A DNA stretch of 64,000 nt, taken from NCBI RefSeq assembly GCF_020171625.1, contig NZ_JAIUZY010000007.1, positions 124,001-188,000 of the forward strand, read 5' to 3'. Source of the DNA: Salipiger bermudensis. GTDB taxonomy: Bacteria; Pseudomonadota; Alphaproteobacteria; Rhodobacterales; Rhodobacteraceae. Position 1 is the stretch's first letter; each line of letters starts with the position of its first letter. Positions 1-64,000 of this stretch are shown one piece after another. The position numbers and the translations under genes are program-made. Under the pieces are notes generated by a model. It was given only the letters and a program-made list of their open reading frames with translations. It made no database searches and was not told where the DNA came from.

Positions 1-745
1 CGCTGCGCGCGGCAAAGCTCTGGGTCTTGCCGCCCGCCAGCGTCGCGAGATTGAGGTCTGCAGGCAGGTGCTCGGCCGCCTGCATCACCCCGCTGCGCGC
101 CGTCAGGATTTCACCGTTCTGATTGAAGGTCACGATGTCTTCGAAGCCGTTGCGCCCGGTCGCGTCCCCATCCCTGTCGCCCGCGAATAGCTCAGCGGGG
201 ACCGAGAGAAGCACGTGGCCGGCAAGTTCTCCGCCAAGGAAGAAGGGCTCGGCCACCACGATCACGGGGCGCCGGCTCATCGGCCCGTTCGGGTTCAACC
301 AGGCGCGCGAGCCGGGATTCTCTACGATGGCCTGCATCCGCGGGAAATTCTCGACCTCGAGATCCTCGTCACCCGAACGGCAAGGGATCTCTCCGTCGAC
401 GGTCAGAACGAGTCCGAAGGAATATCCCGGCGAGGCAGCAAGGTAGGAGGACAGTCGCGTCGAGCAGCTTTCAGGATCGCCACCAAGAATCGCTTCTTGC
501 CCGATCGTGGCGCCAAGCGCCTGCGCGCCGCCTTGCGCTCGCAGAATCGTCTCGCGCTCGGCCAATGCGCCGGCCTCGGTCAGCGCCACCAGCGACAGCT
601 GCGACCGTAGCCGGGTTTCCTCCTGCAGCTTGGCAGTCTGGAAATAGGCCACCACACCGATCGGCACCAGCGCAAGCGACAAAAACAGGATTATGCGCGC
701 TGCCAGCCCCATCGGGCGCAGGCGTGGCGAAGCTTTGTCGATCAT
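1..745 (-). CDS. Membrane sensor histidine kinase of the general stress response locus, N-terminal part only
   Basis: The reading frame starts at ATG 745 and runs off the left edge, so only about 248 N-terminal residues are visible. They show a short basic cytoplasmic tail, a transmembrane helix near residues 12-32, and a long extracytoplasmic region with Cys in a DPESC context and an IPCRSGDED stretch. No DHp or ATPase domain is reached. It lies 62 bp downstream of ecfG on the same strand. In alphaproteobacteria that position usually holds the HWE/HisKA2-type kinase that phosphorylates PhyR, so that role is inferred from context. Its ligand cannot be deduced. Confidence 0.72.
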   Translation of the reverse strand, partial: MIDKASPRLRPMGLAARIILFLSLALVPIGVVAYFQTAKLQEETRLRSQLSLVALTEAGALAERETILRAQGGAQALGATIGQEAILGGDPESCSTRLSSYLAASPGYSFGLVLTVDGEIPCRSGDEDLEVENFPRMQAIVENPGSRAWLNPNGPMSRRPVIVVAEPFFLGGELAGHVLLSVPAELFAGDRDGDATGRNGFEDIVTFNQNGEILTARSGVMQAAEHLPADLNLATLAGGKTQSFAARS

Positions 746-771
746 TCTGCCCGTTCGTCTTTTATTGTGCG

Positions 772-797
772 CCCCGGCCAGAGCCCTCTGCCCGGGG
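772..797 (-). terminator. Intercistronic hairpin between ecfG and the sensor kinase gene
   Basis: CCCCGGCCAGAG (772-783) pairs with CTCTGCCCGGGG (786-797) with one mismatch, giving a GC-rich stem in the 62 bp gap between the ecfG stop and the kinase start. No good T-run follows on the minus strand. It is better read as an attenuating or RNA-stabilising hairpin than as a full terminator. Confidence 0.4.
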
Positions 798-807
798 AAT
801 TATTGCT

Positions 808-1362
808 CTAGCGGGCCGCCGGGCGAGCACCCGTCACGACAGCCATGGTCGCCTGATCGGTCATCTCGAGGTTGTCGTCATCGTCAAGCTTAAGCAGCTC
901 GCTGAGCCGGGCACGTGCACGGTTGACGCGACTCTTGATGGTGCCGACGGCGACGCCGCAGGTCTCGGCAGCATCTTCATAGGAAAATCCCTGCGCGCCG
1001 ACAAGGATCAGAGCCTCGCGCTGTTCGTCGGTCAGCTTCACGAAGGCACGCTGGAAATCTGCCATTTGGAGGCGGCCGTCATGGGCCGGCTTCTCCGACA
1101 GGCTCTCGGTGAACACGCCCTCGGCGTCCGAAACCTCGCGCCCCGCCTTGCGACGGTTCGAGTAATAGGTGTTGCGCAGAATCGTAAAGAGCCACGCGCG
1201 CATGTTGGTGCCGGGCTCGAAGCTGGAAATCTTGGACCACGCCTTGACCAGCGTATCCTGAACCATGTCGTCGGCGACCGCGCCGTTGCGCGTCAGCGAC
1301 AGGGAAAACGCCCTGAGGGCCGGCAGGTGCTCGACGAGCTCGTCCCTTGGATCACCGGTCAT
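808..1362 (-). CDS. ecfG: EcfG-family RNA polymerase sigma factor (general stress response)
   Basis: This 184-residue ECF sigma factor directs RNA polymerase to general stress genes in alphaproteobacteria. Region 2 (about residues 12-75) contains the DDMVQDTLVKAW and RAWLFTILRN motifs. Region 4 (about 108-165) has a helix-turn-helix with GFSYEDAAETCGV and GTIKSRVNRARARL. Its ATG overlaps the nepR stop in an ATGA arrangement, so sigma and anti-sigma factors are co-translated. The divergent phyR and promoters of the GGAAC-N16/17-CGTT type nearby confirm the subfamily. When PhyR is phosphorylated it takes up NepR and frees this sigma factor. Confidence 0.95.
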   Translation of the reverse strand: MTGDPRDELVEHLPALRAFSLSLTRNGAVADDMVQDTLVKAWSKISSFEPGTNMRAWLFTILRNTYYSNRRKAGREVSDAEGVFTESLSEKPAHDGRLQMADFQRAFVKLTDEQREALILVGAQGFSYEDAAETCGVAVGTIKSRVNRARARLSELLKLDDDDNLEMTDQATMAVVTGARPAAR

Positions 1363-1529
1363 TTGGCGTCTCCGCCAGCGGCACTGCCATCATCATCCTG
1401 TGACTTGAGCTGTGCGATAAGGTCGAGGAATCGGTCCGGCACCTTTTCGTCCAGCATATCCTGGTAGACCCGACGCAGGTTCTCATCGATGACCTCTGCC
1501 TCTTTGTCTTTACTCCGCGTATGACCCAT
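1359..1529 (-). CDS. nepR: NepR anti-sigma factor
   Basis: A 56-residue protein. The middle stretch VIDENLRRVYQDMLDEKVPD followed by RFLDLIAQL is the conserved NepR core, which clamps EcfG regions 2 and 4 and, in the partner switch, binds the sigma-like half of PhyR. The start at 1529 has an AGCAAGGATC Shine-Dalgarno-like stretch. The stop overlaps the ecfG start by ATGA. The acidic, disordered C-terminal tail is usual for the family. It is read from the minus-strand half of the EcfG promoter palindrome at 1584-1615. Confidence 0.93.
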   Translation of the reverse strand: MGHTRSKDKEAEVIDENLRRVYQDMLDEKVPDRFLDLIAQLKSQDDDGSAAGGDAK

Positions 1530-1583
1530 GTGATCCTTGCTCTTTATTCTCTGACGCGCCGTGCATTATTTTAAGCTCATGCT

Positions 1584-1608
1584 GGAACCAATGCACCGAT
1601 CAGACGTT
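1584..1608 (+). promoter_or_regulatory. EcfG-type promoter of phyR
   Basis: A perfect -35 GGAAC (1584-1588), a 16 bp spacer and a perfect -10 CGTT (1605-1608) match the EcfG consensus. Transcription would begin near 1614, about 30 bases before the phyR ATG. The response regulator would therefore be autoregulated by the sigma factor it releases. Confidence 0.85.
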
Positions 1609-1615
1609 TGGTTCC
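1590..1615 (-). promoter_or_regulatory. EcfG-type promoter of nepR-ecfG, overlapping the phyR promoter
   Basis: On the minus strand GGAAC lies at 1615-1611, followed by a 17 bp spacer and CATT (1593-1590), one base from the CGTT consensus. It overlaps the phyR promoter. The two -35 elements form an inverted repeat, GGAACCAA (1584-1591) and TTGGTTCC (1608-1615), so polymerase probably cannot occupy both directions at once. Confidence 0.65.
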
Positions 1616-1644
1616 CGAAAAATCGAAAAAAAAGGACGTTCGAT

Positions 1645-2445
1645 ATGTCAAAAGGCGACCTGAGCCAGGCCATCGGAACAGCGCTTCCTTATCTCCGCCG
1701 CTACGCGCGTGCGTTGACGGGCAGCCAGACGACGGGCGACAATTACGCCGCTGCCACGCTCGAAGCGATCCTGACCGATCGCAGTGCCGCCTCCGATGCC
1801 AGCTCGCCCAAGGTCGGGCTGTTCAAGGTCTTCCACGGGATCTGGGTCAGCACCGGTGCCCCGGTGGTCGAAGAGAACACCGGCGCCCTTGCCAAGGCGC
1901 ATGACCGACTCTCCAAGCTGACCACCAACAGCCGCGAGGCCCTGCTGCTTCACACGATCGAGGAATTCTCGATCCCCGAGCTGGCGGAGATCATGCAGAT
2001 CGACAACAGCGAAGCCGAGCAGCTCGTGGCGCTTGCCCGTCAGGAAATGGCAGACGCGGTGTCTGGCCGCGTGCTGATCATCGAAGACGAGGCGATCATC
2101 GCCATGGACCTCGAGAGCATCGTCGCCGATCTTGGACATCGCGTGACCGGCGTGGCCCGCACCCGCGGCGCCGCAATCGACCTTGCGAAGAAAGAGACCC
2201 CCGATCTCGTGCTGGCCGATATCCAGCTGGCCGACAATTCCTCGGGCATCGACGCGGTCCACGACATCCTCAAGGAGCTGGGCGACCGTCCGGTCATCTT
2301 CATCACCGCCTTCCCCGAGCGGCTGCTGACCGGTGAACGTCCGGAGCCGGCCTTCCTGATTTCCAAGCCCTATTCCGAGGAACAGGTTCGCTCCGCTGTG
2401 AGCCAGGCGATGTTCTTCTCGTCGACCGAGACGCTCAAGGCCTGA
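1645..2445 (+). CDS. phyR: PhyR response regulator, anti-anti-sigma factor
   Basis: A 266-residue two-part protein. Residues 1-130 are a sigma-factor mimic (ALPYLRRYARALTGS, then a region-4-like segment with NSREALLLHTIEEFSIPELA). Residues 140-260 are a receiver domain with acidic pair E147-D148, phosphoacceptor D192 in VLADIQLA, T221 and K241. When phosphorylated it binds NepR. An in-frame ATG at 1561 was rejected because 1645 has AAAGGACG just upstream, opens the conserved fold, and lies downstream of the EcfG promoter. Confidence 0.96.
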   Translation: MSKGDLSQAIGTALPYLRRYARALTGSQTTGDNYAAATLEAILTDRSAASDASSPKVGLFKVFHGIWVSTGAPVVEENTGALAKAHDRLSKLTTNSREALLLHTIEEFSIPELAEIMQIDNSEAEQLVALARQEMADAVSGRVLIIEDEAIIAMDLESIVADLGHRVTGVARTRGAAIDLAKKETPDLVLADIQLADNSSGIDAVHDILKELGDRPVIFITAFPERLLTGERPEPAFLISKPYSEEQVRSAVSQAMFFSSTETLKA

Positions 2446-2472
2446 GATTTCCCTCTCTCTTCGGCTTTATGG

Positions 2473-2500
2473 AAGCGCGCCCCCGTGGCGCGCTTTCTTC
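2473..2500 (+). terminator. Rho-independent terminator of phyR
   Basis: AAGCGCGCC (2473-2481) pairs exactly with GGCGCGCTT (2487-2495) around a 5-base loop and is followed by TTCTTCGTTTC. It lies 28 bases after the phyR stop. Confidence 0.8.
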
Positions 2501-2547
2501 GTTTCATGCTTCCTTGCGCGCGCGCCCTGCCCGCCCTCGGGCTTTCG

Positions 2548-2600
2548 TTGGGCGAAGAAAAACCGCCGCGCCCGTGGGAAGGCACGGCGGCGTTTTCTCG
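2548..2600 (-). terminator. Terminator-like hairpin downstream of the DUF1328 gene
   Basis: On the minus strand CCGCCG and CGGCGG arms flank a GC-rich loop and are followed by TTTTTCTT. The hairpin lies about 30 bases after the stop of the small membrane-protein gene. The loop is long, so the exact fold is uncertain. Confidence 0.55.
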
Positions 2601-2625
2601 GTCGGGACTGTATGCGCCGGAGGCG

Positions 2626-2790
2626 TCAGGCCTTTCGGACGAACTTCATCACGAGGGCGATCACGAAGAGCACCAGGAAGATGAAGAACAGAACCTGCGC
2701 GATGCCTGCGGAGGCGGAAGCGATACCCCCGAAACCGAACACGGCGGCGACGATGGCGACGACGAAGAACAGAATGGCCCAGTAAAGCAT
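2626..2790 (-). CDS. DUF1328 (YtjA-like) small membrane protein
   Basis: A 54-residue, very hydrophobic protein with two transmembrane helices. It begins [20 protein letters not shown] and ends LVMKFVRKA. The first helix, the small-residue [12 protein letters not shown] linker and the second helix are the standard DUF1328 layout, at full length. Function is unknown; such genes are common members of envelope-stress and general-stress regulons. It lies 56 bp downstream of another small membrane-protein gene and may share its EcfG-type promoter. That co-regulation is inference. Confidence 0.88.
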
Positions 2791-2846
2791 GGTAGAGTCC
2801 TATTATTGGAGATGGAGTTGGTTACGCGAAGATGAAAGTCAGGCGC

Positions 2847-3035
2847 TCACACCGCGGCGCGCGACGATTTCGGCCCGGCGACGAGCCAGATGATGAAGCC
2901 GAGGACCGGCAGGATGAGGACGAGCAGCGTCCACAGAACTTTCGACCCGGTGCTGGCACCCGACGTGAGGATCGACACGATCGCCCAGATGTCGAGTACG
3001 AGAATGATGAAGCCGCCAATGCCTGCGAATTCCAT
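2847..3035 (-). CDS. PLDc_N-domain small membrane protein
   Basis: A 62-residue protein with two transmembrane helices (IGGFIILVLDIWAIVSIL and VLWTLLVLILPVLGFIIWLV) joined by a polar loop. This is the stand-alone form of the phospholipase D N-terminal (PLDc_N) membrane domain; no catalytic domain is attached. The start at 3035 was chosen over upstream in-frame codons because AGGAGACCTCATC sits directly before it. A good EcfG-type promoter lies about 155 bp upstream, so it is a probable general-stress gene. Its molecular role is unknown. Confidence 0.85.
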   Translation of the reverse strand: MEFAGIGGFIILVLDIWAIVSILTSGASTGSKVLWTLLVLILPVLGFIIWLVAGPKSSRAAV

Positions 3036-3348
3036 GATGAGGTCTCCTTTGCGTCTCAGATGCGGGAGACACACTCCCTCTGAGCGGTGGCCTTCTGCCT
3101 CCGCCGAAGCGCAACGCTCCGAGAGTTCGGGTCTTCCACTGATGTGTTGTGCGCGGAGGCAAAGCCGTCCGGTCGTTCTGCACGGTTAACGCGCAATTGA
3201 TGAGATTGGTTCCGCGCGTGAAGACGCCGGGGTCAGCTCTTAGAATTTAAGAATTCCCTCGCGCCGCAGCATCGCCCAAGGTTAGCACAGCCCTCCTCTT
3301 GGGGCCTCTCCCTTCAGGCCGCCTCTTCCAAGCCCGGCCCGGGACAAC
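3036..3348. other. Non-coding stretch: stress promoter, long leader, and spacer before the TRAP operon
   Basis: From 3036 to about 3180 this is the probable 5' leader of the PLDc_N transcript. The EcfG-type promoter follows at 3188-3213. From 3214 to 3348 I see no gene, only a GAATTTAAGAATTC-like AT-rich patch and GC-rich sequence leading to the dctM terminator. Confidence 0.5.
3188..3213 (-). promoter_or_regulatory. EcfG-type promoter upstream of the PLDc_N/DUF1328 genes
   Basis: Minus-strand GGAAC (3213-3209), a 17 bp spacer and CGTT (3191-3188) match the EcfG consensus exactly. Transcription would start near 3181 and leave a leader of about 145 bases before the first ATG. Confidence 0.8.
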
Positions 3349-3377
3349 GGCGCCGCCCGGTCCTTCCGGGCGGCGCC
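3349..3377 (-). terminator. Terminator hairpin of the first TRAP operon
   Basis: GGCGCCGCCCGG (3349-3360) pairs perfectly with CCGGGCGGCGCC (3366-3377) around TCCTT. It lies 34 bases past the dctM stop. The T-run is weak (GTTGTC), but the 12 bp GC stem is very stable. Confidence 0.7.
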
Positions 3378-3411
3378 GCTATTGTTTGCGCTCAACCATA
3401 GAGGGTTCGGC

Positions 3412-4809
3412 TCAGGCCAGCGAGGGCAGCCACAGCACGATGGACGGGAAGGCCACCAGCAAACCGATCGTCACCGCGTCGGCGATGAAGAACGGTGTCA
3501 CGCCGCGGAACACGTCCTGCACGCTCAGATCGGGACGGACGCCCGCCACCACGAAGCAGTTGAGCCCGATGGGCGGGCTGATCAGGCAGAACTCGGCCAT
3601 CTTCACCACGAGAATGCCGAACCAGATCGCGCACATCTCGCCCGACATGCCGAAGGTGCTCTCGGCCGCAGCGACGGTTTCGCCCCCGTTGAGCGCCATC
3701 ACCGCCGGGTAGACCACTGGCAGGGTGAGCAGCAGCATCCCGATGGCGTCCATGAACATGCCCAGCACCGCGTAGCCCAGTAGGATGCAGATCAGGATCA
3801 CCATCGGCGGATACTGCAGCGACGAGATCCAGTCGGCGAAGGCCGAGGGCAGATCGGCGAAGCCGAGGAAGCGCACGTAGATCAGAACGCCCCAGATGAT
3901 GGTGAAGATCATGATCGACAGCTTCGCGGTCTCGATCAGCGCGTCCTTCAGCTCGGCGCCCCGCATCCCGTGCAAAAGCGCCATCAAGAAGACAATGAAC
4001 GCCCCCACCGCGCCGCCTTCGGTCGGCGTTCCCCACGCGTCGCCGAACGGGTTGTAGACGAAGAAGATGATGATCACGACCACCGCCACGATCGGCAGCG
4101 CCGGCGGCAGCGCGGCAAACCGCTGCGCCCATGTGAAGCCGCGCACCGGCGGCCCGAACCCCTTGATGGTGAGCGCGAGGCCGATGATCAGCGTGCCGTA
4201 GACCACCGCCGAGAAGGCGCCGGGAATGAAGCCCGCCAGCAGCAGCTTGCCCACATCCTGCTCGACGATGATGGCATAGATCACAAGGATCGCCGAGGGC
4301 GGGATCAGCGAGGCCAGCGTGCCCCCCGCCGCCACAACCCCTGCCGCGAAACGCTTGTCATAGCCGATCTTGAGCATCTCGGGGATGGCGATGCGGGCAA
4401 ACACCGCGGAGGTCGCGACCGACGCCCCCGACACCGCCGCAAAGCCCGCCGTGGCAAACACGGTCGAGACCGCGAGCCCGCCCGGCACCCAGGCCATCCA
4501 GCGCTTGGCGGCCTCGAAAAGCGCTTTCGTCAGGCCTGCGTAATAGGCGAGGTAGCCGATCAGGATGAAGGTCGGGATCAGGCTCAGCGCCTGGTTGGCG
4601 ACCTTGCCGTGCGGGATCTGCCCCGCGGTCTTGATCGCCACGCCGATGGCCCAGCCCAGCATCTCGGGGTCGTAGCCGCGCTTGTCCCAGAAGATCCAGA
4701 CGAGCCCCACCAGCCCGGCCAGCCCCGCGGCAAAGGCCACGCGCATCCCGAGCACCACGATGACCAGCATCCCGCCGGTGACCCAGAGGCCGATTTCGAT
4801 CGTGTCCAT
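3412..4809 (-). CDS. dctM: TRAP transporter large permease (DctM family)
   Basis: A 465-residue polytopic inner-membrane protein, the channel subunit of a sodium-coupled tripartite (TRAP) importer. It shows the family's long series of hydrophobic helices and conserved segments such as SGASVATSAVFARIAIPEM and LIPPSAILVIYAIIVEQ. The C-terminal half has LLLTLPVVYPAV and a SPPIGLNCFVV motif typical of DctM. Its ATG overlaps the dctQ stop by one base (TGATG), so the two permease subunits are translationally coupled. The substrate cannot be read from the permease. Confidence 0.94.
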   Translation of the reverse strand: MDTIEIGLWVTGGMLVIVVLGMRVAFAAGLAGLVGLVWIFWDKRGYDPEMLGWAIGVAIKTAGQIPHGKVANQALSLIPTFILIGYLAYYAGLTKALFEAAKRWMAWVPGGLAVSTVFATAGFAAVSGASVATSAVFARIAIPEMLKIGYDKRFAAGVVAAGGTLASLIPPSAILVIYAIIVEQDVGKLLLAGFIPGAFSAVVYGTLIIGLALTIKGFGPPVRGFTWAQRFAALPPALPIVAVVVIIIFFVYNPFGDAWGTPTEGGAVGAFIVFLMALLHGMRGAELKDALIETAKLSIMIFTIIWGVLIYVRFLGFADLPSAFADWISSLQYPPMVILICILLGYAVLGMFMDAIGMLLLTLPVVYPAVMALNGGETVAAAESTFGMSGEMCAIWFGILVVKMAEFCLISPPIGLNCFVVAGVRPDLSVQDVFRGVTPFFIADAVTIGLLVAFPSIVLWLPSLA

Positions 4810-5456
4810 CAGTCGTCATGCCCCCGGATATGCGCGGCTTCTTCTGCCGCCTGTTCGGCGATGCTCTGTACCAGCGGCACCGCCACCGGATGCGCGAGCC
4901 CCAGCACCAGAGCCCGCGTGTAGCCCCAGAGCTGCAGCAGCAGCCGCAGGCTCATCACGGTGAACGCCACCGGCACGATGAGCTTGGCCGGCCACAGCGG
5001 CAGGCCGATGTCGATGGTGCTGTCGCGCGACCACATCGGCCGCGTCATGTCGAAGCTGCGGTCGAAATGCGCCCACGAGCCCCAGACCAGCGCCACGATC
5101 AGCACCAGAATGCCGAAGGTGGTCAGCCACTCCGCCGCCCAGAGCGCCCGCCCCTTCAGCTTGCCCACGACGATGTCCATCCGGATGTGACCGCCCTGCC
5201 GCTGCACATAGGAAATGCCGAGGATCGCAATCAGCGGCATCGCCGTCTCGATCCAGTCGACATAGCCGCGCAGCGGCTCGTTGAAGAGATTGCGCCCGCT
5301 CACCGAGATCACGGCCAGCATCATCAGCGCAAAGGCCCCGAGGCCCGAGAGGAAAGCGAACACCGTCTCGAGCTTCAGCAAACCGCGGTCGAGTCGGCTG
5401 AGGGTCGATGTGTCGCTCAGCACGGCGGAGGAACCAGCCATCGCAGCACCTTTCAC
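4809..5456 (-). CDS. dctQ: TRAP transporter small permease (DctQ family)
   Basis: A 215-residue protein with four predicted membrane helices after a cytoplasmic N-terminus of about 30 residues. It carries the DctQ hallmarks: a helix containing SGRNLFNEPLRGYVDWIE, then YVQRQGGHIRMDIVVGKL. It pairs with DctM in the inner membrane. At 215 residues it is longer than the usual 160-180 because of N- and C-terminal extensions. MKGAAMAG offers two possible starts; the first (5456) is listed, and the second Met is five residues later. Confidence 0.92.
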   Translation of the reverse strand: MKGAAMAGSSAVLSDTSTLSRLDRGLLKLETVFAFLSGLGAFALMMLAVISVSGRNLFNEPLRGYVDWIETAMPLIAILGISYVQRQGGHIRMDIVVGKLKGRALWAAEWLTTFGILVLIVALVWGSWAHFDRSFDMTRPMWSRDSTIDIGLPLWPAKLIVPVAFTVMSLRLLLQLWGYTRALVLGLAHPVAVPLVQSIAEQAAEEAAHIRGHDD

Positions 5457-5466
5457 AAGTCAAAGG

Positions 5467-5491
5467 CCCCCGGATCGAGGATCCGGAGGCA
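5467..5491 (-). terminator. Hairpin between dctP and dctQ
   Basis: GCCCCCGGATC and GATCCGGAGGC are 11-base arms with one mismatch and a 3-base loop, in the 68 bp gap between the binding-protein and permease genes. It probably acts as a partial terminator or 3' stabiliser that keeps the binding protein in excess over the permease. Confidence 0.6.
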
Positions 5492-5524
5492 ACAGGATCA
5501 CCCCGTCACACGGTGCGGACCGGC

Positions 5525-6538
5525 TCAGTTCGTGGCGCGCGCCTCGTCGAGCGTGTCGTTGACCAGATCATACAGCTCCTGCCCCGGCAGACCCTGCGCG
5601 GTCATGTCATCGATCCACTGCTGGTGAATGGGCTTGGCGACGGTCTCGAACTCGGCAAGCTGCGCGTCCGAAATCATCACCTTCTCGACCTCTTTCTCCT
5701 CGAGCACCTCGTCCCAGCGCGCCAGAAGCTCGCCGTAGTTCTCGAGGTAGTAATCGATGGCCTCGGGCACCGAGCTGTTGAGCGCCTCGCGCTCTTCGTC
5801 ACTCAGCGCCTCGTAGGCGTCGATGTTCACCACCACCGGGCAGTTCACCGTGCCGGGATTGAGGTTGGCGGTCCACCAATCAGCCTCGTTGATGGTGCCG
5901 AACGACAGATGTGCGTGCTGGGCGAAGGCCACGGTGTCGACGACGCCGGATTCCATCGCCTGATAGGCCTCGGACGAGGTCACCGAGGTCGGCACGCCGC
6001 CCACCGCCTCGAAGGCGCGACCGAGGCCGCCGGTGGCGCGCACCCGCATGCCGTCGAACTCGGCCAACTCATCGCGCGGCTCGCCGGTGCCGACGAGATT
6101 GTATTGCGGCATCGGGCTGGTCATCAGCATCCGCGCGTTCCACTGCGCCATCTCGTCGGCCACCGCCGGGTGATCATAAACCGCGTGGCTCACCGCGACC
6201 TCCTCGTCGAGATTGGAGACGCCGAGGAAAGGCAGTTCGAGCACGGTGATCGCGCGGTTCTTGTCGGGATGGTAGCCGGCGCAGAACTGGGCGACCTCGA
6301 AAGCGCCGATCGAAATGCCGTCGAGATTTTCGGTGTTCTTGGACAGGCCGCCATACGAGATGTTCATGGTGAACTCGCCGTTGGTCTTCTCCTCGACGAG
6401 CTCCGCCAGCTTGTGCAGATGCTCGGTAAAGGCGCGGCGCTTGCCCCAGACGGACACGTTCCATTCGGTCGCCATCGCCTCGGTGGCGAAGGCAAGAGTC
6501 AGCGCGGAGACGCACAGCGTCTTGGTGGTGGTCTTCAT
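5525..6538 (-). CDS. dctP: TRAP transporter periplasmic solute-binding protein (DctP family)
   Basis: A 337-residue protein with a Sec signal peptide (MKTTTKTLCVSALTLAFATEAMA, cut before TEWNVS). The DctP fold is supported by RVRATGGLGRAFEAVGG, which holds the conserved substrate-carboxylate-binding Arg, and by YQAMESGVVDTV. It captures the solute and delivers it to DctQM. The start at 6538 is chosen because the signal peptide begins there and GGGAGGAAAATACCAA precedes it; the in-frame ATG at 6586 would put a polar extension before the signal. The ligand is unknown. Confidence 0.93.
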   Translation of the reverse strand: MKTTTKTLCVSALTLAFATEAMATEWNVSVWGKRRAFTEHLHKLAELVEEKTNGEFTMNISYGGLSKNTENLDGISIGAFEVAQFCAGYHPDKNRAITVLELPFLGVSNLDEEVAVSHAVYDHPAVADEMAQWNARMLMTSPMPQYNLVGTGEPRDELAEFDGMRVRATGGLGRAFEAVGGVPTSVTSSEAYQAMESGVVDTVAFAQHAHLSFGTINEADWWTANLNPGTVNCPVVVNIDAYEALSDEEREALNSSVPEAIDYYLENYGELLARWDEVLEEKEVEKVMISDAQLAEFETVAKPIHQQWIDDMTAQGLPGQELYDLVNDTLDEARATN

Positions 6539-6964
6539 TTGGTATTTTCCTCCCGTTGTCCGGCGGCCCTCCAGCCGCCTTGGCACGCGAGGTTAGAGCA
6601 TCAGGCACATGACGCAAGACGCATGGCCGACTCGATCCGCATCCGGGGCGCCGGCTGCCGTCCTGATACAAACGGTGGGGGATGCCTGAACAAGACGTTG
6701 CATCCTATGCGCGAACCCGTCCGGAGCGCTCGCGCCGATGAAACCTTTACAAGGAGTTAACACAAGCCCGTTGAAACCAGTCGAAATTTACCGTCTCTTG
6801 CGAATTACTTTACACAAACCGCGACGCTAACGAAAATAATTTACAAATAAAATCTGTGTTTTCGGTTACTTATTTATTTCTTTTCGCTCTCGCGTATGAT
6901 CGGCGCAGGGATGGGAAATGCCGCAGTGCGGCGTTCTGGAAATACGGATCTAGGGAGGATCTCC
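6539..6964. promoter_or_regulatory. Divergent intergenic region between dctP and acs
   Basis: No gene is seen in these 426 bases. The right half (about 6770-6890) is markedly AT-rich, with several ACTTTACACAAA- and ATTTACAAATAAA-like runs. It probably holds the acs promoter and regulator sites. I cannot assign a named operator. Confidence 0.5.
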
Positions 6965-8935
<1,971 letters not shown>

Positions 8936-8941
8936 GCCGAG

Positions 8942-9628
8942 ATGGACGGACAAACCTTCACCGCTGCCCCCGTGCTCATCCTTCTCGGCCCTCCGGGGGC
9001 CGGGAAAGGCACGCAGGCGCGGATGCTCGAAGACACGTTCGGCCTGGTGCAGCTCTCCACTGGTGACCTGCTGCGCGCCGCCGTGGCGCGGGGGACCGAG
9101 GCCGGCAAGCAGGCCAAGGCCGTCATGGAGGCCGGCGGGCTGGTCTCGGACGAGATCGTCATCGCCATCCTGCGCGACCGAATGGCCGAGCCCGACTGCG
9201 CCAAGGGCGTCATCCTCGACGGCTTTCCGCGCACCACGGTTCAGGCCGATGCGCTCGACCGTCTGCTCGCCGAGAGCAACCAGAAGATCGACGCCGCGAT
9301 CAGCCTCGAGGTGGATGACGCCGCGATGGTAACCCGGATCTCGGGCCGCTACACCTGCGGCGCCTGCGGTGAGGGCTACCACGACAGCTTCAAGCAGCCC
9401 GCTACCGACGGGGTCTGCGACAAGTGCGGCGGCACCGAGATGAAGCGGCGCGCCGACGACAAGGCCGAGACCGTGGCTAGCCGGCTCGAGGCGTATCACG
9501 CCCAGACCGCGCCGCTGATCGGCTACTACGAGGAGAAAGGTGCACTCACGCGGGTCGACGCGATGGGTGCCATCGACAAGATCGCCGCCGATCTCGGCGC
9601 GATCGTGGAGGACGCGACGGCCCGCTGA
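8942..9628 (+). CDS. adk: Adenylate kinase with zinc-type LID domain
   Basis: A 228-residue nucleotide kinase (AMP + ATP to 2 ADP). The P-loop GPPGAGKGTQ is at residues 16-25, the AMP-binding STGDLLR follows, then DGFPRTTVQA. The long LID domain carries C139-x2-C142 and C159-x2-C162, a complete zinc-binding Cys4 set. It starts 6 bp after acs and probably belongs to the same transcript, where it would recycle AMP made by Acs. It may be a second adenylate kinase, since the housekeeping adk of this group usually lies in the ribosomal protein cluster; that cannot be checked here. Confidence 0.93.
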   Translation: MDGQTFTAAPVLILLGPPGAGKGTQARMLEDTFGLVQLSTGDLLRAAVARGTEAGKQAKAVMEAGGLVSDEIVIAILRDRMAEPDCAKGVILDGFPRTTVQADALDRLLAESNQKIDAAISLEVDDAAMVTRISGRYTCGACGEGYHDSFKQPATDGVCDKCGGTEMKRRADDKAETVASRLEAYHAQTAPLIGYYEEKGALTRVDAMGAIDKIAADLGAIVEDATAR

Positions 9629-9696
9629 GGGCCGTTGCCGGGCGGCCTTCCGGGACGGGGGCCGCAGGAGATATCAAGGAGAGGAGGGACCCGCTC

Positions 9697-9960
9697 ATGG
9701 CGGATCATACATCGAGCGGCGAGGCCTACTGGAAGGCCAACCTGCGCATCATCATCATAAGCCTCGTCATCTGGGCGGTCTGCTCTTTCGGCTTCGGCAT
9801 CCTGCTGCGTCCGATGCTCTCGGGCATCCGCGTCGGCGGCACCGATCTGGGCTTCTGGTTCGCCCAGCAGGGCAGCATCCTGGTCTTCCTGGCGCTGATC
9901 TTTTTCTACGCCTTCCGGATGAACAAGCTGGATAAAGAATTCGGCGTGGACGAGGAATAA
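9697..9960 (+). CDS. DUF4212 small subunit of a sodium/solute symporter
   Basis: An 87-residue membrane protein with two helices. YWKANLRIIIISLVIWAVCS and FWFAQQGSILVFLALIFFYAFRMN are the DUF4212 signature (putative solute symporter small subunit). AGGAGAGGAGGGA precedes the ATG. It sits 5 bp upstream of the large symporter subunit and is expected to form a complex with it. With acs it makes an acetate uptake and activation unit. Confidence 0.9.
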   Translation: MADHTSSGEAYWKANLRIIIISLVIWAVCSFGFGILLRPMLSGIRVGGTDLGFWFAQQGSILVFLALIFFYAFRMNKLDKEFGVDEE

Positions 9961-9965
9961 GGCTC

Positions 9966-11744
9966 ATGGATCAGTTTACCATCAACCTGATGTTCGTGGG
10001 CGCGTCCTTTGCGCTCTACATCGGCATCGCGATCTGGGCCCGCGCGGGCACCACGTCGGAATTCTACGCCGCCGGTCGCGGCGTTCACCCGGTCACCAAC
10101 GGCATGGCGACGGCAGCCGACTGGATGTCGGCGGCGTCGTTCCTGTCGATGGCGGGCCTCATCGCCTTCGTCGGCTATGACAACTCGGCCTACCTGATGG
10201 GCTGGACCGGCGGCTACGTGCTGCTGGCGCTTCTGCTTGCGCCCTACCTGCGCAAGTTCGGCAAGTTCACCGTCTCCGAGTTCATCGGCGACCGGTTTTA
10301 CTCGCCCACCGCGCGCCTCGTCGCGGTGCTCTGCCTGATCATCGCATCGATCACCTACGTGATCGGCCAGATGACCGGCGTCGGCGTGGCCTTCGGCCGC
10401 TTCCTCGAGGTCGACACCACCACCGGTCTGCTGATCGGCGCCGTGGTCGTGTTCGCCTACGCGGTGTTCGGCGGCATGAAGGGCGTGACCTACACGCAGG
10501 TGGCGCAGTATGTCGTGCTGATCCTCGCCTACACCATCCCGGCGATCTTCATCTCGCTGCAGCTCACCGGCAACCCGATCCCGGCCCTGGGCCTGTTCGG
10601 CTCCACCGCCGACGGCACACCGCTGCTCGAGACGCTCGACGCGATCGTGACCGATCTCGGCTTCAACCAGTATACCGCCCACAATGGCGATACGCTGAAC
10701 ATGGTGCTCTTCACCCTGTCGCTGATGATCGGGACGGCCGGCCTGCCGCACGTGATCATGCGCTTCTTCACCGTGCCCCGCGTGGCCGACGCACGCTGGT
10801 CCGCCGGCTGGGCGCTGGTCTTCATCGCCCTGCTCTACCTGACCGCTCCGGCGGTGGGGGCCATGGCGCGCCTCAACATCACCCAGCAGTTCTGGCCGGA
10901 AGGCACGGACGCACAGGCGGTCTCGCTCGAGCAGATGGAGAGCGACCCGACCTATGACTGGATGGCCACGTGGCAGCAGACCGGTATGCTGGGCTGGGAA
11001 GACAAGAACGGCGACGGCCGCATCCAGTACTACAACGACGCCTCGCCCGAAATGCAGGAGCGGGCGGCCGCTGAAGGCTGGACCGGCAACGAGCTGACCA
11101 ACTTCAACAACGACATCCTGGTTCTTGCGAACCCGGAGATCGCCAACCTGCCCTCCTGGGTGATCGGCCTGATCGCCGCCGGTGGTCTTGCCGCAGCGCT
11201 TTCGACCGCCGCCGGTCTCCTGCTCGCCATCTCTTCGGCGGTGAGCCACGACCTGATGAAAGGTCAGCTGACCCCGAACATCTCGGAGAAGGGCGAGCTT
11301 CTGGCGGCACGTATCGCCATGGCGGTGTCGATCGCGGTGGCCACCTGGCTGGGTCTGAACCCCCCGGGCTTCGCGGCGCAGACCGTGGCGCTGGCCTTCG
11401 GCATCGCGGCGGCCTCGATCTTCCCGGTGCTGATGATGGGCATCTTCTCGAAGGTGAACCGTCAGGGCGCCGTCGCAGGGATGCTCGCGGGCCTGCTGGT
11501 CACGCTGCTCTACATCTTCCTGCACAAGGGCTGGTTCTTCATCCCCGACACCAACAGCTACACCGACGCGGAGCCGCTTTTCCTGGGCATCAAGTCGACC
11601 TCGTTCGGTGCCGTCGGCGCGCTGATCAACTTCGTGGTGGCCTTCACCGTTTCGAAGATGACCGGTCCGATCCCGCGGCACATCAGCGAGCTGGTGGAAA
11701 GCGTGCGCGTGCCGCGTGGCGCGGGCGCAGCCCAAGACCACTAA
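9966..11744 (+). CDS. Sodium:solute symporter, large subunit (acetate permease-like)
   Basis: A 592-residue SSSF-family transporter with about 13 predicted helices. GIAIWARAGTTSEFYAAGR, then GMATAADWMSAASFLSMAG and the VFGGMKGVTYTQVAQYVVL segment are typical of the ActP/VC_2705 branch. A hydrophilic loop of about 80 residues (roughly 310-390) between two helices fits the VC_2705-type large subunit paired with DUF4212. It probably imports acetate or another short monocarboxylate with sodium. Substrate is inferred from acs upstream. Confidence 0.9.
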   Translation: MDQFTINLMFVGASFALYIGIAIWARAGTTSEFYAAGRGVHPVTNGMATAADWMSAASFLSMAGLIAFVGYDNSAYLMGWTGGYVLLALLLAPYLRKFGKFTVSEFIGDRFYSPTARLVAVLCLIIASITYVIGQMTGVGVAFGRFLEVDTTTGLLIGAVVVFAYAVFGGMKGVTYTQVAQYVVLILAYTIPAIFISLQLTGNPIPALGLFGSTADGTPLLETLDAIVTDLGFNQYTAHNGDTLNMVLFTLSLMIGTAGLPHVIMRFFTVPRVADARWSAGWALVFIALLYLTAPAVGAMARLNITQQFWPEGTDAQAVSLEQMESDPTYDWMATWQQTGMLGWEDKNGDGRIQYYNDASPEMQERAAAEGWTGNELTNFNNDILVLANPEIANLPSWVIGLIAAGGLAAALSTAAGLLLAISSAVSHDLMKGQLTPNISEKGELLAARIAMAVSIAVATWLGLNPPGFAAQTVALAFGIAAASIFPVLMMGIFSKVNRQGAVAGMLAGLLVTLLYIFLHKGWFFIPDTNSYTDAEPLFLGIKSTSFGAVGALINFVVAFTVSKMTGPIPRHISELVESVRVPRGAGAAQDH

Positions 11745-11788
11745 GCCTCACGGGTCAGGCCGCGCCGCGGCCTTTCCCCTACCCTTTC

Positions 11789-11823
11789 ATCCCGTCCCGC
11801 GCTACTCCGGGGCGGGATTTTCG
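11789..11823 (+). terminator. Rho-independent terminator after the symporter gene
   Basis: ATCCCGTCCCG (11789-11799) pairs with CGGGGCGGGAT (11808-11818) with one wobble and is followed by TTTTCG. It closes the acs-adk-symporter transcript before the next gene at 11856. Confidence 0.75.
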
Positions 11824-11855
11824 TTTCCACCGTTCGCCTGACCGGGAGAGCCGCC

Positions 11856-13679
11856 ATGCCGATCGCACCCGAAGAGCTGCTGCGCTTTCTCAGCGGCGTC
11901 CACCCGTATGACGCGCTCGAGGCGGATGCGCTCGAAAGCCTAGTGCCGCAATTCGTCCAGCGCCGCCTGCCGGCGGGCGAGCCGATCTACGCCTACGGCA
12001 ACCCGCTCGAGGGGCTCTACCTGATCCATTCCGGACAGGTGGAGATCCGCGACGAGAACGAGGTGGTGGTCTCGCTGCTCGGGCCGCGCAACTCGTTCGG
12101 AGAACGCGGGCTGGCGCGCGATGGCATCGCCGCCACCTCGGCCCGCACGGTCGAGGACACGCTGCTCTTCATGCTGCCGGTCTACGCTTTCAACGAGCTT
12201 GTGCGCGAGCATCCCGCCGCGAAGCGCTTCTTCGACCGCTCGCGCGGGGCCAAGCCGCGCAAGACCGACCTCGCCCACAGCCGGGTCGAGACGCTGATGG
12301 CGGCAAGGCCGCTCACCCTGCCGCCCTCCGCCACCGTGCAGGAGGCCGCGAGCGCCATGGCCGAGCGCCACGTCTCCTCGGTCTGCGTGACCGAGGGCGA
12401 TCGCCTGCTCGGCATTCTCACCATACGGGACGTGTCGGGCAAGGTGGTGGGCGCGGGCCTGCCCTTCGACACCCCGCTGGCCCACGTGATGACCGCCGAT
12501 CCGATGACCCTGCCGCCCTCGGCCATCGGCTCGGACGTGCTGCACATGATGATGGAGCGCAATGTCAGCCACATCCCGGTCTGCGAGGCAGGCCGGCTGG
12601 TCGGCATGGTCACCCAGACCGACCTTACCCGCTTTCAGGCGGTGAGCTCCGCCGAGCTCGTGGCCGGGATCGCCCACGCCGAGAGCCCGGCCCGCATGGC
12701 CGAGATCACCGCCCGCATTCCGCAGCTCCTTGCGCAGCTGGTGGCCGGCGGCAACCGCCACGAGGTGGTGACGCGGCTGATCACCGACATCGCCGACACC
12801 GCCACCCGCCGCCTGCTGGCGCTTGGCGAGGAAAAGCTCGGCCCGGCCCCGGTGCCCTATCTGTGGCTGGCCTGCGGCTCGCAGGGGCGGCAGGAGCAGA
12901 CCGGCATCTCGGATCAGGACAACTGCCTGTTTCTCGACAACGCCGCCACCGAGGACGACCTGCGCTACTTCGCCAAGCTGGCGGACTTCGTCAGCGACGG
13001 TCTGCACGCGGCGGGCTATTACCACTGCCCCGGCGACATGATGGCGACCAATCCGCAATGGTGCCAGCGGGTCGGCACGTGGCGGCAGTATTTCACCAAC
13101 TGGATCAAGAAGCCCGATCCCAAGGCGCAGATGCTGGCCTCGGTGATGTTCGACCTGCGCCCCATCGGCGGCACCAAGTCGCTCTACGAGGAGCTGCAGG
13201 CCGAGACGCTGGCGGCGGCGGCGAAGAACTCGATCTTCGTAGCGCACATGATCTCGAATTCGCTCAAGCACACGCCGCCGCTGGGGCTGTTGCGCGGCTT
13301 TGCAACGATCCGCTCGGGCGAGCACAAGAACACGCTCGACCTCAAGCACAACGGCGTGGTGCCGGTGGTCGATCTGGCGCGGGTCTACGCGCTGCAGGGC
13401 CAGCTTGCCGAGGTCAACACCCGCGCCCGGCTCGAGGCGGCGGTGGCTGCGGGCAAACTTTCCGGCTCGGGCGGGCAGGATCTGCTCGACGCCTACGACC
13501 TGATCGCCGAAACCCGGCTCGAGCATCAGGCGGCACAGGTGAAGCGTGGCGAGGCGCCGGACAATTACCTCGCTCCCGCCGACCTGTCGGATTTCGAGCG
13601 CAGTCACCTGCGCGATGCCTTCGTGGTGATAAAGTCGCTGCAATCGGCCCTCGGGCACGGGCGCGGTATGCTGGGCTAG
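11856..13679 (+). CDS. cNMP-binding, CBS and DUF294 nucleotidyltransferase-like regulatory protein
   Basis: A 607-residue cytoplasmic protein. In order it has a cyclic-nucleotide-binding-like domain (about 15-130, with IHSGQVEI and FGERGLA), two CBS repeats (about 150-275), a DUF294 nucleotidyltransferase-like domain with GSQGRQEQTGISDQDN near residue 341, and a DUF294 C-terminal helical domain. The GS and D-x-D-like residues resemble GlnD-type uridylyltransferases. Proteins of this design are often encoded beside acetate symporters and are thought to regulate them. The enzymatic activity is unproven. Confidence 0.88.
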   Translation: MPIAPEELLRFLSGVHPYDALEADALESLVPQFVQRRLPAGEPIYAYGNPLEGLYLIHSGQVEIRDENEVVVSLLGPRNSFGERGLARDGIAATSARTVEDTLLFMLPVYAFNELVREHPAAKRFFDRSRGAKPRKTDLAHSRVETLMAARPLTLPPSATVQEAASAMAERHVSSVCVTEGDRLLGILTIRDVSGKVVGAGLPFDTPLAHVMTADPMTLPPSAIGSDVLHMMMERNVSHIPVCEAGRLVGMVTQTDLTRFQAVSSAELVAGIAHAESPARMAEITARIPQLLAQLVAGGNRHEVVTRLITDIADTATRRLLALGEEKLGPAPVPYLWLACGSQGRQEQTGISDQDNCLFLDNAATEDDLRYFAKLADFVSDGLHAAGYYHCPGDMMATNPQWCQRVGTWRQYFTNWIKKPDPKAQMLASVMFDLRPIGGTKSLYEELQAETLAAAAKNSIFVAHMISNSLKHTPPLGLLRGFATIRSGEHKNTLDLKHNGVVPVVDLARVYALQGQLAEVNTRARLEAAVAAGKLSGSGGQDLLDAYDLIAETRLEHQAAQVKRGEAPDNYLAPADLSDFERSHLRDAFVVIKSLQSALGHGRGMLG

Positions 13680-13703
13680 GCCCGCTCTCTGGGAGGAGGA
13701 CAG

Positions 13704-14216
13704 ATGTTTTTTGAACTGATCGCGGTTTTCGTGGCCGGCTTTGCTGGTGCCGGGGCCTTCATGCTGCTCAACAGGATCCTCGGTGGTCGCCTGCCGCGCT
13801 GGCTCGTCCCGGTGGCCGCGGGCGCCGCGATGATCGCCGCCACGATCTCGAGCGAATACGGCTGGTACGGGCGTACCGCCGAGGCCCTGCCCGAGGGCTT
13901 CACCGTGGCGTCGGTGCACGAGGCCCGCGCCTTCTACCGGCCCTGGACCTACGCCGCGCCGATGGTCGACCGCTTCATCGCCGTCGATCACGGCGCCCGC
14001 CGGGCCAATGCCGGGACCGAGGGGCTCTATATCGCCGATCTCTACTTCTTTGCCCGCTGGCAGCCGGTGCGGTCGGTCGAGATGATGGTGGATTGCGTCA
14101 ACCACCGCCGCGCCGATCCGGCGGGCGGCGATGGCGGCGACCCGGTCTGGCGCGAGGCCGGTGAGGACGATCCGATCGTCGCGGCGGTCTGCGAGGCGCC
14201 GGGGGGCACCGCATGA
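13704..14216 (+). CDS. Conserved membrane protein of unknown function
   Basis: A 170-residue protein with two N-terminal membrane helices (about 1-25 and 33-52) and a soluble remainder rich in acidic and aromatic residues (TVASVHEARAFYRPWTYAAP). GGGAGGAGGACAG precedes the ATG. Its end overlaps the next start by ATGA, so it is translated together with the membrane-anchored exonuclease-domain protein. I recognise no family. A role with that protein is suggested only by the coupling. Confidence 0.75.
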   Translation: MFFELIAVFVAGFAGAGAFMLLNRILGGRLPRWLVPVAAGAAMIAATISSEYGWYGRTAEALPEGFTVASVHEARAFYRPWTYAAPMVDRFIAVDHGARRANAGTEGLYIADLYFFARWQPVRSVEMMVDCVNHRRADPAGGDGGDPVWREAGEDDPIVAAVCEAPGGTA

Positions 14217-15622
14217 TCACCCGGCTCAGCCTGCGCCTGCGCATCTTCCTGTTCTTCGTGCTGCTGGGCCTCGGCGGCAGCGTGGCGGTGGGCGGCGCGC
14301 TGTGGCTCGGCTACGCCCGCGCGCTCGACACCACGCCCGCCAACGGCTTCGTCTTCGCCGCCATCCTGTCGGCGCTCGCCCTGCTCGCGCTGACCGCCGG
14401 GATCTGGCTGCTGTTCGACGAGAACGTCGCCAAGCCCATCGAGACGCTCGCCGCCGAGATGCGGGTGCGCGCCCATGCCGATGTCTCCCGTGAGGTCGAT
14501 CTCAGCTCCGCCCGCTATCTCGGCGACCTCGCAGGCGCCGCCCACGCGGTGTCCGAGAAGCTCATCCTCGGCACCATGACCACCGCCCAGAAGGTCGCGC
14601 TCGAGACCGAGCGGCTGGCGCAGGAGAAGGAGCGCCTCACCGCGCTGCTGACCGAGATCCCGGTGGCGATGATCCTTGTCAATCCGCGCGGCCAGATCGT
14701 GCTCTATGACGGTCAGGCGGCCGAGGTGCTGACACAGCTGCACGTGCCGCGCCTGAACGCCCCGCTGTCTGATTTCTTCGAGGCCAAGGGCCTCGACGCC
14801 GCGGTGAAGCAACTGCACAAGACCGGTCGCGAGGTCAGCTTCGTGGCCGAAGGCATCGACGGCGCGCAGAGCTACTCGGCGCGGCTGAAACCGATGGAGG
14901 GCGGCGGCTACATGATGGTGATCGACGGCGCCCAGACCCATATGGCGCCCGAGGCCGAGCGCCCGCTGGTCTATGATTTCGACCTGCTCACGTTGGACGC
15001 CCCCGAGGCGGTCGAGGACACGCCGCTCGCGAAGCTCTGCTACACCGTCTTCGACACCGAGACGACGGGGCTGCTGCCGCACAAGGACGAAGTGGTGCAG
15101 ATCGGCGCAGTGCGGGTGCTGAACGGGCGCATCGTGCCCGGCGAGGTAATGGACCAGCTCGTCGATCCCGGTATCCCGATCCCGCCCAGCTCTACCAAGG
15201 TGCATCAGGTCAGCGACGCCATGGTGCGCGGCCAGCCCGACATCGCCGAGGCCGGGCGGCGCTTTCACCGCTTTGCCAAGGACTCGGTGATCGTGGCGCA
15301 TAACGCGCCCTTCGACATGGCCTTCCTGCGCCGCCACCGCGCCCGCATGGGGGTGGACTGGGATCACCCAATCCTCGACACGGTGCTGCTCTCGGCGGTG
15401 CTGTTCGGGGCTGGCCAGACCCATACCCTCGACGCGCTCTGCGAGCGGCTCGGCGTCGAGATCCCGGCGCGGCTGCGCCACACCGCGCTCGGCGACGCGC
15501 AGGCCACGGCGCAGGTGCTGGTGAAGATGCTGCCGATGCTGCAGGCGCGCGGCATCCACACCTTCGGCGATGTGATCGAACAGACCCGCAAGCACGGCCG
15601 CCTGCTCGCCGATCTGAACTGA
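14213..15622 (+). CDS. Membrane-anchored protein with PAS-like and DnaQ-type 3'-5' exonuclease domains
   Basis: A 469-residue protein with two N-terminal transmembrane helices (about 5-35 and 42-65), a HAMP-like linker, a helical coiled segment near 125-145, a PAS-like domain (about 145-245, opening with IPVAMILVNPRGQIVLYDG) and a DEDDh exonuclease domain (about 275-460). The exonuclease motifs are VFDTETTG near 279, IVAHNAPFDMAFLRRH, and HTALGDAQATAQV, so the catalytic acidic residues and His are present. The N-terminal half looks like a sensor kinase with the kinase replaced by a nuclease. It is coupled to the preceding gene and follows the acetate transport regulator. Confidence 0.85.
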   Translation: MITRLSLRLRIFLFFVLLGLGGSVAVGGALWLGYARALDTTPANGFVFAAILSALALLALTAGIWLLFDENVAKPIETLAAEMRVRAHADVSREVDLSSARYLGDLAGAAHAVSEKLILGTMTTAQKVALETERLAQEKERLTALLTEIPVAMILVNPRGQIVLYDGQAAEVLTQLHVPRLNAPLSDFFEAKGLDAAVKQLHKTGREVSFVAEGIDGAQSYSARLKPMEGGGYMMVIDGAQTHMAPEAERPLVYDFDLLTLDAPEAVEDTPLAKLCYTVFDTETTGLLPHKDEVVQIGAVRVLNGRIVPGEVMDQLVDPGIPIPPSSTKVHQVSDAMVRGQPDIAEAGRRFHRFAKDSVIVAHNAPFDMAFLRRHRARMGVDWDHPILDTVLLSAVLFGAGQTHTLDALCERLGVEIPARLRHTALGDAQATAQVLVKMLPMLQARGIHTFGDVIEQTRKHGRLLADLN

Positions 15623-16228
15623 GGCGGCCAGCGACCGCGCGTGCACTGCGGGTGGCGGCTACGGCACCTCAGCGGAACCCGCCATCCTCGCGGCGTCGCG
15701 TTTATTGCCAAGCCCCCTGCGGCTCGCCCGAGGGAGGGTCGTTCCGAGTTGCGAGCTGGACTCATTGCTGACGCCCTTCCGGCGCAAAACGGCGCCTCGT
15801 AGAGCGCGCTCGCGGCGCCTTGCCGAGCGAATGACGTCCAGAGCTGGGAGCCGCCCCACCGGCGCGGATCGGCGCCTCGGCAAAGCCGGTCCGCTCGCGA
15901 TTGCCCGTCCACCCTTTGACGCGCCGCACGGCGCACCGCCATCGCGGTCGGCCAGCGTCGAATCGCCCGCGCCGACAACTCTTTCAGCCGCCCCTCAAAT
16001 GCGTTGCGAGAGGCCTTGTCTGTGCAATCATAGAGATAGGGGCCTTCCCGGTGCGAGACCACGTAAGGCAGGGACCCCCTCTGACGCACGAAAATTGCGC
16101 CATGGAGGGTCGTCCCTATCCATGACGCTTGGTCAGCCATCGGCAATCTTGCCCTGTTTGCATCCGAGCGTAGATCTGGGCACTATCAACATTACGATTT
16201 CAATCAAGATCACAGGGAGTACGATCTG
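15623..16228. other. 606-base non-coding stretch before the TAXI operon
   Basis: I find no gene with a Shine-Dalgarno site or a recognisable product. A long minus-strand open frame crosses it (reaching back into the exonuclease gene), but it has mixed composition and no known motif. The sequence is rich in short inverted GC motifs and could be a degenerate dispersed repeat. The last 80 bases, up to 16228, probably carry the promoter and leader of the TAXI gene; AGGGAG lies 12 bases before its ATG. Confidence 0.45.
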
Positions 16229-17197
16229 ATGAAAACCACCCTCTTTGGCGCCGTCGTCACCGGCGCGCTCGTCATGGGCGCGGCTGCGAGCGCGCAGGAC
16301 CAGCAGTTCATCTCCATCGGCACCGGCGGCGTGACCGGCGTCTACTACCCGACCGGTGGCGCGATCTGCCGCCTCGTGAACCGCGACCGCCGCGAGCACG
16401 GCATCCGCTGCGCGGTCGAATCGACCGGCGGCTCGGTGTACAACATCAACACCATCAAGGCCGGCGAGCTCGAGTTCGGCGTGGCCCAGTCCGACTGGCA
16501 GTACCACGCCTATAACGGCACCTCGCAGTTCGAAGGCGATGCCGCCTTCCCCGACATCCGCGCGGTGTTCTCGGTCCACCCCGAGCCCTTTACCCTGATC
16601 GCCCGTGCCGATGCCGGCATCGAGAGCTTCGAGGACCTCAAGGGCAAGCGCTTCAACGTGGGCAACGCCGGCTCGGGTCTGCGCGCCACCACCGAGGTGC
16701 TGATGGAAGAGTACGGCATGACGATGGACGATTTCGCGCTCGCCACCGAATACAAGGGCTCGGAAATGTCGCAGCAACTCTGTGACGGCAACATCGACGC
16801 CATGGTCTACGTGGTGGGCCACCCGGCCGCTGCCATCCAGGAAGCCGCGACCACCTGCGACGTGAGCCTCGTGAACGTCGACGGCCCGGTGATCGACAAG
16901 CTCATCGAAGAAAACCCCTACTACCGCGTCGCCACCGTTCCGGGCGGCATGTATGCTGGCAACGACGAAGACGTCACGACCTTCGGCGTCGGTGCGACGC
17001 TGGTGACCTCGGCAGACGTCTCCGAAGACGCGGTCTACGTGCTGTCCAAGGCGGTGATGGAGAACCTCGACGACTTCCGTCAGCTGCACCCGGCCTTCGC
17101 CAACCTCAAGGCCGAAGAAATGGTCTCCGACGGTCTTTCGGCCCCGCTGCACGCCGGTGCGGAAAAGGCCTATCGTGAGCTCGGCCTGATCGAGTAA
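16229..17197 (+). CDS. TAXI-type TRAP transporter solute-binding protein
   Basis: A 322-residue secreted protein with a cleavable signal ([22 protein letters not shown]). The mature part opens with [25 protein letters not shown], the hallmark of the TAXI (TRAP-associated extracytoplasmic immunogenic) family. [22 protein letters not shown] and [21 protein letters not shown] are also typical. It binds a solute in the periplasm for the fused permease encoded 104 bp downstream. Family ligands include glutamate and related acids; the ligand here cannot be assigned. Confidence 0.94.
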
Positions 17198-17212
17198 CGG
17201 CGCCCCGCGCCC

Positions 17213-17237
17213 GGAAGGCGCCCGCGCGGCGCCTTCC
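17213..17237 (+). terminator. Hairpin between the TAXI binding-protein gene and the permease gene
   Basis: GGAAGGCGCC (17213-17222) and GGCGCCTTCC (17228-17237) form a perfect 10 bp stem with a CGCGC loop, 16 bases after the binding-protein stop. No T-run follows. It fits a partial terminator or mRNA 3' stabiliser that sets the ratio of binding protein to permease. Confidence 0.65.
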
Positions 17238-17301
17238 ACCGAGCCTGCCCCGCTCGAGAACAACCCGGGCAAACCGATAAATAATAAAGATAATCCAGCA
17301 C

Positions 17302-19944
17302 ATGGGGGACACGGCGATGGTGGATCAGCCGTCTACGGAACGCACAGCCGACGACATGGTGGCCGAGGCCGATACCGGGGCGCGCAACCCGGCGAATTGG
17401 CAAGGCACGCTCATCCTGGGCACCTGTATCGCCTGGTCGCTGTTCCAGCTCTACATCGCCTCGCGCATTCCCGGGATGCTGGCCCAGGCGACCGGCGTGT
17501 CGTTCTTCGCCAACGTCGTCACCCAGGCGCGCTTTATCCACCTGGCCTTCGCCATGGGGCTCGCGACGCTGGCCTTCCCGCTGACCAAGTCCGCGCCGCG
17601 CGATCACATCCCCGCCTATGACTGGGTCCTGATGCTGCTGGGCGTGGCCTCCTGTCTCTATCTGGTGGTCTTCCGAAACGAGATCGCCACCCGCCCCGGG
17701 CTCTGGACGACCACGGACATCGTCATGTCGGCCATCGGCATGGTGACGCTGATGATCGCGGTCTGGCGCTCGCTCGGCCTGCCGCTGGTGATCATCGCCT
17801 TCATCTTCGTGGCCTTCGCCTTCTTCGGCGGCTACTCGGAATGGGCGCGCAACATCACCAATTACGGCGGCTCGTCGCTGAGCAAGGCGCTCGGGCATTA
17901 CTGGATGCAGACCGAGGGCGTGTTCGGCGTGGCGCTTGGCGTGTCCACGACGATGATCTTCCTCTTCGTGCTGTTCGGCGCCATCCTCGACCGCGCCGGC
18001 GGCGGCAACTGGTTCATCCAGGTCGCCATCGCCCTGCTTGGCGCGCTGCGAGGCGGCCCGGCCAAGGCCTCGGTGCTGTCCTCGATGATGACCGGCATGA
18101 TCTCGGGCTCTTCGATCGCCAACACCGTGACCACCGGCACCTTCACCATCCCGCTGATGAAGCGCATCGGCTTCCCCGCCGAGAAGGCCGGCGCGGTCGA
18201 GGTCGCCTCTTCGACCAATGGCCAGCTGACCCCGCCGGTGATGGGCGCCGCGGCCTTTCTGATGGTCGAATACGTCAACATTCCCTATATCGACGTGGTC
18301 AAGCACGCCTTCCTGCCGGCGGTGATCTCCTACATCGCGCTCCTCTACATCGTGCATCTCGAGAGCCTGAAGATGGGCCTCAAGGGGCTCGAGAAGCCGG
18401 GCCGGCGCATCGGCGTGCTGATGATCATGATCCTGTTCCTGTCGGGCTTCATCCTGCTTGGCGCGCTGACCTTCCTGATGATCGGCCTGCGCACCCTGCT
18501 CGAGCCGATCACCGGCAACTCGGTCTACGCCGCCGTGGCGCTGGTGGCGGTCCTCTACCTCGTGCTTCTGAAGATCTCGGCCAGCTTCCCCGAGATCAAG
18601 GAAGACAAGGACACCAACGCGCCGCCGACCGCGCCGCGCCTGACGCCGACGCTGATCGGCGGGCTCTACTTCGCCATTCCGATCTTCATCCTGGTCTGGA
18701 ACCTGATGGTGCGCACCGACACGCTCGACCGGCTGTCGCCGGCGCTGTCGGCCTTCTGGGCGACCTTCTTCATGGTCATCATCGCGCTGACCCACCGCCC
18801 GATCAAGGCGGCCTTCCGCGGCCACGACGTGGGCACCGAGGCGCGTGCTGGCTGGGGCGATTTCGTGCAGGGCCTGATCCTCGGCGCGCGCAACATGATC
18901 GGCATCGGCGTCGCGACCGGGGCCGCCGGCATCATCGTGGGCACCATCTCGCTGACTGGTGCGCATCAGGTCATCGGCACGGTGATCGAGGTGATCTCGG
19001 GCGGCAACCTGATGGTGCTGCTGATCCTCGTGGCGGTGCTGTCGCTGATCCTCGGCATGGGGCTTCCGACCACCGCCAACTACATCGTGGTCTCGTCGCT
19101 GATGGCGCCGGTGATCATCAGCGTCGGCGCGCAGGTCGGCCTCGTGGTGCCGCTGATCGCGGTCCACATGTTCGTGTTCTACTTCGGCATCCTCGCCGAT
19201 GACACGCCACCGGTGGGTCTTGCCGCCTATGCCGCGGCGGCGATCTCGCGCGGGGATCCGATCAAGACCGGTCTTCAGGGCTTCGGCTACGACATCCGCA
19301 CCGCGCTGCTGCCGTTCCTGTTCATCTTCAACACCGACCTGCTGCTCATCGACGTGACCCTCGGACACGCGATCTTCGTGTTCTTCATATCGCTTCTGGC
19401 GATGTTGCTCTTCGCCGCCGCGACGCAGGGCTACTTCATCGCCAAGTCGCGGATCTGGGAAAGCGCGGTGCTGCTCTTCATCGCCTTCATGCTGTTCCGG
19501 CCGGGCTTCTTCCTCGACATGGTCGAAGAGCCCTATGTCTCGGCCTCCGGCGGCGCCGCGATCGAGCTGATGTCGGAAGAGCCCGACGGCGCCGACATCC
19601 GGGTGCTGATCGAGGGCCCCGACTTCGACACCGGGAAGGTGCGCCCGACCACCGTGGTGATCCCCGCGGTCGCCGGCGACGGCGAGACGGCGCTGGCCGA
19701 TCAGGGCCTCACGGTGTTCGAAGAGGACGGCCGCCTGCTGCTCGACGAGCCCTTCCCCGGCACGCCGCTCTTCGACCAGATCGGGACCGAGTACGACTAC
19801 TACGCGGACACCCCGGTGGTGATCTCTGCGGTCGAGGTCGAGAACGAGAGAATGGCGAAGGAATGGTTCTTCATTCCGGCGCTGCTGCTGCTGGCCGGGG
19901 TGGTGATGATTCAGCGCCCCCGCGCCAAGCAACCGGCCTTCTGA
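17302..19944 (+). CDS. Fused TRAP permease (DctQ-DctM, TAXI subclass)
   Basis: An 880-residue inner-membrane protein combining the small and large permease subunits. The DctQ-like helices occupy roughly residues 30-200 and the DctM-like part about 200-740. Conserved pieces include MTGMISGSSIANTVTTGTFTIPLMKRIGF, split here by the 4TM region, and LGMGLPTTANYIVVSSLMAP. The C-terminal 120 residues are soluble and end in a last helix before the stop, as in the TRAP-fused family. The ATG at 17317 has GGGGGAC before it and may be the true start; 17302 lacks a clear ribosome site. Confidence 0.93.
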   Translation: MGDTAMVDQPSTERTADDMVAEADTGARNPANWQGTLILGTCIAWSLFQLYIASRIPGMLAQATGVSFFANVVTQARFIHLAFAMGLATLAFPLTKSAPRDHIPAYDWVLMLLGVASCLYLVVFRNEIATRPGLWTTTDIVMSAIGMVTLMIAVWRSLGLPLVIIAFIFVAFAFFGGYSEWARNITNYGGSSLSKALGHYWMQTEGVFGVALGVSTTMIFLFVLFGAILDRAGGGNWFIQVAIALLGALRGGPAKASVLSSMMTGMISGSSIANTVTTGTFTIPLMKRIGFPAEKAGAVEVASSTNGQLTPPVMGAAAFLMVEYVNIPYIDVVKHAFLPAVISYIALLYIVHLESLKMGLKGLEKPGRRIGVLMIMILFLSGFILLGALTFLMIGLRTLLEPITGNSVYAAVALVAVLYLVLLKISASFPEIKEDKDTNAPPTAPRLTPTLIGGLYFAIPIFILVWNLMVRTDTLDRLSPALSAFWATFFMVIIALTHRPIKAAFRGHDVGTEARAGWGDFVQGLILGARNMIGIGVATGAAGIIVGTISLTGAHQVIGTVIEVISGGNLMVLLILVAVLSLILGMGLPTTANYIVVSSLMAPVIISVGAQVGLVVPLIAVHMFVFYFGILADDTPPVGLAAYAAAAISRGDPIKTGLQGFGYDIRTALLPFLFIFNTDLLLIDVTLGHAIFVFFISLLAMLLFAAATQGYFIAKSRIWESAVLLFIAFMLFRPGFFLDMVEEPYVSASGGAAIELMSEEPDGADIRVLIEGPDFDTGKVRPTTVVIPAVAGDGETALADQGLTVFEEDGRLLLDEPFPGTPLFDQIGTEYDYYADTPVVISAVEVENERMAKEWFFIPALLLLAGVVMIQRPRAKQPAF

Positions 19945-19956
19945 GGAGAACAGGCA

Positions 19957-20382
19957 ATGTACCAGACGATCCTGCTGGCGGTCGACATCAACGATCTGCC
20001 CGAATCCGGCCACGTGGCCGAGGCGGCGGTGCGCATGGCAAAAGGCGAAGGCGCGACCCTGCACGTGGTCAACGTCATCCCCGGATCGGGAATGGCGATG
20101 GTGGGCTCCTTCCTTGGCCCCGACCAGGCCAACGCCATCCAGACCGAGGCGCGCGACAGGCTCGCCGCGTGGGCAAGTGAGGTGATCCCGGTCGATCTGC
20201 TCGGCAAGCTGAAGGTGACGCAGGGCACGATCTATCACGAGATCATCAAGGCGGCTCAGGACCTCGGCGCGGAGGCCATCGTGGTGGGCGCCCACCGCCC
20301 GGCGCTCAAGGACTACCTCGTCGGTCCCAACGCCGCGCGCGTCGTACGCCACGCGCCGAAGACCGTGCTCGTGGTGCGCTGA
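19957..20382 (+). CDS. UspA-family universal stress protein of the TRAP operon
   Basis: A 141-residue cytoplasmic protein with the Usp fold (YQTILLAVDINDLPESGHV at the start). The ATP-binding signature is IVVGAHRPALKDYLVGPNAARVVRHA, close to the G-x2-G-x9-G-S/T pattern, with C-terminal KTVLVVR. It follows the fused permease by 12 bp with GAGGAGAACAGGC as ribosome site. Usp proteins in TRAP operons (for example TeaD of the ectoine system) bind nucleotide and tune transport, so the same role is likely here. Confidence 0.92.
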   Translation: MYQTILLAVDINDLPESGHVAEAAVRMAKGEGATLHVVNVIPGSGMAMVGSFLGPDQANAIQTEARDRLAAWASEVIPVDLLGKLKVTQGTIYHEIIKAAQDLGAEAIVVGAHRPALKDYLVGPNAARVVRHAPKTVLVVR

Positions 20383-20416
20383 GGCGCACGGCCCCTGAAG
20401 CAGGTGGCGCGCCCGG

Positions 20417-20971
20417 TCAGATCCGGGCGACCACCACCGCGTAGTGGCAGGGCGCGTCGCTCTCGTTGACGAAGCTGCAACGCCGCGGCGCCCCCAGTGT
20501 CAGGCAATCATCCGGCCCCAGCCGCCACACCTTCTTACCTTCCTCGAAGGTCAGCTGCCCCGACTGCACCCAGATGCTCTCCATCAGGAAGCCGAAGCTC
20601 TGCGGCGGAAAGCTCACCCGCGCCCCCACCGGAAGCGTGACCTTGACGATCTCGAGCGAGCGGCCTCCGGGCTCGGACCGCGGCGTGAGAACCTCTCGGA
20701 CATAGCCGGTCTCGGGGTCCTGCCAGACCTCGCGGTCCTGCGCCCGCGACAGGCGCGAGCCGCCGGTCACCGGCTCGGCCAGCATCTCGGACATGGTCAT
20801 GCCGAACGCGCCCGCGAGTCGGCCGATCGTCGCGACGGTGGGGCTGCTCTCGTCGGCTTCGATGCGATGGATCATCGCGCGCGACACCCCTGCCCGTTCC
20901 GCAAGCTCTGTCAGCGACCAATCGCGCCGCTTTCGCTCGTTCTGTATCATTCGGGCTAGACCTGTGCTCAT
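20417..20971 (-). CDS. XRE-family transcriptional regulator with C-terminal cupin
   Basis: A 184-residue regulator. The N-terminal helix-turn-helix (about 5-62) has WSLTELAERAGVSRAMIHRIE and SSPTVATIGRLAGAFGMT. The C-terminal cupin domain (about 105-182) probably binds a small effector. It is divergent from an acetyltransferase gene, with only 21 bp between the two start codons and a 16 bp perfect palindrome inside that gap. It probably represses itself and the neighbour. A long upstream frame extension to 21292 was rejected because it is antisense to the acetyltransferase. Confidence 0.9.
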   Translation of the reverse strand: MSTGLARMIQNERKRRDWSLTELAERAGVSRAMIHRIEADESSPTVATIGRLAGAFGMTMSEMLAEPVTGGSRLSRAQDREVWQDPETGYVREVLTPRSEPGGRSLEIVKVTLPVGARVSFPPQSFGFLMESIWVQSGQLTFEEGKKVWRLGPDDCLTLGAPRRCSFVNESDAPCHYAVVVARI

Positions 20972-20974
20972 GGC

Positions 20975-20990
20975 GTCTAATATATTAGAC
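20975..20990. promoter_or_regulatory. 16 bp palindromic operator between divergent regulator and acetyltransferase genes
   Basis: GTCTAATATATTAGAC is a perfect inverted repeat filling the 21 bp between the two start codons (20971 minus strand and 20993 plus strand). It is AT-rich in a GC-rich setting. It is the likely binding site of the adjacent XRE-cupin regulator. Confidence 0.75.
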
Positions 20991-20992
20991 AA

Positions 20993-21538
20993 ATGCACGC
21001 AGATCCAAGCCTCTCCTTCGCCGCCCCGCAGATCGAAGACGCCTCCGAGGCGGATCTTCCGGGCATTCTCGAGATCTACAACGACGCAGTGCACAACACG
21101 CTGGCGATCTGGAACGAGACGCCGGTCGACCTTGGCAATCGCCGCGACTGGTGGCAGGCGCGACAGGCGCAAGGCTACCCGGTGCTGGTGGCGCGCGATG
21201 CGGATGGCGCGGTGCTGGGCTATGCGAGTTTCGGCGACTGGCGCCCGTTCGAGGGCTTCCGCCACACCGTCGAGCATTCGGTCTATATCCACCCCTCGGC
21301 GCGCGGACGCGGCGTGGCGCGCGCCCTAATGACAGCGCTGATCCTCCGGGCGCGGGCCTTGGACAAGCACGTCATGGTGGCCGGGGTCGAGAGCGGCAAC
21401 GCCGCCTCTCTCGCGCTGCATCGCAAGCTGGGCTTCGTCGTCACCGCCGAGATGCCGCAGGTCGGCTGCAAGTTCGGACGCTGGCTCGACCTCACCTTCC
21501 TGCAGCTGACGCTCGACGCGCGGGAGGCGCCGGAATGA
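20993..21538 (+). CDS. GNAT N-acetyltransferase (phosphinothricin/methionine sulfoximine type)
   Basis: A 181-residue acetyltransferase. After a short N-terminus it shows IEDASEADLPGILEIYNDAV, then WWQARQAQGYPVLVA, GYASFGDWRPFEGFRHTVEHSVYI, the acetyl-CoA site RGRGVARALM, and NAASLALHRKLGF. This order matches the Pat/MddA group, which acetylates phosphinothricin, methionine sulfone or related amino-acid analogues. The ATG at 20993 lacks a Shine-Dalgarno site and lies next to the operator, so translation may be leaderless. The stop overlaps the next gene by ATGA. Confidence 0.9.
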   Translation: MHADPSLSFAAPQIEDASEADLPGILEIYNDAVHNTLAIWNETPVDLGNRRDWWQARQAQGYPVLVARDADGAVLGYASFGDWRPFEGFRHTVEHSVYIHPSARGRGVARALMTALILRARALDKHVMVAGVESGNAASLALHRKLGFVVTAEMPQVGCKFGRWLDLTFLQLTLDAREAPE

Positions 21539-21972
21539 CCCTGCTCGTGACCCTGCTGCTGCTGGCGACCGCGGGTAGCGCGCTTGTGCTGCAGAACGCG
21601 CTGATGCTCGAGGCGCGCACGGTGTCCGGCTCGATCTGGGTGGCGCTGTGGCTGAACTCGGCGGTGGGCCTCGTGGTGCTTAGCGTCACCGCGCTGGCGG
21701 TCGACGGCCCCGAGGCCTTTGCCCGGCTGGCGACGGGCCGCTGGTGGCTGTTCCTCGTGCCGGGGCTGCTCGGCACGCTCTTCGTCTTCGCGAGCCTGAC
21801 CGGCTATGCGCAGGTGGGTGCCACGCTGACCATCTCGGCGCTGGTGGCCTCGCAGATCGTGGCGGGGCTGGGCTTCGACACGCTGCGCGGCATAACCGTG
21901 GCTCCCGCGCAGATCTTCGGACTGGTGCTGCTCGTCGCGGGCGTGGCACTGGTGGTCGGCGGACGAAGCTGA
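21535..21972 (+). CDS. DMT-superfamily small transporter (DUF606/YdcZ-like)
   Basis: A 145-residue membrane protein with about five helices. LVLQNALMLEARTVSGSIWVALWLNSAVGL and FLVPGLLGTLFVF, split by short loops, resemble the YdcZ/DUF606 half-size drug/metabolite transporters. It overlaps the acetyltransferase by ATGA, so it is co-translated with it. It may export the acetylated product or a related compound. That role is inference from the pairing. Confidence 0.8.
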   Translation: MTLLVTLLLLATAGSALVLQNALMLEARTVSGSIWVALWLNSAVGLVVLSVTALAVDGPEAFARLATGRWWLFLVPGLLGTLFVFASLTGYAQVGATLTISALVASQIVAGLGFDTLRGITVAPAQIFGLVLLVAGVALVVGGRS

Positions 21973-21997
21973 CCCGACCACGCGACAGGCACCGGGC

Positions 21998-23668
21998 TCA
22001 GAGCAGCAGCAGCACAAGAAGCTGCGGCGCAAAGATCCTCAGGCCCATCACCAGCGGATAGACCGTGGCATAGGCCACCGAGGCCGCGGGCGACTCGCTC
22101 TGCGCATTGGCGAAGGCCAGCGCCGGCGGATCGGTCATCGACCCCGCGAGCACCCCGCAAAGCGACAGGTAGTTGAGCCCCAGCACGAAACGCCCGACCA
22201 CGCCCACCGCGATCAGCGGCACCAGCGTGATGGTGGCGCCGTAAAGCACCCACGACAGGCCATCGCCGGTGATCAGCGTGTCGAGGAAACGGTCGCCGGC
22301 CTTCAGCCCCACCACGGCGAGGAACAGGATGATGCCGAACTCGCGCAGGGCATGGTTGGCCGCGGGCGGCATCACCCACGTAAACGGCCCCCAGCTGCCA
22401 AGTCGCCCCAGCAGGATCGCCACCACCAGAGGCCCCCCGGCAAGCCCCAGCTTCAAGGGGGCCGGCAAGCCGGGCGCGGCGATCGGAATGCTGCCCAAGA
22501 TCACCCCCAGCACGATGCCGAGGAACACGCCGGGGAAATCCACCCGGTCGAGGCGGCGTGTCTCGTCGCCGAGGATGCCGCGCACCTTGTCGATCATCTC
22601 GCGCGGGCCGACCACCGTGACGATGTCGCCGAACTCGAGCGTGCCATCTGCCTGCGCCGGGATCTCGAGCCCGGCCCGCATGATCCGCGACACCGACACG
22701 CCGTAGCTCTCTTCGAGCCGCAGCGAGCGCAGCCGGTGCCCGGCGGCGGCGTTATCGGTGACGAGGACCCGCGCCCAGGACAGACCCGTGCCCTTAGTCG
22801 TCAGGCTAGTCTCCGATTCCACGCCAAGCACCAGCCGCATCCCCTGCAGCTTGTCGGCCGGGCCGACGAGGTGGAGGATGTCGCCCACCGCCAGCGCCGT
22901 GTCGCGCTGCGGCACCACCAGTTCGCCGCTCTTGCGCATCCGCGACGGTACCACGCCCGCGTCGAACAGCCCCGGCACCTCCCCCAGTGTCAGCCCGTCG
23001 AGGTTCTCGTTGCGCACCACCACGTCGAGCGAGGGCAGCGTGCCCGAGCCCTTGCGGCGATGTGCCTCGAAGCTGCGGGCCTCGGCTTCGGTGTCGACCC
23101 GGGCGGCGAAGCGCACCAGCAGCATCGCCAGCAGGATGCCGACGATGCCGAACGGATAGGCCACCGCGTAGCCCAGCGAGGGCGTGGCCACCGCGTCGGC
23201 CCCGGCGCCGATGTCGGACAGCGCCTGCGTCGCGGCGCCAAGCCCCGGCGTGTTGGTCACCGCGCCCGACATGATGCCCACCAGCGCCGGCACGGGGATG
23301 TCGAAGGCGTAATGCAGCGCCACGGTCACCGCCACGCCCAAGAGCACGATGGAAGCCGCAAGCGCGTTGAGCTGCAGGCCCGACTTGCGCAACGAGCCGA
23401 AGAACCCCGGCCCGACCTCGATGCCGATGGTGAAGACGAAGAGGATCAGGCCGAACTCGCGCACGAACTCCATCATCTCGGGGTTGAACTGGACCCCGGC
23501 GCGCGCCGCAACATCGCCAAGCGCGATGCCCGCGAACAGCACTCCGCCGATGCCGAGCCCGACGCCGCGGAGGGTGAGCCTGCCAAGGAGCAGCCCCAGC
23601 ACCCCCGCAAGCGCCAGCGCGATGGTGGCCTGCGCCACCTCTCCCAGTCCGAACACCGTGCCGGTCAT
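21998..23668 (-). CDS. AspT/YidE-family putative antiporter with TrkA-C domains
   Basis: A 556-residue membrane protein. The N-terminal half has about five helices with the AspT/YidE/YbjL motif FVFTIGIEVGPGF and SGAVTNTPGLGAA. Two cytoplasmic RCK-C (TrkA-C) domains lie near residues 200-370 (SRMRKSGELVVPQRDTALAVGD is in the first). A second membrane repeat follows, with LREFGIILFLAVVGLKAG. The family includes aspartate:alanine exchangers; substrate here is unknown. The start at 23668 is preceded by GAGAGGACAGGAGC; longer upstream frames have no ribosome site. Confidence 0.9.
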   Translation of the reverse strand: MTGTVFGLGEVAQATIALALAGVLGLLLGRLTLRGVGLGIGGVLFAGIALGDVAARAGVQFNPEMMEFVREFGLILFVFTIGIEVGPGFFGSLRKSGLQLNALAASIVLLGVAVTVALHYAFDIPVPALVGIMSGAVTNTPGLGAATQALSDIGAGADAVATPSLGYAVAYPFGIVGILLAMLLVRFAARVDTEAEARSFEAHRRKGSGTLPSLDVVVRNENLDGLTLGEVPGLFDAGVVPSRMRKSGELVVPQRDTALAVGDILHLVGPADKLQGMRLVLGVESETSLTTKGTGLSWARVLVTDNAAAGHRLRSLRLEESYGVSVSRIMRAGLEIPAQADGTLEFGDIVTVVGPREMIDKVRGILGDETRRLDRVDFPGVFLGIVLGVILGSIPIAAPGLPAPLKLGLAGGPLVVAILLGRLGSWGPFTWVMPPAANHALREFGIILFLAVVGLKAGDRFLDTLITGDGLSWVLYGATITLVPLIAVGVVGRFVLGLNYLSLCGVLAGSMTDPPALAFANAQSESPAASVAYATVYPLVMGLRIFAPQLLVLLLL

Positions 23669-24017
23669 GCTCCTGTCCTCTCGCAATCGGCACTTTTCGC
23701 GGTGCCCTGGCCCCCTTCTCGCCCCTCGGGGCGCCTCCGGGCAATGCTCTGGATCAAAAACCGTCGTTTGCGCCAGCAGCAGAAACCGTTGAGTTTGGGC
23801 ACATCCTATGGTGCGGAGAATGTCCGGAAAGGTGAAAGGTCTTCGATGCGGGCCGTGGTGCAAAAGTACCGCTTGGCGAGTGGTCTGTTGCGAAGCGGTG
23901 TGATTTGATCCCCAGCACGGTGTCGGATTGGAGGGGCTGGCGCGGCAAGCCAGAAACTGCGTGTCTTGGTGATCAGGATCGAAGCGCTCATCTTGATGCT
24001 GGTCATCGCAATATCCA
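23669..24017. other. Non-coding stretch upstream of the AspT-like gene
   Basis: About 350 bases without a supported gene. It has lower GC and scattered short open frames with no ribosome sites. It presumably carries the promoter of the antiporter gene (near 23690-23780) and ends at the terminator of the lipoprotein gene. Confidence 0.4.
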
Positions 24018-24045
24018 CGAAAAAGGCCGCCCGAAAGGGCGACCA
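24018..24045 (-). terminator. Rho-independent terminator of the small lipoprotein gene
   Basis: On the minus strand GGTCGCCC (24044-24037), a TTTC loop and GGGCGGCC (24032-24025) are followed by TTTTTCG. One pair is a G-T wobble. It lies about 30 bases after the lipoprotein stop. Confidence 0.85.
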
Positions 24046-24073
24046 AGATGAACTGGATCGGGTGGAGCTGGCG

Positions 24074-24328
24074 TCAGTCGCCGGAAGCGTAGAGCAATGC
24101 GATGTCACGGTGATGCAAAGCGCATTCGGGATCTTCGCGTACAAGGACTGCGGCCTCGGCCTCAAGGATGACATCGCAGCCGTTTTCAAAGCTGTATTGC
24201 CGCTGGCCGGTCGGCAGGACGCTTTGCACCGGGACTTCGTCCATCGGACGTTCGCCTTGGGGCGCGGGATCTGCGCAACCTGACACGAGTGCAAGGAATG
24301 GGAGTATCAGAAGGGCTGGTTTCATCAT
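24074..24328 (-). CDS. Small lipoprotein of unknown function
   Basis: An 84-residue protein with a lipoprotein signal: MMKPALLILPFLALVSGC, where the lipobox LVSGC ends at residue 18. The mature part has about 66 residues, two more Cys (in ENGCDVIL and DPECALHH) and no family I recognise. The two Cys could form a disulfide. GAGAGATTC precedes the ATG pair, and a strong terminator follows the stop, so this is a real single-gene transcript. GC is lower than its neighbours, which may indicate transfer together with the nearby insertion-sequence remnant. Confidence 0.75.
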   Translation of the reverse strand: MMKPALLILPFLALVSGCADPAPQGERPMDEVPVQSVLPTGQRQYSFENGCDVILEAEAAVLVREDPECALHHRDIALLYASGD

Positions 24329-24388
24329 GAATCTCTCGTAATGCTGTCCGACCCAACTTGCGCTGCCGGGGTTTGGTTTCTTTCCAAG

Positions 24389-24490
24389 TCATGTTGACAA
24401 CAGGCGGACCCAGAGGCGGATCGATGCGATGTCGACGAAGCCCAGGTCGCTTTCAGCGGTTTTGTCGTAGCGTGTGGCGACGGTGTGCGC
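24389..24490 (-). pseudogene. 3' remnant of an IS5-like transposase gene
   Basis: Minus-strand codons give RYDKTAESDLGFVDIASIR then LWVRLLST and a stop at 24389. This resembles the C-terminus of IS5-family DDE transposases (RYDKTA..FL....AS.RLW). Only about 35 codons remain; upstream the frame drifts into sequence without transposase similarity, and no start or terminal repeat is seen. It is a dead fragment. Confidence 0.6.
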
Positions 24491-24661
24491 CAAGAACGGT
24501 CGTTTGCGCAGGGCTCTGCGCACGGGCCTGCCCGATCTGCCCGAGCGCGGGGCGACCGACTGGCCCGGATCACAGGCCGCGCGCTCAATTTGATGGTTTC
24601 ACCCGCCCCCGCGCTTCGCTATACGGAGCCCGTTTTGGATCTCCAAAAGGACAGGTGAGCT
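24491..24661. other. Spacer and promoter region of purA
   Basis: Together with the transposase remnant this makes a 330-base stretch with no intact gene. The last 60 bases before purA, with TTCGCTATACGGAGCC and AAAGGACAGGTGAGCT, probably hold its promoter (CTATAC-like -10) and ribosome site. Confidence 0.5.
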
Positions 24662-25956
<1,295 letters not shown>

Positions 25957-25957
<1 letters not shown>

Positions 25958-26196
25958 TGGCGCTGTCTCACAAGACCCGCAAGCGCCTGTCGCTGCTGCT
26001 GCTGCTGGTCTGGCTGCCGCTCTACATCGTGGCGGCGGTCAGCATCGTCAACGCGCTCGACCGCCCGTCGATCGTGGTCGAGCTGCTGGTCTACGTCGTG
26101 CTGGGCTTTCTCTGGGCGCTGCCGTTCAAGTTCGTCTTCAAGGGCGTGGGCCAGCCCGACCCCGACGCGCCGCGCCCGCCTGAGGACAAGGGCTGA
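25957..26196 (+). CDS. DUF2842 membrane protein
   Basis: A 79-residue protein with two membrane helices (LSLLLLLVWLPLYIVAAVSIV and VVELLVYVVLGFLWALPF) and a short acidic, Pro-rich tail. It matches DUF2842, which in Rhodobacterales often follows purA. Its start overlaps the purA stop by one base (TGATG), so it is translationally coupled. Function is unknown. Confidence 0.88.
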
Positions 26197-26225
26197 CACC
26201 TGCAGTCACAGCTTGCGAGATATTG

Positions 26226-26253
26226 AACGCCGCCCTGCTGGGCGGCGTTTTGC
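26226..26253 (+). terminator. Rho-independent terminator of the purA operon
   Basis: AACGCCGCCC (26226-26235) and GGGCGGCGTT (26240-26249) form a perfect 10 bp stem with a TGCT loop, followed by TTTGCC. It lies 30 bases after the DUF2842 stop. Confidence 0.88.
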
Positions 26254-26897
26254 CTTCCCCGGAAGACGCCGCTCTCTGTGAGCTAGATTAGCGGCAAACC
26301 AGCCCCGACACGGTCGCGCCGCCCAGTTTCCCCGCCCGGCCCCATCATCGATCGCATGAACCGGCGAAACCCTTCGCCGTGCAGGCCGGTGTGCGCATCG
26401 ACGACAACCGCAGGCCCGGCCAAACGTGGCTCGCCCCGCTGTCAGACGACCCTCGTCACGTCCGGCGCACGAGTTCACGGTGAAAGCTGCGCGCCCTGCC
26501 ACCGAGGGGCGGCCCGCCCGGCGGCCAGCCGGTGCGCCTTTCGCTCGGGATATGACGGACCTTGCCTCTGGAACATGGTGCGGGCGCAGCGTGAGGGGCC
26601 GTTTGCCAAAACGGATAGCCTGGGGGTCGTCTGCGAACTGCGCCCGCACCCGAAACCATGCCAGTTCCCGACGCCCGCGTCGCCAGCACGTTCGGACCAC
26701 CCGCTCCGGCTTTTGTGACGGCGCCCTTTTGCGCAACGTCCTTGCTTGGGTCGTGTCTGGCGCGCAACCGCGTCACCGGCGCAGGCGACATGGCGAGCCG
26801 CCCCCTGTTTCGCACCAAGAGAGACCCAGTCAGGCGCCGATAAACGCCACGAGGCGCACCGCAGCGCGCCTCGCAAACGTGACGGTCCGGGCGAAGC
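26254..26897. other. 644-base non-coding stretch between purA and uxaA
   Basis: No gene is supported. Several open frames run through it on both strands, but none has a ribosome site or recognisable product, and codon use is unlike the neighbours. Near 26853-26873 GAGGCGCACC and GCGCGCCTC arms could form a hairpin downstream of uxaA on the minus strand. The rest may be decayed coding sequence. Confidence 0.4.
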
Positions 26898-28394
26898 CTA
26901 GAGAACCGCGCCGATCTTCCATGGCACGAACTCGTTGTCTCCGTAGCCGAACTCTTCCGACATGGTCTTCTTGCCCGACGCGGTGTCGAGCAGCAGGTCG
27001 TAGATCCGTTGGCCCATCTCGGTCAGCGACACGCCCTCCTCGACCACGCCGCCGCAATCGATGTCGATGTCCTCGGGCATCGAGCGCGCCAGATCCGAGT
27101 TCGACGCCAGCTTGATCGACGGCGCGGGCTTGGCACCGAAGCACGAGCCGCGCCCGGTGGTGAAGGCGATGAGGGTCGCCCCCGAGGCCACCTGTCCGGT
27201 CGCCGCCACCGGATCGTAGCCGGGGCTGTCCATGTAGACAAAGCCGTGCCGGTCGATCTTCTCGGAATAAGCGTAGGCCCCCGAGAGCGGCGCGAGACCG
27301 CCCTTGGCCACAGCCCCCAGTGATTTCTCGAGGATAGTGGTCAGACCGCCCTTCTTGTTGCCGGGGCTGGGGTTGTTGTCGAGCGAGGCGCCGTTCTTGC
27401 TGGCATAGTCGCGCCACCACGCGATCATGTCCTCGATCTTGTGGCCGGTCTCGTCCTCGGCGCGCGCGATGAGCAGGTGCTCGGCGCCGTAGATCTCGGG
27501 CGTCTCCGACAGGATCGAGGTGCCGCCCGCCGCGACCAGCATGTCCGACGCGACGCCGAGCGCGGGGTTGGCGGTGATGCCCGAGAAGCCATCCGAGCCA
27601 CCGCATTGCATCCCGAGCGTCAGGGCCGAGACCGGCTGCTCGCTGCGCGCATCCCCGTTGGCCATAGCGGCGATCGGCTCGAGCAGCTCCAGCGCCCGCT
27701 TCACCGCCGAGCGCGAGCCGCCGACCTCCTGGATGTTGAAGGTCTTGAAGCGCTCCTTGGTCCATTCGGTCGGCTTGTAGAGTGTCAGCTGGTTGACCTC
27801 GCAGCCAAGGCCGATGATCAGCACGCCGCCGAAATTCGGATGGTCGCGATAGCCCTTGAGGGTGCGGACGAGCGCGTCGAACCCCTCGCCCTGGTTGGCC
27901 ATGCCGCAGCCCTGATCGTGCACGATGGGTGCGAAGCCGTCGACGTTGGGAAATCTCGGCAACAGCGTGCGGTTGGCCTCGGCGGCGATGGCGTCACACA
28001 CCGTGGTCGAGCAGTTCACCGAGGCGATCACCCCGATATAGTTGCGCGTGCCCACCCGCCCGTCTGGCCGGGCAAAGCCCTGAAACGTGGTGCGGCTCGG
28101 CACCTCCGGCAGGCGCGCCTGCACCGCACTGACACCGTGGCCGCCCTCGGGCAGCGCGCAGTTCTGCACGTGCACATGGTCCCCCACCGCGATGTCCCGG
28201 CTCGCCACCGCCATTACCTGCCCGTATTTCAGCACCGGATCGCCGGCGGCCATCGCCTTGCGGGCAATCTTGTGGCCACGCGGGATCGGCTCCCGCGCGG
28301 TCAGGCCGTCGCGGGTCTCACCGGCGTCCATGTCCGAGAGCACGACGGCCACGGTATCCATGGGGTCGAGCACCATGATCGTGGGCGCTGCCAT
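26898..28394 (-). CDS. uxaA: Altronate dehydratase family enzyme (UxaA/GarD-type)
   Basis: A 498-residue enzyme of the altronate/galactarate dehydratase family, expected to convert D-altronate to 2-keto-3-deoxygluconate with a bound metal ion. The SAF domain (about 10-90, with GHKIARKAMAAGDPVLKYG) is followed by the catalytic domain. That domain has GCGMANQGEGFDALVRTL, IIGLGCEVNQ, MQCGGSDGFSGITANPALG and a conserved Cys near the C-terminus. It starts one base after the uxaB stop with GAGGAGGCCTGAC before its ATG. Being single-chain, it combines both UxaA parts. Galactarate dehydratase is the main alternative. Confidence 0.85.
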   Translation of the reverse strand: MAAPTIMVLDPMDTVAVVLSDMDAGETRDGLTAREPIPRGHKIARKAMAAGDPVLKYGQVMAVASRDIAVGDHVHVQNCALPEGGHGVSAVQARLPEVPSRTTFQGFARPDGRVGTRNYIGVIASVNCSTTVCDAIAAEANRTLLPRFPNVDGFAPIVHDQGCGMANQGEGFDALVRTLKGYRDHPNFGGVLIIGLGCEVNQLTLYKPTEWTKERFKTFNIQEVGGSRSAVKRALELLEPIAAMANGDARSEQPVSALTLGMQCGGSDGFSGITANPALGVASDMLVAAGGTSILSETPEIYGAEHLLIARAEDETGHKIEDMIAWWRDYASKNGASLDNNPSPGNKKGGLTTILEKSLGAVAKGGLAPLSGAYAYSEKIDRHGFVYMDSPGYDPVAATGQVASGATLIAFTTGRGSCFGAKPAPSIKLASNSDLARSMPEDIDIDCGGVVEEGVSLTEMGQRIYDLLLDTASGKKTMSEEFGYGDNEFVPWKIGAVL

Positions 28395-28395
28395 G

Positions 28396-29502
28396 TCAGG
28401 CCTCCTCTCGTGTGCAAAGAGCGTCAAGCGTGGGCGCGGCATAATCCGGCTGCACCTCACGCACCCATGACAGGAAGGCGCCGATTCGGCGCTCGAGCTT
28501 CTGGTCGTGGTTCTGCGCGATATCGGCGATGCGGTGGTCGAGGAACGGGTTGGCGAAGCGCTCGAGCGTCACCGCCAGATAGGCCTCGGCCTTGTCGCCG
28601 AGCCCGCGCAGGGCGAACCCCGGCAGGACTTCCGTCTTCATCACGTCTTTCATCTTGTCCCCCACCTCGCCCGCGAGCAGGTCGCGCACGATGGCGTCGG
28701 GATCGGCCGCGCCCGCCATCCAGAACGCGGCCATCGCGGTGTGGCCGAGGTTGAGAATGTGCAGCTTCAGCCGCTCGATCTCCTCGAGGTCCTCGACCAG
28801 CTGAACCGAGGGGTGCACCACCGGCAGCGTGAGCCCGTCCTGCGCCTCGATGGCCCAGAGCGCGTAAGGTTCGGCCACCGCGCCCACCGGATCGATCGGC
28901 TCCGAAACGATGCGGTCGACGAGACTGTTCACCCACAGACAGGCGTTCAGCCACTCGATCAGCACCGGGTCGGCCTTCTTGCCGGCGGCGATCTCGAGCA
29001 CGCGCGCCTTGAGAACCCTGCCGTTGTTGGGGATCAGCTCCATCGGGAAGATCGTGAGTGGCTGGCCCCCGCTCGCGTGACGCGCCGCCAGCAGGTGGAA
29101 GAGCTTGGCCGGGTACGACATCGCCTGATTGGGCCGTGCCTGATCGTCGGCAGGCTTGGGGTCGAACCCCGCATCGCCGGTGTTCGACAGGATGAGCTCC
29201 GCCTCCCCGGTGACGACGCGCGACAGCTCGGCCCAGTCGGAGGCGGTCGAGAGCGTCCGCCTGACCGAGGTCACGCGGCGCTCTTCGTCGACGACCTTGC
29301 CGTCCTGCTGGCCGCGCACGCGCACCGGGAAGCCGCCCTCCGCGGCCAGCGCCCCGAGCCGCGCCGCGCGGGCGGGATCTCCCGAGCTCTGCACCACGGT
29401 GATGGCACGGGCGGGCGAGCCTTCGGAAAAGAACAGGTCGGCATGGGCCTGCAGGAAGCGCGAGGTGCCGAACTGCACGATGGGGGTGGTCACACCGGTC
29501 AT
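28396..29502 (-). CDS. uxaB: Mannitol dehydrogenase family oxidoreductase, probable tagaturonate reductase
   Basis: A 368-residue NAD-dependent enzyme of the polyol-specific long-chain dehydrogenase family. The N-terminal VQFGTSRFLQAHADLFF stretch is the modified nucleotide-binding site. ILSNTGDAGFD and the C-terminal catalytic helix region with PNNGRVLK, DRIVSEPI and LNLGHTAMAAFW follow; the N-N and K...N/H pattern is typical. UxaB reduces D-tagaturonate to D-altronate, which fits the dehydratase next to it. It is shorter than E. coli UxaB (about 480). Fructuronate reductase is the alternative. Confidence 0.8.
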   Translation of the reverse strand: MTGVTTPIVQFGTSRFLQAHADLFFSEGSPARAITVVQSSGDPARAARLGALAAEGGFPVRVRGQQDGKVVDEERRVTSVRRTLSTASDWAELSRVVTGEAELILSNTGDAGFDPKPADDQARPNQAMSYPAKLFHLLAARHASGGQPLTIFPMELIPNNGRVLKARVLEIAAGKKADPVLIEWLNACLWVNSLVDRIVSEPIDPVGAVAEPYALWAIEAQDGLTLPVVHPSVQLVEDLEEIERLKLHILNLGHTAMAAFWMAGAADPDAIVRDLLAGEVGDKMKDVMKTEVLPGFALRGLGDKAEAYLAVTLERFANPFLDHRIADIAQNHDQKLERRIGAFLSWVREVQPDYAAPTLDALCTREEA

Positions 29503-30503
29503 GCACGCACCTCGATCAGCGCCTTGACCACGCTGCCCCGGTCCTCGGCCCATTTCGGCAGATCCTCCACCGCGCCCTCGATCGTGGTGCGGTGGGTGCC
29601 GATCTTGTCGACCGGGACCAGCCCCTTGGCCATGCAGTCCATGACATGCTCGAAATCGGCCTTGAGCGCGTTGCGGCTGGCGAAGAGCGTGGTCTCGCGC
29701 TTGTGAAATTCCGGATCGGCGAAGCTCAGATCGCCCTTCACCACCGAGAGCAGCACGTAGTTGCCGCCATGGGCAAGGTAGCTCAGCCCTGCGTTCATCG
29801 CGCCGATATTGCCGGTGGCGTCGAAGACGGTGTCATAGACCGTGTCGGCCATCTCCGAGACAAGCTCGGTTTTGGCGGCGGGAATGATCTCCTTGGCCAG
29901 CGCAAGGCGGTCGGGCGAGGTATCGCGCAAGGTGACCTCGGCCCCGGCGATGTGGGCGAAGAGACCCGCTCCCACGCCGATCGGGCCTGCTCCGACGATC
30001 AGCGCCGTCACCCCGGCGCCCAGCCCCGAGCGGCGCACGCCGTGGGCGCCGATGGCAAGGAACTCGACCATCGCCGCCGCCGCCGGGCTGAGGTCTCCGG
30101 CCGGGTAGAGGTTGCCCTCGGGCACCACGATCTCCTCGCACATGCCGCCATCGGTGTGCACGCCCAGCACGGCGATGTTCTCGCAGCAGTTGGGCTTGCC
30201 GATGGTGCAGGCGCGGCACGTGCCGCAGGTGAGATAGGGGTTCACGACCACCAGATCGCCCTGCCGGATGCGGCCATCGGCGCTGTCGGCCATGGCGCGG
30301 GCCGAGAGCTCGTGGCCCATGACGCGCGGGTATTGCAGGAAGGGCTGGTTGCCGCCGTAGATGTGATAGTCGGTGCCGCAGATGCCGATGGCCTCGATGC
30401 GGATGCGCAGATGGCCCGGCCTGTCCTCGGGACGCGGGCGGGTCACGCAGCTCAGTTTGCCCGGCTCGTCGCAGAGCAGAGCCTTCATTTCGGTCGCGGT
30501 CAT
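29499..30503 (-). CDS. Zinc-dependent dehydrogenase, probable L-galactonate or L-gulonate 5-dehydrogenase
   Basis: A 334-residue medium-chain dehydrogenase. The catalytic zinc site is in IGICGTDYHIYGG and GHEL (Cys, His, Glu). The structural zinc site is the Cys4 cluster CGTCRACTIGKPNCC. The NAD-binding site is ALIVGAGPIGVGAG. It overlaps the reductase gene by ATGA. In E. coli LgoD oxidises L-galactonate to D-tagaturonate, the substrate of UxaB, so that activity fits this operon; L-gulonate to D-fructuronate is the alternative. It is first in the operon and divergent from a GntR gene. Confidence 0.8.
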   Translation of the reverse strand: MTATEMKALLCDEPGKLSCVTRPRPEDRPGHLRIRIEAIGICGTDYHIYGGNQPFLQYPRVMGHELSARAMADSADGRIRQGDLVVVNPYLTCGTCRACTIGKPNCCENIAVLGVHTDGGMCEEIVVPEGNLYPAGDLSPAAAAMVEFLAIGAHGVRRSGLGAGVTALIVGAGPIGVGAGLFAHIAGAEVTLRDTSPDRLALAKEIIPAAKTELVSEMADTVYDTVFDATGNIGAMNAGLSYLAHGGNYVLLSVVKGDLSFADPEFHKRETTLFASRNALKADFEHVMDCMAKGLVPVDKIGTHRTTIEGAVEDLPKWAEDRGSVVKALIEVRA

Positions 30504-30626
30504 GGGAATCCTCCGTCGGCTGAGGGCACGCGAAAGCGGGGGAGTCGCGCGCCCCTTTACGGTTTTTTATAAATAAAATACATTCCACTCAAGTTGAAAG
30601 AGCGGTCAGCCGGAAAGGCGTGCCAG
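30504..30626. promoter_or_regulatory. Divergent promoter region between the sugar-acid operon and its GntR regulator
   Basis: A 123 bp gap with an AT-rich core, TTTTTTATAAATAAAATACA (30562-30581), which can serve -10 elements in both directions. It is the likely control point for the adjacent GntR proteins. No clear palindromic operator stands out. Confidence 0.5.
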
Positions 30627-31517
30627 ATGTCGCGACAGAACCAGACGTTCAAAGCCGCCGCCAACCAGGCGATGGACCTGTTTTCAGGCCTCGAGCCGGG
30701 CTGCGAGCTGGGCACCGAGGCCGAGCTCTGCGACCGGCTCGAAATCTCGCGCACCACAGCGCGCAACGTGCTGTCGCATCTGGCGAACCTCGGGATTCTC
30801 GAATGGGAGGGCCGCCGCAAGGTGCTCTTGCGGGCGCCCACGGTGGCGGACCGCTTTCCGCCCGAAGACGTGGCCCTGCCGGCGGAGCGCGCCGAGCACC
30901 AGTTCCACGAATGGATCCTGCGCACCGACCTGCCGCCCAACGCGCAGATCCACGAAAGCGAGCTGGCGCGCCAGCTCGGCATCTCCGTGGCGCTGGTCCG
31001 CGACCTGCTGCAGAACTTCCGGGTCAGCGGGCTGGTCGAGAAGAACCCCAACAAACATTGGACGTTTCGGGGCTTCACCCGCGACTACGCGCTCGAAATG
31101 TGCGACATGCGCGAGCTGATCGAGCGCGAGGCGATGCGCCGGCTCTGCGCCGATCCCGACCATCCCGCCCTGCCCCGCATGGTCGAGATGGAGCGGCTGC
31201 ACATCAATCTTCTGGCCCGCGACGATTCGGCGATGACCGAGTTCCCGGCCCTTGATGCGCGGTTTCACCGGCTGGTCTGCAGTGCCGCGCGCAACCGCTT
31301 CTACGACGAATTCGCGCACCGGATTTCGATCATCGTCCACTACCACTACCAGTGGAACAAGCGCGACGAGACGGTGCGGAACCGCGAGGCGATCCGCGAG
31401 CATCTCGCTGTGATTCAAGCAGTTTTGCAGGGTCGCAGCGATGAGGCGCGCGACGCGTTCGACCAGCATCTGCAAACCGCCCGCGAGACCCTGCTCGCCT
31501 CTGTGAACTGGTCCTGA
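30627..31517 (+). CDS. GntR/FCD-family regulator with two winged helix-turn-helix units
   Basis: A 296-residue transcription factor. An N-terminal winged HTH (about 30-80: LGTEAELCDRLEISRTTARN then VLSHLANLGILEWEGR) precedes a second GntR-like HTH (about 105-160: ESELARQLGISVALVRDLLQ). The C-terminal helical FCD effector domain covers about 165-285. FCD regulators normally have one HTH, so this is unusual. The ATG at 30627 has GGAAAGG upstream; a TTG 33 bases earlier was rejected. It is divergent from the dehydrogenase operon and probably controls it in response to a sugar acid. Confidence 0.88.
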   Translation: MSRQNQTFKAAANQAMDLFSGLEPGCELGTEAELCDRLEISRTTARNVLSHLANLGILEWEGRRKVLLRAPTVADRFPPEDVALPAERAEHQFHEWILRTDLPPNAQIHESELARQLGISVALVRDLLQNFRVSGLVEKNPNKHWTFRGFTRDYALEMCDMRELIEREAMRRLCADPDHPALPRMVEMERLHINLLARDDSAMTEFPALDARFHRLVCSAARNRFYDEFAHRISIIVHYHYQWNKRDETVRNREAIREHLAVIQAVLQGRSDEARDAFDQHLQTARETLLASVNWS

Positions 31518-31527
31518 ACCCGCCACT

Positions 31528-31543
31528 CTGTTTGCGCAAACAG
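31528..31543. promoter_or_regulatory. 16 bp palindrome upstream of the second GntR gene
   Basis: CTGTTTGCGCAAACAG is a perfect inverted repeat located 11 bases after the first GntR stop and just upstream of a TTGACG (31556-31561) / TATGGT (31580-31585) promoter candidate. It may be an operator for one of the two GntR proteins controlling gntR2 and the TRAP genes. Confidence 0.6.
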
Positions 31544-31617
31544 GTTTGCGAGCGCTTGACGGCGCTTTTTCTGTGGCCCTATGGTCCAACCAAAGTCACG
31601 ATCTGTGGGAGGAGCAG

Positions 31618-32358
31618 GTGGCCAAATCGACGGTGGAAGAGATCCGCGACGTACTGCGCCGCGAAATCGCCGAAAGCTATCGGCCCGGCGATCTCATGCC
31701 CAACGAGCGCGAGCTTGCGGAGCGGTTCGACGTGTCGCGCAACACCATCCGCGAGACGATGATCCATCTCGAGGCGCTTTCCCTGATCGAAAAGACGAAG
31801 CGCGGTGCCAAGGTACGGACGCCGGATTTCGGCATCATGTTCCAGGAACTGACCGATCATTTCGACACGTCGGCGCGCAGCTTCACCGATGTGCTGAACT
31901 TCCGCCGCATCAACGAAACCGGTGCGGCGCCGCTGATGATCTGCCACGTCACGCCCGCGCAGCTCGACGCGATCCGCGCCGCCAACGACCGCATGGTCGG
32001 CGCGCTGACCGCCGCCGAGGCCGCGCAGGCGGATTACGATTTTCATTACGGGCTGGTGCAGGCCGCCGGCAACACGGTGCTGAGCCGGATGTATGACGTG
32101 CTCTCCGTGCCGCTGAAATACTATCTCGAGGTCGGCAAGTCGCAGGAGCTCAACACCGCGACCGCCAAGGCCCAGCACGACCGCATCGTCGCGGCGCTCG
32201 AGGACCATGATGCCGCCGCGCTCGGCGCAGCCCTGTCCGACCATTTCCAGCATTCCGGCGAGGTTCTGGCCAGTTGGCTGACCTCCCGCGAGCAGCGTTC
32301 CGAACCGATCACCATCTGGCCGGTTCAGCGCGCGCCCCGACCGACCCAGCAACCGTGA
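31618..32358 (+). CDS. GntR/FCD-family transcriptional regulator
   Basis: A 246-residue regulator with one winged HTH (about 3-70: EEIRDVLRREIAESYRPGD, then PNERELAERFDVSRNTIRET) and an FCD effector domain (about 90-225) with the metal-binding type residues D, H, H (FHYGLV, AQHDRIV, DHFQHS). The GTG start at 31618 is chosen because TGGGAGGAGCAG sits right before it. It lies just upstream of the TRAP genes and probably governs them. With the preceding GntR gene it makes two different regulators for one pathway. Confidence 0.9.
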   Translation: MAKSTVEEIRDVLRREIAESYRPGDLMPNERELAERFDVSRNTIRETMIHLEALSLIEKTKRGAKVRTPDFGIMFQELTDHFDTSARSFTDVLNFRRINETGAAPLMICHVTPAQLDAIRAANDRMVGALTAAEAAQADYDFHYGLVQAAGNTVLSRMYDVLSVPLKYYLEVGKSQELNTATAKAQHDRIVAALEDHDAAALGAALSDHFQHSGEVLASWLTSREQRSEPITIWPVQRAPRPTQQP

Positions 32359-32372
32359 TACGGAGGAGACCC

Positions 32373-33347
32373 ATGAAAACACTCACCAAGGCCCTGCTCG
32401 GCGCCACCACCGCGATGATGCTGGCGATGCCGGCGCTGGCGGAAACCACCGTGCGCATCGCCTACGAGAACAACCCGGGCGAGCCCGCGGACCTCGTTAT
32501 GAACCGCTGGAAAGAACTGGTGGCCGAGGCCTCGGACGGCGAAGTGGTGCTGGAGCTCTACCCCTCCTCGCAGCTTGGCGCGAAGAAGGACGTGATCGAG
32601 CAGGGCATGCTCGGCGTCAACGTCATCACCATCGCCGATGTGGGCTTCCTGACCGACTATGATCCCGATCTCGGCATCCTCTTTGGCCCCTACCTCACCG
32701 AAGACGCGCAGAGCCTGTTCGACATCTACGAATCCGACTGGTTCAAGGAGAAAGAGGCCGCGCTGCAGGAGCAGGGCATCCACATCGTGATCAAGAACTA
32801 CCTCTACGGCACCCGCCAGCTGCTCGCGACCAAGAAGGTCGAGACCCCGGCGGACCTCGAGGGCATGAAGATCCGCACGCCCAACAACATCATGCAGATC
32901 CGCGCCATCGAGGCGATGGGCGGCACGCCGACCCCGATGCCGCTGGGCGATGTCTACCCGGCACTGACCCAAGGCGTGATCGACGGTGTCGAGAACCCGC
33001 TCCCGGTGCTGTTCGGCCAGAAGCTGCACGAGCAGGCCAAGGAGCTGTCGATGATCTCCTACCTGCAGAACACCTCGCTTTGGCTTGGCGGTCAGGCCTA
33101 TTTCGACACGCTCGACCCGGAGGTCGTCGAGATGCTGCACGAGACCGGCTACGAGGCAGGCCTCTACAGCCAGGAGCTCGCCGCGGAAGCCGACGAGAAG
33201 ATCCTCGCCGACATGGAAGCCGCCGGCGTCACCGTGACCTACCCCGACATTGCCCCGTTCAAGGAAAAGGCCATGGCGGTCTACGACCAGTTCCCCGAGT
33301 GGTCCGAGGGTCTCTACGAAGAGATCCAGGAGCAGCTTGGCCAGTAA
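32373..33347 (+). CDS. dctP: TRAP transporter solute-binding protein (DctP family) of the sugar-acid locus
   Basis: A 324-residue secreted protein with signal peptide MKTLTKALLGATTAMMLAMPA cut before ETTVRI. The DctP-type motifs are KIRTPNNIMQIRAIEAMGG (with the carboxylate-binding Arg) and DVYPALTQGVIDGVENP. CGGAGGAGACCC precedes the ATG. Sequences like this mostly bind hexonates and hexuronates. Given the linked dehydrogenase, reductase and dehydratase, the substrate is probably an aldonate such as L-galactonate. That assignment is inference. Confidence 0.94.
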   Translation: MKTLTKALLGATTAMMLAMPALAETTVRIAYENNPGEPADLVMNRWKELVAEASDGEVVLELYPSSQLGAKKDVIEQGMLGVNVITIADVGFLTDYDPDLGILFGPYLTEDAQSLFDIYESDWFKEKEAALQEQGIHIVIKNYLYGTRQLLATKKVETPADLEGMKIRTPNNIMQIRAIEAMGGTPTPMPLGDVYPALTQGVIDGVENPLPVLFGQKLHEQAKELSMISYLQNTSLWLGGQAYFDTLDPEVVEMLHETGYEAGLYSQELAAEADEKILADMEAAGVTVTYPDIAPFKEKAMAVYDQFPEWSEGLYEEIQEQLGQ

Positions 33348-33356
33348 TCCGATCCC

Positions 33357-33384
33357 GGCCCGCGCGATGCCTGTCGCGCGGGCC
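33357..33384 (+). terminator. Hairpin between dctP and dctQ of the sugar-acid TRAP operon
   Basis: GGCCCGCGCGA (33357-33367) and TCGCGCGGGCC (33374-33384) form a perfect 11 bp stem with a TGCCTG loop, 9 bases after the dctP stop. No T-run follows, only CGCCCTCTAG. It is the third such binding-protein/permease hairpin in this window. Confidence 0.7.
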
Positions 33385-33407
33385 GCCCTCTAGTCCGAAG
33401 GTCCGTC

Positions 33408-33899
33408 GTGAAGCTTTCCTACAAATTCGTCTCGGCGCTGGCCGGCCTGCTGGTCTTCGCGCTGATCGCGATCACTGCCGCCGCCGTGATCGCCCGCTAC
33501 CTGCTTGGCACCCCGATCCAGTGGACCGAGGAGATGTCGGCGTTCCTGCTGATCTGGATCGTGTTCCTCGGCGCCATCGCCTGCGAGATCGAGGACCAAC
33601 ACCTCAAGATCGATGTCATCACCCTGATGCTGCCCAAGGCGCTTGAACGCTGGCTCGGCGTGGTCGTCGGCCTCGCCTCGGTGGGGCTGCTGGGCTACAT
33701 GGCTTGGCTTGGCTACCGGCTGGCCGAGAGCGCCGCGCTGAAGAAGACGCAGATCCTGCGCATGTCGTGGTATTGGATCGACATCGCCGTGACCGTGGGC
33801 GCCATCGGCATCGCGCTGGTGATGCTGTGGCGGATCGGGCTTCTGATCCTGAACCGCCCCGTGCCTTCCGTCGACGACACGTCCGAAGATCTGGGCTGA
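33408..33899 (+). CDS. dctQ: TRAP transporter small permease (DctQ family)
   Basis: A 163-residue protein with four helices. VIARYLLGTPIQWTEEMSAF and the following CEIEDQHLKIDVI are standard DctQ motifs. It starts with GTG at 33408; CGAAGG lies 6 bases upstream. The dctM gene begins 10 bases after the stop. It pairs with DctM as the permease for the binding protein encoded upstream. Confidence 0.92.
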   Translation: MKLSYKFVSALAGLLVFALIAITAAAVIARYLLGTPIQWTEEMSAFLLIWIVFLGAIACEIEDQHLKIDVITLMLPKALERWLGVVVGLASVGLLGYMAWLGYRLAESAALKKTQILRMSWYWIDIAVTVGAIGIALVMLWRIGLLILNRPVPSVDDTSEDLG

Positions 33900-33909
33900 G
33901 GCGCGCGAC

Positions 33910-35181
33910 ATGGACTGGTTCATCATCATCCCCATCATGTTCCTGCTGTTTGCCCTGAACATGCGGATCTACCTCGCGATGTTCGCGGCGATCCTCGGCT
34001 ACTTCCTGTTCTTCCAGCAGATCCCCATCCAGATCGCGGTGCAGCGCCTGATCGCGCCGACGCAGAACCCCTCGCTGCTGGCGATCCCGTTCTTCATTCT
34101 GCTGGGCACGCTTCTGGGCACCACCGGCATTGCCTCGCGGCTCTTGAAGGTCGCCGACCTGCTGGTCGGCAAGCTCACCGGCGGGCTCGGCCACACCAAC
34201 ATCATGCTCTCGACCCTGATGGGCGGGCTCTCGGCCTCGAACCTCGCGGATGCCGCGATGATGTGCCGGATGCTGGTGCCGGACATGCTCAAGGCCGGCT
34301 ACAACCGCGGCACCGCCGCTGCCATCACCGCCGCCTCGGCGCTGATCACCCCGATCCTGCCGCCGGGCATCGCGCTGATCATCTACGGGCTGGTGGCCGA
34401 TGTCTCGATCGGCTCGATGTTCGTGGCCGGCATCCTGCCCGGCCTGCTCTGCGCCGCCCTGCTGATCGCGGCAACCTACTGGGTCGCCAAGAAGGAGGGC
34501 TACAAGCCCTCGCGCACCAGCTGGCCCACCGCCAAGGAGACCACCAGCACGCTGGCCAACGCCTGGCCCGCCTTCCTGCTGATCCTCGTGATCATCGGCG
34601 GCATCCGGATGGCGATCTTCACGCCCACCGAGGCCGGTGCCATCGCCACCGTTGTGACCATCGTGATCGGGCTCTTCGTCTATCGCGAAATGCGGCTGCG
34701 CGACCTGACCGACGCCTTCAGCCAGACCGCGCGTCAGACCGCGGCGGTGCTCTTGGTCATCATGATGTCCTCGGCGCTCGGCTGGATCTTCTCGCTCGAG
34801 CAGGCCGGCGTGGCGCTGGCCGAGTGGATCATGTCGCTGACGCAGAACCCGTGGACGTTCCTGCTCATCGTGAACGTGATCCTGCTGGTGCTGGGCATGT
34901 TCATCGAGGGCAACGCGCTGCTCATCATCCTTGTGCCGCTGCTGAAGCCCGTGGTGATGCAGCTCGGCATCGACCCGGTGCATTTCGGCATCGTGATGAT
35001 CCTCAACCTCGCGCTCGGCACGCTGACCCCGCCGGTCGGCACGGTGATGCTGCTGGTCTGCAACCTCACCGAGACCCCCTTCGGAGAGTTCGTCAAACGC
35101 GGCTGGCCGTTCCTGCTGGCCCTGCTGATCGCGCTGATGATGGTCACCTTCATCCCCGCGATTTCCCTCGCGCTGGTCTGA
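33910..35181 (+). CDS. dctM: TRAP transporter large permease (DctM family)
   Basis: A 423-residue polytopic membrane protein with about 12 helices, the usual DctM length. Conserved segments include LLGTLLGTTGIASRLLKVAD, GGLSASNLADAAMMCRML, ITPILPPGIALIIYG and the C-terminal LTPPVGTVMLLVCNL. It completes the sodium-coupled importer. A strong hairpin follows at 35205. Confidence 0.95.
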   Translation: MDWFIIIPIMFLLFALNMRIYLAMFAAILGYFLFFQQIPIQIAVQRLIAPTQNPSLLAIPFFILLGTLLGTTGIASRLLKVADLLVGKLTGGLGHTNIMLSTLMGGLSASNLADAAMMCRMLVPDMLKAGYNRGTAAAITAASALITPILPPGIALIIYGLVADVSIGSMFVAGILPGLLCAALLIAATYWVAKKEGYKPSRTSWPTAKETTSTLANAWPAFLLILVIIGGIRMAIFTPTEAGAIATVVTIVIGLFVYREMRLRDLTDAFSQTARQTAAVLLVIMMSSALGWIFSLEQAGVALAEWIMSLTQNPWTFLLIVNVILLVLGMFIEGNALLIILVPLLKPVVMQLGIDPVHFGIVMILNLALGTLTPPVGTVMLLVCNLTETPFGEFVKRGWPFLLALLIALMMVTFIPAISLALV

Positions 35182-35204
35182 TCTCCTCCCCGAGACCAGC
35201 CGAG

Positions 35205-35240
35205 AACGCCCGCATCCCCCTCCCTTGGGATGCGGGCGTT
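35205..35240 (+). terminator. Terminator hairpin of the GntR-TRAP operon
   Basis: AACGCCCGCATCCC (35205-35218) and GGGATGCGGGCGTT (35227-35240) form a perfect 14 bp stem with an 8-base loop, 23 bases after dctM. The following GTCATCTC is a weak T-run, but the stem is very stable. Confidence 0.8.
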
Positions 35241-35273
35241 GTCATCTCTGGGCCGCTTCAACGAGATGCGATT

Positions 35274-35301
35274 TTGCGCGAGGCCGATCGCCTGCTATAC
35301 T
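35274..35301 (+). promoter_or_regulatory. Sigma-70-like promoter of the small gene at 35337
   Basis: TTGCGC (35274-35279), a 16 bp spacer and TATACT (35296-35301) resemble a housekeeping promoter. Transcription would begin near 35308, about 30 bases before a gene with a strong ribosome site. Confidence 0.6.
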
Positions 35302-35336
35302 CCTCCGGTACTGGATCCGAACTCAGGGAGGAGACG

Positions 35337-35627
35337 ATGCAGTCAGAACTGATGACCCGACGCCGGCTCCTGCACCTCACATATGAGCGCTATCTCAAGG
35401 CCGACCGCGCGTGGGCGCTCGCGCTTTCGGACATGCGGCAGTGGTTTCCGACCGGCGCGCGGCCCTACCGTGCGGCGATCGGCGATCCCGGCTCGCGGAT
35501 GCGCGAACTCTACGAGGCCCGTGCCCGCGCGCTCCTCCGGCTCGAGACCGCGCGGGTGAAGTTCGCCACCGCCAAGCAGCGTCTGGCAGACCGCCAGACC
35601 GCGCCGCAGGGACGTCCCTCCGGATAA
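35337..35627 (+). CDS. Small basic protein of unknown function
   Basis: A 96-residue, Arg-rich, mostly helical soluble protein. CAGGGAGGAGACG is an excellent ribosome site right before the ATG, a promoter lies upstream, and codon use is strongly G/C-ending, so the gene is real. The N-terminus MTRRRLLHLTYERYLKADRA and a C-terminal helix with ARALLRLETARVKFATAKQ suggest a coiled or helical bundle. I recognise no family. It stands alone between terminators. Confidence 0.65.
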   Translation: MQSELMTRRRLLHLTYERYLKADRAWALALSDMRQWFPTGARPYRAAIGDPGSRMRELYEARARALLRLETARVKFATAKQRLADRQTAPQGRPSG

Positions 35628-35867
35628 CAGCCTGACCCAATGGCGGCGCAGGATCTGGCCGCGTGACGTCTGACCGAGGCCGGGTGTGGGCACACATATG
35701 GACATGCCAGAGTGGGCGATCTATATTTATTTTTATCAAATACTATCAGACTCCTAAGCCGCAAACTTCGCGCAGCATGTGAATGAACGACAGTCTTGCA
35801 AACGGGGTAAATCCGGATACATCTTGAGCTGAGTTTTTCACCTCAGCCCAGCCATGGTTCCCGTGCG

Positions 35868-36410
35868 ATGACCCGCAAACCTTCCGGCCCATCCCGCCCT
35901 CACGCCAGACCCTCACCCGATCGGCACAAGGCTCCCGCGAAACCCAGCCCGAAACGGCTGTTCGGGTATGACGAGCTGCGGCTTCTGCTCCTCGCGATGA
36001 TCGAGCAAAGCCCGCGCCACGGCTACGAGATCATCACCGCCATCGAAGAGCGCTTCAACGGCGGCTACCGTCCCAGCCCCGGCGTGATATATCCCTGCCT
36101 GTCGTGGCTAGAGGAGATGGGCTACATCGCTGTGGCACCTGACGAGGACGCGCTGAAGCTCGCGCGCATCACCCCCGAGGGCGAGGGCTTCGTCGCGGAG
36201 AACCGCTCCGCCGCCGATGCGTTGCTGACCCGCACCCTCCCGGCAGATCACCGTGCCAGCGCGCCCGAGGAAATCGTCACCGCGATGGACGACATAAAGC
36301 TGGCCCTGCGCCGGCGCCTCGCAGCCTGCGACCATGATCCCGCGGTGATCGAGGCCCTGACCGACACGCTGCGCAGGACCGCGCAGGAGATTTCAGAAAA
36401 CATTAAGTAA
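35868..36410 (+). CDS. PadR-family transcriptional regulator
   Basis: A 180-residue regulator. A basic, Pro-rich N-terminal tail of about 28 residues precedes the PadR winged helix (ELRLLLLAMIEQSPRHGYEI, then RPSPGVIYPCLSWLEEMGYI and LARITPEGE), followed by a helical dimerisation domain. It resembles the subgroup with HGYEI, SPGVIYP and ITPEG motifs that controls iron-uptake or multidrug genes. No target gene is adjacent, so its regulon is unknown. Upstream (about 35825-35850) GCTGAG and CTCAGC arms flank TTTTTCAC and may be an operator. Confidence 0.9.
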   Translation: MTRKPSGPSRPHARPSPDRHKAPAKPSPKRLFGYDELRLLLLAMIEQSPRHGYEIITAIEERFNGGYRPSPGVIYPCLSWLEEMGYIAVAPDEDALKLARITPEGEGFVAENRSAADALLTRTLPADHRASAPEEIVTAMDDIKLALRRRLAACDHDPAVIEALTDTLRRTAQEISENIK

Positions 36411-37252
36411 GCGTCGTAAGAACCTTAATTCTAAGTATAGTTCTTCACTTTCCCAGATCGTTTCGAGGCATCGGAAAAGCTCAAACGGTGCACCCTCACG
36501 GCGCGTGAAGCGGGCCATCTTACGCCGCACATAATCCGCATCGTGCTTCACAACGACGAGCTTGCCGATGTCACCAGCCTTGGTGCGGAAGCCCACATCA
36601 AGCTGATCTTTCCCCGCGTCGCCGCGACGCCCGAGAGGCGAGAATACTCGCCGCGCCTTCGACGCAGAGCGCGGCAAACTGGTCCTCGGTGTCGCGTTGC
36701 ACGGTGCCCGTCCGGGGCGATCGACGCGGCGTCCGTCCACACCTCACCCTTGGCAGGCCGCGCGGTTCGGAAGAGATCGCGCCGATGGTTGACTGGCGGC
36801 GGTAGCGCCCACGTTCGCGCGCGTCCAAGTGGGGGCGCAAACTGCACTTCCTGGACCGTCTCGGCAGGTGACATTTGAAAGACCGGGACCTGCCAAAAGC
36901 AGCGCCTTTCGATCACCGGTATTGCCTGAACGCACAATTTTAAGGATACTGATCCTTATTCGCCAACCGACCCTACGCTCGTATTCTCGTTGTCACCCGG
37001 GGAAGGTCCTATCCATGTTTCGCACCAAAACCCGCTTATTTCGTTTCGTTTTCCCTGTGTCCGTGGCCACTTCGCGCGTCCGTCCGAGCGCCGCCGCGCC
37101 TCAAGGCATTGCCCCGCTCAGGAGCGGCCCGTCGCTCCGCCTGACATGCACCCGACACCCATCCCGGCCCACGAGTACAACCGACGATTCAAGACCGACT
37201 GATTTTTACATATTCTGACAACGGCGCCCAAGCGCGACGTGGAGATTTAGAC
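36411..37252. other. 842-base region without an intact gene, with decayed coding sequence
   Basis: Convergent with padR, a minus-strand frame ending at 36393 reads DIGKLVVVKHDADYVRRKMA and then a plausible globular C-terminus (LFRCLETIWESEELYLELRF). Upstream of about 36600 it degrades into low-quality sequence, so it may be the 3' end of a broken gene; I do not recognise it. The right half (36780-37230) has lower GC. It contains the inverted repeat TAAGGAT-ACTG-ATCCTTA (36941-36958) and probably the promoter of the type VI cargo genes. Confidence 0.45.
36941..36958. promoter_or_regulatory. Inverted repeat upstream of the type VI cargo operon
   Basis: TAAGGAT (36941-36947) and ATCCTTA (36952-36958) form a perfect 7 bp inverted repeat with a 4-base centre, in an AT-rich patch about 295 bases before the DUF2169 gene. 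It may be an operator. Confidence 0.4.
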
Positions 37253-37263
37253 GTGGAGATTTA
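37236..37263 (+). repeat. Perfect 14 bp tandem duplication over the DUF2169 start codon
   Basis: GACGTGGAGATTTA occurs twice head to tail (37236-37249 and 37250-37263). The second copy contains the GTG start at 37253. The GGAG of the first copy sits 8 bases upstream and acts as its Shine-Dalgarno site. Confidence 0.9.
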
Positions 37264-38353
37264 CCGGCAACTCCCCTGCGAGGCCGATTTTACCATGGGC
37301 CAGGACCCGGCGGGCCGGGATCACCTGTCATTGGTGGTGAAGCGAACCTTCGATTTTCCCGACGCCGCTGGAGGCAGCCCCGTGCCCAGCAAGACACAGG
37401 CGCCGCTCGTCCATGCCGACCAGTATCACGGCGCGCCGGGATTTTCGGCCTGCCGCTGGGAGACCGACTTCGCCTTCCGCAAGGCGCGCTGCGACGTCAT
37501 CGTGAACGGCGCGGCTCATGCCCCGCGCGGAGAGGTCGCCACGCAGCTCCGCGTCGGCATCCGGCTGGGCCAATGGTCGAAATCCTTCGATGTTTTCGGC
37601 GAACGGCACTGGCTGGCGGTGGGGCCTGCCTTCGTCGCCACCGATCCGGTCCCGTTCCGCCGCCAGCCGATCAGCTACGACCACGCCTTCGGCGGCACCG
37701 ACAGGCTCGATCCCGACGATCCCGAGCCCGGCGTATATGATCCCAACCCGGCCGGCATCGGCTGGGCGGCGCGGCGCAACCACCTGCGGGTCAACGGCAT
37801 GAGGCTGCCCCACACGCAGGCCTCCGACGAAGACGTCTCCTCGCCCTTCGGCACCTACACCCCCATGGCGCTCGGGCCCTATGGTCGCGGCTGGCCGCAG
37901 CGGCGGCGCTACGCAGGCACCTACGATCAGGCCTGGCAGGACAACGTCTTCCCGTTCCTGCCCGGCGACTTCGATGAGCGCTATTACCAGAGCGCGCCGC
38001 CCGACCAGCAGGTTCCGCCGCCGCGCACGGGCACCGAGGTTGTCCTGCTCAACCTCACCGACCGCGGGCGCGAGTCCTTCCGGCTCATCGACTGCGAGCT
38101 GCCGCTTTCGATCTTTCGCGGTGCGCAGCCAGCGCTCGACCGCGAGGTGCTGCCCGACACGGTGCTGTTCGACACCGATGCGCGCAAGTTCGCCCTGGTC
38201 TGGCGCGTCGATCTTCCGATGCGGCGCGGGTTTCTCGAGTTCTCCGAGGCCTGGGTCGGCCCGCCCACCGAGGCCATGGCGCGCGCGAAGCGCGAGGGCC
38301 GTCGCTATGTCCGGGCGGTGGCCTCCGGCGGTGGCGGGGAGGGTCCGGAATGA
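37253..38353 (+). CDS. DUF2169 protein of the type VI secretion cargo module
   Basis: A 366-residue protein covering the DUF2169 domain (KRTFDFPDAAGG, then DQYHGAPG, RVGIRLGQWSKSFDVFGERHW split by turns, and YDHAFGGTDR). DUF2169 proteins are encoded with T6SS spike and PAAR-like DUF4150 proteins and are thought to help load effectors, though the mechanism is unsettled. The start is GTG at 37253 within a tandem repeat. The stop overlaps the next start by ATGA. It heads a four-gene plus-strand operon ending at 41407. Confidence 0.88.
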   Translation: MEIYRQLPCEADFTMGQDPAGRDHLSLVVKRTFDFPDAAGGSPVPSKTQAPLVHADQYHGAPGFSACRWETDFAFRKARCDVIVNGAAHAPRGEVATQLRVGIRLGQWSKSFDVFGERHWLAVGPAFVATDPVPFRRQPISYDHAFGGTDRLDPDDPEPGVYDPNPAGIGWAARRNHLRVNGMRLPHTQASDEDVSSPFGTYTPMALGPYGRGWPQRRRYAGTYDQAWQDNVFPFLPGDFDERYYQSAPPDQQVPPPRTGTEVVLLNLTDRGRESFRLIDCELPLSIFRGAQPALDREVLPDTVLFDTDARKFALVWRVDLPMRRGFLEFSEAWVGPPTEAMARAKREGRRYVRAVASGGGGEGPE

Positions 38354-39381
38354 CCGGCGCGGTGCAGATCCTGACCTCGGGCATGGTGACCGCCGTGGGG
38401 CTGGATGCGCCCTCCTCCTGCGCCGCCCTGCGTGCCCGGCTCGACGGTTTCCAGGAAACCCGCTTTCCGCGCGGCGGCGGCGGGTGGCTGGTCGGCGCGC
38501 CGGTGCCGATGCCGCGCAACTGGATCGGCACCAAGCGGCTGGCGCACATGTGCGCCGCGGCGATCTCCGAAGTCTTCCAGCGCGTGCCCGAGGCCGCGGA
38601 GAAGACCGACCTGATCCTCTGCCTCGCCGAGGACACCCGGCAGGGCCGCCTGATCCGCGACGGCGCCGCGTTCGTGCGGATGATCGCGGAGATCGTCCAC
38701 CTGCCCGAGCGCCAGCGCGTCAGGCTGGTGATGCATGGCCGCCCCTCGGGCTTCGTGGCACTGCAGTCCGCGCGGGAGATGCTCTCGGATGGCGCGGAGT
38801 ACGTGCTGATCCTCGGCGTCGACAGCTACCTCAGCGCGCCCGCGGTCGGCCAGTACCAGGCGCAGTCGCGGCTGCTCACCCCGACCACGCCCGACGGGTT
38901 CATCCCCGGCGAGGCGGCGGCGGCGGTGTTGTGCTCGGCCCGCCATCCGGGTGGGCTTGTGATCACCGGGCTCGGCCTCGCGCGCGAGCCGGCGCCAATC
39001 TACAACGGCATGGACAGCGACGGGTTCGATCTGCCGCTGCGCGGCGACGGCATGGTGCGCGCCTATTCCGAGGCCTTCGCCGAGGCGGGGCTGGCGCATT
39101 CCGACATCGTGCTCAAGATCGGCGACCTGCCGGGCGAGAGCTTCTGGTTCCGCCAGACCGCACTGGCGATGATGCGCACCCAGCGCGCACGCAGCGCGGT
39201 GCAGCCGATCTGGGCGGTGGGCGCGAGTCTCGGCAATATCGGCGCGGCGGTGGTGCCGCTGATGCTCGGCTGGGCGCTGGCGGCAGCAGAAAAGCGCTAC
39301 GGGCCGCAGGGCCCGGTGCTGATCGAGGCCTCTGGCGATGACGGCGCCTGCGGCGCGCTCGTGGCGAGGGCGGCGGCATGA
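38350..39381 (+). CDS. Ketosynthase-like (thiolase-fold) protein of the type VI cargo module
   Basis: A 343-residue protein resembling beta-ketoacyl-ACP synthases: an MVTAVGLDAPSSCAALRA N-terminus, a PDGFIPGEAAAAVLCSA segment (about 181-197) like the DGF..GEGA motif, and a C-terminal GASLGNIGAA stretch. At the nucleophile position the sequence reads HGRPSGFVAL (about 129-138), where active enzymes have Cys, so it is probably not a condensing enzyme. Such proteins recur between DUF2169 and DUF4150 genes in T6SS loci. It overlaps both neighbours by ATGA. Confidence 0.8.
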   Translation: MTGAVQILTSGMVTAVGLDAPSSCAALRARLDGFQETRFPRGGGGWLVGAPVPMPRNWIGTKRLAHMCAAAISEVFQRVPEAAEKTDLILCLAEDTRQGRLIRDGAAFVRMIAEIVHLPERQRVRLVMHGRPSGFVALQSAREMLSDGAEYVLILGVDSYLSAPAVGQYQAQSRLLTPTTPDGFIPGEAAAAVLCSARHPGGLVITGLGLAREPAPIYNGMDSDGFDLPLRGDGMVRAYSEAFAEAGLAHSDIVLKIGDLPGESFWFRQTALAMMRTQRARSAVQPIWAVGASLGNIGAAVVPLMLGWALAAAEKRYGPQGPVLIEASGDDGACGALVARAAA

Positions 39382-40376
39382 CGGTCTTTGCCAATTCTCT
39401 GGAAATCTCGGCCAAGGCGCAGGGCTGCAGGATCATCGCGGCCTTCCCCGACACGTGTTTCACCCCGCCCCAGACCCCGGCGACCCCGCCGGGCGTGCCG
39501 CTCCCCTACCCCAATTTCGCCACCGACAGCGACCTCACATCCGGCACCGGCACGGTGAAGATCGGTGGCCAGGAGATCAGCCAGGAAAACAGCTCGTACT
39601 TTTCAAAGATCTCGGGCGACGAGGCCGGCTGCGCCCCGAAGAAGGGCATCATCACCTCGAAGAACATGGGCAAGGCCTATGCCCAGAAATGGTCGATGGA
39701 CGTCAAGGCCGAGGGCAAGGGCGTGGTGCGCTTCACCGATCTCGCCACCACCAACCACCAGAGCAACACCGGCAACGATGCGCCTTGGATCATCGTGGGC
39801 AAGCCCAACCCAAACGCCAATCCCGACGGCAGCGCGTGCATCGTCGGCGAATACCGCCTGAAGCGCGACGACTGCAGCAAGAACAAGGACTCGAACGGCA
39901 AGCCCTACCAATTCCACCACGTGGTTCCGGACCGCACCTATCGCTGCGGGCGTTACAAGGCGCCGGGTCTCACGCCGATGGGCAATATTCGCCGCCGCGA
40001 CGTGCGACAGTCGTTCGGGCCGTCACACGGTCAGGGCATCTGCATCTGCCTGCCACCCGACAACCATGTCGGCTCGAAGAAGAGCGCACCGGGCACGGCG
40101 GTGCACCAGGAACTGGACGACAAGCTCACCGCGCTGGGACAGAAGACCAAAAGCGCCACGAGCCCGGCAGGCTGCGCCCCGCTCAAGGAGGTGCGCTTGA
40201 AGTGCCTCATTGCGCTTCATAAGCTGGTTCCGAAAACCATCAGCATGAAGTGTTTCAAGCTCGCTCTGGAGGAGGTCATGAAGCAGACGGAACCCCACAA
40301 GGACAAACAGGTGCGCGCTGAGAAGAACCTCAAGAACCTGAGCCGGCGCGCGCGCGGCGTTCTGGCCCGCCAATGA
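39378..40376 (+). CDS. DUF4150 (PAAR-like) protein with a probable HNH-type nuclease toxin tail
   Basis: A 332-residue candidate T6SS effector. Residues 1-130 are a DUF4150 PAAR-like domain (DTCFTPPQTPATPPGVPLPY, then SKNMGKAYAQKWSMDVK), which would cap the VgrG spike. The C-terminal part has FHHVVPDRTYRCGR (H180, H181), ICICLPPDNHVGSKK (N229, H230) and a later H243. That His/Asn spacing is like HNH/AHH-type bacterial toxin nucleases. Four Cys (166, 190, 222, 224) may bind metal. The last 80 residues are strongly basic. No signal peptide is seen. The next gene overlaps by ATGA and may encode immunity. Confidence 0.75.
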   Translation: MTVFANSLEISAKAQGCRIIAAFPDTCFTPPQTPATPPGVPLPYPNFATDSDLTSGTGTVKIGGQEISQENSSYFSKISGDEAGCAPKKGIITSKNMGKAYAQKWSMDVKAEGKGVVRFTDLATTNHQSNTGNDAPWIIVGKPNPNANPDGSACIVGEYRLKRDDCSKNKDSNGKPYQFHHVVPDRTYRCGRYKAPGLTPMGNIRRRDVRQSFGPSHGQGICICLPPDNHVGSKKSAPGTAVHQELDDKLTALGQKTKSATSPAGCAPLKEVRLKCLIALHKLVPKTISMKCFKLALEEVMKQTEPHKDKQVRAEKNLKNLSRRARGVLARQ

Positions 40377-41407
40377 GACGCGATCTTCTTCTCGGGGGTG
40401 GCATCCTCTCTCCCCAGGGCGGCATCTACCTCATGACGGTGCCGGTCGAGGCCGAGGACGACGAGGTCGTCATCTGCTCGGCACGGCGGGACAGCGCCAC
40501 GCTTCGGCTCACGGCGCTTACAAACCTCGAAGAGATCCAGAGCATCATTGCCCTGATGGCCCCCTGGGACACGGTCGCCGAGGCCTGCGCGATGACCCCC
40601 GAGGGTGAGCTCTTCTTCCTGCGCCCGGACGAGGCAGAACTGCAAACCATCCCCGGTTCCGGCTACAGCCGGGACGATTCGAAAGGCATCGGGCGCATGA
40701 CCACGCTTGCGCAGGTCGGCGTAGACCTCGTGGCCACCGGATATTCCGGTCAGGTCTACCGCTACTCACACGGTCGCCGAGGCTGGTCGGACATTTCCAT
40801 CCCGGTCTCCCCCTCGGAGTCCCACAAGCCGGTCTTCTATGATGTCATCTCCGGTCGCGGCGACGCGCTCGTCTTCGGCGGCAGCGCGTTGTTCGACATG
40901 GCGATCACCCCGGACATGGAGGCGGCGAACGATGCCGGCGACATCGACGCCCTGATGGACCTGTTCTCCGAGAGTGAGGGTGAGGATGCAATGAGCCTGC
41001 GCCTTTACGATGGCGCGTGGCGCATCGCCGATACCGTTGGAGAACCCGGCGCGATCGTCGCGCTCCTGCCAATGAACACGGGCACGCTCCTCTTCTCCGA
41101 CACCGGCATGATCTATCGCAGCTCGGATTTCGACGCCATCGAGGAGGTCTATCGCCCGGCTCAGCCCGAAGGGTTCGATGACATCAAGATCTGGCAGGGG
41201 CGCCCGCTGCTGCTGTCGGGCAACACGCTGTCGGTGTTTCGCGAGGGCGATCTCGATCCCTTCGATCCGCCGCTGCCGTCCGGCGAGACGTTCTGCCTGT
41301 CGGTGTCCCCGGTCGGCGATCGTATCCTCGCGGTGTTCCCCGACCACGTTCAGCTCTTCGAGGCCGGCAGCTGGACCCGGCTCGAGCCTGAGCTGCCCGA
41401 GGCCTAA
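40373..41407 (+). CDS. Beta-rich repeat protein, candidate immunity protein
   Basis: A 344-residue acidic protein without signal peptide or membrane segment. Repeating units such as GQVYRYSHGRRGWSDISIP, LRLYDGAWRIADTV and the later DTGMIYRSSDFDAIEEVYR suggest a beta-propeller. It overlaps the DUF4150-nuclease gene by ATGA and is the last gene of that operon, the usual place for a cognate immunity protein. Its acidity complements the basic toxin tail. I recognise no named immunity family, so this role is inference. Confidence 0.65.
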   Translation: MRRDLLLGGGILSPQGGIYLMTVPVEAEDDEVVICSARRDSATLRLTALTNLEEIQSIIALMAPWDTVAEACAMTPEGELFFLRPDEAELQTIPGSGYSRDDSKGIGRMTTLAQVGVDLVATGYSGQVYRYSHGRRGWSDISIPVSPSESHKPVFYDVISGRGDALVFGGSALFDMAITPDMEAANDAGDIDALMDLFSESEGEDAMSLRLYDGAWRIADTVGEPGAIVALLPMNTGTLLFSDTGMIYRSSDFDAIEEVYRPAQPEGFDDIKIWQGRPLLLSGNTLSVFREGDLDPFDPPLPSGETFCLSVSPVGDRILAVFPDHVQLFEAGSWTRLEPELPEA

Positions 41408-41420
41408 TCCCCGACCTGCC

Positions 41421-41762
41421 TCACGCCGGCAGCGAGCCCACCAGAAAGGCGCGCACCTTGTCGAGATCGAGCGCTGCCACGGTCAACCCGGTGGCGCTTG
41501 GCTGCAGCATTCGCACCACGAAGAGCTCGCCCGCCTCGGGGTACTCGATATAGCGCTCCTCGGCGACCTTCAGCCCTTCGGACCCCGCCACCCTCAGCCC
41601 GTCGATATGCGCCTCGAGCCGTTCCAGCAGCCGCGCAATGCGCTCGGCATCCATGTCGGGATTGTCGTCGGGGTTGAGCAGCGCGTGGTCGTAGACCGTC
41701 CACAGGAAGGCCGCCTGCTCGGCGTGCTGGCGCAGCATCTCGGGCAAGACGGGCGCCGGCAT
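41421..41762 (-). CDS. Short TIGR02270-like protein, probably truncated
   Basis: A 113-residue protein. PEMLRQHAEQAAFLWTVYDH and RLEAHIDGLRVAGSEG match the N-terminus of TIGR02270-family proteins, which accompany T6SS genes and normally continue for about 400 residues with HEAT-like repeats. Here a stop comes at 41421, and the sequence beyond is the convergent beta-rich protein gene, so the repeat part is absent. Its start overlaps the DUF6484 stop by one base. It may be a remnant or a short functional form. Confidence 0.65.
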   Translation of the reverse strand: MPAPVLPEMLRQHAEQAAFLWTVYDHALLNPDDNPDMDAERIARLLERLEAHIDGLRVAGSEGLKVAEERYIEYPEAGELFVVRMLQPSATGLTVAALDLDKVRAFLVGSLPA

Positions 41763-42184
41763 CAGTTCAGGTTCACCGATCCGCCGCGGATGCGGTTCGA
41801 GGCCGAGGCATGGCTGACGAGATAGCTGCCGCGAATGGTGATGTGGCCGTCGCTCTCCATCACGATCGAGGCCTTGCCGCAGCGCAGCTCGAGGCGGTCC
41901 TTGGCGGTGACCCGGACCCGCTCGCCGTCGCGCACCACCTCGGGTGCGTCCTCGCGCGGGCGCGGCGCGACGATCTTGCCCACGATCAGCGGCCGGGCGC
42001 TGTCGCCATCCTCGTAAAGCAGCGCCACCTCGGAGCCGGTATCCTCTGGCCCGAGATGGGCAAGGCTGCGCGCCGGCACCGCCCGGTCCTCGGGATTGCC
42101 GGCGAAAACCACCAGCGGCAGGCCGTCCTCGAAGCCGAGCAGCAGCCCGATGATCACGCCCTGAATACGCTCCGATACCTGCAT
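41762..42184 (-). CDS. DUF6484 protein of the type VI locus
   Basis: A 140-residue protein. IQGVIIGLLLGFEDGLPLVV and GNPEDRAVPARSL are the DUF6484 core; the C-terminus has GKASIVMESDGHITIRGSYL, nearly the same as the tail of VgrG beta-helices (GKASIQMKKDGTITIKG in the VgrG here). It is probably a small spike-associated or VgrG-like accessory protein. The start at 42184 is the first Met of the conserved domain; upstream extension to 42250 looks non-coding. Confidence 0.75.
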   Translation of the reverse strand: MQVSERIQGVIIGLLLGFEDGLPLVVFAGNPEDRAVPARSLAHLGPEDTGSEVALLYEDGDSARPLIVGKIVAPRPREDAPEVVRDGERVRVTAKDRLELRCGKASIVMESDGHITIRGSYLVSHASASNRIRGGSVNLN

Positions 42185-42255
42185 CTGGCTGACCTCTCTC
42201 TCGACCCCGGTGTGGTGGCGCGGGCGGCGGGCCAAGCCCCGCCCGCGCAAGATCC

Positions 42256-43023
42256 TCAGCTCAGCGCCTGGAACTCGACGCGGCGGTTCTCGTCGGCGCG
42301 CGGGTCGGCCTCGTTGAACGGGAAACGCTCGCCCATGCCGACGGTCTCGAGCCGCGCCGGCGGTAGGCCGCAGTCCTCGATCAGGCGGCGGGCCACTTCC
42401 TTGGCGCGCAGCACCGAGAGCGCCTCGTTATAGGCATCGGAGCCGGCGGAATCGGTGTGGCCCACGATGCGGATCCTGTCGACATCCGCCGCCAGCAGCG
42501 CCGTGCAGACGGTCTGCAGCTTGGGCGCCTGGTCGTCCGCGATCGCGGCGCTGTCGAAGCCGAACTCGATATGCAGGTTGACCTGCAGCTCGGGCTCAAG
42601 CTGGCCGAACACCATCGGCGCATCGCTGGCCGCCGCCAGCAGCGGCCTGTTGGGATCGGCGGGGCGCTGCGGGGCGCCCTCGCTCGTGGCGGTGATCGAC
42701 ACGCCCTGCCCGTCCCGCGTCGGCGCGGCAAGCTCCGGCGCGGTGGTCGCAACCTCTGGCGCAATCTGCTGCGGCTCGGGTGCAGCGCTCGGGTCCGTGT
42801 TGGCCACGACGGGCGCCGCGCTCTCGGCGGTGACATCCTGCACGGTGATCAGCTTGAGGCCGCGGGTCTGGCCCAGGCCGCTGGTCTCGGCCTCTTCGAA
42901 GGCCTGCTTCTGGCGCTCGAAAATCTCGGTCAGATCGTCAACGGACAGCGCGTCCTGCGCGAGCGCCGGCATCGCCAGGGCGCCAAGACAGGACATGGAA
43001 AACAAACTCATTCTAAAAAGCAT
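42256..43023 (-). CDS. OmpA-family secreted protein of the type VI locus
   Basis: A 255-residue protein with a signal peptide (MLFRMSLFSMSCLGALAMPALA, then QDALSV), an Ala/Pro-rich linker of about 100 residues, and a C-terminal OmpA-like peptidoglycan-binding domain (HIEFGFDSAAI, RIVGHTDSAGSDAYNEALS, then RRLIEDCG and ENRRVEF). It would anchor to the cell wall in the periplasm. The start at 43023 follows AGAGAGGTTGAAT. It is divergent from the phosphatase gene. It may reinforce the secretion apparatus or act separately. Confidence 0.88.
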   Translation of the reverse strand: MLFRMSLFSMSCLGALAMPALAQDALSVDDLTEIFERQKQAFEEAETSGLGQTRGLKLITVQDVTAESAAPVVANTDPSAAPEPQQIAPEVATTAPELAAPTRDGQGVSITATSEGAPQRPADPNRPLLAAASDAPMVFGQLEPELQVNLHIEFGFDSAAIADDQAPKLQTVCTALLAADVDRIRIVGHTDSAGSDAYNEALSVLRAKEVARRLIEDCGLPPARLETVGMGERFPFNEADPRADENRRVEFQALS

Positions 43024-43169
43024 ATTCAACCTCTCTGGGAAAAGGGTTTTTCGAATGCTGAAAAAAGAGTAGCATGGCGGGTGTTTGAATACAGCTATTT
43101 TCGGGGGAAGGCGGGGCTGGAAAACCCGCATTGACGCCGAGCCCCACCGGCATTCATCAAGGCGCGCGC
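43024..43169. promoter_or_regulatory. Divergent intergenic region between the OmpA gene and the phosphatase gene
   Basis: A 146-base gap with an AT-rich part (43030-43110). It should hold the promoters for the OmpA-DUF6484 genes to the left and the phosphatase-M15-TssM2-vgrG genes to the right. No consensus promoter stands out. Confidence 0.4.
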
Positions 43170-43928
43170 ATGTCCACGCCCCAGACCCGAAATCCCGTTC
43201 TGAGACCGATGCCGGCGCCCAGCTTTCAAGGGGCTGGCCTCACCCATACGGGCTGCGTCCGCGAGGAGAACGAGGACAGCATTCTCACCGATCCCGCCGG
43301 CCTGCTCTGGGCTGTGGCCGATGGCATGGGCGGCTACGGACACGGCGCCATGGCGTCGGACATGGTGATCGACCAGGTCGCGCTGGTGAGCGATTTCGCC
43401 CCGCCCGCACCGACCCTCCGCGCCCGCCTGCAAGCGGCCAACCGCGCCATCCACGCCAAGGCGCAGGCCCCCGGGATCGGCCAGATGGGCGCCACCGCCG
43501 TGGTCATGCTGATCCAGAACGCCACCGCCCATATCGCCTGGGCCGGCGATTGCCGGGCCTATCTGTTGCGGGCCGGGCAGCTACGGCTGCTGACCCGCGA
43601 TCACACGGTGGTTCAGGAGATGGTCGATCAAGGCCTGCTGAAAGACACCGAGCGGGACCGCCACCCGCAGCGCCACGTGGTCACCCGTGCCGTGGGCGCC
43701 GAGCCCGATCTCGAGGTCGACGACACCGCCGTGCCGCTGGTGCCCGGAGACCGCCTCCTGCTTTGCAGCGACGGGCTCACCGCCGGTCTCGCCGATCAGA
43801 GCATCGCCAACCTCATGCATCGCGACCTGCCCCCGAACGAGATCTGCGCCGAGCTGGTGCGCGCCTGCCTCGAGGCCGGCGCACCGGACAACCTCTCGGT
43901 GATCAGCGTCTTCGCCTCGGAGGGTTGA
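43170..43928 (+). CDS. PP2C-type serine/threonine phosphatase (PppA-like)
   Basis: A 252-residue cytoplasmic phosphatase. The metal-binding and catalytic motifs of PP2C are all present: REENEDSIL, VADGMGGYGHG, GDCRAYLL, LLLCSDGLTAG and the final GAPDNLSVI. In threonine-phosphorylation T6SS pathways PppA reverses PpkA phosphorylation of FHA proteins such as TagH, which is encoded at 56.9-58.4 kb. No PpkA kinase is seen in the window. The ATG at 43170 is preceded by AAGG; a TTG 39 bases upstream was rejected. Confidence 0.9.
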   Translation: MSTPQTRNPVLRPMPAPSFQGAGLTHTGCVREENEDSILTDPAGLLWAVADGMGGYGHGAMASDMVIDQVALVSDFAPPAPTLRARLQAANRAIHAKAQAPGIGQMGATAVVMLIQNATAHIAWAGDCRAYLLRAGQLRLLTRDHTVVQEMVDQGLLKDTERDRHPQRHVVTRAVGAEPDLEVDDTAVPLVPGDRLLLCSDGLTAGLADQSIANLMHRDLPPNEICAELVRACLEAGAPDNLSVISVFASEG

Positions 43929-43931
43929 GCG

Positions 43932-44810
43932 ATGCGGGACGGCGCCCTCATCGGCCCCATCATCATCGCCATCGGCCTGATCGTGGCGGCGATCTGCTTT
44001 GCCGTGGTCGGCGCCCTCCTGCAGACCGCCGACGGCCGCACCGAGCTGCGGCTCGAGCGCGCCGAGGCCGAGATCGCGGACCTGCGCAGGGGCCTCGACA
44101 CGCTGCGCTCCGAGCTGCGCGACGCCGAGGCCGAGGCCGAACGCCTCGAAGAAGAGGTCGCCCTCGCCGCCAGCCGCGCCCCCGCCGCGAGCGCCGCGCT
44201 GCCCGTGCCCGCGTTCGTCCCCGGTGTGGACGAGGTCATCGGCGCCGCTGAGGATGTGCCCGGGACAGAGGAGATGACCGAGGAAATGCGCACCGCCAAG
44301 TCGCGCTTCAACATGGGCATCACCCAGCCCGGCAACCGCGTCATGCTCGAGATCCTGGGCCACCCGCGCAGCACCTATTCGACCACATGTCAGGCGGTGA
44401 CGCAGCCAAGGCTCAAGGCGCTGATGGAAACCCGGCAGGTCGGGCCGATCCGCGTCACCATGATCCGCCCGGCGCTCGACAGCCTCGCCCGCATCGTCGC
44501 CAAGCTCGAGGCGCAGGAACCCGACATCTACGCCGCGCTCGGCACCGCCGGCGCGATCTGCGCCCGGCTGATCCGCGGCTCGCGCAGCGCGGTCTCGAAC
44601 CACAGCTGGGGCACCGCGATCGACGTCAAGCTGCAGGGCCAGCTCGACGGGTTCGGCGATGGCGGCACCCAGTTCGGGCTGCTGCTGCTGGCGGAACTCT
44701 TCAACGAGGAAGGCTGGTACTGGGGCGCGGGCTACCGGCGCGAGGACTCGATGCATTTCGAGGTCGGGGTCGAGACCCTGCGCAAATGGCAGGCCGAGGG
44801 CCTGCTCTGA
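43932..44810 (+). CDS. Membrane-anchored M15-type peptidoglycan peptidase of the type VI locus
   Basis: A 292-residue protein: a transmembrane helix (about 8-30), a coiled coil (about 36-80), an Ala/Pro linker, and a C-terminal M15 (VanY/D,D-carboxypeptidase-like) domain. Zinc ligands are visible in SNHSWGTAIDVK (H224, D231) and EDSMHFEVG (H275), and D272 may be the catalytic acid. It should act on peptidoglycan in the periplasm. TagX, an M15 enzyme, makes room for the T6SS in Acinetobacter; a similar role is plausible here. It lies 3 bases after the phosphatase and 3 before the TssM-like gene. Confidence 0.85.
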   Translation: MRDGALIGPIIIAIGLIVAAICFAVVGALLQTADGRTELRLERAEAEIADLRRGLDTLRSELRDAEAEAERLEEEVALAASRAPAASAALPVPAFVPGVDEVIGAAEDVPGTEEMTEEMRTAKSRFNMGITQPGNRVMLEILGHPRSTYSTTCQAVTQPRLKALMETRQVGPIRVTMIRPALDSLARIVAKLEAQEPDIYAALGTAGAICARLIRGSRSAVSNHSWGTAIDVKLQGQLDGFGDGGTQFGLLLLAELFNEEGWYWGAGYRREDSMHFEVGVETLRKWQAEGLL

Positions 44811-44813
44811 CCG

Positions 44814-47228
44814 ATGGCCCCGTCCCCGCTCAGACAGACCGCCGCTCCGGTGCTCCGCTTCATCGAGGACCTCGACGGCAGGCAGGGCGAGCGCCGCATC
44901 CTCGACGAGGCGGCGCCGCTGCTCGACGGGTTCGAGACAGCCGCGCAGCGGGCCGGCGCGGCACCGGTGGCGATCAAGCCCGCGCGCTACGCGCTGGCGA
45001 TGCTGATCGACCAGCGTGCGCGCCAACTCGAGGGCATCACGCTCAGCACATGGTCGGTGCTGGCACGGCGCAGGCTGTTCGAGGGGCGCGACATCCCGAT
45101 GAGCCGGATCCGCGAATTCCGCGACACCGCCCGGCGCACCGGAATGGACGACCTCGAGGCGTTTCTTGGCGAGATGCTGGAGCGGGCCGAGGCCCTGCGC
45201 GGAGGGCCTCAGAGGCGCCACGGCGGCGGCTGGGGCTGGAAGGCGGCGGCGTTCACACTGCTGCTGGTCGGCGGTCTGGTGGCCTATGCCGCGCTGCTCG
45301 AGTACCGGTTCCAACGCCAGATCGGCGCCGATTTCGAGGCCGAGGCGCTCGCGATCGGGCTTGATCGTCCGCAGGAAGGCGCCGAACTGGTGCGCCGTCT
45401 CGACGCGCTGCGTGACGCCGCCGACCGGGTGTCACAGGTCGCGCAGCAGGCGCCGCTGCGCCGCGTGCTGCGGCTGCCCGTGATCGACAGCGAGACCCGC
45501 GCCGAGGCGGTCTATGCCGAGGCCGCGCGCCGTCAGGTACCGCCGGAGCTGGCACGCGGACTGGAGCAGGTCCTCGCCACCGAGGGCGACGGGCTGGCGC
45601 TCTACGACACTCTGCGCGCGTGGTCGGTGCTGACAGGCGATCAGGGCTGGCAGCCGGGCTGGCTTGCCGGCTGGCTCGAGGCTCACGGCGCGGCGGTGGG
45701 CCTCGACGGTCTGGCCCGGCATGTGGCACCGCTGGAAGGGCCGCTGGCGGTGCAGCCGCAGGACACGCAGATCATGGATCAGACACGCGCCTTCGCCGCC
45801 GAGGTGCCCGAGCCCGCGCGCGCCTGGCTCGAGCTGCTGCGCTCGGACGAGATGCGCGCCCTGCCCGACTGGGTCGCCCCAGCCGCGGTGCCCGGTGTCG
45901 AGACGGTGCTTCTGCGCCGCTCCGGTGCGCCGATCTCGCAGGGCCTCCCCGGCCTCTTCACGACGCAAGGCTGGCAGGCGGCGCGCCGCACCGGCGTGGG
46001 CCTCGCGGTGCAGACCGCCCGCGCCGTGGCTCCCGACATCACCGGCATGGCGCTGCCGCCCGAGAACCGCTCTCCCGACCTGCTGCTCGACCGGCTGCAC
46101 CGCGAGACGGCGGCGGCGTGGAAGGACTGGCTGGCGGATCTGCGGGTGCGGCCCTTCGCCGACCGCGAAACCGCCATCGTGGTCTCCGGGCAGCTCGCAC
46201 AGGCCGAGAACCCGCTCACCCGCCTGCTGCGCGAGGTCTGGGAACAGAGCGGCGGCAATGACCGCAGCCGCAGCCACCAGCAGCAACTCCTGCTCGCACG
46301 CGAGTTCGGGCCGATGATCCAGTATGTCGAGCAGGGAGGAATGGCAGAGATCGCGCGGCTGTTCTCGACCCTCAACGTGGCGCTCGGGGCCGTCGATATC
46401 GACGCCCGCCGCGCCAGCCGGCGCCTGATGACCTTTCAGGACCGCGCGCGCTCCATCGCTGCGCTGTCGAACGCGCCGCGCATCGTGGTGCAGATCGCCG
46501 AGGACGTGCTGGCGCAATCCGCCCGCCCCGCCGCCGAGGACGCGGCGCAGTATCCCCTTGCCCGGCAGTGGCAACAGCAGGTCTTCCCGCTCTGTCGCAA
46601 CGCCGTGAGCGGGCGCTACCCGTTCCAGAACGGCGGCGATGCAAGCCTCGCCGAGGTCGCTGCCCTGCTCGGCCCGCAAGGCACGCTGACGTCGTTCCTG
46701 ACCACCTTCGCCCGGCCGATGCTCGAGACCGGCGAGCGCCCGTGGCGCTGGAAGCCCGAGGCGCGCTTTGCCGGGATGCAACCCGAAAGCGCCGCGTTCC
46801 TCGAACGCGCGGCGCAGATCTCGCAGGCGCTGTTCACCGCCGACGGTCGGCTCGAGCACAGCCTGACGCTGGCGGCGCTGGCCGAGCGCGGCCAGACCCT
46901 CGTGGCGATCGGCGGCACCGCGGCGCCGGTGCGTGCCAGCGGCACGCCCGCGACGCTCGACTGGCCGGGCCCGCGCCCCGAGGCCGGGATCGAGGTGGCG
47001 TTCCGCGACAGCACCGATGCGGCGCGGCTGATCGAGACCGGCCCGTGGGGGCTTTACCGCCTGATCGACGGCACGCGGCTGCGGCTGCGCGACGACGGCG
47101 CGCGCGCCCTGCTCGATCTGCGCAACAGCGAGGGGCGCGTGTTCCTCGAGCTCGGGTTTCCGGCACCGCTCAACCCCGTGTCGATCCGACCGGTCCTGAG
47201 CGCCTTCGACTGCCCCGCGAGCCTGTAA
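44814..47228 (+). CDS. TssM-like protein lacking the NTPase domain, with a DotU-like N-terminus
   Basis: An 804-residue protein. Residues 1-130 resemble DotU/TssL (PARYALAMLIDQRARQ). A single transmembrane helix lies at about 142-162. The rest resembles the periplasmic part of TssM: FPLCRNAVSGRYPF, LLGPQGTLTSFLTTFARPML, RPWRWKPEA, LDWPGPRPEAG, ETGPWGLYRLID and a final FDCP. The same landmarks occur in the full TssM at 50.1-53.7 kb (FCVSATAGRYPF, WPGP, ETGSWAILR, FTCP). There is no Walker A site. It looks like a paralogue fused to a shortened TssL-like domain. Confidence 0.8.
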   Translation: MAPSPLRQTAAPVLRFIEDLDGRQGERRILDEAAPLLDGFETAAQRAGAAPVAIKPARYALAMLIDQRARQLEGITLSTWSVLARRRLFEGRDIPMSRIREFRDTARRTGMDDLEAFLGEMLERAEALRGGPQRRHGGGWGWKAAAFTLLLVGGLVAYAALLEYRFQRQIGADFEAEALAIGLDRPQEGAELVRRLDALRDAADRVSQVAQQAPLRRVLRLPVIDSETRAEAVYAEAARRQVPPELARGLEQVLATEGDGLALYDTLRAWSVLTGDQGWQPGWLAGWLEAHGAAVGLDGLARHVAPLEGPLAVQPQDTQIMDQTRAFAAEVPEPARAWLELLRSDEMRALPDWVAPAAVPGVETVLLRRSGAPISQGLPGLFTTQGWQAARRTGVGLAVQTARAVAPDITGMALPPENRSPDLLLDRLHRETAAAWKDWLADLRVRPFADRETAIVVSGQLAQAENPLTRLLREVWEQSGGNDRSRSHQQQLLLAREFGPMIQYVEQGGMAEIARLFSTLNVALGAVDIDARRASRRLMTFQDRARSIAALSNAPRIVVQIAEDVLAQSARPAAEDAAQYPLARQWQQQVFPLCRNAVSGRYPFQNGGDASLAEVAALLGPQGTLTSFLTTFARPMLETGERPWRWKPEARFAGMQPESAAFLERAAQISQALFTADGRLEHSLTLAALAERGQTLVAIGGTAAPVRASGTPATLDWPGPRPEAGIEVAFRDSTDAARLIETGPWGLYRLIDGTRLRLRDDGARALLDLRNSEGRVFLELGFPAPLNPVSIRPVLSAFDCPASL

Positions 47229-47325
47229 CCTTTTCAACCCACGGGGTGGGGAATCCCTGTATAGTCAACCGCGATTGCAGATCGTTATTTTGATCCGACC
47301 ATTCCCGCTAGAGGGGACGCGCGAT

Positions 47326-49671
47326 ATGACAGACCGAATTGCCGAGCTGACAACCCCGATCACCACCGGCGGCGCCGGCGACCTGACCTTCTCGCGGATG
47401 ACCGGGCACGACGCGATCAGCAGCTGCTTCCGCTACGAGGTGATCGCGCTCAGCGAAGATCCCGACATTCCGGCGAGCGAGCTGCTCGGACAGGTCTGCA
47501 CCGTCGCGGCCCGCACCAACACGCTCGACGAGAGCCAGACCCGCCACTTCTGCGGCATCGTCGACCAGTTCGCCTTTCTCGGCACGGAAAGCGATGCCTT
47601 CGAGGTCGTCTACGGCTACCGGCTCGTGCTGCGCCCGGCGCTCTGGCTGCTCTCGAAAGCGAGCGACAACCGCATCTTTCAGGAAATGTCGGTGCCCGAG
47701 ATCATCAGCCAGATTCTCGACGAGACCGGCTTCCCGGAGTACGAGCTGCGGCTGAACGGCAGCTACGATCCGCGGATCTACTGCGTGCAATACGGCGAGA
47801 GCACGCTCGATTTCCTGCAGCGCCTGATGGAGCACGAGGGGATCTTCTACTTTCACGAATTTCGCGAGCAGGGCCATACGCTCATCATCGCCGACAATCT
47901 GGACTCGCTCGTGCCGCAGGCCGATCTGCCGGTGTTGCGCTTCGAGCCCGACGCCACCGACGCGCATCGCGGCGCCGGCGTGATCACCAGCTGGCGGCGG
48001 CAGGCCACGGTGGTGACCGGCACCCATACGCAGACTGATTACGATTTCGAAAAACCCTCTGCCGATCTCAGCACCCAGCTGTCCGATCCCAAGAACCACA
48101 GCGCGAGCGAGATGGAGCGCTATGTCTATCCGGGCGTCTATACCGAGATTGGCGGCGGCCAGCGCCTGACCGATCTGCGTCTCGAGGCGGAACAGGGCAG
48201 CCATTTCGAGATGAGCGCCGACAGCACGGCGAGTTTGCTCTGGTCCGGCAACAGGTTCGACTTCACCGATTTCCCGCGGCAGGCAGAGAACGATGCCTAT
48301 TTCATCCTGCGCGCCGAGTACGAGCTCTGGGACGGCCAGTATTTCGCCGGCGGCGCCGGCAGGCCTGGCGAAAGCCGCGACAGGGCGGGCGACGAGGCGA
48401 TGGGCTTCAACGCCCGCTACCGGGTGCTGCCGGCGGCCTCGCGCTGGCGTCCGCCGCACGCGACCCCGCGCCCGGTGATGCGCGGCCCGCAGACCGCCGT
48501 TGTCGTGGGCCCGGGCGGCGAGGAGATCTACACCGACCAGTACAGCCGCGTGAAGGTGCAGTTCCATTGGGACCGGGTCGGCGCGCGAGACGAGAACGCG
48601 TCCTGCTGGGTGCGTGTGAGCGCGGCCTGGGCTGGCTCGGGCTGGGGCTTCATCCAGATCCCGCGCATCGGTCAGGAGGTGATCGTCGACTTCCTCGAGG
48701 GCGATCCGGACCGGCCGATCATCACCGGTCGGGTCTACAACGCCGAGCAGATGCCGCCCTATGGCCTGCCCGGAGAGGCCACGAAATCGGGCTGGAAATC
48801 GAACTCCTCGCCCGGTGGCGGTGGCTGGAACGAGTTGATGTTCGAGGACAAGGCCGGCTCGGAGCTGGTCTACTTTCAGGCCGAGAAGGACCATGACGAA
48901 CTGGTCAAGAACAACGAGACCCGCCACATCGGCAACGACTGGTCCGAAGAGGTGGTACACGACGCGACGCAATGGGTCGGCAACAACCGCGACGAGACCG
49001 TCGACAACTGCAAGACCACCCATGTGAAGGTCGATCGCACCGTCAATATCGACCACGACGACACCGAGACCGTGGGCAACAACCGCGCTTTGACGGTGGG
49101 CGTGAACGAAACCATCAGGGTCGGCAGCAATTCGACCGAAACCATCGGCATCAACCACAGCCAGACCGTGGGCAGCAACCAGACGGTGAACGTCGGCGCC
49201 AACCGGGTCGACACCGTCGCGATCTCCGAGACCCGCACCGTGGGCGCGGCGCAGACCAACACCATCGGGGCGGCGCGTCAGGTCACCGTGGGGGCGAGCC
49301 AGGGGCACGGCATCGGCGGCTCGGATGCCTGGAAGATCGGCGCCAGCCAGTCGGTCTCGGTGGGCGCCGATCAGGTCACGCAGGTCGGCAGGAACCATTC
49401 GCTCAGCGTGGGCGAGATGAGCTCGATCTCGGTCGGCAAGGACGCCATTGTCGCGATCGGCGAGAACGGCGTGGTCTCGGTGGGCAAGGATCTCACCATC
49501 GCCGCCGAGGACAGCATCAGCCTGACCTGCGGCAAGGCCAGCATCCAGATGAAGAAGGACGGCACGATCACCATCAAGGGCAAGGACATCACCATCGATG
49601 GTTCTGGGAAGATCACCGCCAAGGCGGCGAGCGACATGACGCTGAAGGGCTCGAAGATCAACCAGAACTGA
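47326..49671 (+). CDS. tssI: VgrG spike protein (TssI)
   Basis: A 781-residue trimeric spike protein. The gp27-like part covers about 1-380 (FLQRLMEHEGIFYFHEF, RQATVVTG), the gp5-OB fold about 390-500 (YSRVKVQFHWDR, VRVSAAWAGSGWGF, PRIGQEVIVDFLEGDPDRPI), then a long gp5-like beta-helix with V-G-x-N repeats (VGNNRDETV, VGSNQTVNVGANR). It ends in KASIQMKKDGTITIKG with no extra effector domain. The ATG at 47326 follows GAGGGG. Its last 14 bases overlap the convergent tagF gene. The DUF4150 protein at 39.4 kb probably sits on this tip. Confidence 0.94.
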   Translation: MTDRIAELTTPITTGGAGDLTFSRMTGHDAISSCFRYEVIALSEDPDIPASELLGQVCTVAARTNTLDESQTRHFCGIVDQFAFLGTESDAFEVVYGYRLVLRPALWLLSKASDNRIFQEMSVPEIISQILDETGFPEYELRLNGSYDPRIYCVQYGESTLDFLQRLMEHEGIFYFHEFREQGHTLIIADNLDSLVPQADLPVLRFEPDATDAHRGAGVITSWRRQATVVTGTHTQTDYDFEKPSADLSTQLSDPKNHSASEMERYVYPGVYTEIGGGQRLTDLRLEAEQGSHFEMSADSTASLLWSGNRFDFTDFPRQAENDAYFILRAEYELWDGQYFAGGAGRPGESRDRAGDEAMGFNARYRVLPAASRWRPPHATPRPVMRGPQTAVVVGPGGEEIYTDQYSRVKVQFHWDRVGARDENASCWVRVSAAWAGSGWGFIQIPRIGQEVIVDFLEGDPDRPIITGRVYNAEQMPPYGLPGEATKSGWKSNSSPGGGGWNELMFEDKAGSELVYFQAEKDHDELVKNNETRHIGNDWSEEVVHDATQWVGNNRDETVDNCKTTHVKVDRTVNIDHDDTETVGNNRALTVGVNETIRVGSNSTETIGINHSQTVGSNQTVNVGANRVDTVAISETRTVGAAQTNTIGAARQVTVGASQGHGIGGSDAWKIGASQSVSVGADQVTQVGRNHSLSVGEMSSISVGKDAIVAIGENGVVSVGKDLTIAAEDSISLTCGKASIQMKKDGTITIKGKDITIDGSGKITAKAASDMTLKGSKINQN

Positions 49672-50137
49672 TGAGCCGCGCCAGCGCTTCGAGGCCCTGC
49701 GGGTGGCGCCCGGGCGCCCAGACCAGCGGCGGGCGCAGCGCCGTGCCCCCGGCCTCGGGCGCGAGCGGCGCAAGCGCCGCGGCGAGCGTGTCCGGGTCGG
49801 TCTCTCCGGCCACCGCGCGATCGAGATGCACCAGAGCCTCGCGGCCCCAACGCTCGGCCGCGTCCTGCGCCACGCAGGGCACCGCGCAGACTGCCGCCAG
49901 CGGAAACGCCCGGCCCGCCGCGTCGACGCTCGGCACCACCAGCATCAGGAGCGCGTCCTCGCGCGTGCCCGCGAGCAGCGCCATCAGCCCTCGGGACGGC
50001 CAGCGTTCGGGGCAGGCCGCGAAGCCGCCAAGCTGGTGCGTCAGCCACGCATCGACGCACGCGCGCTGCCCCGGCCCGAGGCCACGGGCAACGAAATCAC
50101 CCGCCAGAGGCAGCTTTCCGAACAGTCCGGTGGCCAC
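49658..50137 (-). CDS. tagF: TagF-family type VI secretion accessory protein
   Basis: A 159-residue protein with the TagF domain: GLFGKLPLAGDFVARGL at the N-terminus, then LMALLAGTREDALLMLVVPSVD and GRAFPLAAVC. TagF acts as a post-translational repressor of the T6SS in threonine-phosphorylation pathways. The probable GTG start is at 50137, 2 bases after the tssM stop, so translation is likely coupled. It overlaps the 3' end of vgrG by 14 bases in antisense. It is short compared with fused PppA-TagF forms; here PppA is separate. Confidence 0.82.
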   Translation of the reverse strand: MATGLFGKLPLAGDFVARGLGPGQRACVDAWLTHQLGGFAACPERWPSRGLMALLAGTREDALLMLVVPSVDAAGRAFPLAAVCAVPCVAQDAAERWGREALVHLDRAVAGETDPDTLAAALAPLAPEAGGTALRPPLVWAPGRHPQGLEALARLISSG

Positions 50138-50139
50138 GC

Positions 50140-53100
50140 TCAGAACCCGCGCGGGCAGGTGAAGCCCGAGAACATCTCGAGATCGAAGGGGTTCTCCACC
50201 GAGTTGGCGCGCAGGTTGAAGCTCGCCGAGTAGCCGCGCGCGCCGAGCCGCAGGCCGAACACCTCGGGCAGCGCCGTGGCCGAGAGTGCGCCCTTGCGCA
50301 GCATCCGCAGGATCGCCCAGCTTCCGGTCTCCGAGGTGATGACCTCGCCGCCGCCGTCCACCGGCGCGAAGCTCAGGGTGATCATGTTGGTCTGGTCGGG
50401 CCCCGGCCAAGTCATCGGCACCGGGCGTGCGGCGGCGTTGAAATACGACAGCACCTGCCCGTCGACATTCAGCGTCACCCGGCTGGCATTGGGCGACAGG
50501 TCGCGCGGCTCGAGGCTGAAGGCCATGACCGGCCCGGCGCCGCCGGGAAACAGTGCGTCGCGCATCGACCGGGCGTTCTCGAACGGCGCCAGCACCGCAG
50601 GTTCGAGCCCGAAATCGGCGCGCCACTGCCACGGCCGCACGGTGGTGTCGATATAGGCTGCGAGATGCGTGTCGATGAAGGCATCGATCAACCCGCCACG
50701 CCCGAAGAGCCGGGCGAAATCGAGCGTGTTCACGTCGATCGCCGAACTCTGGTCGAACGGGTAGCGGCCCGCCGTGGCCGAGACGCAGAACGGCAGCACA
50801 TCGGCGCGCCAGCGCGCGTTGAGCTGCGCCAGAACCGCCTCGCGGGTGACGCTGATCGCGTCTCCGGCGAGGCCCGAGATCCAGTCGTCGATCGGGTCGG
50901 GCAGCGCCGCCGCCTCGTTGGCGATGGCCCCGGTGAGCTTTGGCAGACCGCCGCGCGCCAAGAGCGCGGCCTGCGGATCGGGGCTGGCCGAAACGGTCTG
51001 CAGCTCGTTCGACAGCGCGGTAAGGGCCGTGACCGCATCGCCCAGCAGCGGCGGCTGGCCGTCGACCTCCTCGACGGTGGCGCGGATCGGGGCGAAATGG
51101 TCCGAGACGGGGGTGCCCGGCGGTTCGGGCTCGGGCGCGTCCGGCCCGCCACCCGCGCTGGCGATGCGGGTGCCGGTCCTGACCAGCTTGCCAAGTTTGC
51201 CCAGCTTGGAAAGCGCCTTGGTGCCCTCGCGCTGCGCGGCGGCGTTGTCGGCGAGCCCGCCGCTCTCGTCAGCCTCGGGCCGTGCAAGATGGGTCTCGCT
51301 CACCACCGCGCTCAACAGCCGCTTCAGCGCGCTGTCCGCCGAGGCCAGATCCTTGAGGTTCTGGCGCGCCTGCTCGAGATCCGAGATCGGGGTCAGGCGG
51401 ATGTCGCGCAGGAAGCCGTCCCACTGGGCGATGAAATCGTCGTAGTAGAGCTTGAGCACATCCGCTTCGAGCGTGTCGACCGAGGCCTCGGCGCTTTCGT
51501 TGCAGCCGCCCGCGAACACCGCCCGGTCAAGCTGCGCCTGCGCCGCCACCTCGGGCACCAGAGGCAGCACGCTCTCGTGGAAGCCCGCGAAGGTGAAGGC
51601 GCCGGGCAGGCCCACGCGCAGCGACTTCTCCGACAGCCGGGTCAGCACCCGCGCCCCGTTGGGGCCTGCGACCTCGGCGGGCACCCATTCGGGCAGCGAG
51701 GCCACCGTCGGGTCGCTGCGCAGGCTGCGGTAGGCGCGCACCGCGAGCGGAATGGTGCAGATGCTCTCGAGCGCGGTCGAGATCAGCGCCGCGTCGGGTT
51801 CGATCTTCTGCTCCTCGCCGCCCATGCGTTGCAGCGCCGCGATCTGGTGGTCGATGCTCTCTTCGGTGGGGAACACGTCGATCGGCGCGAAGTCGGGCAG
51901 CACCGTCTGCCACCAGACATTGAGGAACGCGGCATCGTAGGGCGCCTGCCCGGTCAACATCTGGTAGGCCTTGAGTCCGCCGAGCAGGAATTCCGGGTCG
52001 CGGGCATGACGCCACATCGTCGCCTCGAGCAGCGCCACCATGCGCGGCTCGAGCACATTGCGCAGCGTGTGGTCATAGGCGATCTCGTGCACCCGGGCGA
52101 GCTCGGGCTCGGCAGTCGGGCCCAACACCGTGAGCGGCGAGGATGGCAGCGTGGTGGCGGCGTTCACCGTCTCGTTGGCCGCGTCGAGCGCGAGGTCGAG
52201 ATCGAGCGGATCGGTGGGCGCCTGCCGCGAGGCGACATTTGCCAACCGCGCCGAGAGGGCCGCGAGCTGGCGCTCCTGATCGGCGAGCGCCCCGTTGTAG
52301 CGCAGGTAGGAGAACAGGAAGGCGGTGCCCAGCAGAGCCGTCACCAGCACCGCCGCCGCCAGCGTGCCCCGCCACGCCCAGCGCCGGCGGTCCTCGGCGC
52401 GCGGATCGAAGCGGCCAAGCCCGGCCTCGGGGAAGATCAGCTCGCTCAGCAGGTTGCGTAGAAAGAAGCTGCGGGTGTCGCGATGGGCGCGCCGCTCGGG
52501 GCGCGGCGCATCCATGCCCAGCGCCGCGGCGGTGCCTGCCACCAGCCGGTCGATCGGCGAGCCCTCCTGCGTCGCCGAGCTGAAATAGACGCCGCGCAGC
52601 CACGGGCTGTCCTCGTAGCGGCTTTCCCCGAACGCCGCCTCGACCAGCACCTTGAGCGGTCGGGTCAGCGCCTCGACCTGCGCCGGGAAGCGGAAGATCT
52701 CGGCCCGCTCCTCAAGCGGCAGGTCGTCGGCGATACGCCCGTCGAGCCGTGCCTCGAGCGCTTCCTGAAGCACCTTCATCTCGCGCTCGACGGTGATCGC
52801 GTCGACCCGGTCGGCGGTGCCCAGCGTGGCGCCCCAGACCTGCTCGCGCTCGCGGGTGTTGAGGTCGCCGAAGAAGCTCTCGAAGCCGGGGATCAGATCG
52901 GCCTTGGTGATCATCAGGTAGACCGGCAGCTTCAGCCCGGTCTGCGCCGAGAGTTCCGCAAGGCGCTTGCGGATCTCGCGCCCGTGCTCGCGGATCGCGG
53001 TGTCGTCGCCGGCAAGCTCCTGCGTCGACAGCGTCAGGATCACGCCGTTGAGCGCCCGCCGCCCCCGGTGCCTGACCAGAAGCTCGACAAAGCCCTTCCA

Positions 53101-53694
53101 CTCGGCAGCGTCGACCTCCGGGTCGGACTGCTGCTGCACGTAGCGCCCGGCGGTGTCGATCAGCACCGCGTCCTCGGTGAAGAACCAGTCGCAGTTGCGG
53201 GTGCCGCCGATGCCCTTGAGATCGTCCGACAGGTCGATGGGGAAATGCAGCCCCGACTGGCGCAGTGCCGTGGTCTTGCCGGTGCCCGGCGGGCCGATGA
53301 ACACGTACCACGGCATGTCGCGCAGGAACTTGCGCCCACCAAGCTTGGAGCGCTTCATCTGCTCGAGCACGCCTTGGAACTTAGCGCTGACCTCGGCGAG
53401 GTTTCCCTCGCCCGGCGCCATCGCGCTCTCGGGTGGAGGCGCGGCCAGTTCCGACACGAAGGCGCGGTTGGCCTTGGCGGCGCGGATCTGGCGAACCAGC
53501 ATCGACAGCAGCCAGAGGATCACGATCCCCCCGATCACGACGACCCGCACCAGCTCTGCTGCGAGCGGCTGGGTCGCGCCGATGCTGACCAGCGGCCCGT
53601 AGAACCAGATCAGCGTGCAGAGCACCGCGAGGCCGATCAGCGTCCACAGGACGCGGGAGAACAGGACCCGAATGATCGCCTTGAGAACCCCCAT
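50140..53694 (-). CDS. tssM: TssM (IcmF-family) type VI inner-membrane core protein
   Basis: A 1184-residue protein. Two N-terminal transmembrane helices (about 13-33 and 48-68) precede a cytoplasmic NTPase domain with Walker A GPPGTGKT at 134-141. A third helix lies near 450-470. The long periplasmic IcmF/TssM-C part ends in FTCPRGF. It forms the membrane core with TssL and TssJ. The start at 53694 is the first Met of the first helix; an in-frame extension to 53847 is antisense-like sequence within tssL. It begins 4 bases after the tssL stop. Confidence 0.95.
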   Translation of the reverse strand: MGVLKAIIRVLFSRVLWTLIGLAVLCTLIWFYGPLVSIGATQPLAAELVRVVVIGGIVILWLLSMLVRQIRAAKANRAFVSELAAPPPESAMAPGEGNLAEVSAKFQGVLEQMKRSKLGGRKFLRDMPWYVFIGPPGTGKTTALRQSGLHFPIDLSDDLKGIGGTRNCDWFFTEDAVLIDTAGRYVQQQSDPEVDAAEWKGFVELLVRHRGRRALNGVILTLSTQELAGDDTAIREHGREIRKRLAELSAQTGLKLPVYLMITKADLIPGFESFFGDLNTREREQVWGATLGTADRVDAITVEREMKVLQEALEARLDGRIADDLPLEERAEIFRFPAQVEALTRPLKVLVEAAFGESRYEDSPWLRGVYFSSATQEGSPIDRLVAGTAAALGMDAPRPERRAHRDTRSFFLRNLLSELIFPEAGLGRFDPRAEDRRRWAWRGTLAAAVLVTALLGTAFLFSYLRYNGALADQERQLAALSARLANVASRQAPTDPLDLDLALDAANETVNAATTLPSSPLTVLGPTAEPELARVHEIAYDHTLRNVLEPRMVALLEATMWRHARDPEFLLGGLKAYQMLTGQAPYDAAFLNVWWQTVLPDFAPIDVFPTEESIDHQIAALQRMGGEEQKIEPDAALISTALESICTIPLAVRAYRSLRSDPTVASLPEWVPAEVAGPNGARVLTRLSEKSLRVGLPGAFTFAGFHESVLPLVPEVAAQAQLDRAVFAGGCNESAEASVDTLEADVLKLYYDDFIAQWDGFLRDIRLTPISDLEQARQNLKDLASADSALKRLLSAVVSETHLARPEADESGGLADNAAAQREGTKALSKLGKLGKLVRTGTRIASAGGGPDAPEPEPPGTPVSDHFAPIRATVEEVDGQPPLLGDAVTALTALSNELQTVSASPDPQAALLARGGLPKLTGAIANEAAALPDPIDDWISGLAGDAISVTREAVLAQLNARWRADVLPFCVSATAGRYPFDQSSAIDVNTLDFARLFGRGGLIDAFIDTHLAAYIDTTVRPWQWRADFGLEPAVLAPFENARSMRDALFPGGAGPVMAFSLEPRDLSPNASRVTLNVDGQVLSYFNAAARPVPMTWPGPDQTNMITLSFAPVDGGGEVITSETGSWAILRMLRKGALSATALPEVFGLRLGARGYSASFNLRANSVENPFDLEMFSGFTCPRGF

Positions 53695-53698
53695 CGCC

Positions 53699-55057
53699 TC
53701 ACACCTTCTTCTGCAGGATGACTTCGACGCGGCGGTTGCGCGCGCGCCCGTCACGGGTGGCGTTGTCGGCGATCGGGTCCTCGGCGGCGCGGCCCTCGGA
53801 GCTGACCAGCTCTGCCGGCACGCCCTGCGCGCGCAGCATGTCGGCAATGGTCTTGGCGCGCGCCTCGCTCAGCCCCTGATTGGAGCGGAACGGGTTCGAG
53901 GTCTGCACCGGGATGCTATCGGTATGCCCGACCACACGCACCGCGCCGATGAACTCGATATTGTCCCTGATGACCTGCGCGATGGAGCCCACCAGCGGAC
54001 TGTAGACATCGTTGATCTCGGCCTTGGCCGAGCGGAACACTTCGGGCTGGGTTCCCTGCACCACCACCACGGCCAGCGACACGTCCTCGCGCCCGCTCAG
54101 TGCCCCGCCGGTGTCGGAGGGCGCCGCCTCGGCAAAGAGCGGCAGCAGTTCGAGCACCACCGGCTCGGCCGCGAACTGCGGGCTCTCGACGGTCTCGATC
54201 ACCGGGCGGAAGATCTCGGCCCGCTCGGTCGGCGGCAGCAGCCCCGCCACCGAATACAGCTGCTCGCCGCGCTTCGACAGGCTCAGGCCCAGCGCCACGT
54301 AAATCCCCACCACGAGCGCCAGCGCGATGAGGCCGATGGACCAGAGCGGCACGATGAAGCCGCGATCCTCGTCCTCGGCTTGAACGCCCTGCCAATGCGG
54401 CGAGAGCGGCGCGTCCTCGCCGTCGCGGTCACGCAGGATGCGGGCCATCTGGCCGCGCAGCTGGCCCAGCGCCGCCGCGCCGGCCCCCGCCTCGATCCTG
54501 TGCTTGCCGCGAAAGCCCAGCGACAGGCAGAGGAACGCCAGCTCGAGCAGCTCCGGATCGCGCTCGGGGTAGCGCACCAGTCCCTCGGCCAGTTCGAAGA
54601 AGCGCTCGCCCGCGTCGATGTCGCCATACATCTGCACCACCAGCGGATGGCGCGGCCAGCCGCTCGCCCCGCCCCACGGCGTGTTGAGCGCGATGTCGTC
54701 GAGCAGCGCCGCCACGAACCATGCCCCCTGATCGGCGCGGGTCAGCGTGACCCCGGCGGTCACCGCCGCGTCGCGCGCGTAGGTGACGTTCTCGTGCAGG
54801 CGCAGGCGCAGGAGATCCGGGCTCTCGGGCGGCACCGCGCGTTCGAGCTCGGGTGCGAAGCCCAGCAGCGCGGCGTAGGAATTGACCAGCGGGTTGTCGC
54901 TCGCCCGCCCGCCGCGCAGCCGCACCGCGCCGCCTGCCTCGGAGAGGATCGCATGGTCCTGTCGCGGCGCGCTGTGGGGCTGCCGGGCCGCGGGGCGCGG
55001 CCGGATGCGGGTGCGCCCGGCGTCGTTCTCCAGCCCGAATGGATCTTCGTCGCTCAT
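53699..55057 (-). CDS. tssL: TssL (DotU family) with C-terminal OmpA-like peptidoglycan-binding domain
   Basis: A 452-residue protein of the extended TssL class. After a disordered N-terminus of about 50 residues comes the DotU domain (NPLVNSYAALLGFAPEL, FVAALLDDIALNTPWGG, YPERDPELLELAFLCLSLGF), a transmembrane helix (about 237-257) and a periplasmic OmpA-like domain (RVVGHTDSIPVQ, RSNQGLSEARAKTIADML, RARNRRVEV). The OmpA part anchors the complex to the cell wall. It begins 1 base after the tssK stop. Confidence 0.95.
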   Translation of the reverse strand: MSDEDPFGLENDAGRTRIRPRPAARQPHSAPRQDHAILSEAGGAVRLRGGRASDNPLVNSYAALLGFAPELERAVPPESPDLLRLRLHENVTYARDAAVTAGVTLTRADQGAWFVAALLDDIALNTPWGGASGWPRHPLVVQMYGDIDAGERFFELAEGLVRYPERDPELLELAFLCLSLGFRGKHRIEAGAGAAALGQLRGQMARILRDRDGEDAPLSPHWQGVQAEDEDRGFIVPLWSIGLIALALVVGIYVALGLSLSKRGEQLYSVAGLLPPTERAEIFRPVIETVESPQFAAEPVVLELLPLFAEAAPSDTGGALSGREDVSLAVVVVQGTQPEVFRSAKAEINDVYSPLVGSIAQVIRDNIEFIGAVRVVGHTDSIPVQTSNPFRSNQGLSEARAKTIADMLRAQGVPAELVSSEGRAAEDPIADNATRDGRARNRRVEVILQKKV

Positions 55058-55058
55058 G

Positions 55059-56393
55059 TCACCGGCTCACCGCATAGCAATCGATCTCGGGCTCGCGCTC
55101 GAGCTTGCCCGCCACCCCCACCACGAAGCCCGGCGCCTCGGCCAGCGAGGCCCAGTGGGTCGAACTGCGGTCGAGCTCGAGGCAGAGCCGCTCGCCGTCA
55201 TAGGGGATCTCTCGCGGCTGCGAGCCGAGCGGCTTGAGTGCGATGCCGGTCAGACGCGACTTCCACAGCGCATCGAAATCGTCCGCCGCGCCCACCGTCG
55301 CCTGATCGACGAACATCTTGCGCAAGAGCGCCTCCGACAGGTCGCCTCCGACGCGCAGCACGATGCGGCTGGTGCGGATGATCTCGGGATTGTCGATGCG
55401 CACCGTCCAGATGTTCTCGGAATGGCGCGTCACCCGCAGCGCGCGGCTCTTGGGCTCCACGTGGCGCAGCGACAGCACCAGCGAGCGCAACGTGTCGGCA
55501 AGCTCGCCAAAGCCCGGCTGCGGATCGGTATGATCATAGGGCGGCATCTCGCCCAGCCGCCGCGCCGAGGCGCCGTAGGTCGCCAGCCGCCCGGCGATGG
55601 CGGCCAGCTCCATGTAAAGCTCAGAGGGGTGGAAGTTGTCCTGCGCCAGCATGTGCGCCAGCCGCTGGCGTGCACTGTTGGCCGCCTCGAGGATCAGCAG
55701 GTTCTCCATCGAGGCCCCGGTGCCGCCCAACACCATGCCGCCATGGGCGTCGGCCACCCGGTCGATGCCGGTCACCAGCTCTTTCAGCAGCCGTCCGTAC
55801 CACGGCACCGCTCCGGTGTTGAGCGCCGGTGGCAGGAACCCCGCATCCAGCAGCACCGAGCCGTCCGCGCTCAGCCCCTCGAGCCGGGCAATGGGCAGCG
55901 TGGCGTAGCCGCGGGTCTCGTCCTGCGGCAACAGGAGCTTCGGCGCGAGCTGTGCCACCTCGAGTTCGACCGGGTCCGCCCCCTCTCGGAGGTCGTCGCG
56001 CACGGTGACCATGCGTCCGCGATAGCGGGCGCCCGAGGCCGGGGAGTGGGCCGGGTCGATCTGCGGTGCGTCGGCCGCCACCGCGGGTACCGCCAGATGC
56101 ACCAGCCCCGCCCCCGATTGCGAGACCACGCCGACCGGCGCGATCTCGAGGGTGTCATGCGGGATCGAGAAGAACGTGCCGTCCGGCATCACGCCCTGCG
56201 CCTCGGCAATGGCGATCTGCCCGGTCTCCAGCGCCACCGGGTCCAGCGCAAGGGCGGTGAACCCAAAGCTCTGCAGCGGCATCGCCTCGCGCGCCAGCCA
56301 CAGCTGCCACGCCGCGTGCCGGTCCTGCTGCTGCAGGTGCTGGGTGCGAAGGAAAAGCCCCTCGGACCAGACGACCTTGTTCCTGTTTGCCAT
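55059..56393 (-). CDS. tssK: TssK type VI baseplate protein
   Basis: A 444-residue protein of normal length. The N-terminus KVVWSEGLFLRTQHLQQQDR is the classic TssK signature. SFGFTALALDPVALETGQIA and GTFFSIPHDTLEIAP follow; the C-terminal domain that contacts TssL/TssM has YDGERLCLELDRSS. It links the cytoplasmic baseplate to the membrane complex. AAAGGACCGGC precedes the ATG. It lies between tssJ and tssL in a common order. Confidence 0.95.
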   Translation of the reverse strand: MANRNKVVWSEGLFLRTQHLQQQDRHAAWQLWLAREAMPLQSFGFTALALDPVALETGQIAIAEAQGVMPDGTFFSIPHDTLEIAPVGVVSQSGAGLVHLAVPAVAADAPQIDPAHSPASGARYRGRMVTVRDDLREGADPVELEVAQLAPKLLLPQDETRGYATLPIARLEGLSADGSVLLDAGFLPPALNTGAVPWYGRLLKELVTGIDRVADAHGGMVLGGTGASMENLLILEAANSARQRLAHMLAQDNFHPSELYMELAAIAGRLATYGASARRLGEMPPYDHTDPQPGFGELADTLRSLVLSLRHVEPKSRALRVTRHSENIWTVRIDNPEIIRTSRIVLRVGGDLSEALLRKMFVDQATVGAADDFDALWKSRLTGIALKPLGSQPREIPYDGERLCLELDRSSTHWASLAEAPGFVVGVAGKLEREPEIDCYAVSR

Positions 56394-56407
56394 GCCGGTC
56401 CTTTCGT

Positions 56408-56860
56408 TCAGGCGGTGGTCACGCTCAGGCCGCCGCTGCCGACCGAGATCATCAGGCCGATATCCTCGGCGGGGGCGGCGATCTTGCGGCGCACGATCTT
56501 GCCCGCGGGGTCGCGGAAGCCGGCGGTGACGCCGATGGTGGTGACGCCGGTCTGCAACGTGATGGGGCGGGTGGCGGTGGCACCGGGCGCAAGCACGATC
56601 TGGTCCGACCGGACCAGTTCACCGCCAAGCGCCGTGGCCGGGTCCTGCAGCGCGAAGGGGTCCGCCGCGTCGAAGGCGCTGGAGCCCGAGAGCTGGAGCA
56701 CGCTTACGGTGACCGGACGGTCGGCGCCGTCGGGGCCGGGGTTCATCCCGGCCGCGCCCGAAACCCGCACGGTCATCACCGGTGCTGCGGTCTCCATGCA
56801 GCCCGCCAGCGCCAGCCCGCAGCCTCCGGTGATAAGGAAATTGCGACGATGGATCAGCAT
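56408..56860 (-). CDS. tssJ: TssJ outer-membrane lipoprotein, possibly Tat-exported
   Basis: A 150-residue lipoprotein. The signal reads MLIHRRNFLITGGCGLALAGC, with lipobox LAGC and a twin-arginine RRNFL motif, so export may use Tat. The mature part is a beta-sandwich (PVTVSVLQLSGSSAFDAADP, then GVTTIGVTAGFRD) as in TssJ, which ties TssM to the outer membrane. The start at 56860 follows GAGGAGGGACTGAC; the Met at 56884 lies before it and is less likely. Its ATG is just past the tagH stop. Confidence 0.88.
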   Translation of the reverse strand: MLIHRRNFLITGGCGLALAGCMETAAPVMTVRVSGAAGMNPGPDGADRPVTVSVLQLSGSSAFDAADPFALQDPATALGGELVRSDQIVLAPGATATRPITLQTGVTTIGVTAGFRDPAGKIVRRKIAAPAEDIGLMISVGSGGLSVTTA

Positions 56861-56861
56861 G

Positions 56862-58412
56862 TCAGTCCCTCCTCTGGTTTTCATAGGCGTCGCGGAAATC
56901 CGCCCCGACCTCGCCGAGGAACTGCTCCTCGGCGGAGCGCGCGATTTCGCGGTAACGCTCCTCGTAAAGCTGCCACAGCTTGGCGCTGCGCCCGCCCGCG
57001 ATCAGGCTCTCGAGCAGGCCGACAGTCTCCATCTCGCGAGAGATCTCGGCGGGATCGAACTTGTCGACCATGCGACGCAGCGCGGTCTGCAGCGCCGACC
57101 AGGTCCGCACCTGATGATCGGTGAGATCGCGGAACGCCTCGGCCAGCGCCGCTTCGGGCGCGAGATATCCACGCCCGCGCGGGCGGATCAGCGCCTCGAG
57201 CCCCTCCTCGGTGGTGGCGAGGAATTTCAGCGGGTTGACGTCCTGGCTGGCGATGATGGTCTGGGCCACGCGCACCTTCTGGCGCTCCTTGGCGCGGGTG
57301 CGCAGCAGCAGCATGACGCCCTCGACCATGGCGCGCATGGCCGCACCGATGCGCTCGATGTCGGCATCGCTCCAGTCGTCGCGGCCCCCGGGCTCGAGCC
57401 CCATGCCCCGCAACAGCGCCTCGAGCCGGTCGCCCTGCCCGCTCGCCGGTGACGGAGCGCTGGCTGCGGGCTGCCGGGGCTGGGCCGGCGGCACGGAGGC
57501 GGCAGGCGGATGGGTGCGCTCCACCGGTCGCGCGACGGCAGCCACGCACGGCTCGGCACGCGGCTCGGGCGCGCTCTCCGGCTCCGGCGCGGCTGGCGGG
57601 CCGAAAGAAACCTCTGCCGGCAGGATCGGCGTCTCATCCCCGTCCGGCTCTTCGGGTGGATCGACCTGCGCCACGGGCGGCGCAAGCCCTGCCGAGAGAT
57701 CGGCGAACAGGCCGGACCGACGCGGCGACTGCTCCGGGTCGGGCGCGGCTTCAGTACCAGAGCGGCGCGCACCGATGTCCTCTTCGTCTGAGAAATAGCC
57801 CCGTCCGGGCCGCTCGCGCTGGCGCGGTGCCGCGTCCTCGCGCCGCGGCGCGCCCGGGGCCGCGCCACGCAGATCAAGCTCGAACGGGTCGGCCTGATCC
57901 AGCGGCCTCGGCGGTCTGGGCGCGTCCTTCTCCCAGCTCAGCGCCTCCTCCCCATCGCGGCGCAGACCGAAGGGATCGGGCAGCGAGGCCGGGCGCTCGG
58001 GCGGCAGGGCAACCTCCTCGGGCGGGCCGAAATCGAAACCGCCAGCCCCCCCCCTCTCGGGCGCCACGGCGCCACTGTTCGGCGCATCCAAAGCAGCACT
58101 GGCCGTCTCCACGCGCAGGGTGAAATCCCCCAGCCGCAGCCGCATCCCCGGCTCCAGCGGCACCGCGTTGCCGGTGCCCACCGGGTTGGCGGCGTTGTCG
58201 ATGAACAGCCCGCCAGAGGAGGCATCGGTGACCATCACCCGTCCGTCCTCGTCCGACAGCACGCAATGCCGGCGCGACACGAACATCTCGGGATCGTCGA
58301 GCTGCCAGTCGGCATCGTCGCTGCGCCCGATGCTGAGCCGCCCGCCGTCAAAGACCATCTCGGTCACCGCCTGCGGGCGCGGGGCCGCCTCGATCACCAG
58401 TCGCAGGCTCAT
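56862..58412 (-). CDS. tagH: FHA-domain type VI protein (TagH/Fha)
   Basis: A 516-residue cytoplasmic protein. The FHA domain (about 1-100) has GRLSIGRSDDADWQLDDPEM, then VSRRHCVL and LFIDNA, which recognise phosphothreonine. A long disordered Pro/Glu/Arg-rich linker (about 110-330) leads to a C-terminal TagH domain (about 330-510) with RAMVEGVMLLLRTRAKERQK and NPLKFL. In known systems Fha is phosphorylated by PpkA and dephosphorylated by PppA to switch secretion on. Its start overlaps the tssG stop by ATGA. Confidence 0.93.
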   Translation of the reverse strand: MSLRLVIEAAPRPQAVTEMVFDGGRLSIGRSDDADWQLDDPEMFVSRRHCVLSDEDGRVMVTDASSGGLFIDNAANPVGTGNAVPLEPGMRLRLGDFTLRVETASAALDAPNSGAVAPERGGAGGFDFGPPEEVALPPERPASLPDPFGLRRDGEEALSWEKDAPRPPRPLDQADPFELDLRGAAPGAPRREDAAPRQRERPGRGYFSDEEDIGARRSGTEAAPDPEQSPRRSGLFADLSAGLAPPVAQVDPPEEPDGDETPILPAEVSFGPPAAPEPESAPEPRAEPCVAAVARPVERTHPPAASVPPAQPRQPAASAPSPASGQGDRLEALLRGMGLEPGGRDDWSDADIERIGAAMRAMVEGVMLLLRTRAKERQKVRVAQTIIASQDVNPLKFLATTEEGLEALIRPRGRGYLAPEAALAEAFRDLTDHQVRTWSALQTALRRMVDKFDPAEISREMETVGLLESLIAGGRSAKLWQLYEERYREIARSAEEQFLGEVGADFRDAYENQRRD

Positions 58413-59473
58413 GATGCCCCTCCCGCCGCCGCTCCGGTGCGCTCGGTGAGGCTGCCGAAACAGAGCTCGTCGCCATCGCGCCCCGCCACCGGGTCGAGCC
58501 AAAGCGTTTGCCCCAGCCTCCCCGCGCCGAGGCGCGCCTCGGGCACCTCGTCGGCGCGCAGCACGAGGCGCAGGCCGAAATCGAGGTCGCGCCCCATGGC
58601 AAAGACCACCGCATGACGCAGCCGGTCCCACGCCGCTGTATCACCGAGGAAGGTGGTGAACTGCGCCAGCGACAGCGGCCCGAGCCGGACCTCGGCGCGA
58701 GACTGCCGGTCATAGCTGCGCGCGCCCACCACCGCCCCGGTGCCGAGGCCGCAATATTGCCGCCCCACGCGGGTCTGCAGCGGTTCGGGGATCTCGATCC
58801 AGTGGCCGCAGAACTCGGCGATGCGCACCGGCATCTCGAGCACCGTCTCGAGGAAGCGCGCCAACCGCTCGGGGCTGCGCACCTCCTGCGCCAGCGAGGT
58901 GGCGTGGTGCAGCTTGGAGCCGTCGAGCCGGCGGTCGCCGGTCAGCTCTCCGGGCAGCCCGATCCCCGCCAGGGCGCGCAGCATCGCGGTGATGCGCGCG
59001 CCGTCGCTCTGGGCGATGTGGATCTCGGGCCGGGTGTCGGCCCAGGCGCGCCAGTAAAGCGCGATCATCCGGTGCTGCAGCAGGTTGGCGAATTCAAGAA
59101 AGGAGGTGTCGGCGGTGACGCCCTCGCTCTCGCCCGAGAACCAGCGGTTCGACAGGCGCTGCAGGATCCAGCGCGTCATGTGCAGCGGCATCGGCCCCTC
59201 GGGCCCGATCAGCCCCAGCAGGTTGACCGTGACCTGCGCCGGGTGATCACCCCTCTCAGGCGTGAAGGCCGCGAGATCGGAGGTGGCAAAGCTCATCCGC
59301 GCCGACTGACCCAGCCGGGCAGGCTCGCGCCCGGCATCGCCGGAGCGTCCGAAGCGGCGGCCTCCGGTCTCGAGCTGGCGCAGCAACTCGAAGAAATCCA
59401 TCTCGGCGATCTCCTCCGCCGAGGGGGGCGCGGCGCTCAGATCAGCGCGCGTGTGCCCGGCGTCATCGGCCAT
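58409..59473 (-). CDS. tssG: TssG type VI baseplate protein
   Basis: A 354-residue baseplate wedge subunit. The N-terminal DFFELLRQLE motif, SFATSDLAAF, VNLLGLIGPEGPMPLHMTRW and FLEFANLLQHRMIALYWRAW are typical of TssG. The ATG at 59473 follows CGGAGGTGAC. It overlaps the end of tssF by 37 bases, as is usual for this gene pair. With TssF it forms the TssFG wedge. Confidence 0.94.
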   Translation of the reverse strand: MADDAGHTRADLSAAPPSAEEIAEMDFFELLRQLETGGRRFGRSGDAGREPARLGQSARMSFATSDLAAFTPERGDHPAQVTVNLLGLIGPEGPMPLHMTRWILQRLSNRWFSGESEGVTADTSFLEFANLLQHRMIALYWRAWADTRPEIHIAQSDGARITAMLRALAGIGLPGELTGDRRLDGSKLHHATSLAQEVRSPERLARFLETVLEMPVRIAEFCGHWIEIPEPLQTRVGRQYCGLGTGAVVGARSYDRQSRAEVRLGPLSLAQFTTFLGDTAAWDRLRHAVVFAMGRDLDFGLRLVLRADEVPEARLGAGRLGQTLWLDPVAGRDGDELCFGSLTERTGAAAGGAS

Positions 59474-61314
59474 GTCACCTCCGTCTGCTGATGGGTCAGT
59501 TTCGTGCGGGTCCGGATGAAGGAATTGATCGCCGCGTGGCGCGCGAACAGCCGCGACAGCAGCGCTGAGAGCAGCAGGTCGCTGCCGCCCGAAAGCATCT
59601 GGTCGTTGACCAGCAGGGTGATCTCGGTGCCGCGCCCGAAGCAGATCGGCCCAGCGCGTTGCAACCGCTCGACGATCGAGCGCGCCTCGATGCCCTCGAC
59701 GCTCTCGCCGTGGCGGCGCAGGCTCGGGTCGCCGCGATCGGCATAGAGCGCGATCAGCGCCTGCAGCGGCTCGGCACCGTCGCGGCTCTCGGTCAGCGAG
59801 ATGTTGTTGAGGCCGAGCTGGCTGATCCAGCGCCATGTCAGGTGATCGAGCTGTCCCTCGCCGCCCGCGCCGTGCGGCAGGCTCGAGCGCAGCGAAGGGC
59901 GCGGCCGGCGCATGTTGCGCAGCAGGCGGATCTCCTGCACCGGATCGCCGGTCTCGAGGGTGAGCTTGGGCATGTCGTCGAGGATCGGCAGATCGCGGTT
60001 GGTGCAGAGGGCCCGCACATCGAGCCGGTGCAGCGGCTTGGTCGCCTCGCCCCCCGCCGGGCGAGCGATCGAGAGGTAGAAATCGTCGCCCGCATAGCTC
60101 GAGCGGGTCTGGCCACGGCGCACCTCTTCGGTGTCGGGCAGGCGCGGACGGCGCTCGGCGGAATAGACCGCGCCGCTGTCGGCGCTGACCTCGGTCGAGA
60201 ACAGCGGCTTGACCCGTGCCCGAGGGCCGTCGGCTTCGGCGTCCTCGACCCGCAGCAGGCGGTAGATTTCGTAATCCTTGGGGCGGGTGCGGTCGGCCTG
60301 CACGATATGGGCCGAGCGGTTGCGGCGCAGCTCCACGAGGTTGCACTCGTGCTCGAAGAGGTTGACCACCGGGCTCACGAACAGGCTCAGGTCCTGCGCC
60401 GAGGTGCTGGCAAGCGCGCCGCGCGCCTCGCTCAACAGCACCACGATCTCGGCCTTGCCGGTGTCGCAGGCGCGGATCACCGGGGCGAGCCCGTCGAGCC
60501 GGAGATAGTGGAAGCGCTCGGGCATCAGGAAATACTCGCGCAGCAGCCGGTACCCCTCGAACGAGGGCCGCACCCGTGGCAGCAGCGCCTCGCCGTCGGA
60601 GAGGCCGACCATCTGCGGCGCGCCCACCCGGCGGAACGGGGTGCGTCCGTCGGCGGGCCGTGCCGCGGCCCCTGCCCCGAAGCCGAACACCGCGTCAAAC
60701 AGCGCGCCGCCGCGAGCGCCGGTGCCGAGATAGACGTCGAGCCGGTCGAGCGACAGGTCCGACAGCGCCCCCGCCCCCTGCCGCTCGATCTCGACAAGCA
60801 GCCCGGCCGAGGCTTCGCGGGTCAGCGCCTGGCTCACCCCCGCCTGCGCCAGCGCGCCACGATCCGGCAGGTACCGCGCCGCGCCGAGCCTGATCGGCCA
60901 GAGATGCACCTCCTGTGCGGTGGTGTAGGTGCAGCGGGTCTGCAGACCCTCGCGCAGCCCCGAGACCAGCCGCGTGCCGCGCTTCATGCGATAGCCGTCG
61001 AGCATCCGCTCGACCTGCGGCCCCGGCCCCATGCGCGCCATCGACATCGCCGGGGACGGCCCGGCGAGATCGGGATAGAGCATGTCGAGCAGGTTGCGCA
61101 CGTAGCGGCTCGCCTCGGCATCGACCTTGAGCCGGGTGCGCGCGGCAAGGAAGGCCACCCCCTCGAGCAGGCGCTCGACATACGGGTCAGGGCACGGCAC
61201 CGCGTCGAGCGCGAGATTGCGCGCCACGTTGGGATGCAGCGCGGCGAATTCCTGCGCCAGCCCGCGGATATGGCCAAGCTCCTCTTCGTAGTAATCAAGG
61301 AAGACCGCGTCCAT
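59437..61314 (-). CDS. tssF: TssF type VI baseplate protein
   Basis: A 625-residue baseplate wedge subunit of normal length. The N-terminus YYEEELGHIRGLAQEFAALH, then DPYVERLLEGVAFLAARTRL and LLDMLYPDL, is characteristic of TssF. The middle has SLFVSPVVNLFEHECNLVEL. GGAGGAGCGCTG precedes the ATG. Its start shares one base with the tssE stop. Confidence 0.96.
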   Translation of the reverse strand: MDAVFLDYYEEELGHIRGLAQEFAALHPNVARNLALDAVPCPDPYVERLLEGVAFLAARTRLKVDAEASRYVRNLLDMLYPDLAGPSPAMSMARMGPGPQVERMLDGYRMKRGTRLVSGLREGLQTRCTYTTAQEVHLWPIRLGAARYLPDRGALAQAGVSQALTREASAGLLVEIERQGAGALSDLSLDRLDVYLGTGARGGALFDAVFGFGAGAAARPADGRTPFRRVGAPQMVGLSDGEALLPRVRPSFEGYRLLREYFLMPERFHYLRLDGLAPVIRACDTGKAEIVVLLSEARGALASTSAQDLSLFVSPVVNLFEHECNLVELRRNRSAHIVQADRTRPKDYEIYRLLRVEDAEADGPRARVKPLFSTEVSADSGAVYSAERRPRLPDTEEVRRGQTRSSYAGDDFYLSIARPAGGEATKPLHRLDVRALCTNRDLPILDDMPKLTLETGDPVQEIRLLRNMRRPRPSLRSSLPHGAGGEGQLDHLTWRWISQLGLNNISLTESRDGAEPLQALIALYADRGDPSLRRHGESVEGIEARSIVERLQRAGPICFGRGTEITLLVNDQMLSGGSDLLLSALLSRLFARHAAINSFIRTRTKLTHQQTEVTWPMTPGTRALI

Positions 61315-62036
61315 CAGCGCTCCTCCAGCGTGGTGCGGGCATTGCCGTTGTCGAGGTCGATCGTGGTCGACAGGCGCATTCGCTCGGGCACCGGCGAGAG
61401 CAGCAGCGTGCCCTCGATGTGGATCACCAGCCCGGCCTTCGCCGAGCGCTCGACTTTGACCCGGACGCTGTCGCGTTTGAGGCGCGGTTCGAAGGTGTTC
61501 ATCACCAGCTTGAGTTCGCGTGCCAGCGCGTCGGCGTCGAAATCCAGCCCATTGCGCCCCGAGAACGACGGCACACCGTAATTGAGCACGCTGCGGCGCA
61601 CCTCGGGAAACTCCGCAAGAAGCGCCCCGGGGCTCTGGTGGTCCAGCATTTCGCGCTCGGTCAGCAAGAAATCCGCCTCCAGCCGCTCGGTGTTGAACAG
61701 GATCTCGATGTCGCGCCGCACGGCCTCGCGCAGGACATCCGCGGTGACCACGATGCCGCTGTCCTCGAGCATCCTCTGCCGCGTGCGCAGCCCGAACAGG
61801 CGCCGCGCGAGAACGCGGGTCTCGTCGTCGAGGCCGTCGCGGCGCTCGATGCCGCGCAGGCCGCCCTCGAGCAGCACGCCGACCTCTTCGGCCGTGCCCA
61901 GCACCGCCGCGAGATCGCGCGACAGGGCATCGGCCTCGGCCGCAAGCCCCGGCAGGTCGTTGACCAACCGGTCCCAGAGGGACGGCTGGACAACTTCCTG
62001 CCGGGACACGGCCTGCGACTTGCTACTTTCGGGCAT
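61314..62036 (-). CDS. tssE: TssE type VI baseplate protein (gp25-like)
   Basis: A 240-residue protein with the gp25-like lysozyme-fold baseplate domain in its C-terminal half (PEVRRSVLNYGVPSFSGRNG, then LKLVMNTFEPRL). The N-terminal half includes SLWDRL, the usual TssE start, and an inserted helical segment of about 60 residues (GLDDETRVLARRLFGLR), so it is longer than typical TssE (about 150-180). It nucleates sheath assembly. No strong ribosome site is seen before its ATG. Confidence 0.9.
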   Translation of the reverse strand: MPESSKSQAVSRQEVVQPSLWDRLVNDLPGLAAEADALSRDLAAVLGTAEEVGVLLEGGLRGIERRDGLDDETRVLARRLFGLRTRQRMLEDSGIVVTADVLREAVRRDIEILFNTERLEADFLLTEREMLDHQSPGALLAEFPEVRRSVLNYGVPSFSGRNGLDFDADALARELKLVMNTFEPRLKRDSVRVKVERSAKAGLVIHIEGTLLLSPVPERMRLSTTIDLDNGNARTTLEER

Positions 62037-62058
62037 GGGGAGTGCTCATCGGCGCGCC

Positions 62059-62568
62059 TCAGGCCCCCATGGCGATGTCGAACTCGACCTCGTGCTCGTC
62101 TCCGGCAGAGTGATCCTCTTCCTGGACAACGTACTTGATCTTGATGTTCTCGAACGCGAAGCCGATCTTTTCCTGAAGCTCCTGACCTTCACGCTCGATG
62201 CCCTCGGAATCGGTGATCCGTCCGACGCCGTCGATCTCGTATCTCGAGATGATCGTGTTGGTCATGGTGATGGTGAGGTAGTCGAGATGGGCATCGCCCG
62301 AGTCCCGCCGCACCGTCACGATCACGTCCTTAAAGCTCTTCGCCTGCATCGCGGCGAGCGCGATATAGGGCGAAGAGGCATCGTAGACCTTCTTGCAGTA
62401 GAGCGACGAGACCTCCGCGCGCGAGCGCGCCCGGCCACGGCCGGTTTGGGCGGTGGCGGCCTGCTCGACCGACCACATGATGTCGGTGATGTCGATCTCG
62501 TCCTCATGGTCGGCGCGCTGCGACTCGCCGTCGATATCCGGGATTTTCAGATAGCCGGTAAATGCCAT
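62059..62568 (-). CDS. hcp: Hcp, type VI tube protein (TssD)
   Basis: A 169-residue protein that stacks as hexamers to form the secreted inner tube. Family landmarks are MAFTGYLKIPDIDGESQ, DITDIMWSVEQ, SPYIALAAMQAKSFKDVIVT and the C-terminal FAFENIKIKYV. GGAGAGGTAGA precedes the ATG. It lies 30 bases downstream of tssC in the core operon and would be among its most abundant products. Confidence 0.96.
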   Translation of the reverse strand: MAFTGYLKIPDIDGESQRADHEDEIDITDIMWSVEQAATAQTGRGRARSRAEVSSLYCKKVYDASSPYIALAAMQAKSFKDVIVTVRRDSGDAHLDYLTITMTNTIISRYEIDGVGRITDSEGIEREGQELQEKIGFAFENIKIKYVVQEEDHSAGDEHEVEFDIAMGA

Positions 62569-62598
62569 TCTACCTCTCCATTTGCTTCAAATTCAGTA

Positions 62599-64000
62599 TT
62601 ACGATTTCACGGAGGGCAGCTCGGAGACGAGCCTCAGGCTCGCGTTGATCCCCTCCAGCTGGTAATGCGGCCGAAGGTAGAAGCGGGCGTTGTAATACCC
62701 GGGACGTCCCTCGACGCTGTCCACCTGCACCTCGGCGGCGGCAAGCGGTCGTCGGGCCTTGGCCTTGTCATCGGCCATGGCCGGATTGGCGAGGACGTAG
62801 CGGTTAATCCACTCTCCCAGCCAAACCTGCATATCGGCGCGTTCCTTGAAGCTTCCGACTTTGTCGCGCGCGATGGCTTTGAGGTAATGGGCGAACCGGC
62901 TGACCGGAAACAGATAGGGAAGGTTCGCCGACAGGCGTTCGTTGGCCTGCGCATCCGGGTCGAGCAGCTTGCCGGCCCGCGTTTCGTCATCCTGCAAGGA
63001 GTGTGCCCCGATGAAGGCGGCCACGTCGGTGTTCTTGCGGTGCAGGATGGGCATCATGCCGAGCTTGGCGAGTTCCGCCTCGCGCCGGTCGTCGATGGCG
63101 ATCTCGGTGGGGCATTTCATCGCCACCGAGCCGTCGTCGGTGGGGAAAGTGTGCACCGGCAGGTTCATCACCGTGCCGCCGGATTCCACGCCCCGGATCT
63201 GCGTCCCCCAGCCCGAGATCTTGTGGCTGCGGTTGATGTTCACGCCCATGGCGAAGGCCGCATTCATCCAGACGTAATGGTCGTGCTGGCCGTCGAGCTC
63301 TTCCTCGAAGTCGAAGCCCTTCACCGGCACCGTCTCGGCGCCATAGGGCAGACGCCCGAGCACCCGCGGCATGGTCAGGCCGATATAGCGCGCATCCTCG
63401 GATTCGCGCAGCGACTGCCAGCTGGCATATTCCGGGCTCGACACGATCTGCTCGAGATCCTGCGGGTTGGGCAGTTCCTGCCAGCTTTCCATGCGGAACA
63501 GCTGCGGCGCGGCGGCGGCGATGAACGGGGCGTGCGCCGAGGCGCAGATGCCACTGAGATTGCGCAACATGCCCACGTCCTTGGGCTTGTGGCTGAACTC
63601 GTAGGCCCCGACGATGGCGCCGAAGGGCTCGCCCCCGAACATCGAGTACTCGTCCGAGTAGATCTTCTTGAAGACCGCCGACTGGTCCCACATCTGGCCC
63701 TCGTAATCCTCGAGGTGATCGGCCAGCTCGTCCTTCTTCATGTTCATCACCCGGATCTTCAGCTTCTGATCCGTTTCGGTGTTGTTCACGAGGTAATGCA
63801 GCCCGCGCCAGGTGCCCTCGATCTCGCGCACCTCCGGGGCGTGCAGGATTTCGTTCATCTGCTTCGACAGCATCTGATCGATGCCCGCGATCAGCGACTT
63901 GATCGATTTCACCGCGTTGCCCGAAATCGTCGCGGTGCCCGACTTCTCCTTCGCCGCCACCGCAAGGTTGGCGACCAGCGACTGCAGCTTGTCGCTCTCG
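62599..64000 (-). CDS. tssC: TssC type VI sheath large subunit, 5' end beyond the window
   Basis: About 467 C-terminal residues of the contractile sheath subunit. EIEGTWRGLHYLVNNTETDQ, SAVFKKIYSDEYSMFGGEPFG, the SGICASAHAPFIAAAAPQLF segment and the terminal YNARFYLRPHYQLEGINASL are TssC hallmarks. The frame stays open past 63960 to the right edge (ESDKLQSLVANLA), so the start lies outside; full length is near 490-500. TssB should be the next gene upstream. Confidence 0.96.
   Translation of the reverse strand, partial: ESDKLQSLVANLAVAAKEKSGTATISGNAVKSIKSLIAGIDQMLSKQMNEILHAPEVREIEGTWRGLHYLVNNTETDQKLKIRVMNMKKDELADHLEDYEGQMWDQSAVFKKIYSDEYSMFGGEPFGAIVGAYEFSHKPKDVGMLRNLSGICASAHAPFIAAAAPQLFRMESWQELPNPQDLEQIVSSPEYASWQSLRESEDARYIGLTMPRVLGRLPYGAETVPVKGFDFEEELDGQHDHYVWMNAAFAMGVNINRSHKISGWGTQIRGVESGGTVMNLPVHTFPTDDGSVAMKCPTEIAIDDRREAELAKLGMMPILHRKNTDVAAFIGAHSLQDDETRAGKLLDPDAQANERLSANLPYLFPVSRFAHYLKAIARDKVGSFKERADMQVWLGEWINRYVLANPAMADDKAKARRPLAAAEVQVDSVEGRPGYYNARFYLRPHYQLEGINASLRLVSELPSVKS

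What the first reader, a model, noticed from the sequence alone, without database searches (positions are those of the whole stretch)
44814..47228. Second TssM-like protein without the NTPase, fused to a DotU-like N-terminus
Seen: it shares GRYPF, PW-W, WPGP, ETG-W and C-terminal F-CP landmarks with the full TssM 5 kb away. It has only one transmembrane helix, no Walker A, and a 130-residue N-terminus with a DotU-like ARYALAMLID motif. Full TssL and TssM are also present. This looks like a hybrid of the two core membrane proteins in a separate operon with an M15 peptidase, a phosphatase and VgrG. Inference: it may form a modified membrane complex or dock the peptidase.
Basis: partly seen in the sequence, partly recalled or inferred. 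Interest (0 to 1): 0.7.

Follow-up and report, generated by a model that had tools for sequence, protein, structure and literature searches.

The report
TssL-TssM hybrid with wall-cutting enzyme
Next to a complete bacterial injection machine (type VI secretion system) sits a conserved gene for one protein that joins the front part of one membrane-anchor protein to the rear part of another, beside a cell-wall-cutting enzyme gene, and the related machines examined that lack it carry a second pair of anchor proteins instead.

Summary
Window 44814-47228 (+) encodes an intact 804-aa protein: TssL/DotU-type cytoplasmic domain (1-132), one transmembrane helix, TssM periplasmic region; no NTPase. DotU support: Pfam DotU in 12 of 14 orthologues at E<=0.1, best 6.3e-8; an AlphaFold model (pLDDT 90) whose three best PDB matches are TssL (Z 11.7-12.6, next 7.0). 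It forms one clade across Rhodobacterales and rhizobia, is under purifying selection, and keeps the order PP2C - M15 peptidase - hybrid in 13 of 13 loci. Of 70 Rhodobacterales genomes with a TssM-like match, the 11 with the hybrid are exactly the 11 whose TssM is >=62% identical to the window's. In rhizobia and kin, loci with this TssM carried either hybrid + M15, or a second full TssL + TssM with PP2C and, where covered, an M23 peptidase. So the hybrid probably is a one-chain version of a second TssL-TssM set coupled to a wall hydrolase. Function is inferred, not shown. Ten searches of an open-access library showed no description. New variant of a known kind.

The parts
44814..47228 (+). TssL-TssM hybrid (called TssM2 in notes and scripts), 804 aa
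44814..45209 (+). residues 1-132: TssL/DotU-type cytoplasmic domain, six helices
   Evidence: AF2 pLDDT 90.3, pTM 0.85; TssL structures Z 11.7-12.6, next 7.0; hhalign E 3.7e-7; Pfam DotU in 12 of 14 members at E<=0.1
45243..45299 (+). residues 144-162: single transmembrane helix, more R/K before than after it (N-terminus inside)
   Evidence: hydropathy
45381..47225 (+). residues 190-804: TssM-type periplasmic region (IcmF-related, helical, C2-like)
   Evidence: Pfam; TIGR03348 partial match; PDB 4y7l TssM E 3.4e-10 with the family profile
43932..44810 (+). M15 peptidase with N-terminal hydrophobic segment (TagX-like); SxHxxGxAxD and MHFE invariant in the 10 aligned proteins
   Evidence: Pfam PF13539 1.4e-11; alignment
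43170..43928 (+). PP2C-type Ser/Thr phosphatase (first ATG at 43170; listed ORF starts TTG 43131)
42256..43131 (-). OmpA-family protein, divergent neighbour kept in 13 of 13 loci
   Evidence: Pfam; synteny
47326..49671 (+). VgrG (first ATG 47326; listed ORF starts TTG 47275)
50140..53694 (-). core TssM with NTPase, Walker A and three hydrophobic helices
   Evidence: TIGR03348 1156 bits
53699..55057 (-). core TssL, DotU + OmpA
56408..56884 (-). core TssJ
   Evidence: PF12790 match G000:C7:180438-180776 = window 56438-56776

Best explanation
The hybrid is a dedicated second membrane subunit of this type VI secretion machine: a one-chain equivalent of a second TssL-TssM pair. Shown by computation: a TssL-like domain in front of one transmembrane helix and a TssM periplasmic region; co-inheritance with one TssM type; a kept operon with an M15 cell-wall peptidase and a PP2C phosphatase; alternation, in relatives, with a module of a second full TssL and TssM, PP2C and an M23 peptidase. 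Inferred: the cytoplasmic domain sits among the TssL/TssM cytoplasmic domains or on the baseplate; the periplasmic region assembles beside core TssM, recruits and perhaps activates the M15 endopeptidase so that the peptidoglycan opens only where the complex inserts; PP2C and the Ser/Thr kinase gate this step.
For: Domain anatomy. Of 70 Rhodobacterales genomes with a match, 69 have a TssM at E<=1e-60; the hybrid is in exactly the 11 whose TssM is >=62% identical to the window's, the other 58 reach at most 37%. Of the 60 plasmid rows listed, 43 have a TssM >=56% identical; 38 of these have the hybrid, the other 5 (Mesorhizobium) a second TssM >=99% identical to that of WSM1271. Of 15 genomes of G889's family with this TssM (>=67% to R. 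etli's), 1 has hybrid + M15; 14 have no full-length hybrid and no comparable M15; 13 of these have a second TssM 14-20 kb away on the same contig, the 14th has second-TssL and TssM pieces on two contigs. In the 13 fetched, second TssL, second TssM and PP2C were seen in 13 of 13, M23 in 12 of the 12 whose stretch reaches that far. A DotU domain plus TssM region in one chain, or TssL + TssM as two genes, each beside a wall peptidase and PP2C, points to one job. Precedents in print: TagX (same peptidase domain) interacts with TssM in Acinetobacter (PMC10564176, passages); the TssM C-terminal domain stimulates MltE in EAEC (PMC10433429, passages). The periplasmic part is better kept (0.47-0.57 mean identity) than the DotU part (0.38), and the M15 catalytic domain best (0.73).
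Against: No interaction was tested. M15 also occurs without the hybrid: 33 of the 59 genomes of the set of 70 that lack the hybrid have an M15 relative, e.g. Leisingera, so M15 does not need it in general. The periplasmic part had no usable structure model (pLDDT mostly under 50). The DotU fold match, though clearly ahead of the rest, is to a small helical domain, for which the tool warns that Z under about 13 may mean a common arrangement; plain Foldseek gave E 1.8. A tree with hybrid and second TssM held together is not rejected (p 0.23), but neither is one with hybrid and core TssM (p 0.09). The alternation rests on related loci, many near-copies, not on independent events. Low conservation of the DotU part speaks against a tight cytoplasmic interface.
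Confidence: 0.5

Rival explanations
1. Purely structural partner: the hybrid takes a fixed set of TssM/TssL positions in a mixed membrane complex (EAEC has two TssM per fivefold repeat), whatever the peptidase does.
For: Co-inheritance with one TssM type in 11 of 11 genomes; TssM-type region kept to the C-terminus; TssJ:TssM:TssL 3:2:2 in EAEC (PMC10433429, passages); TssJ in 10 of 11 hybrid genomes against 6 of 59 others.
Against: Does not explain why a wall peptidase lies next to it in 13 of 13 loci and why the alternative module also carries one; TssJ occurs in 6 TssM-bearing genomes without the hybrid.
Confidence: 0.22
2. Negative regulator: a TssM without NTPase caps or poisons the membrane complex until kinase and PP2C signalling releases it.
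For: No NTPase; operon with PP2C; a Ser/Thr kinase gene in the same cluster just past the window.
Against: A decoy would not need a folded DotU domain, nor alternate with a full second TssM that keeps a Walker A (8 of 8 scanned); present in every genome of this TssM type in the Rhodobacterales set (11 of 11).
Confidence: 0.1
3. A separate envelope complex, not part of the tail machine, using DotU/IcmF parts for another purpose.
For: IcmF and DotU also serve type IVB secretion (recalled; NCBIfam NF038226 weak match); in L044 only vgrG, OmpA, PP2C and M15 of the query genes lie near the hybrid.
Against: Core TssM and TssL lie beside it in 12 of 13 loci and T6SS genes in the rhizobial loci read; vgrG is next to it in 13 of 13 loci.
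Confidence: 0.1
4. Degenerating leftover of a second TssL/TssM pair without function.
For: Faster change than core TssM; coding split between two frames in 2 of 9 hybrid genomes of the family sample (G1016, G1027).
Against: dN/dS 0.14; many invariant residues over 14 orthologues down to 44% identity; open frame without stops in 11 of 11 genomes of the order sample.
Confidence: 0.05

Closest known systems
TssM (IcmF/VasK; TIGR03348, PF06761/PF21070/PF06744)
   Same: periplasmic IcmF-related, helical and C2-like regions; TM helix in front of them
   Different: no NTPase domain, no Walker A, one TM helix instead of three, DotU domain in their place; own clade with stem 2.13 changes per column
TssL/DotU (PF09850)
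   Same: six-helix cytoplasmic domain whose model matches TssL crystal structures 4v3i, 3u66, 7thw; N-in single TM
   Different: fused to a TssM region; 19.5 bits in the window protein, under Pfam's cut-off; no OmpA domain
TagX (L,D-endopeptidase of Acinetobacter/Burkholderia T6SS; Weber 2016, PMC5061870, section 8 part 1 and passages)
   Same: compare the neighbour gene: membrane-anchored protein with C-terminal PF13539, in a T6SS cluster
   Different: TagX has two predicted TM segments; no TssL-TssM hybrid is mentioned in the parts read; no TagX sequence was compared here
Second TssL-TssM module of Mesorhizobium and relatives (this work)
   Same: TssL + TssM + PP2C + wall peptidase added to the same type of core machine
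   Different: two full-length proteins, NTPase kept, M23 instead of M15, a TagH next to it in 9 of 13 loci
TagY of Burkholderia T6SS-1 (PMC6612558, passages)
   Same: membrane protein encoded beside tagX
   Different: short N-terminal part, one TM, linker and a C-terminal region with four cysteines; no TssM region described
Acinetobacter TsmK membrane complex (PMC10564176, passages)
   Same: an extra protein tying TssL, TssM and TagX together
   Different: TsmK is ketoacyl-synthase-like, not TssM-like

Membership tests
TssM | periplasmic IcmF-related + C2-like regions | tested here: met
   at E<=0.1: PF06761 and PF06744 in 14 of 14 members, PF21070 in 8 of 14; window protein over the cut-offs of all three
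TssM | cytoplasmic NTPase domain (IcmF-related_N) with Walker A | tested here: not met
   absent; no Walker A in 17 of 17
TssM | three TM helices | tested here: not met
   one helix in 16 of 17, plus one weak extra segment in the 17th; the scan is crude: it gave 2 to 4 helices for true TssM
TssM | TIGR03348 equivalog cut-off | tested here: not met
   223 bits against 388
TssM | binds TssJ | not testable with these tools
   -
TssL/DotU | DotU cytoplasmic fold | tested here: met
   Z 12.6/12.3/11.7 to three TssL, next 7.0; Foldseek ranks TssL first but only at E 1.8, prob 0.85, TM 0.64; helical-bundle caution of the tool noted
TssL/DotU | Pfam DotU gathering score | tested here: not met
   window protein 19.5 < 27 bits; best member E 6.3e-8
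TssL/DotU | protein ends after the TM or carries an OmpA domain | tested here: not met
   continues into a TssM region; no OmpA match
TagX (neighbour gene 43932-44810) | C-terminal PF13539 with M15 metal/active-site residues | tested here: met
   1.4e-11; SxHxxGxAxD and MHFE invariant in 10 of 10 aligned; the meaning of the motif is recalled
TagX (neighbour gene 43932-44810) | direct homology to Acinetobacter TagX; L,D-endopeptidase activity | not tested
   no TagX sequence was fetched; phmmer against PDB sequences gave no M15 relative

The most novel reading that the evidence does not exclude
One clade of alphaproteobacterial type VI secretion machines needs two unequal TssL-TssM sets, one docking the tail and one opening the cell wall, and in Rhodobacterales and some rhizobia the second set has been squeezed into one chain (DotU domain - one TM - TssM periplasmic region) working with an M15 endopeptidase.
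Probability: 0.35. Interest if true: 0.8.

Novelty: new variant of a known kind. Interest (0 to 1): 0.62.

Why it matters
How T6SS membrane complexes get through the peptidoglycan is open for most systems; TagX and the borrowed MltE are the enzymes named in the passages read (PMC10433429). Here a wall peptidase, a phosphatase and a stripped TssL-TssM chain travel together and alternate with a second full TssL-TssM set that carries another peptidase family, in bacteria such as Paracoccus, Salipiger and Rhizobium that are easy to handle. That makes the question directly testable, and it suggests that TssL and TssM can be reduced to one chain without the NTPase.

Tried and rejected
A TagY identity was rejected (PMC6612558 passages). 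A recent duplicate of the co-located TssM was rejected: the 17 hybrids form one clade, 100/100 support, stem 2.13. Descent from the second TssM is undecided: AU p 0.23 held together, against 0.09 for hybrid + core TssM. The higher DotU and periplasmic scores against other machine types may only reflect that the core TssL/TssM are themselves diverged. A TssJ requirement was considered: TssJ is in 10 of 11 hybrid genomes (in the 11th, G272, the contig ends before its expected place) and 6 of 59 others, so TssJ does not imply the hybrid. The full-length AlphaFold model was useless beyond residue 130 (mean pLDDT 41.8); partner complexes were not predicted. The one viral-contig scan confirmed no relative. 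A sigma-70/terminator scan gave nothing above chance. The module-3 genes of R. etli Mim1 (PMC10215855, section 24 and passages) are other genes.

Rows dropped and limits: in the trees cls_L101 and cls_L105 were left out because their longest frame held no Walker A and looked antisense, and one near-copy (secM_Mciceri1284); one search used 9 of 17 hybrids, 8 of 13 fetched second TssM and one of Mesorhizobium. One search used the 12 genomes with all four genes out of 14. Of the 10 TssL rows in the profile, three (L064, L074, L075) had been picked up by the hybrid's own profile, so that comparison is not fully independent; Pfam DotU is. One search listed 40 of 140 records, 60 of 346, 25 of 303; a second TssM in the 38 hybrid plasmids was not excluded record by record. 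The genome searches scored only the best 2-3 first-look candidates. In one search the TssM pair gave no value (an in-frame stop in the stretch given).
Full report
1. The observation. Window 44814-47228 (+) is an open frame of 804 codons. Pfam finds IcmF-related (194-478, 8.4e-38), IcmF_helical (581-675), IcmF_C (711-780) and, below its cut-off, DotU (5-80, 8.3e-4). The NTPase model that the neighbouring full TssM matches (IcmF-related_N, 6.4e-82) is absent. No Walker A in 17 of 17 orthologues against 14 of 14 TssM scanned with them. A simple hydropathy scan shows one helix in 16 of 17 (144-162 in the window protein) and a weak extra segment in the 17th, with more K/R before than after it in 14 of 17; the same scan gives 2 to 4 helices for true TssM. 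The gene starts 3 nt after the M15 gene's stop, and the M15 gene 3 nt after the PP2C stop.

2. The N-terminus looks like a TssL cytoplasmic domain. Each of 14 orthologues scanned alone: DotU in 12 at E<=0.1, best 6.3e-8. Profile against a profile of 10 TssL: E 3.7e-7, probability 92.9%, over 84 columns; three of those ten rows had been found with the hybrid's own profile. In the reverse direction the hybrid's profile gave matches confined to its N-terminus in frames of 298-850 aa: 20 in the phylum sample of 398 genomes at E<=1e-3 per genome; three such loci from the class search were read and are DotU-bearing TssL by eye. The domain folded alone gives pLDDT 90.3, pTM 0.85. Against PDB chains its best matches are TssL of Vibrio cholerae (Z 12.6, 128 aligned, rmsd 3.8), EAEC (12.3) and Yersinia pestis (11.7); the next, designed proteins, have 7.0; the full-length model likewise put three TssL chains first, 12.0, 12.0, 11.5, then 6.4. 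Two cautions: plain Foldseek ranks TssL first but without a significant E-value (1.8; prob 0.85, TM 0.64), and the tool warns that for helical bundles Z under about 13 can mean a common arrangement. Sequence and fold together make the whole TssL cytoplasmic domain, diverged, the best reading. Alignments of the hybrid with TssM begin between residues 115 and 149 in seven other genomes, which suggests that the membrane helix corresponds to the last one of TssM.

3. Relatives. The window's organism is close to Salipiger bermudensis (92% over the hybrid). Full-length relatives, own genome included: 11 of 292 genomes of the order, 1 of 385 of the class, 9 of 394 of the family, two of them split between frames, 2 of 398 of the phylum, both of the window's class. 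Plasmids: 38 of the 40 rows listed, 26 records with at least 80% of the query covered in one place. In 13 of 13 related loci the order OmpA (divergent), PP2C, M15, hybrid, VgrG is kept; core TssM and TssL follow on the opposite strand in 12 of 13, a TagF match in 9 of 13 (L044 has no core gene match in its fetched stretch). In the three rhizobial loci read the order OmpA, PP2C, M15, hybrid is kept beside TssH and a Ser/Thr kinase; in R. etli TssJ, TssL and TssM lie further along. The window's own cluster continues past its end with TssB, TssA, TssH and such a kinase.

4. Co-inheritance. Of the 70 Rhodobacterales genomes with a match, 69 have a TssM at E 1e-60 or better; 11 of these are 62-100% identical to the window's and the rest at most 37%; the 11 are exactly the hybrid bearers, each with one TssM at that cut-off among the candidates scored. 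TssJ: 10 of the 11 against 6 of 59 (Fisher 2e-7, phylogeny not accounted for). M15: 11 of 11 against 33 of 59.

5. The alternative module. Of the 60 plasmid rows listed, 43 have a TssM at least 56% identical to the window's; 38 of these have the hybrid. The other five, all Mesorhizobium, are not among the hybrid rows and have a second TssM at >=99% to that of strain WSM1271, within 16 kb of the core one. The two whose annotation I read carry TagH, TssL, TssM, PP2C, kinase, DUF1036 and M23 peptidase beside the core cluster (OmpA genes within the stretch in one of them), and no M15 match in the stretches. Among 180 genomes of the family of G889 (unnamed; its TssM is 98% identical to that of R. 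etli, so probably Rhizobiaceae and kin), 15 have this TssM type. G889 has hybrid and M15. The other 14 have no full-length hybrid and no comparable M15 (two weak hits over 110-111 residues elsewhere). Thirteen of the 14 have a second TssM on the same contig 14-20 kb away; the 14th, G1371, is broken into contigs: a second-TssL frame lies on the contig of its core TssM and a TssM end on another. In the 13 fetched, second TssL, second TssM and PP2C are present in 13 of 13, M23 in 12 of 12 covered (34-84% identical), kinase in 10 of 12 covered, TagH next to them in 9 of 13. Every locus of this TssM type that I examined has one of the two modules; none lacked both. The sets overlap in part (for example Sulfitobacter S223, whose plasmid coordinates agree with G115) and hold near-copies, so no probability is attached.

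6. Origin. In trees of the periplasmic region hybrids, second TssM and core TssM are each one clade with 100/100 support. Which of them are sisters is unresolved. By profile score the hybrid's DotU domain resembles TssL of other machine types (7 proteins, median 35.2 bits) and second-module TssL (14, median 25.5) far more than core TssL of its own type (14, median 0.7); its periplasmic part scores 160-195 against six of the seven other-type TssM (94 for the seventh), 132-150 against core TssM and 94-150 against second TssM. Those other types include Leisingera-like machines that also carry an M15 gene, OmpA, PP2C and a kinase but no hybrid. This fits a module borrowed from such a machine, but core TssL is itself diverged, so it is a lead only.

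7. Mechanism. Mean pairwise identity among 12 genomes is lowest in the hybrid's DotU domain and TM (0.38, 0.34), higher in its periplasmic parts (0.47-0.57), highest in the M15 catalytic domain (0.73); core TssL DotU 0.65 and core TssM 0.62-0.70 for comparison. The periplasmic side thus seems the working side. In Acinetobacter, TagX, a T6SS peptidase with the same Pfam domain, is needed for Hcp secretion, cleaves between L-Ala and D-Glu (PMC5061870, section 8 part 1) and interacts with TssM (PMC10564176, passages). In EAEC the TssM C-terminal domain stimulates MltE (PMC10433429, passages). From these I infer that the hybrid recruits and perhaps activates M15 at the assembling complex. The structural-partner, decoy and separate-complex rivals are not excluded.

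8. Literature. Ten searches of the open-access library and the passages read showed no description of a DotU-TssM hybrid or of its alternation with a second TssL-TssM; NCBI names the gene 'ImcF-related family protein' in the records seen. Subscription papers are not covered.

9. Verdict. Real, conserved, and a new variant of T6SS membrane equipment; the functional role is a grounded but untested inference.

Noticed in passing
window 38350-39381: Ketoacyl-synthase-like protein (PF00109 weak, 0.0013) between DUF2169 and PAAR-like genes, also in R. etli (53%); Acinetobacter TsmK, a membrane-complex protein, has a ketoacyl-synthase-like fold (PMC10564176, passages). A link is possible but untested.
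   Followed up: no
window 39378-41407: Tox-PAAR-like protein whose first 191 residues are 77% identical in S. bermudensis while the rest finds no match there, followed by a 344-aa protein without Pfam match: candidate effector and immunity pair.
   Followed up: no
window 41762-42250 (-): 162-aa DUF6484 protein, 70% identical in R. etli, where it lies beside VgrG.
   Followed up: no
L080, L081 (Leisingera caerulea, Rhodobacteraceae bacterium SC52): Another T6SS type with M15, OmpA, PP2C and kinase but no hybrid; chemotaxis genes (CheA, CheW, MCP) lie next to it in Leisingera.
   Followed up: partly
G1016:C3 and G1027:C102: Hybrid gene split between two frames: frameshift or assembly error.
   Followed up: no
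L043 and L045: VgrG matches are interrupted in Paracoccus methylarcula and Salipiger bermudensis, and core TssM is in two pieces in P. methylarcula; masked stretches or frameshifts not checked.
   Followed up: no
G036, G168, G185, G191, G197, G229: A second, divergent TssM in six Rhodobacterales genomes without the hybrid, on another contig or far away (in G168 and G229 37-45 kb away on the same contig).
   Followed up: no
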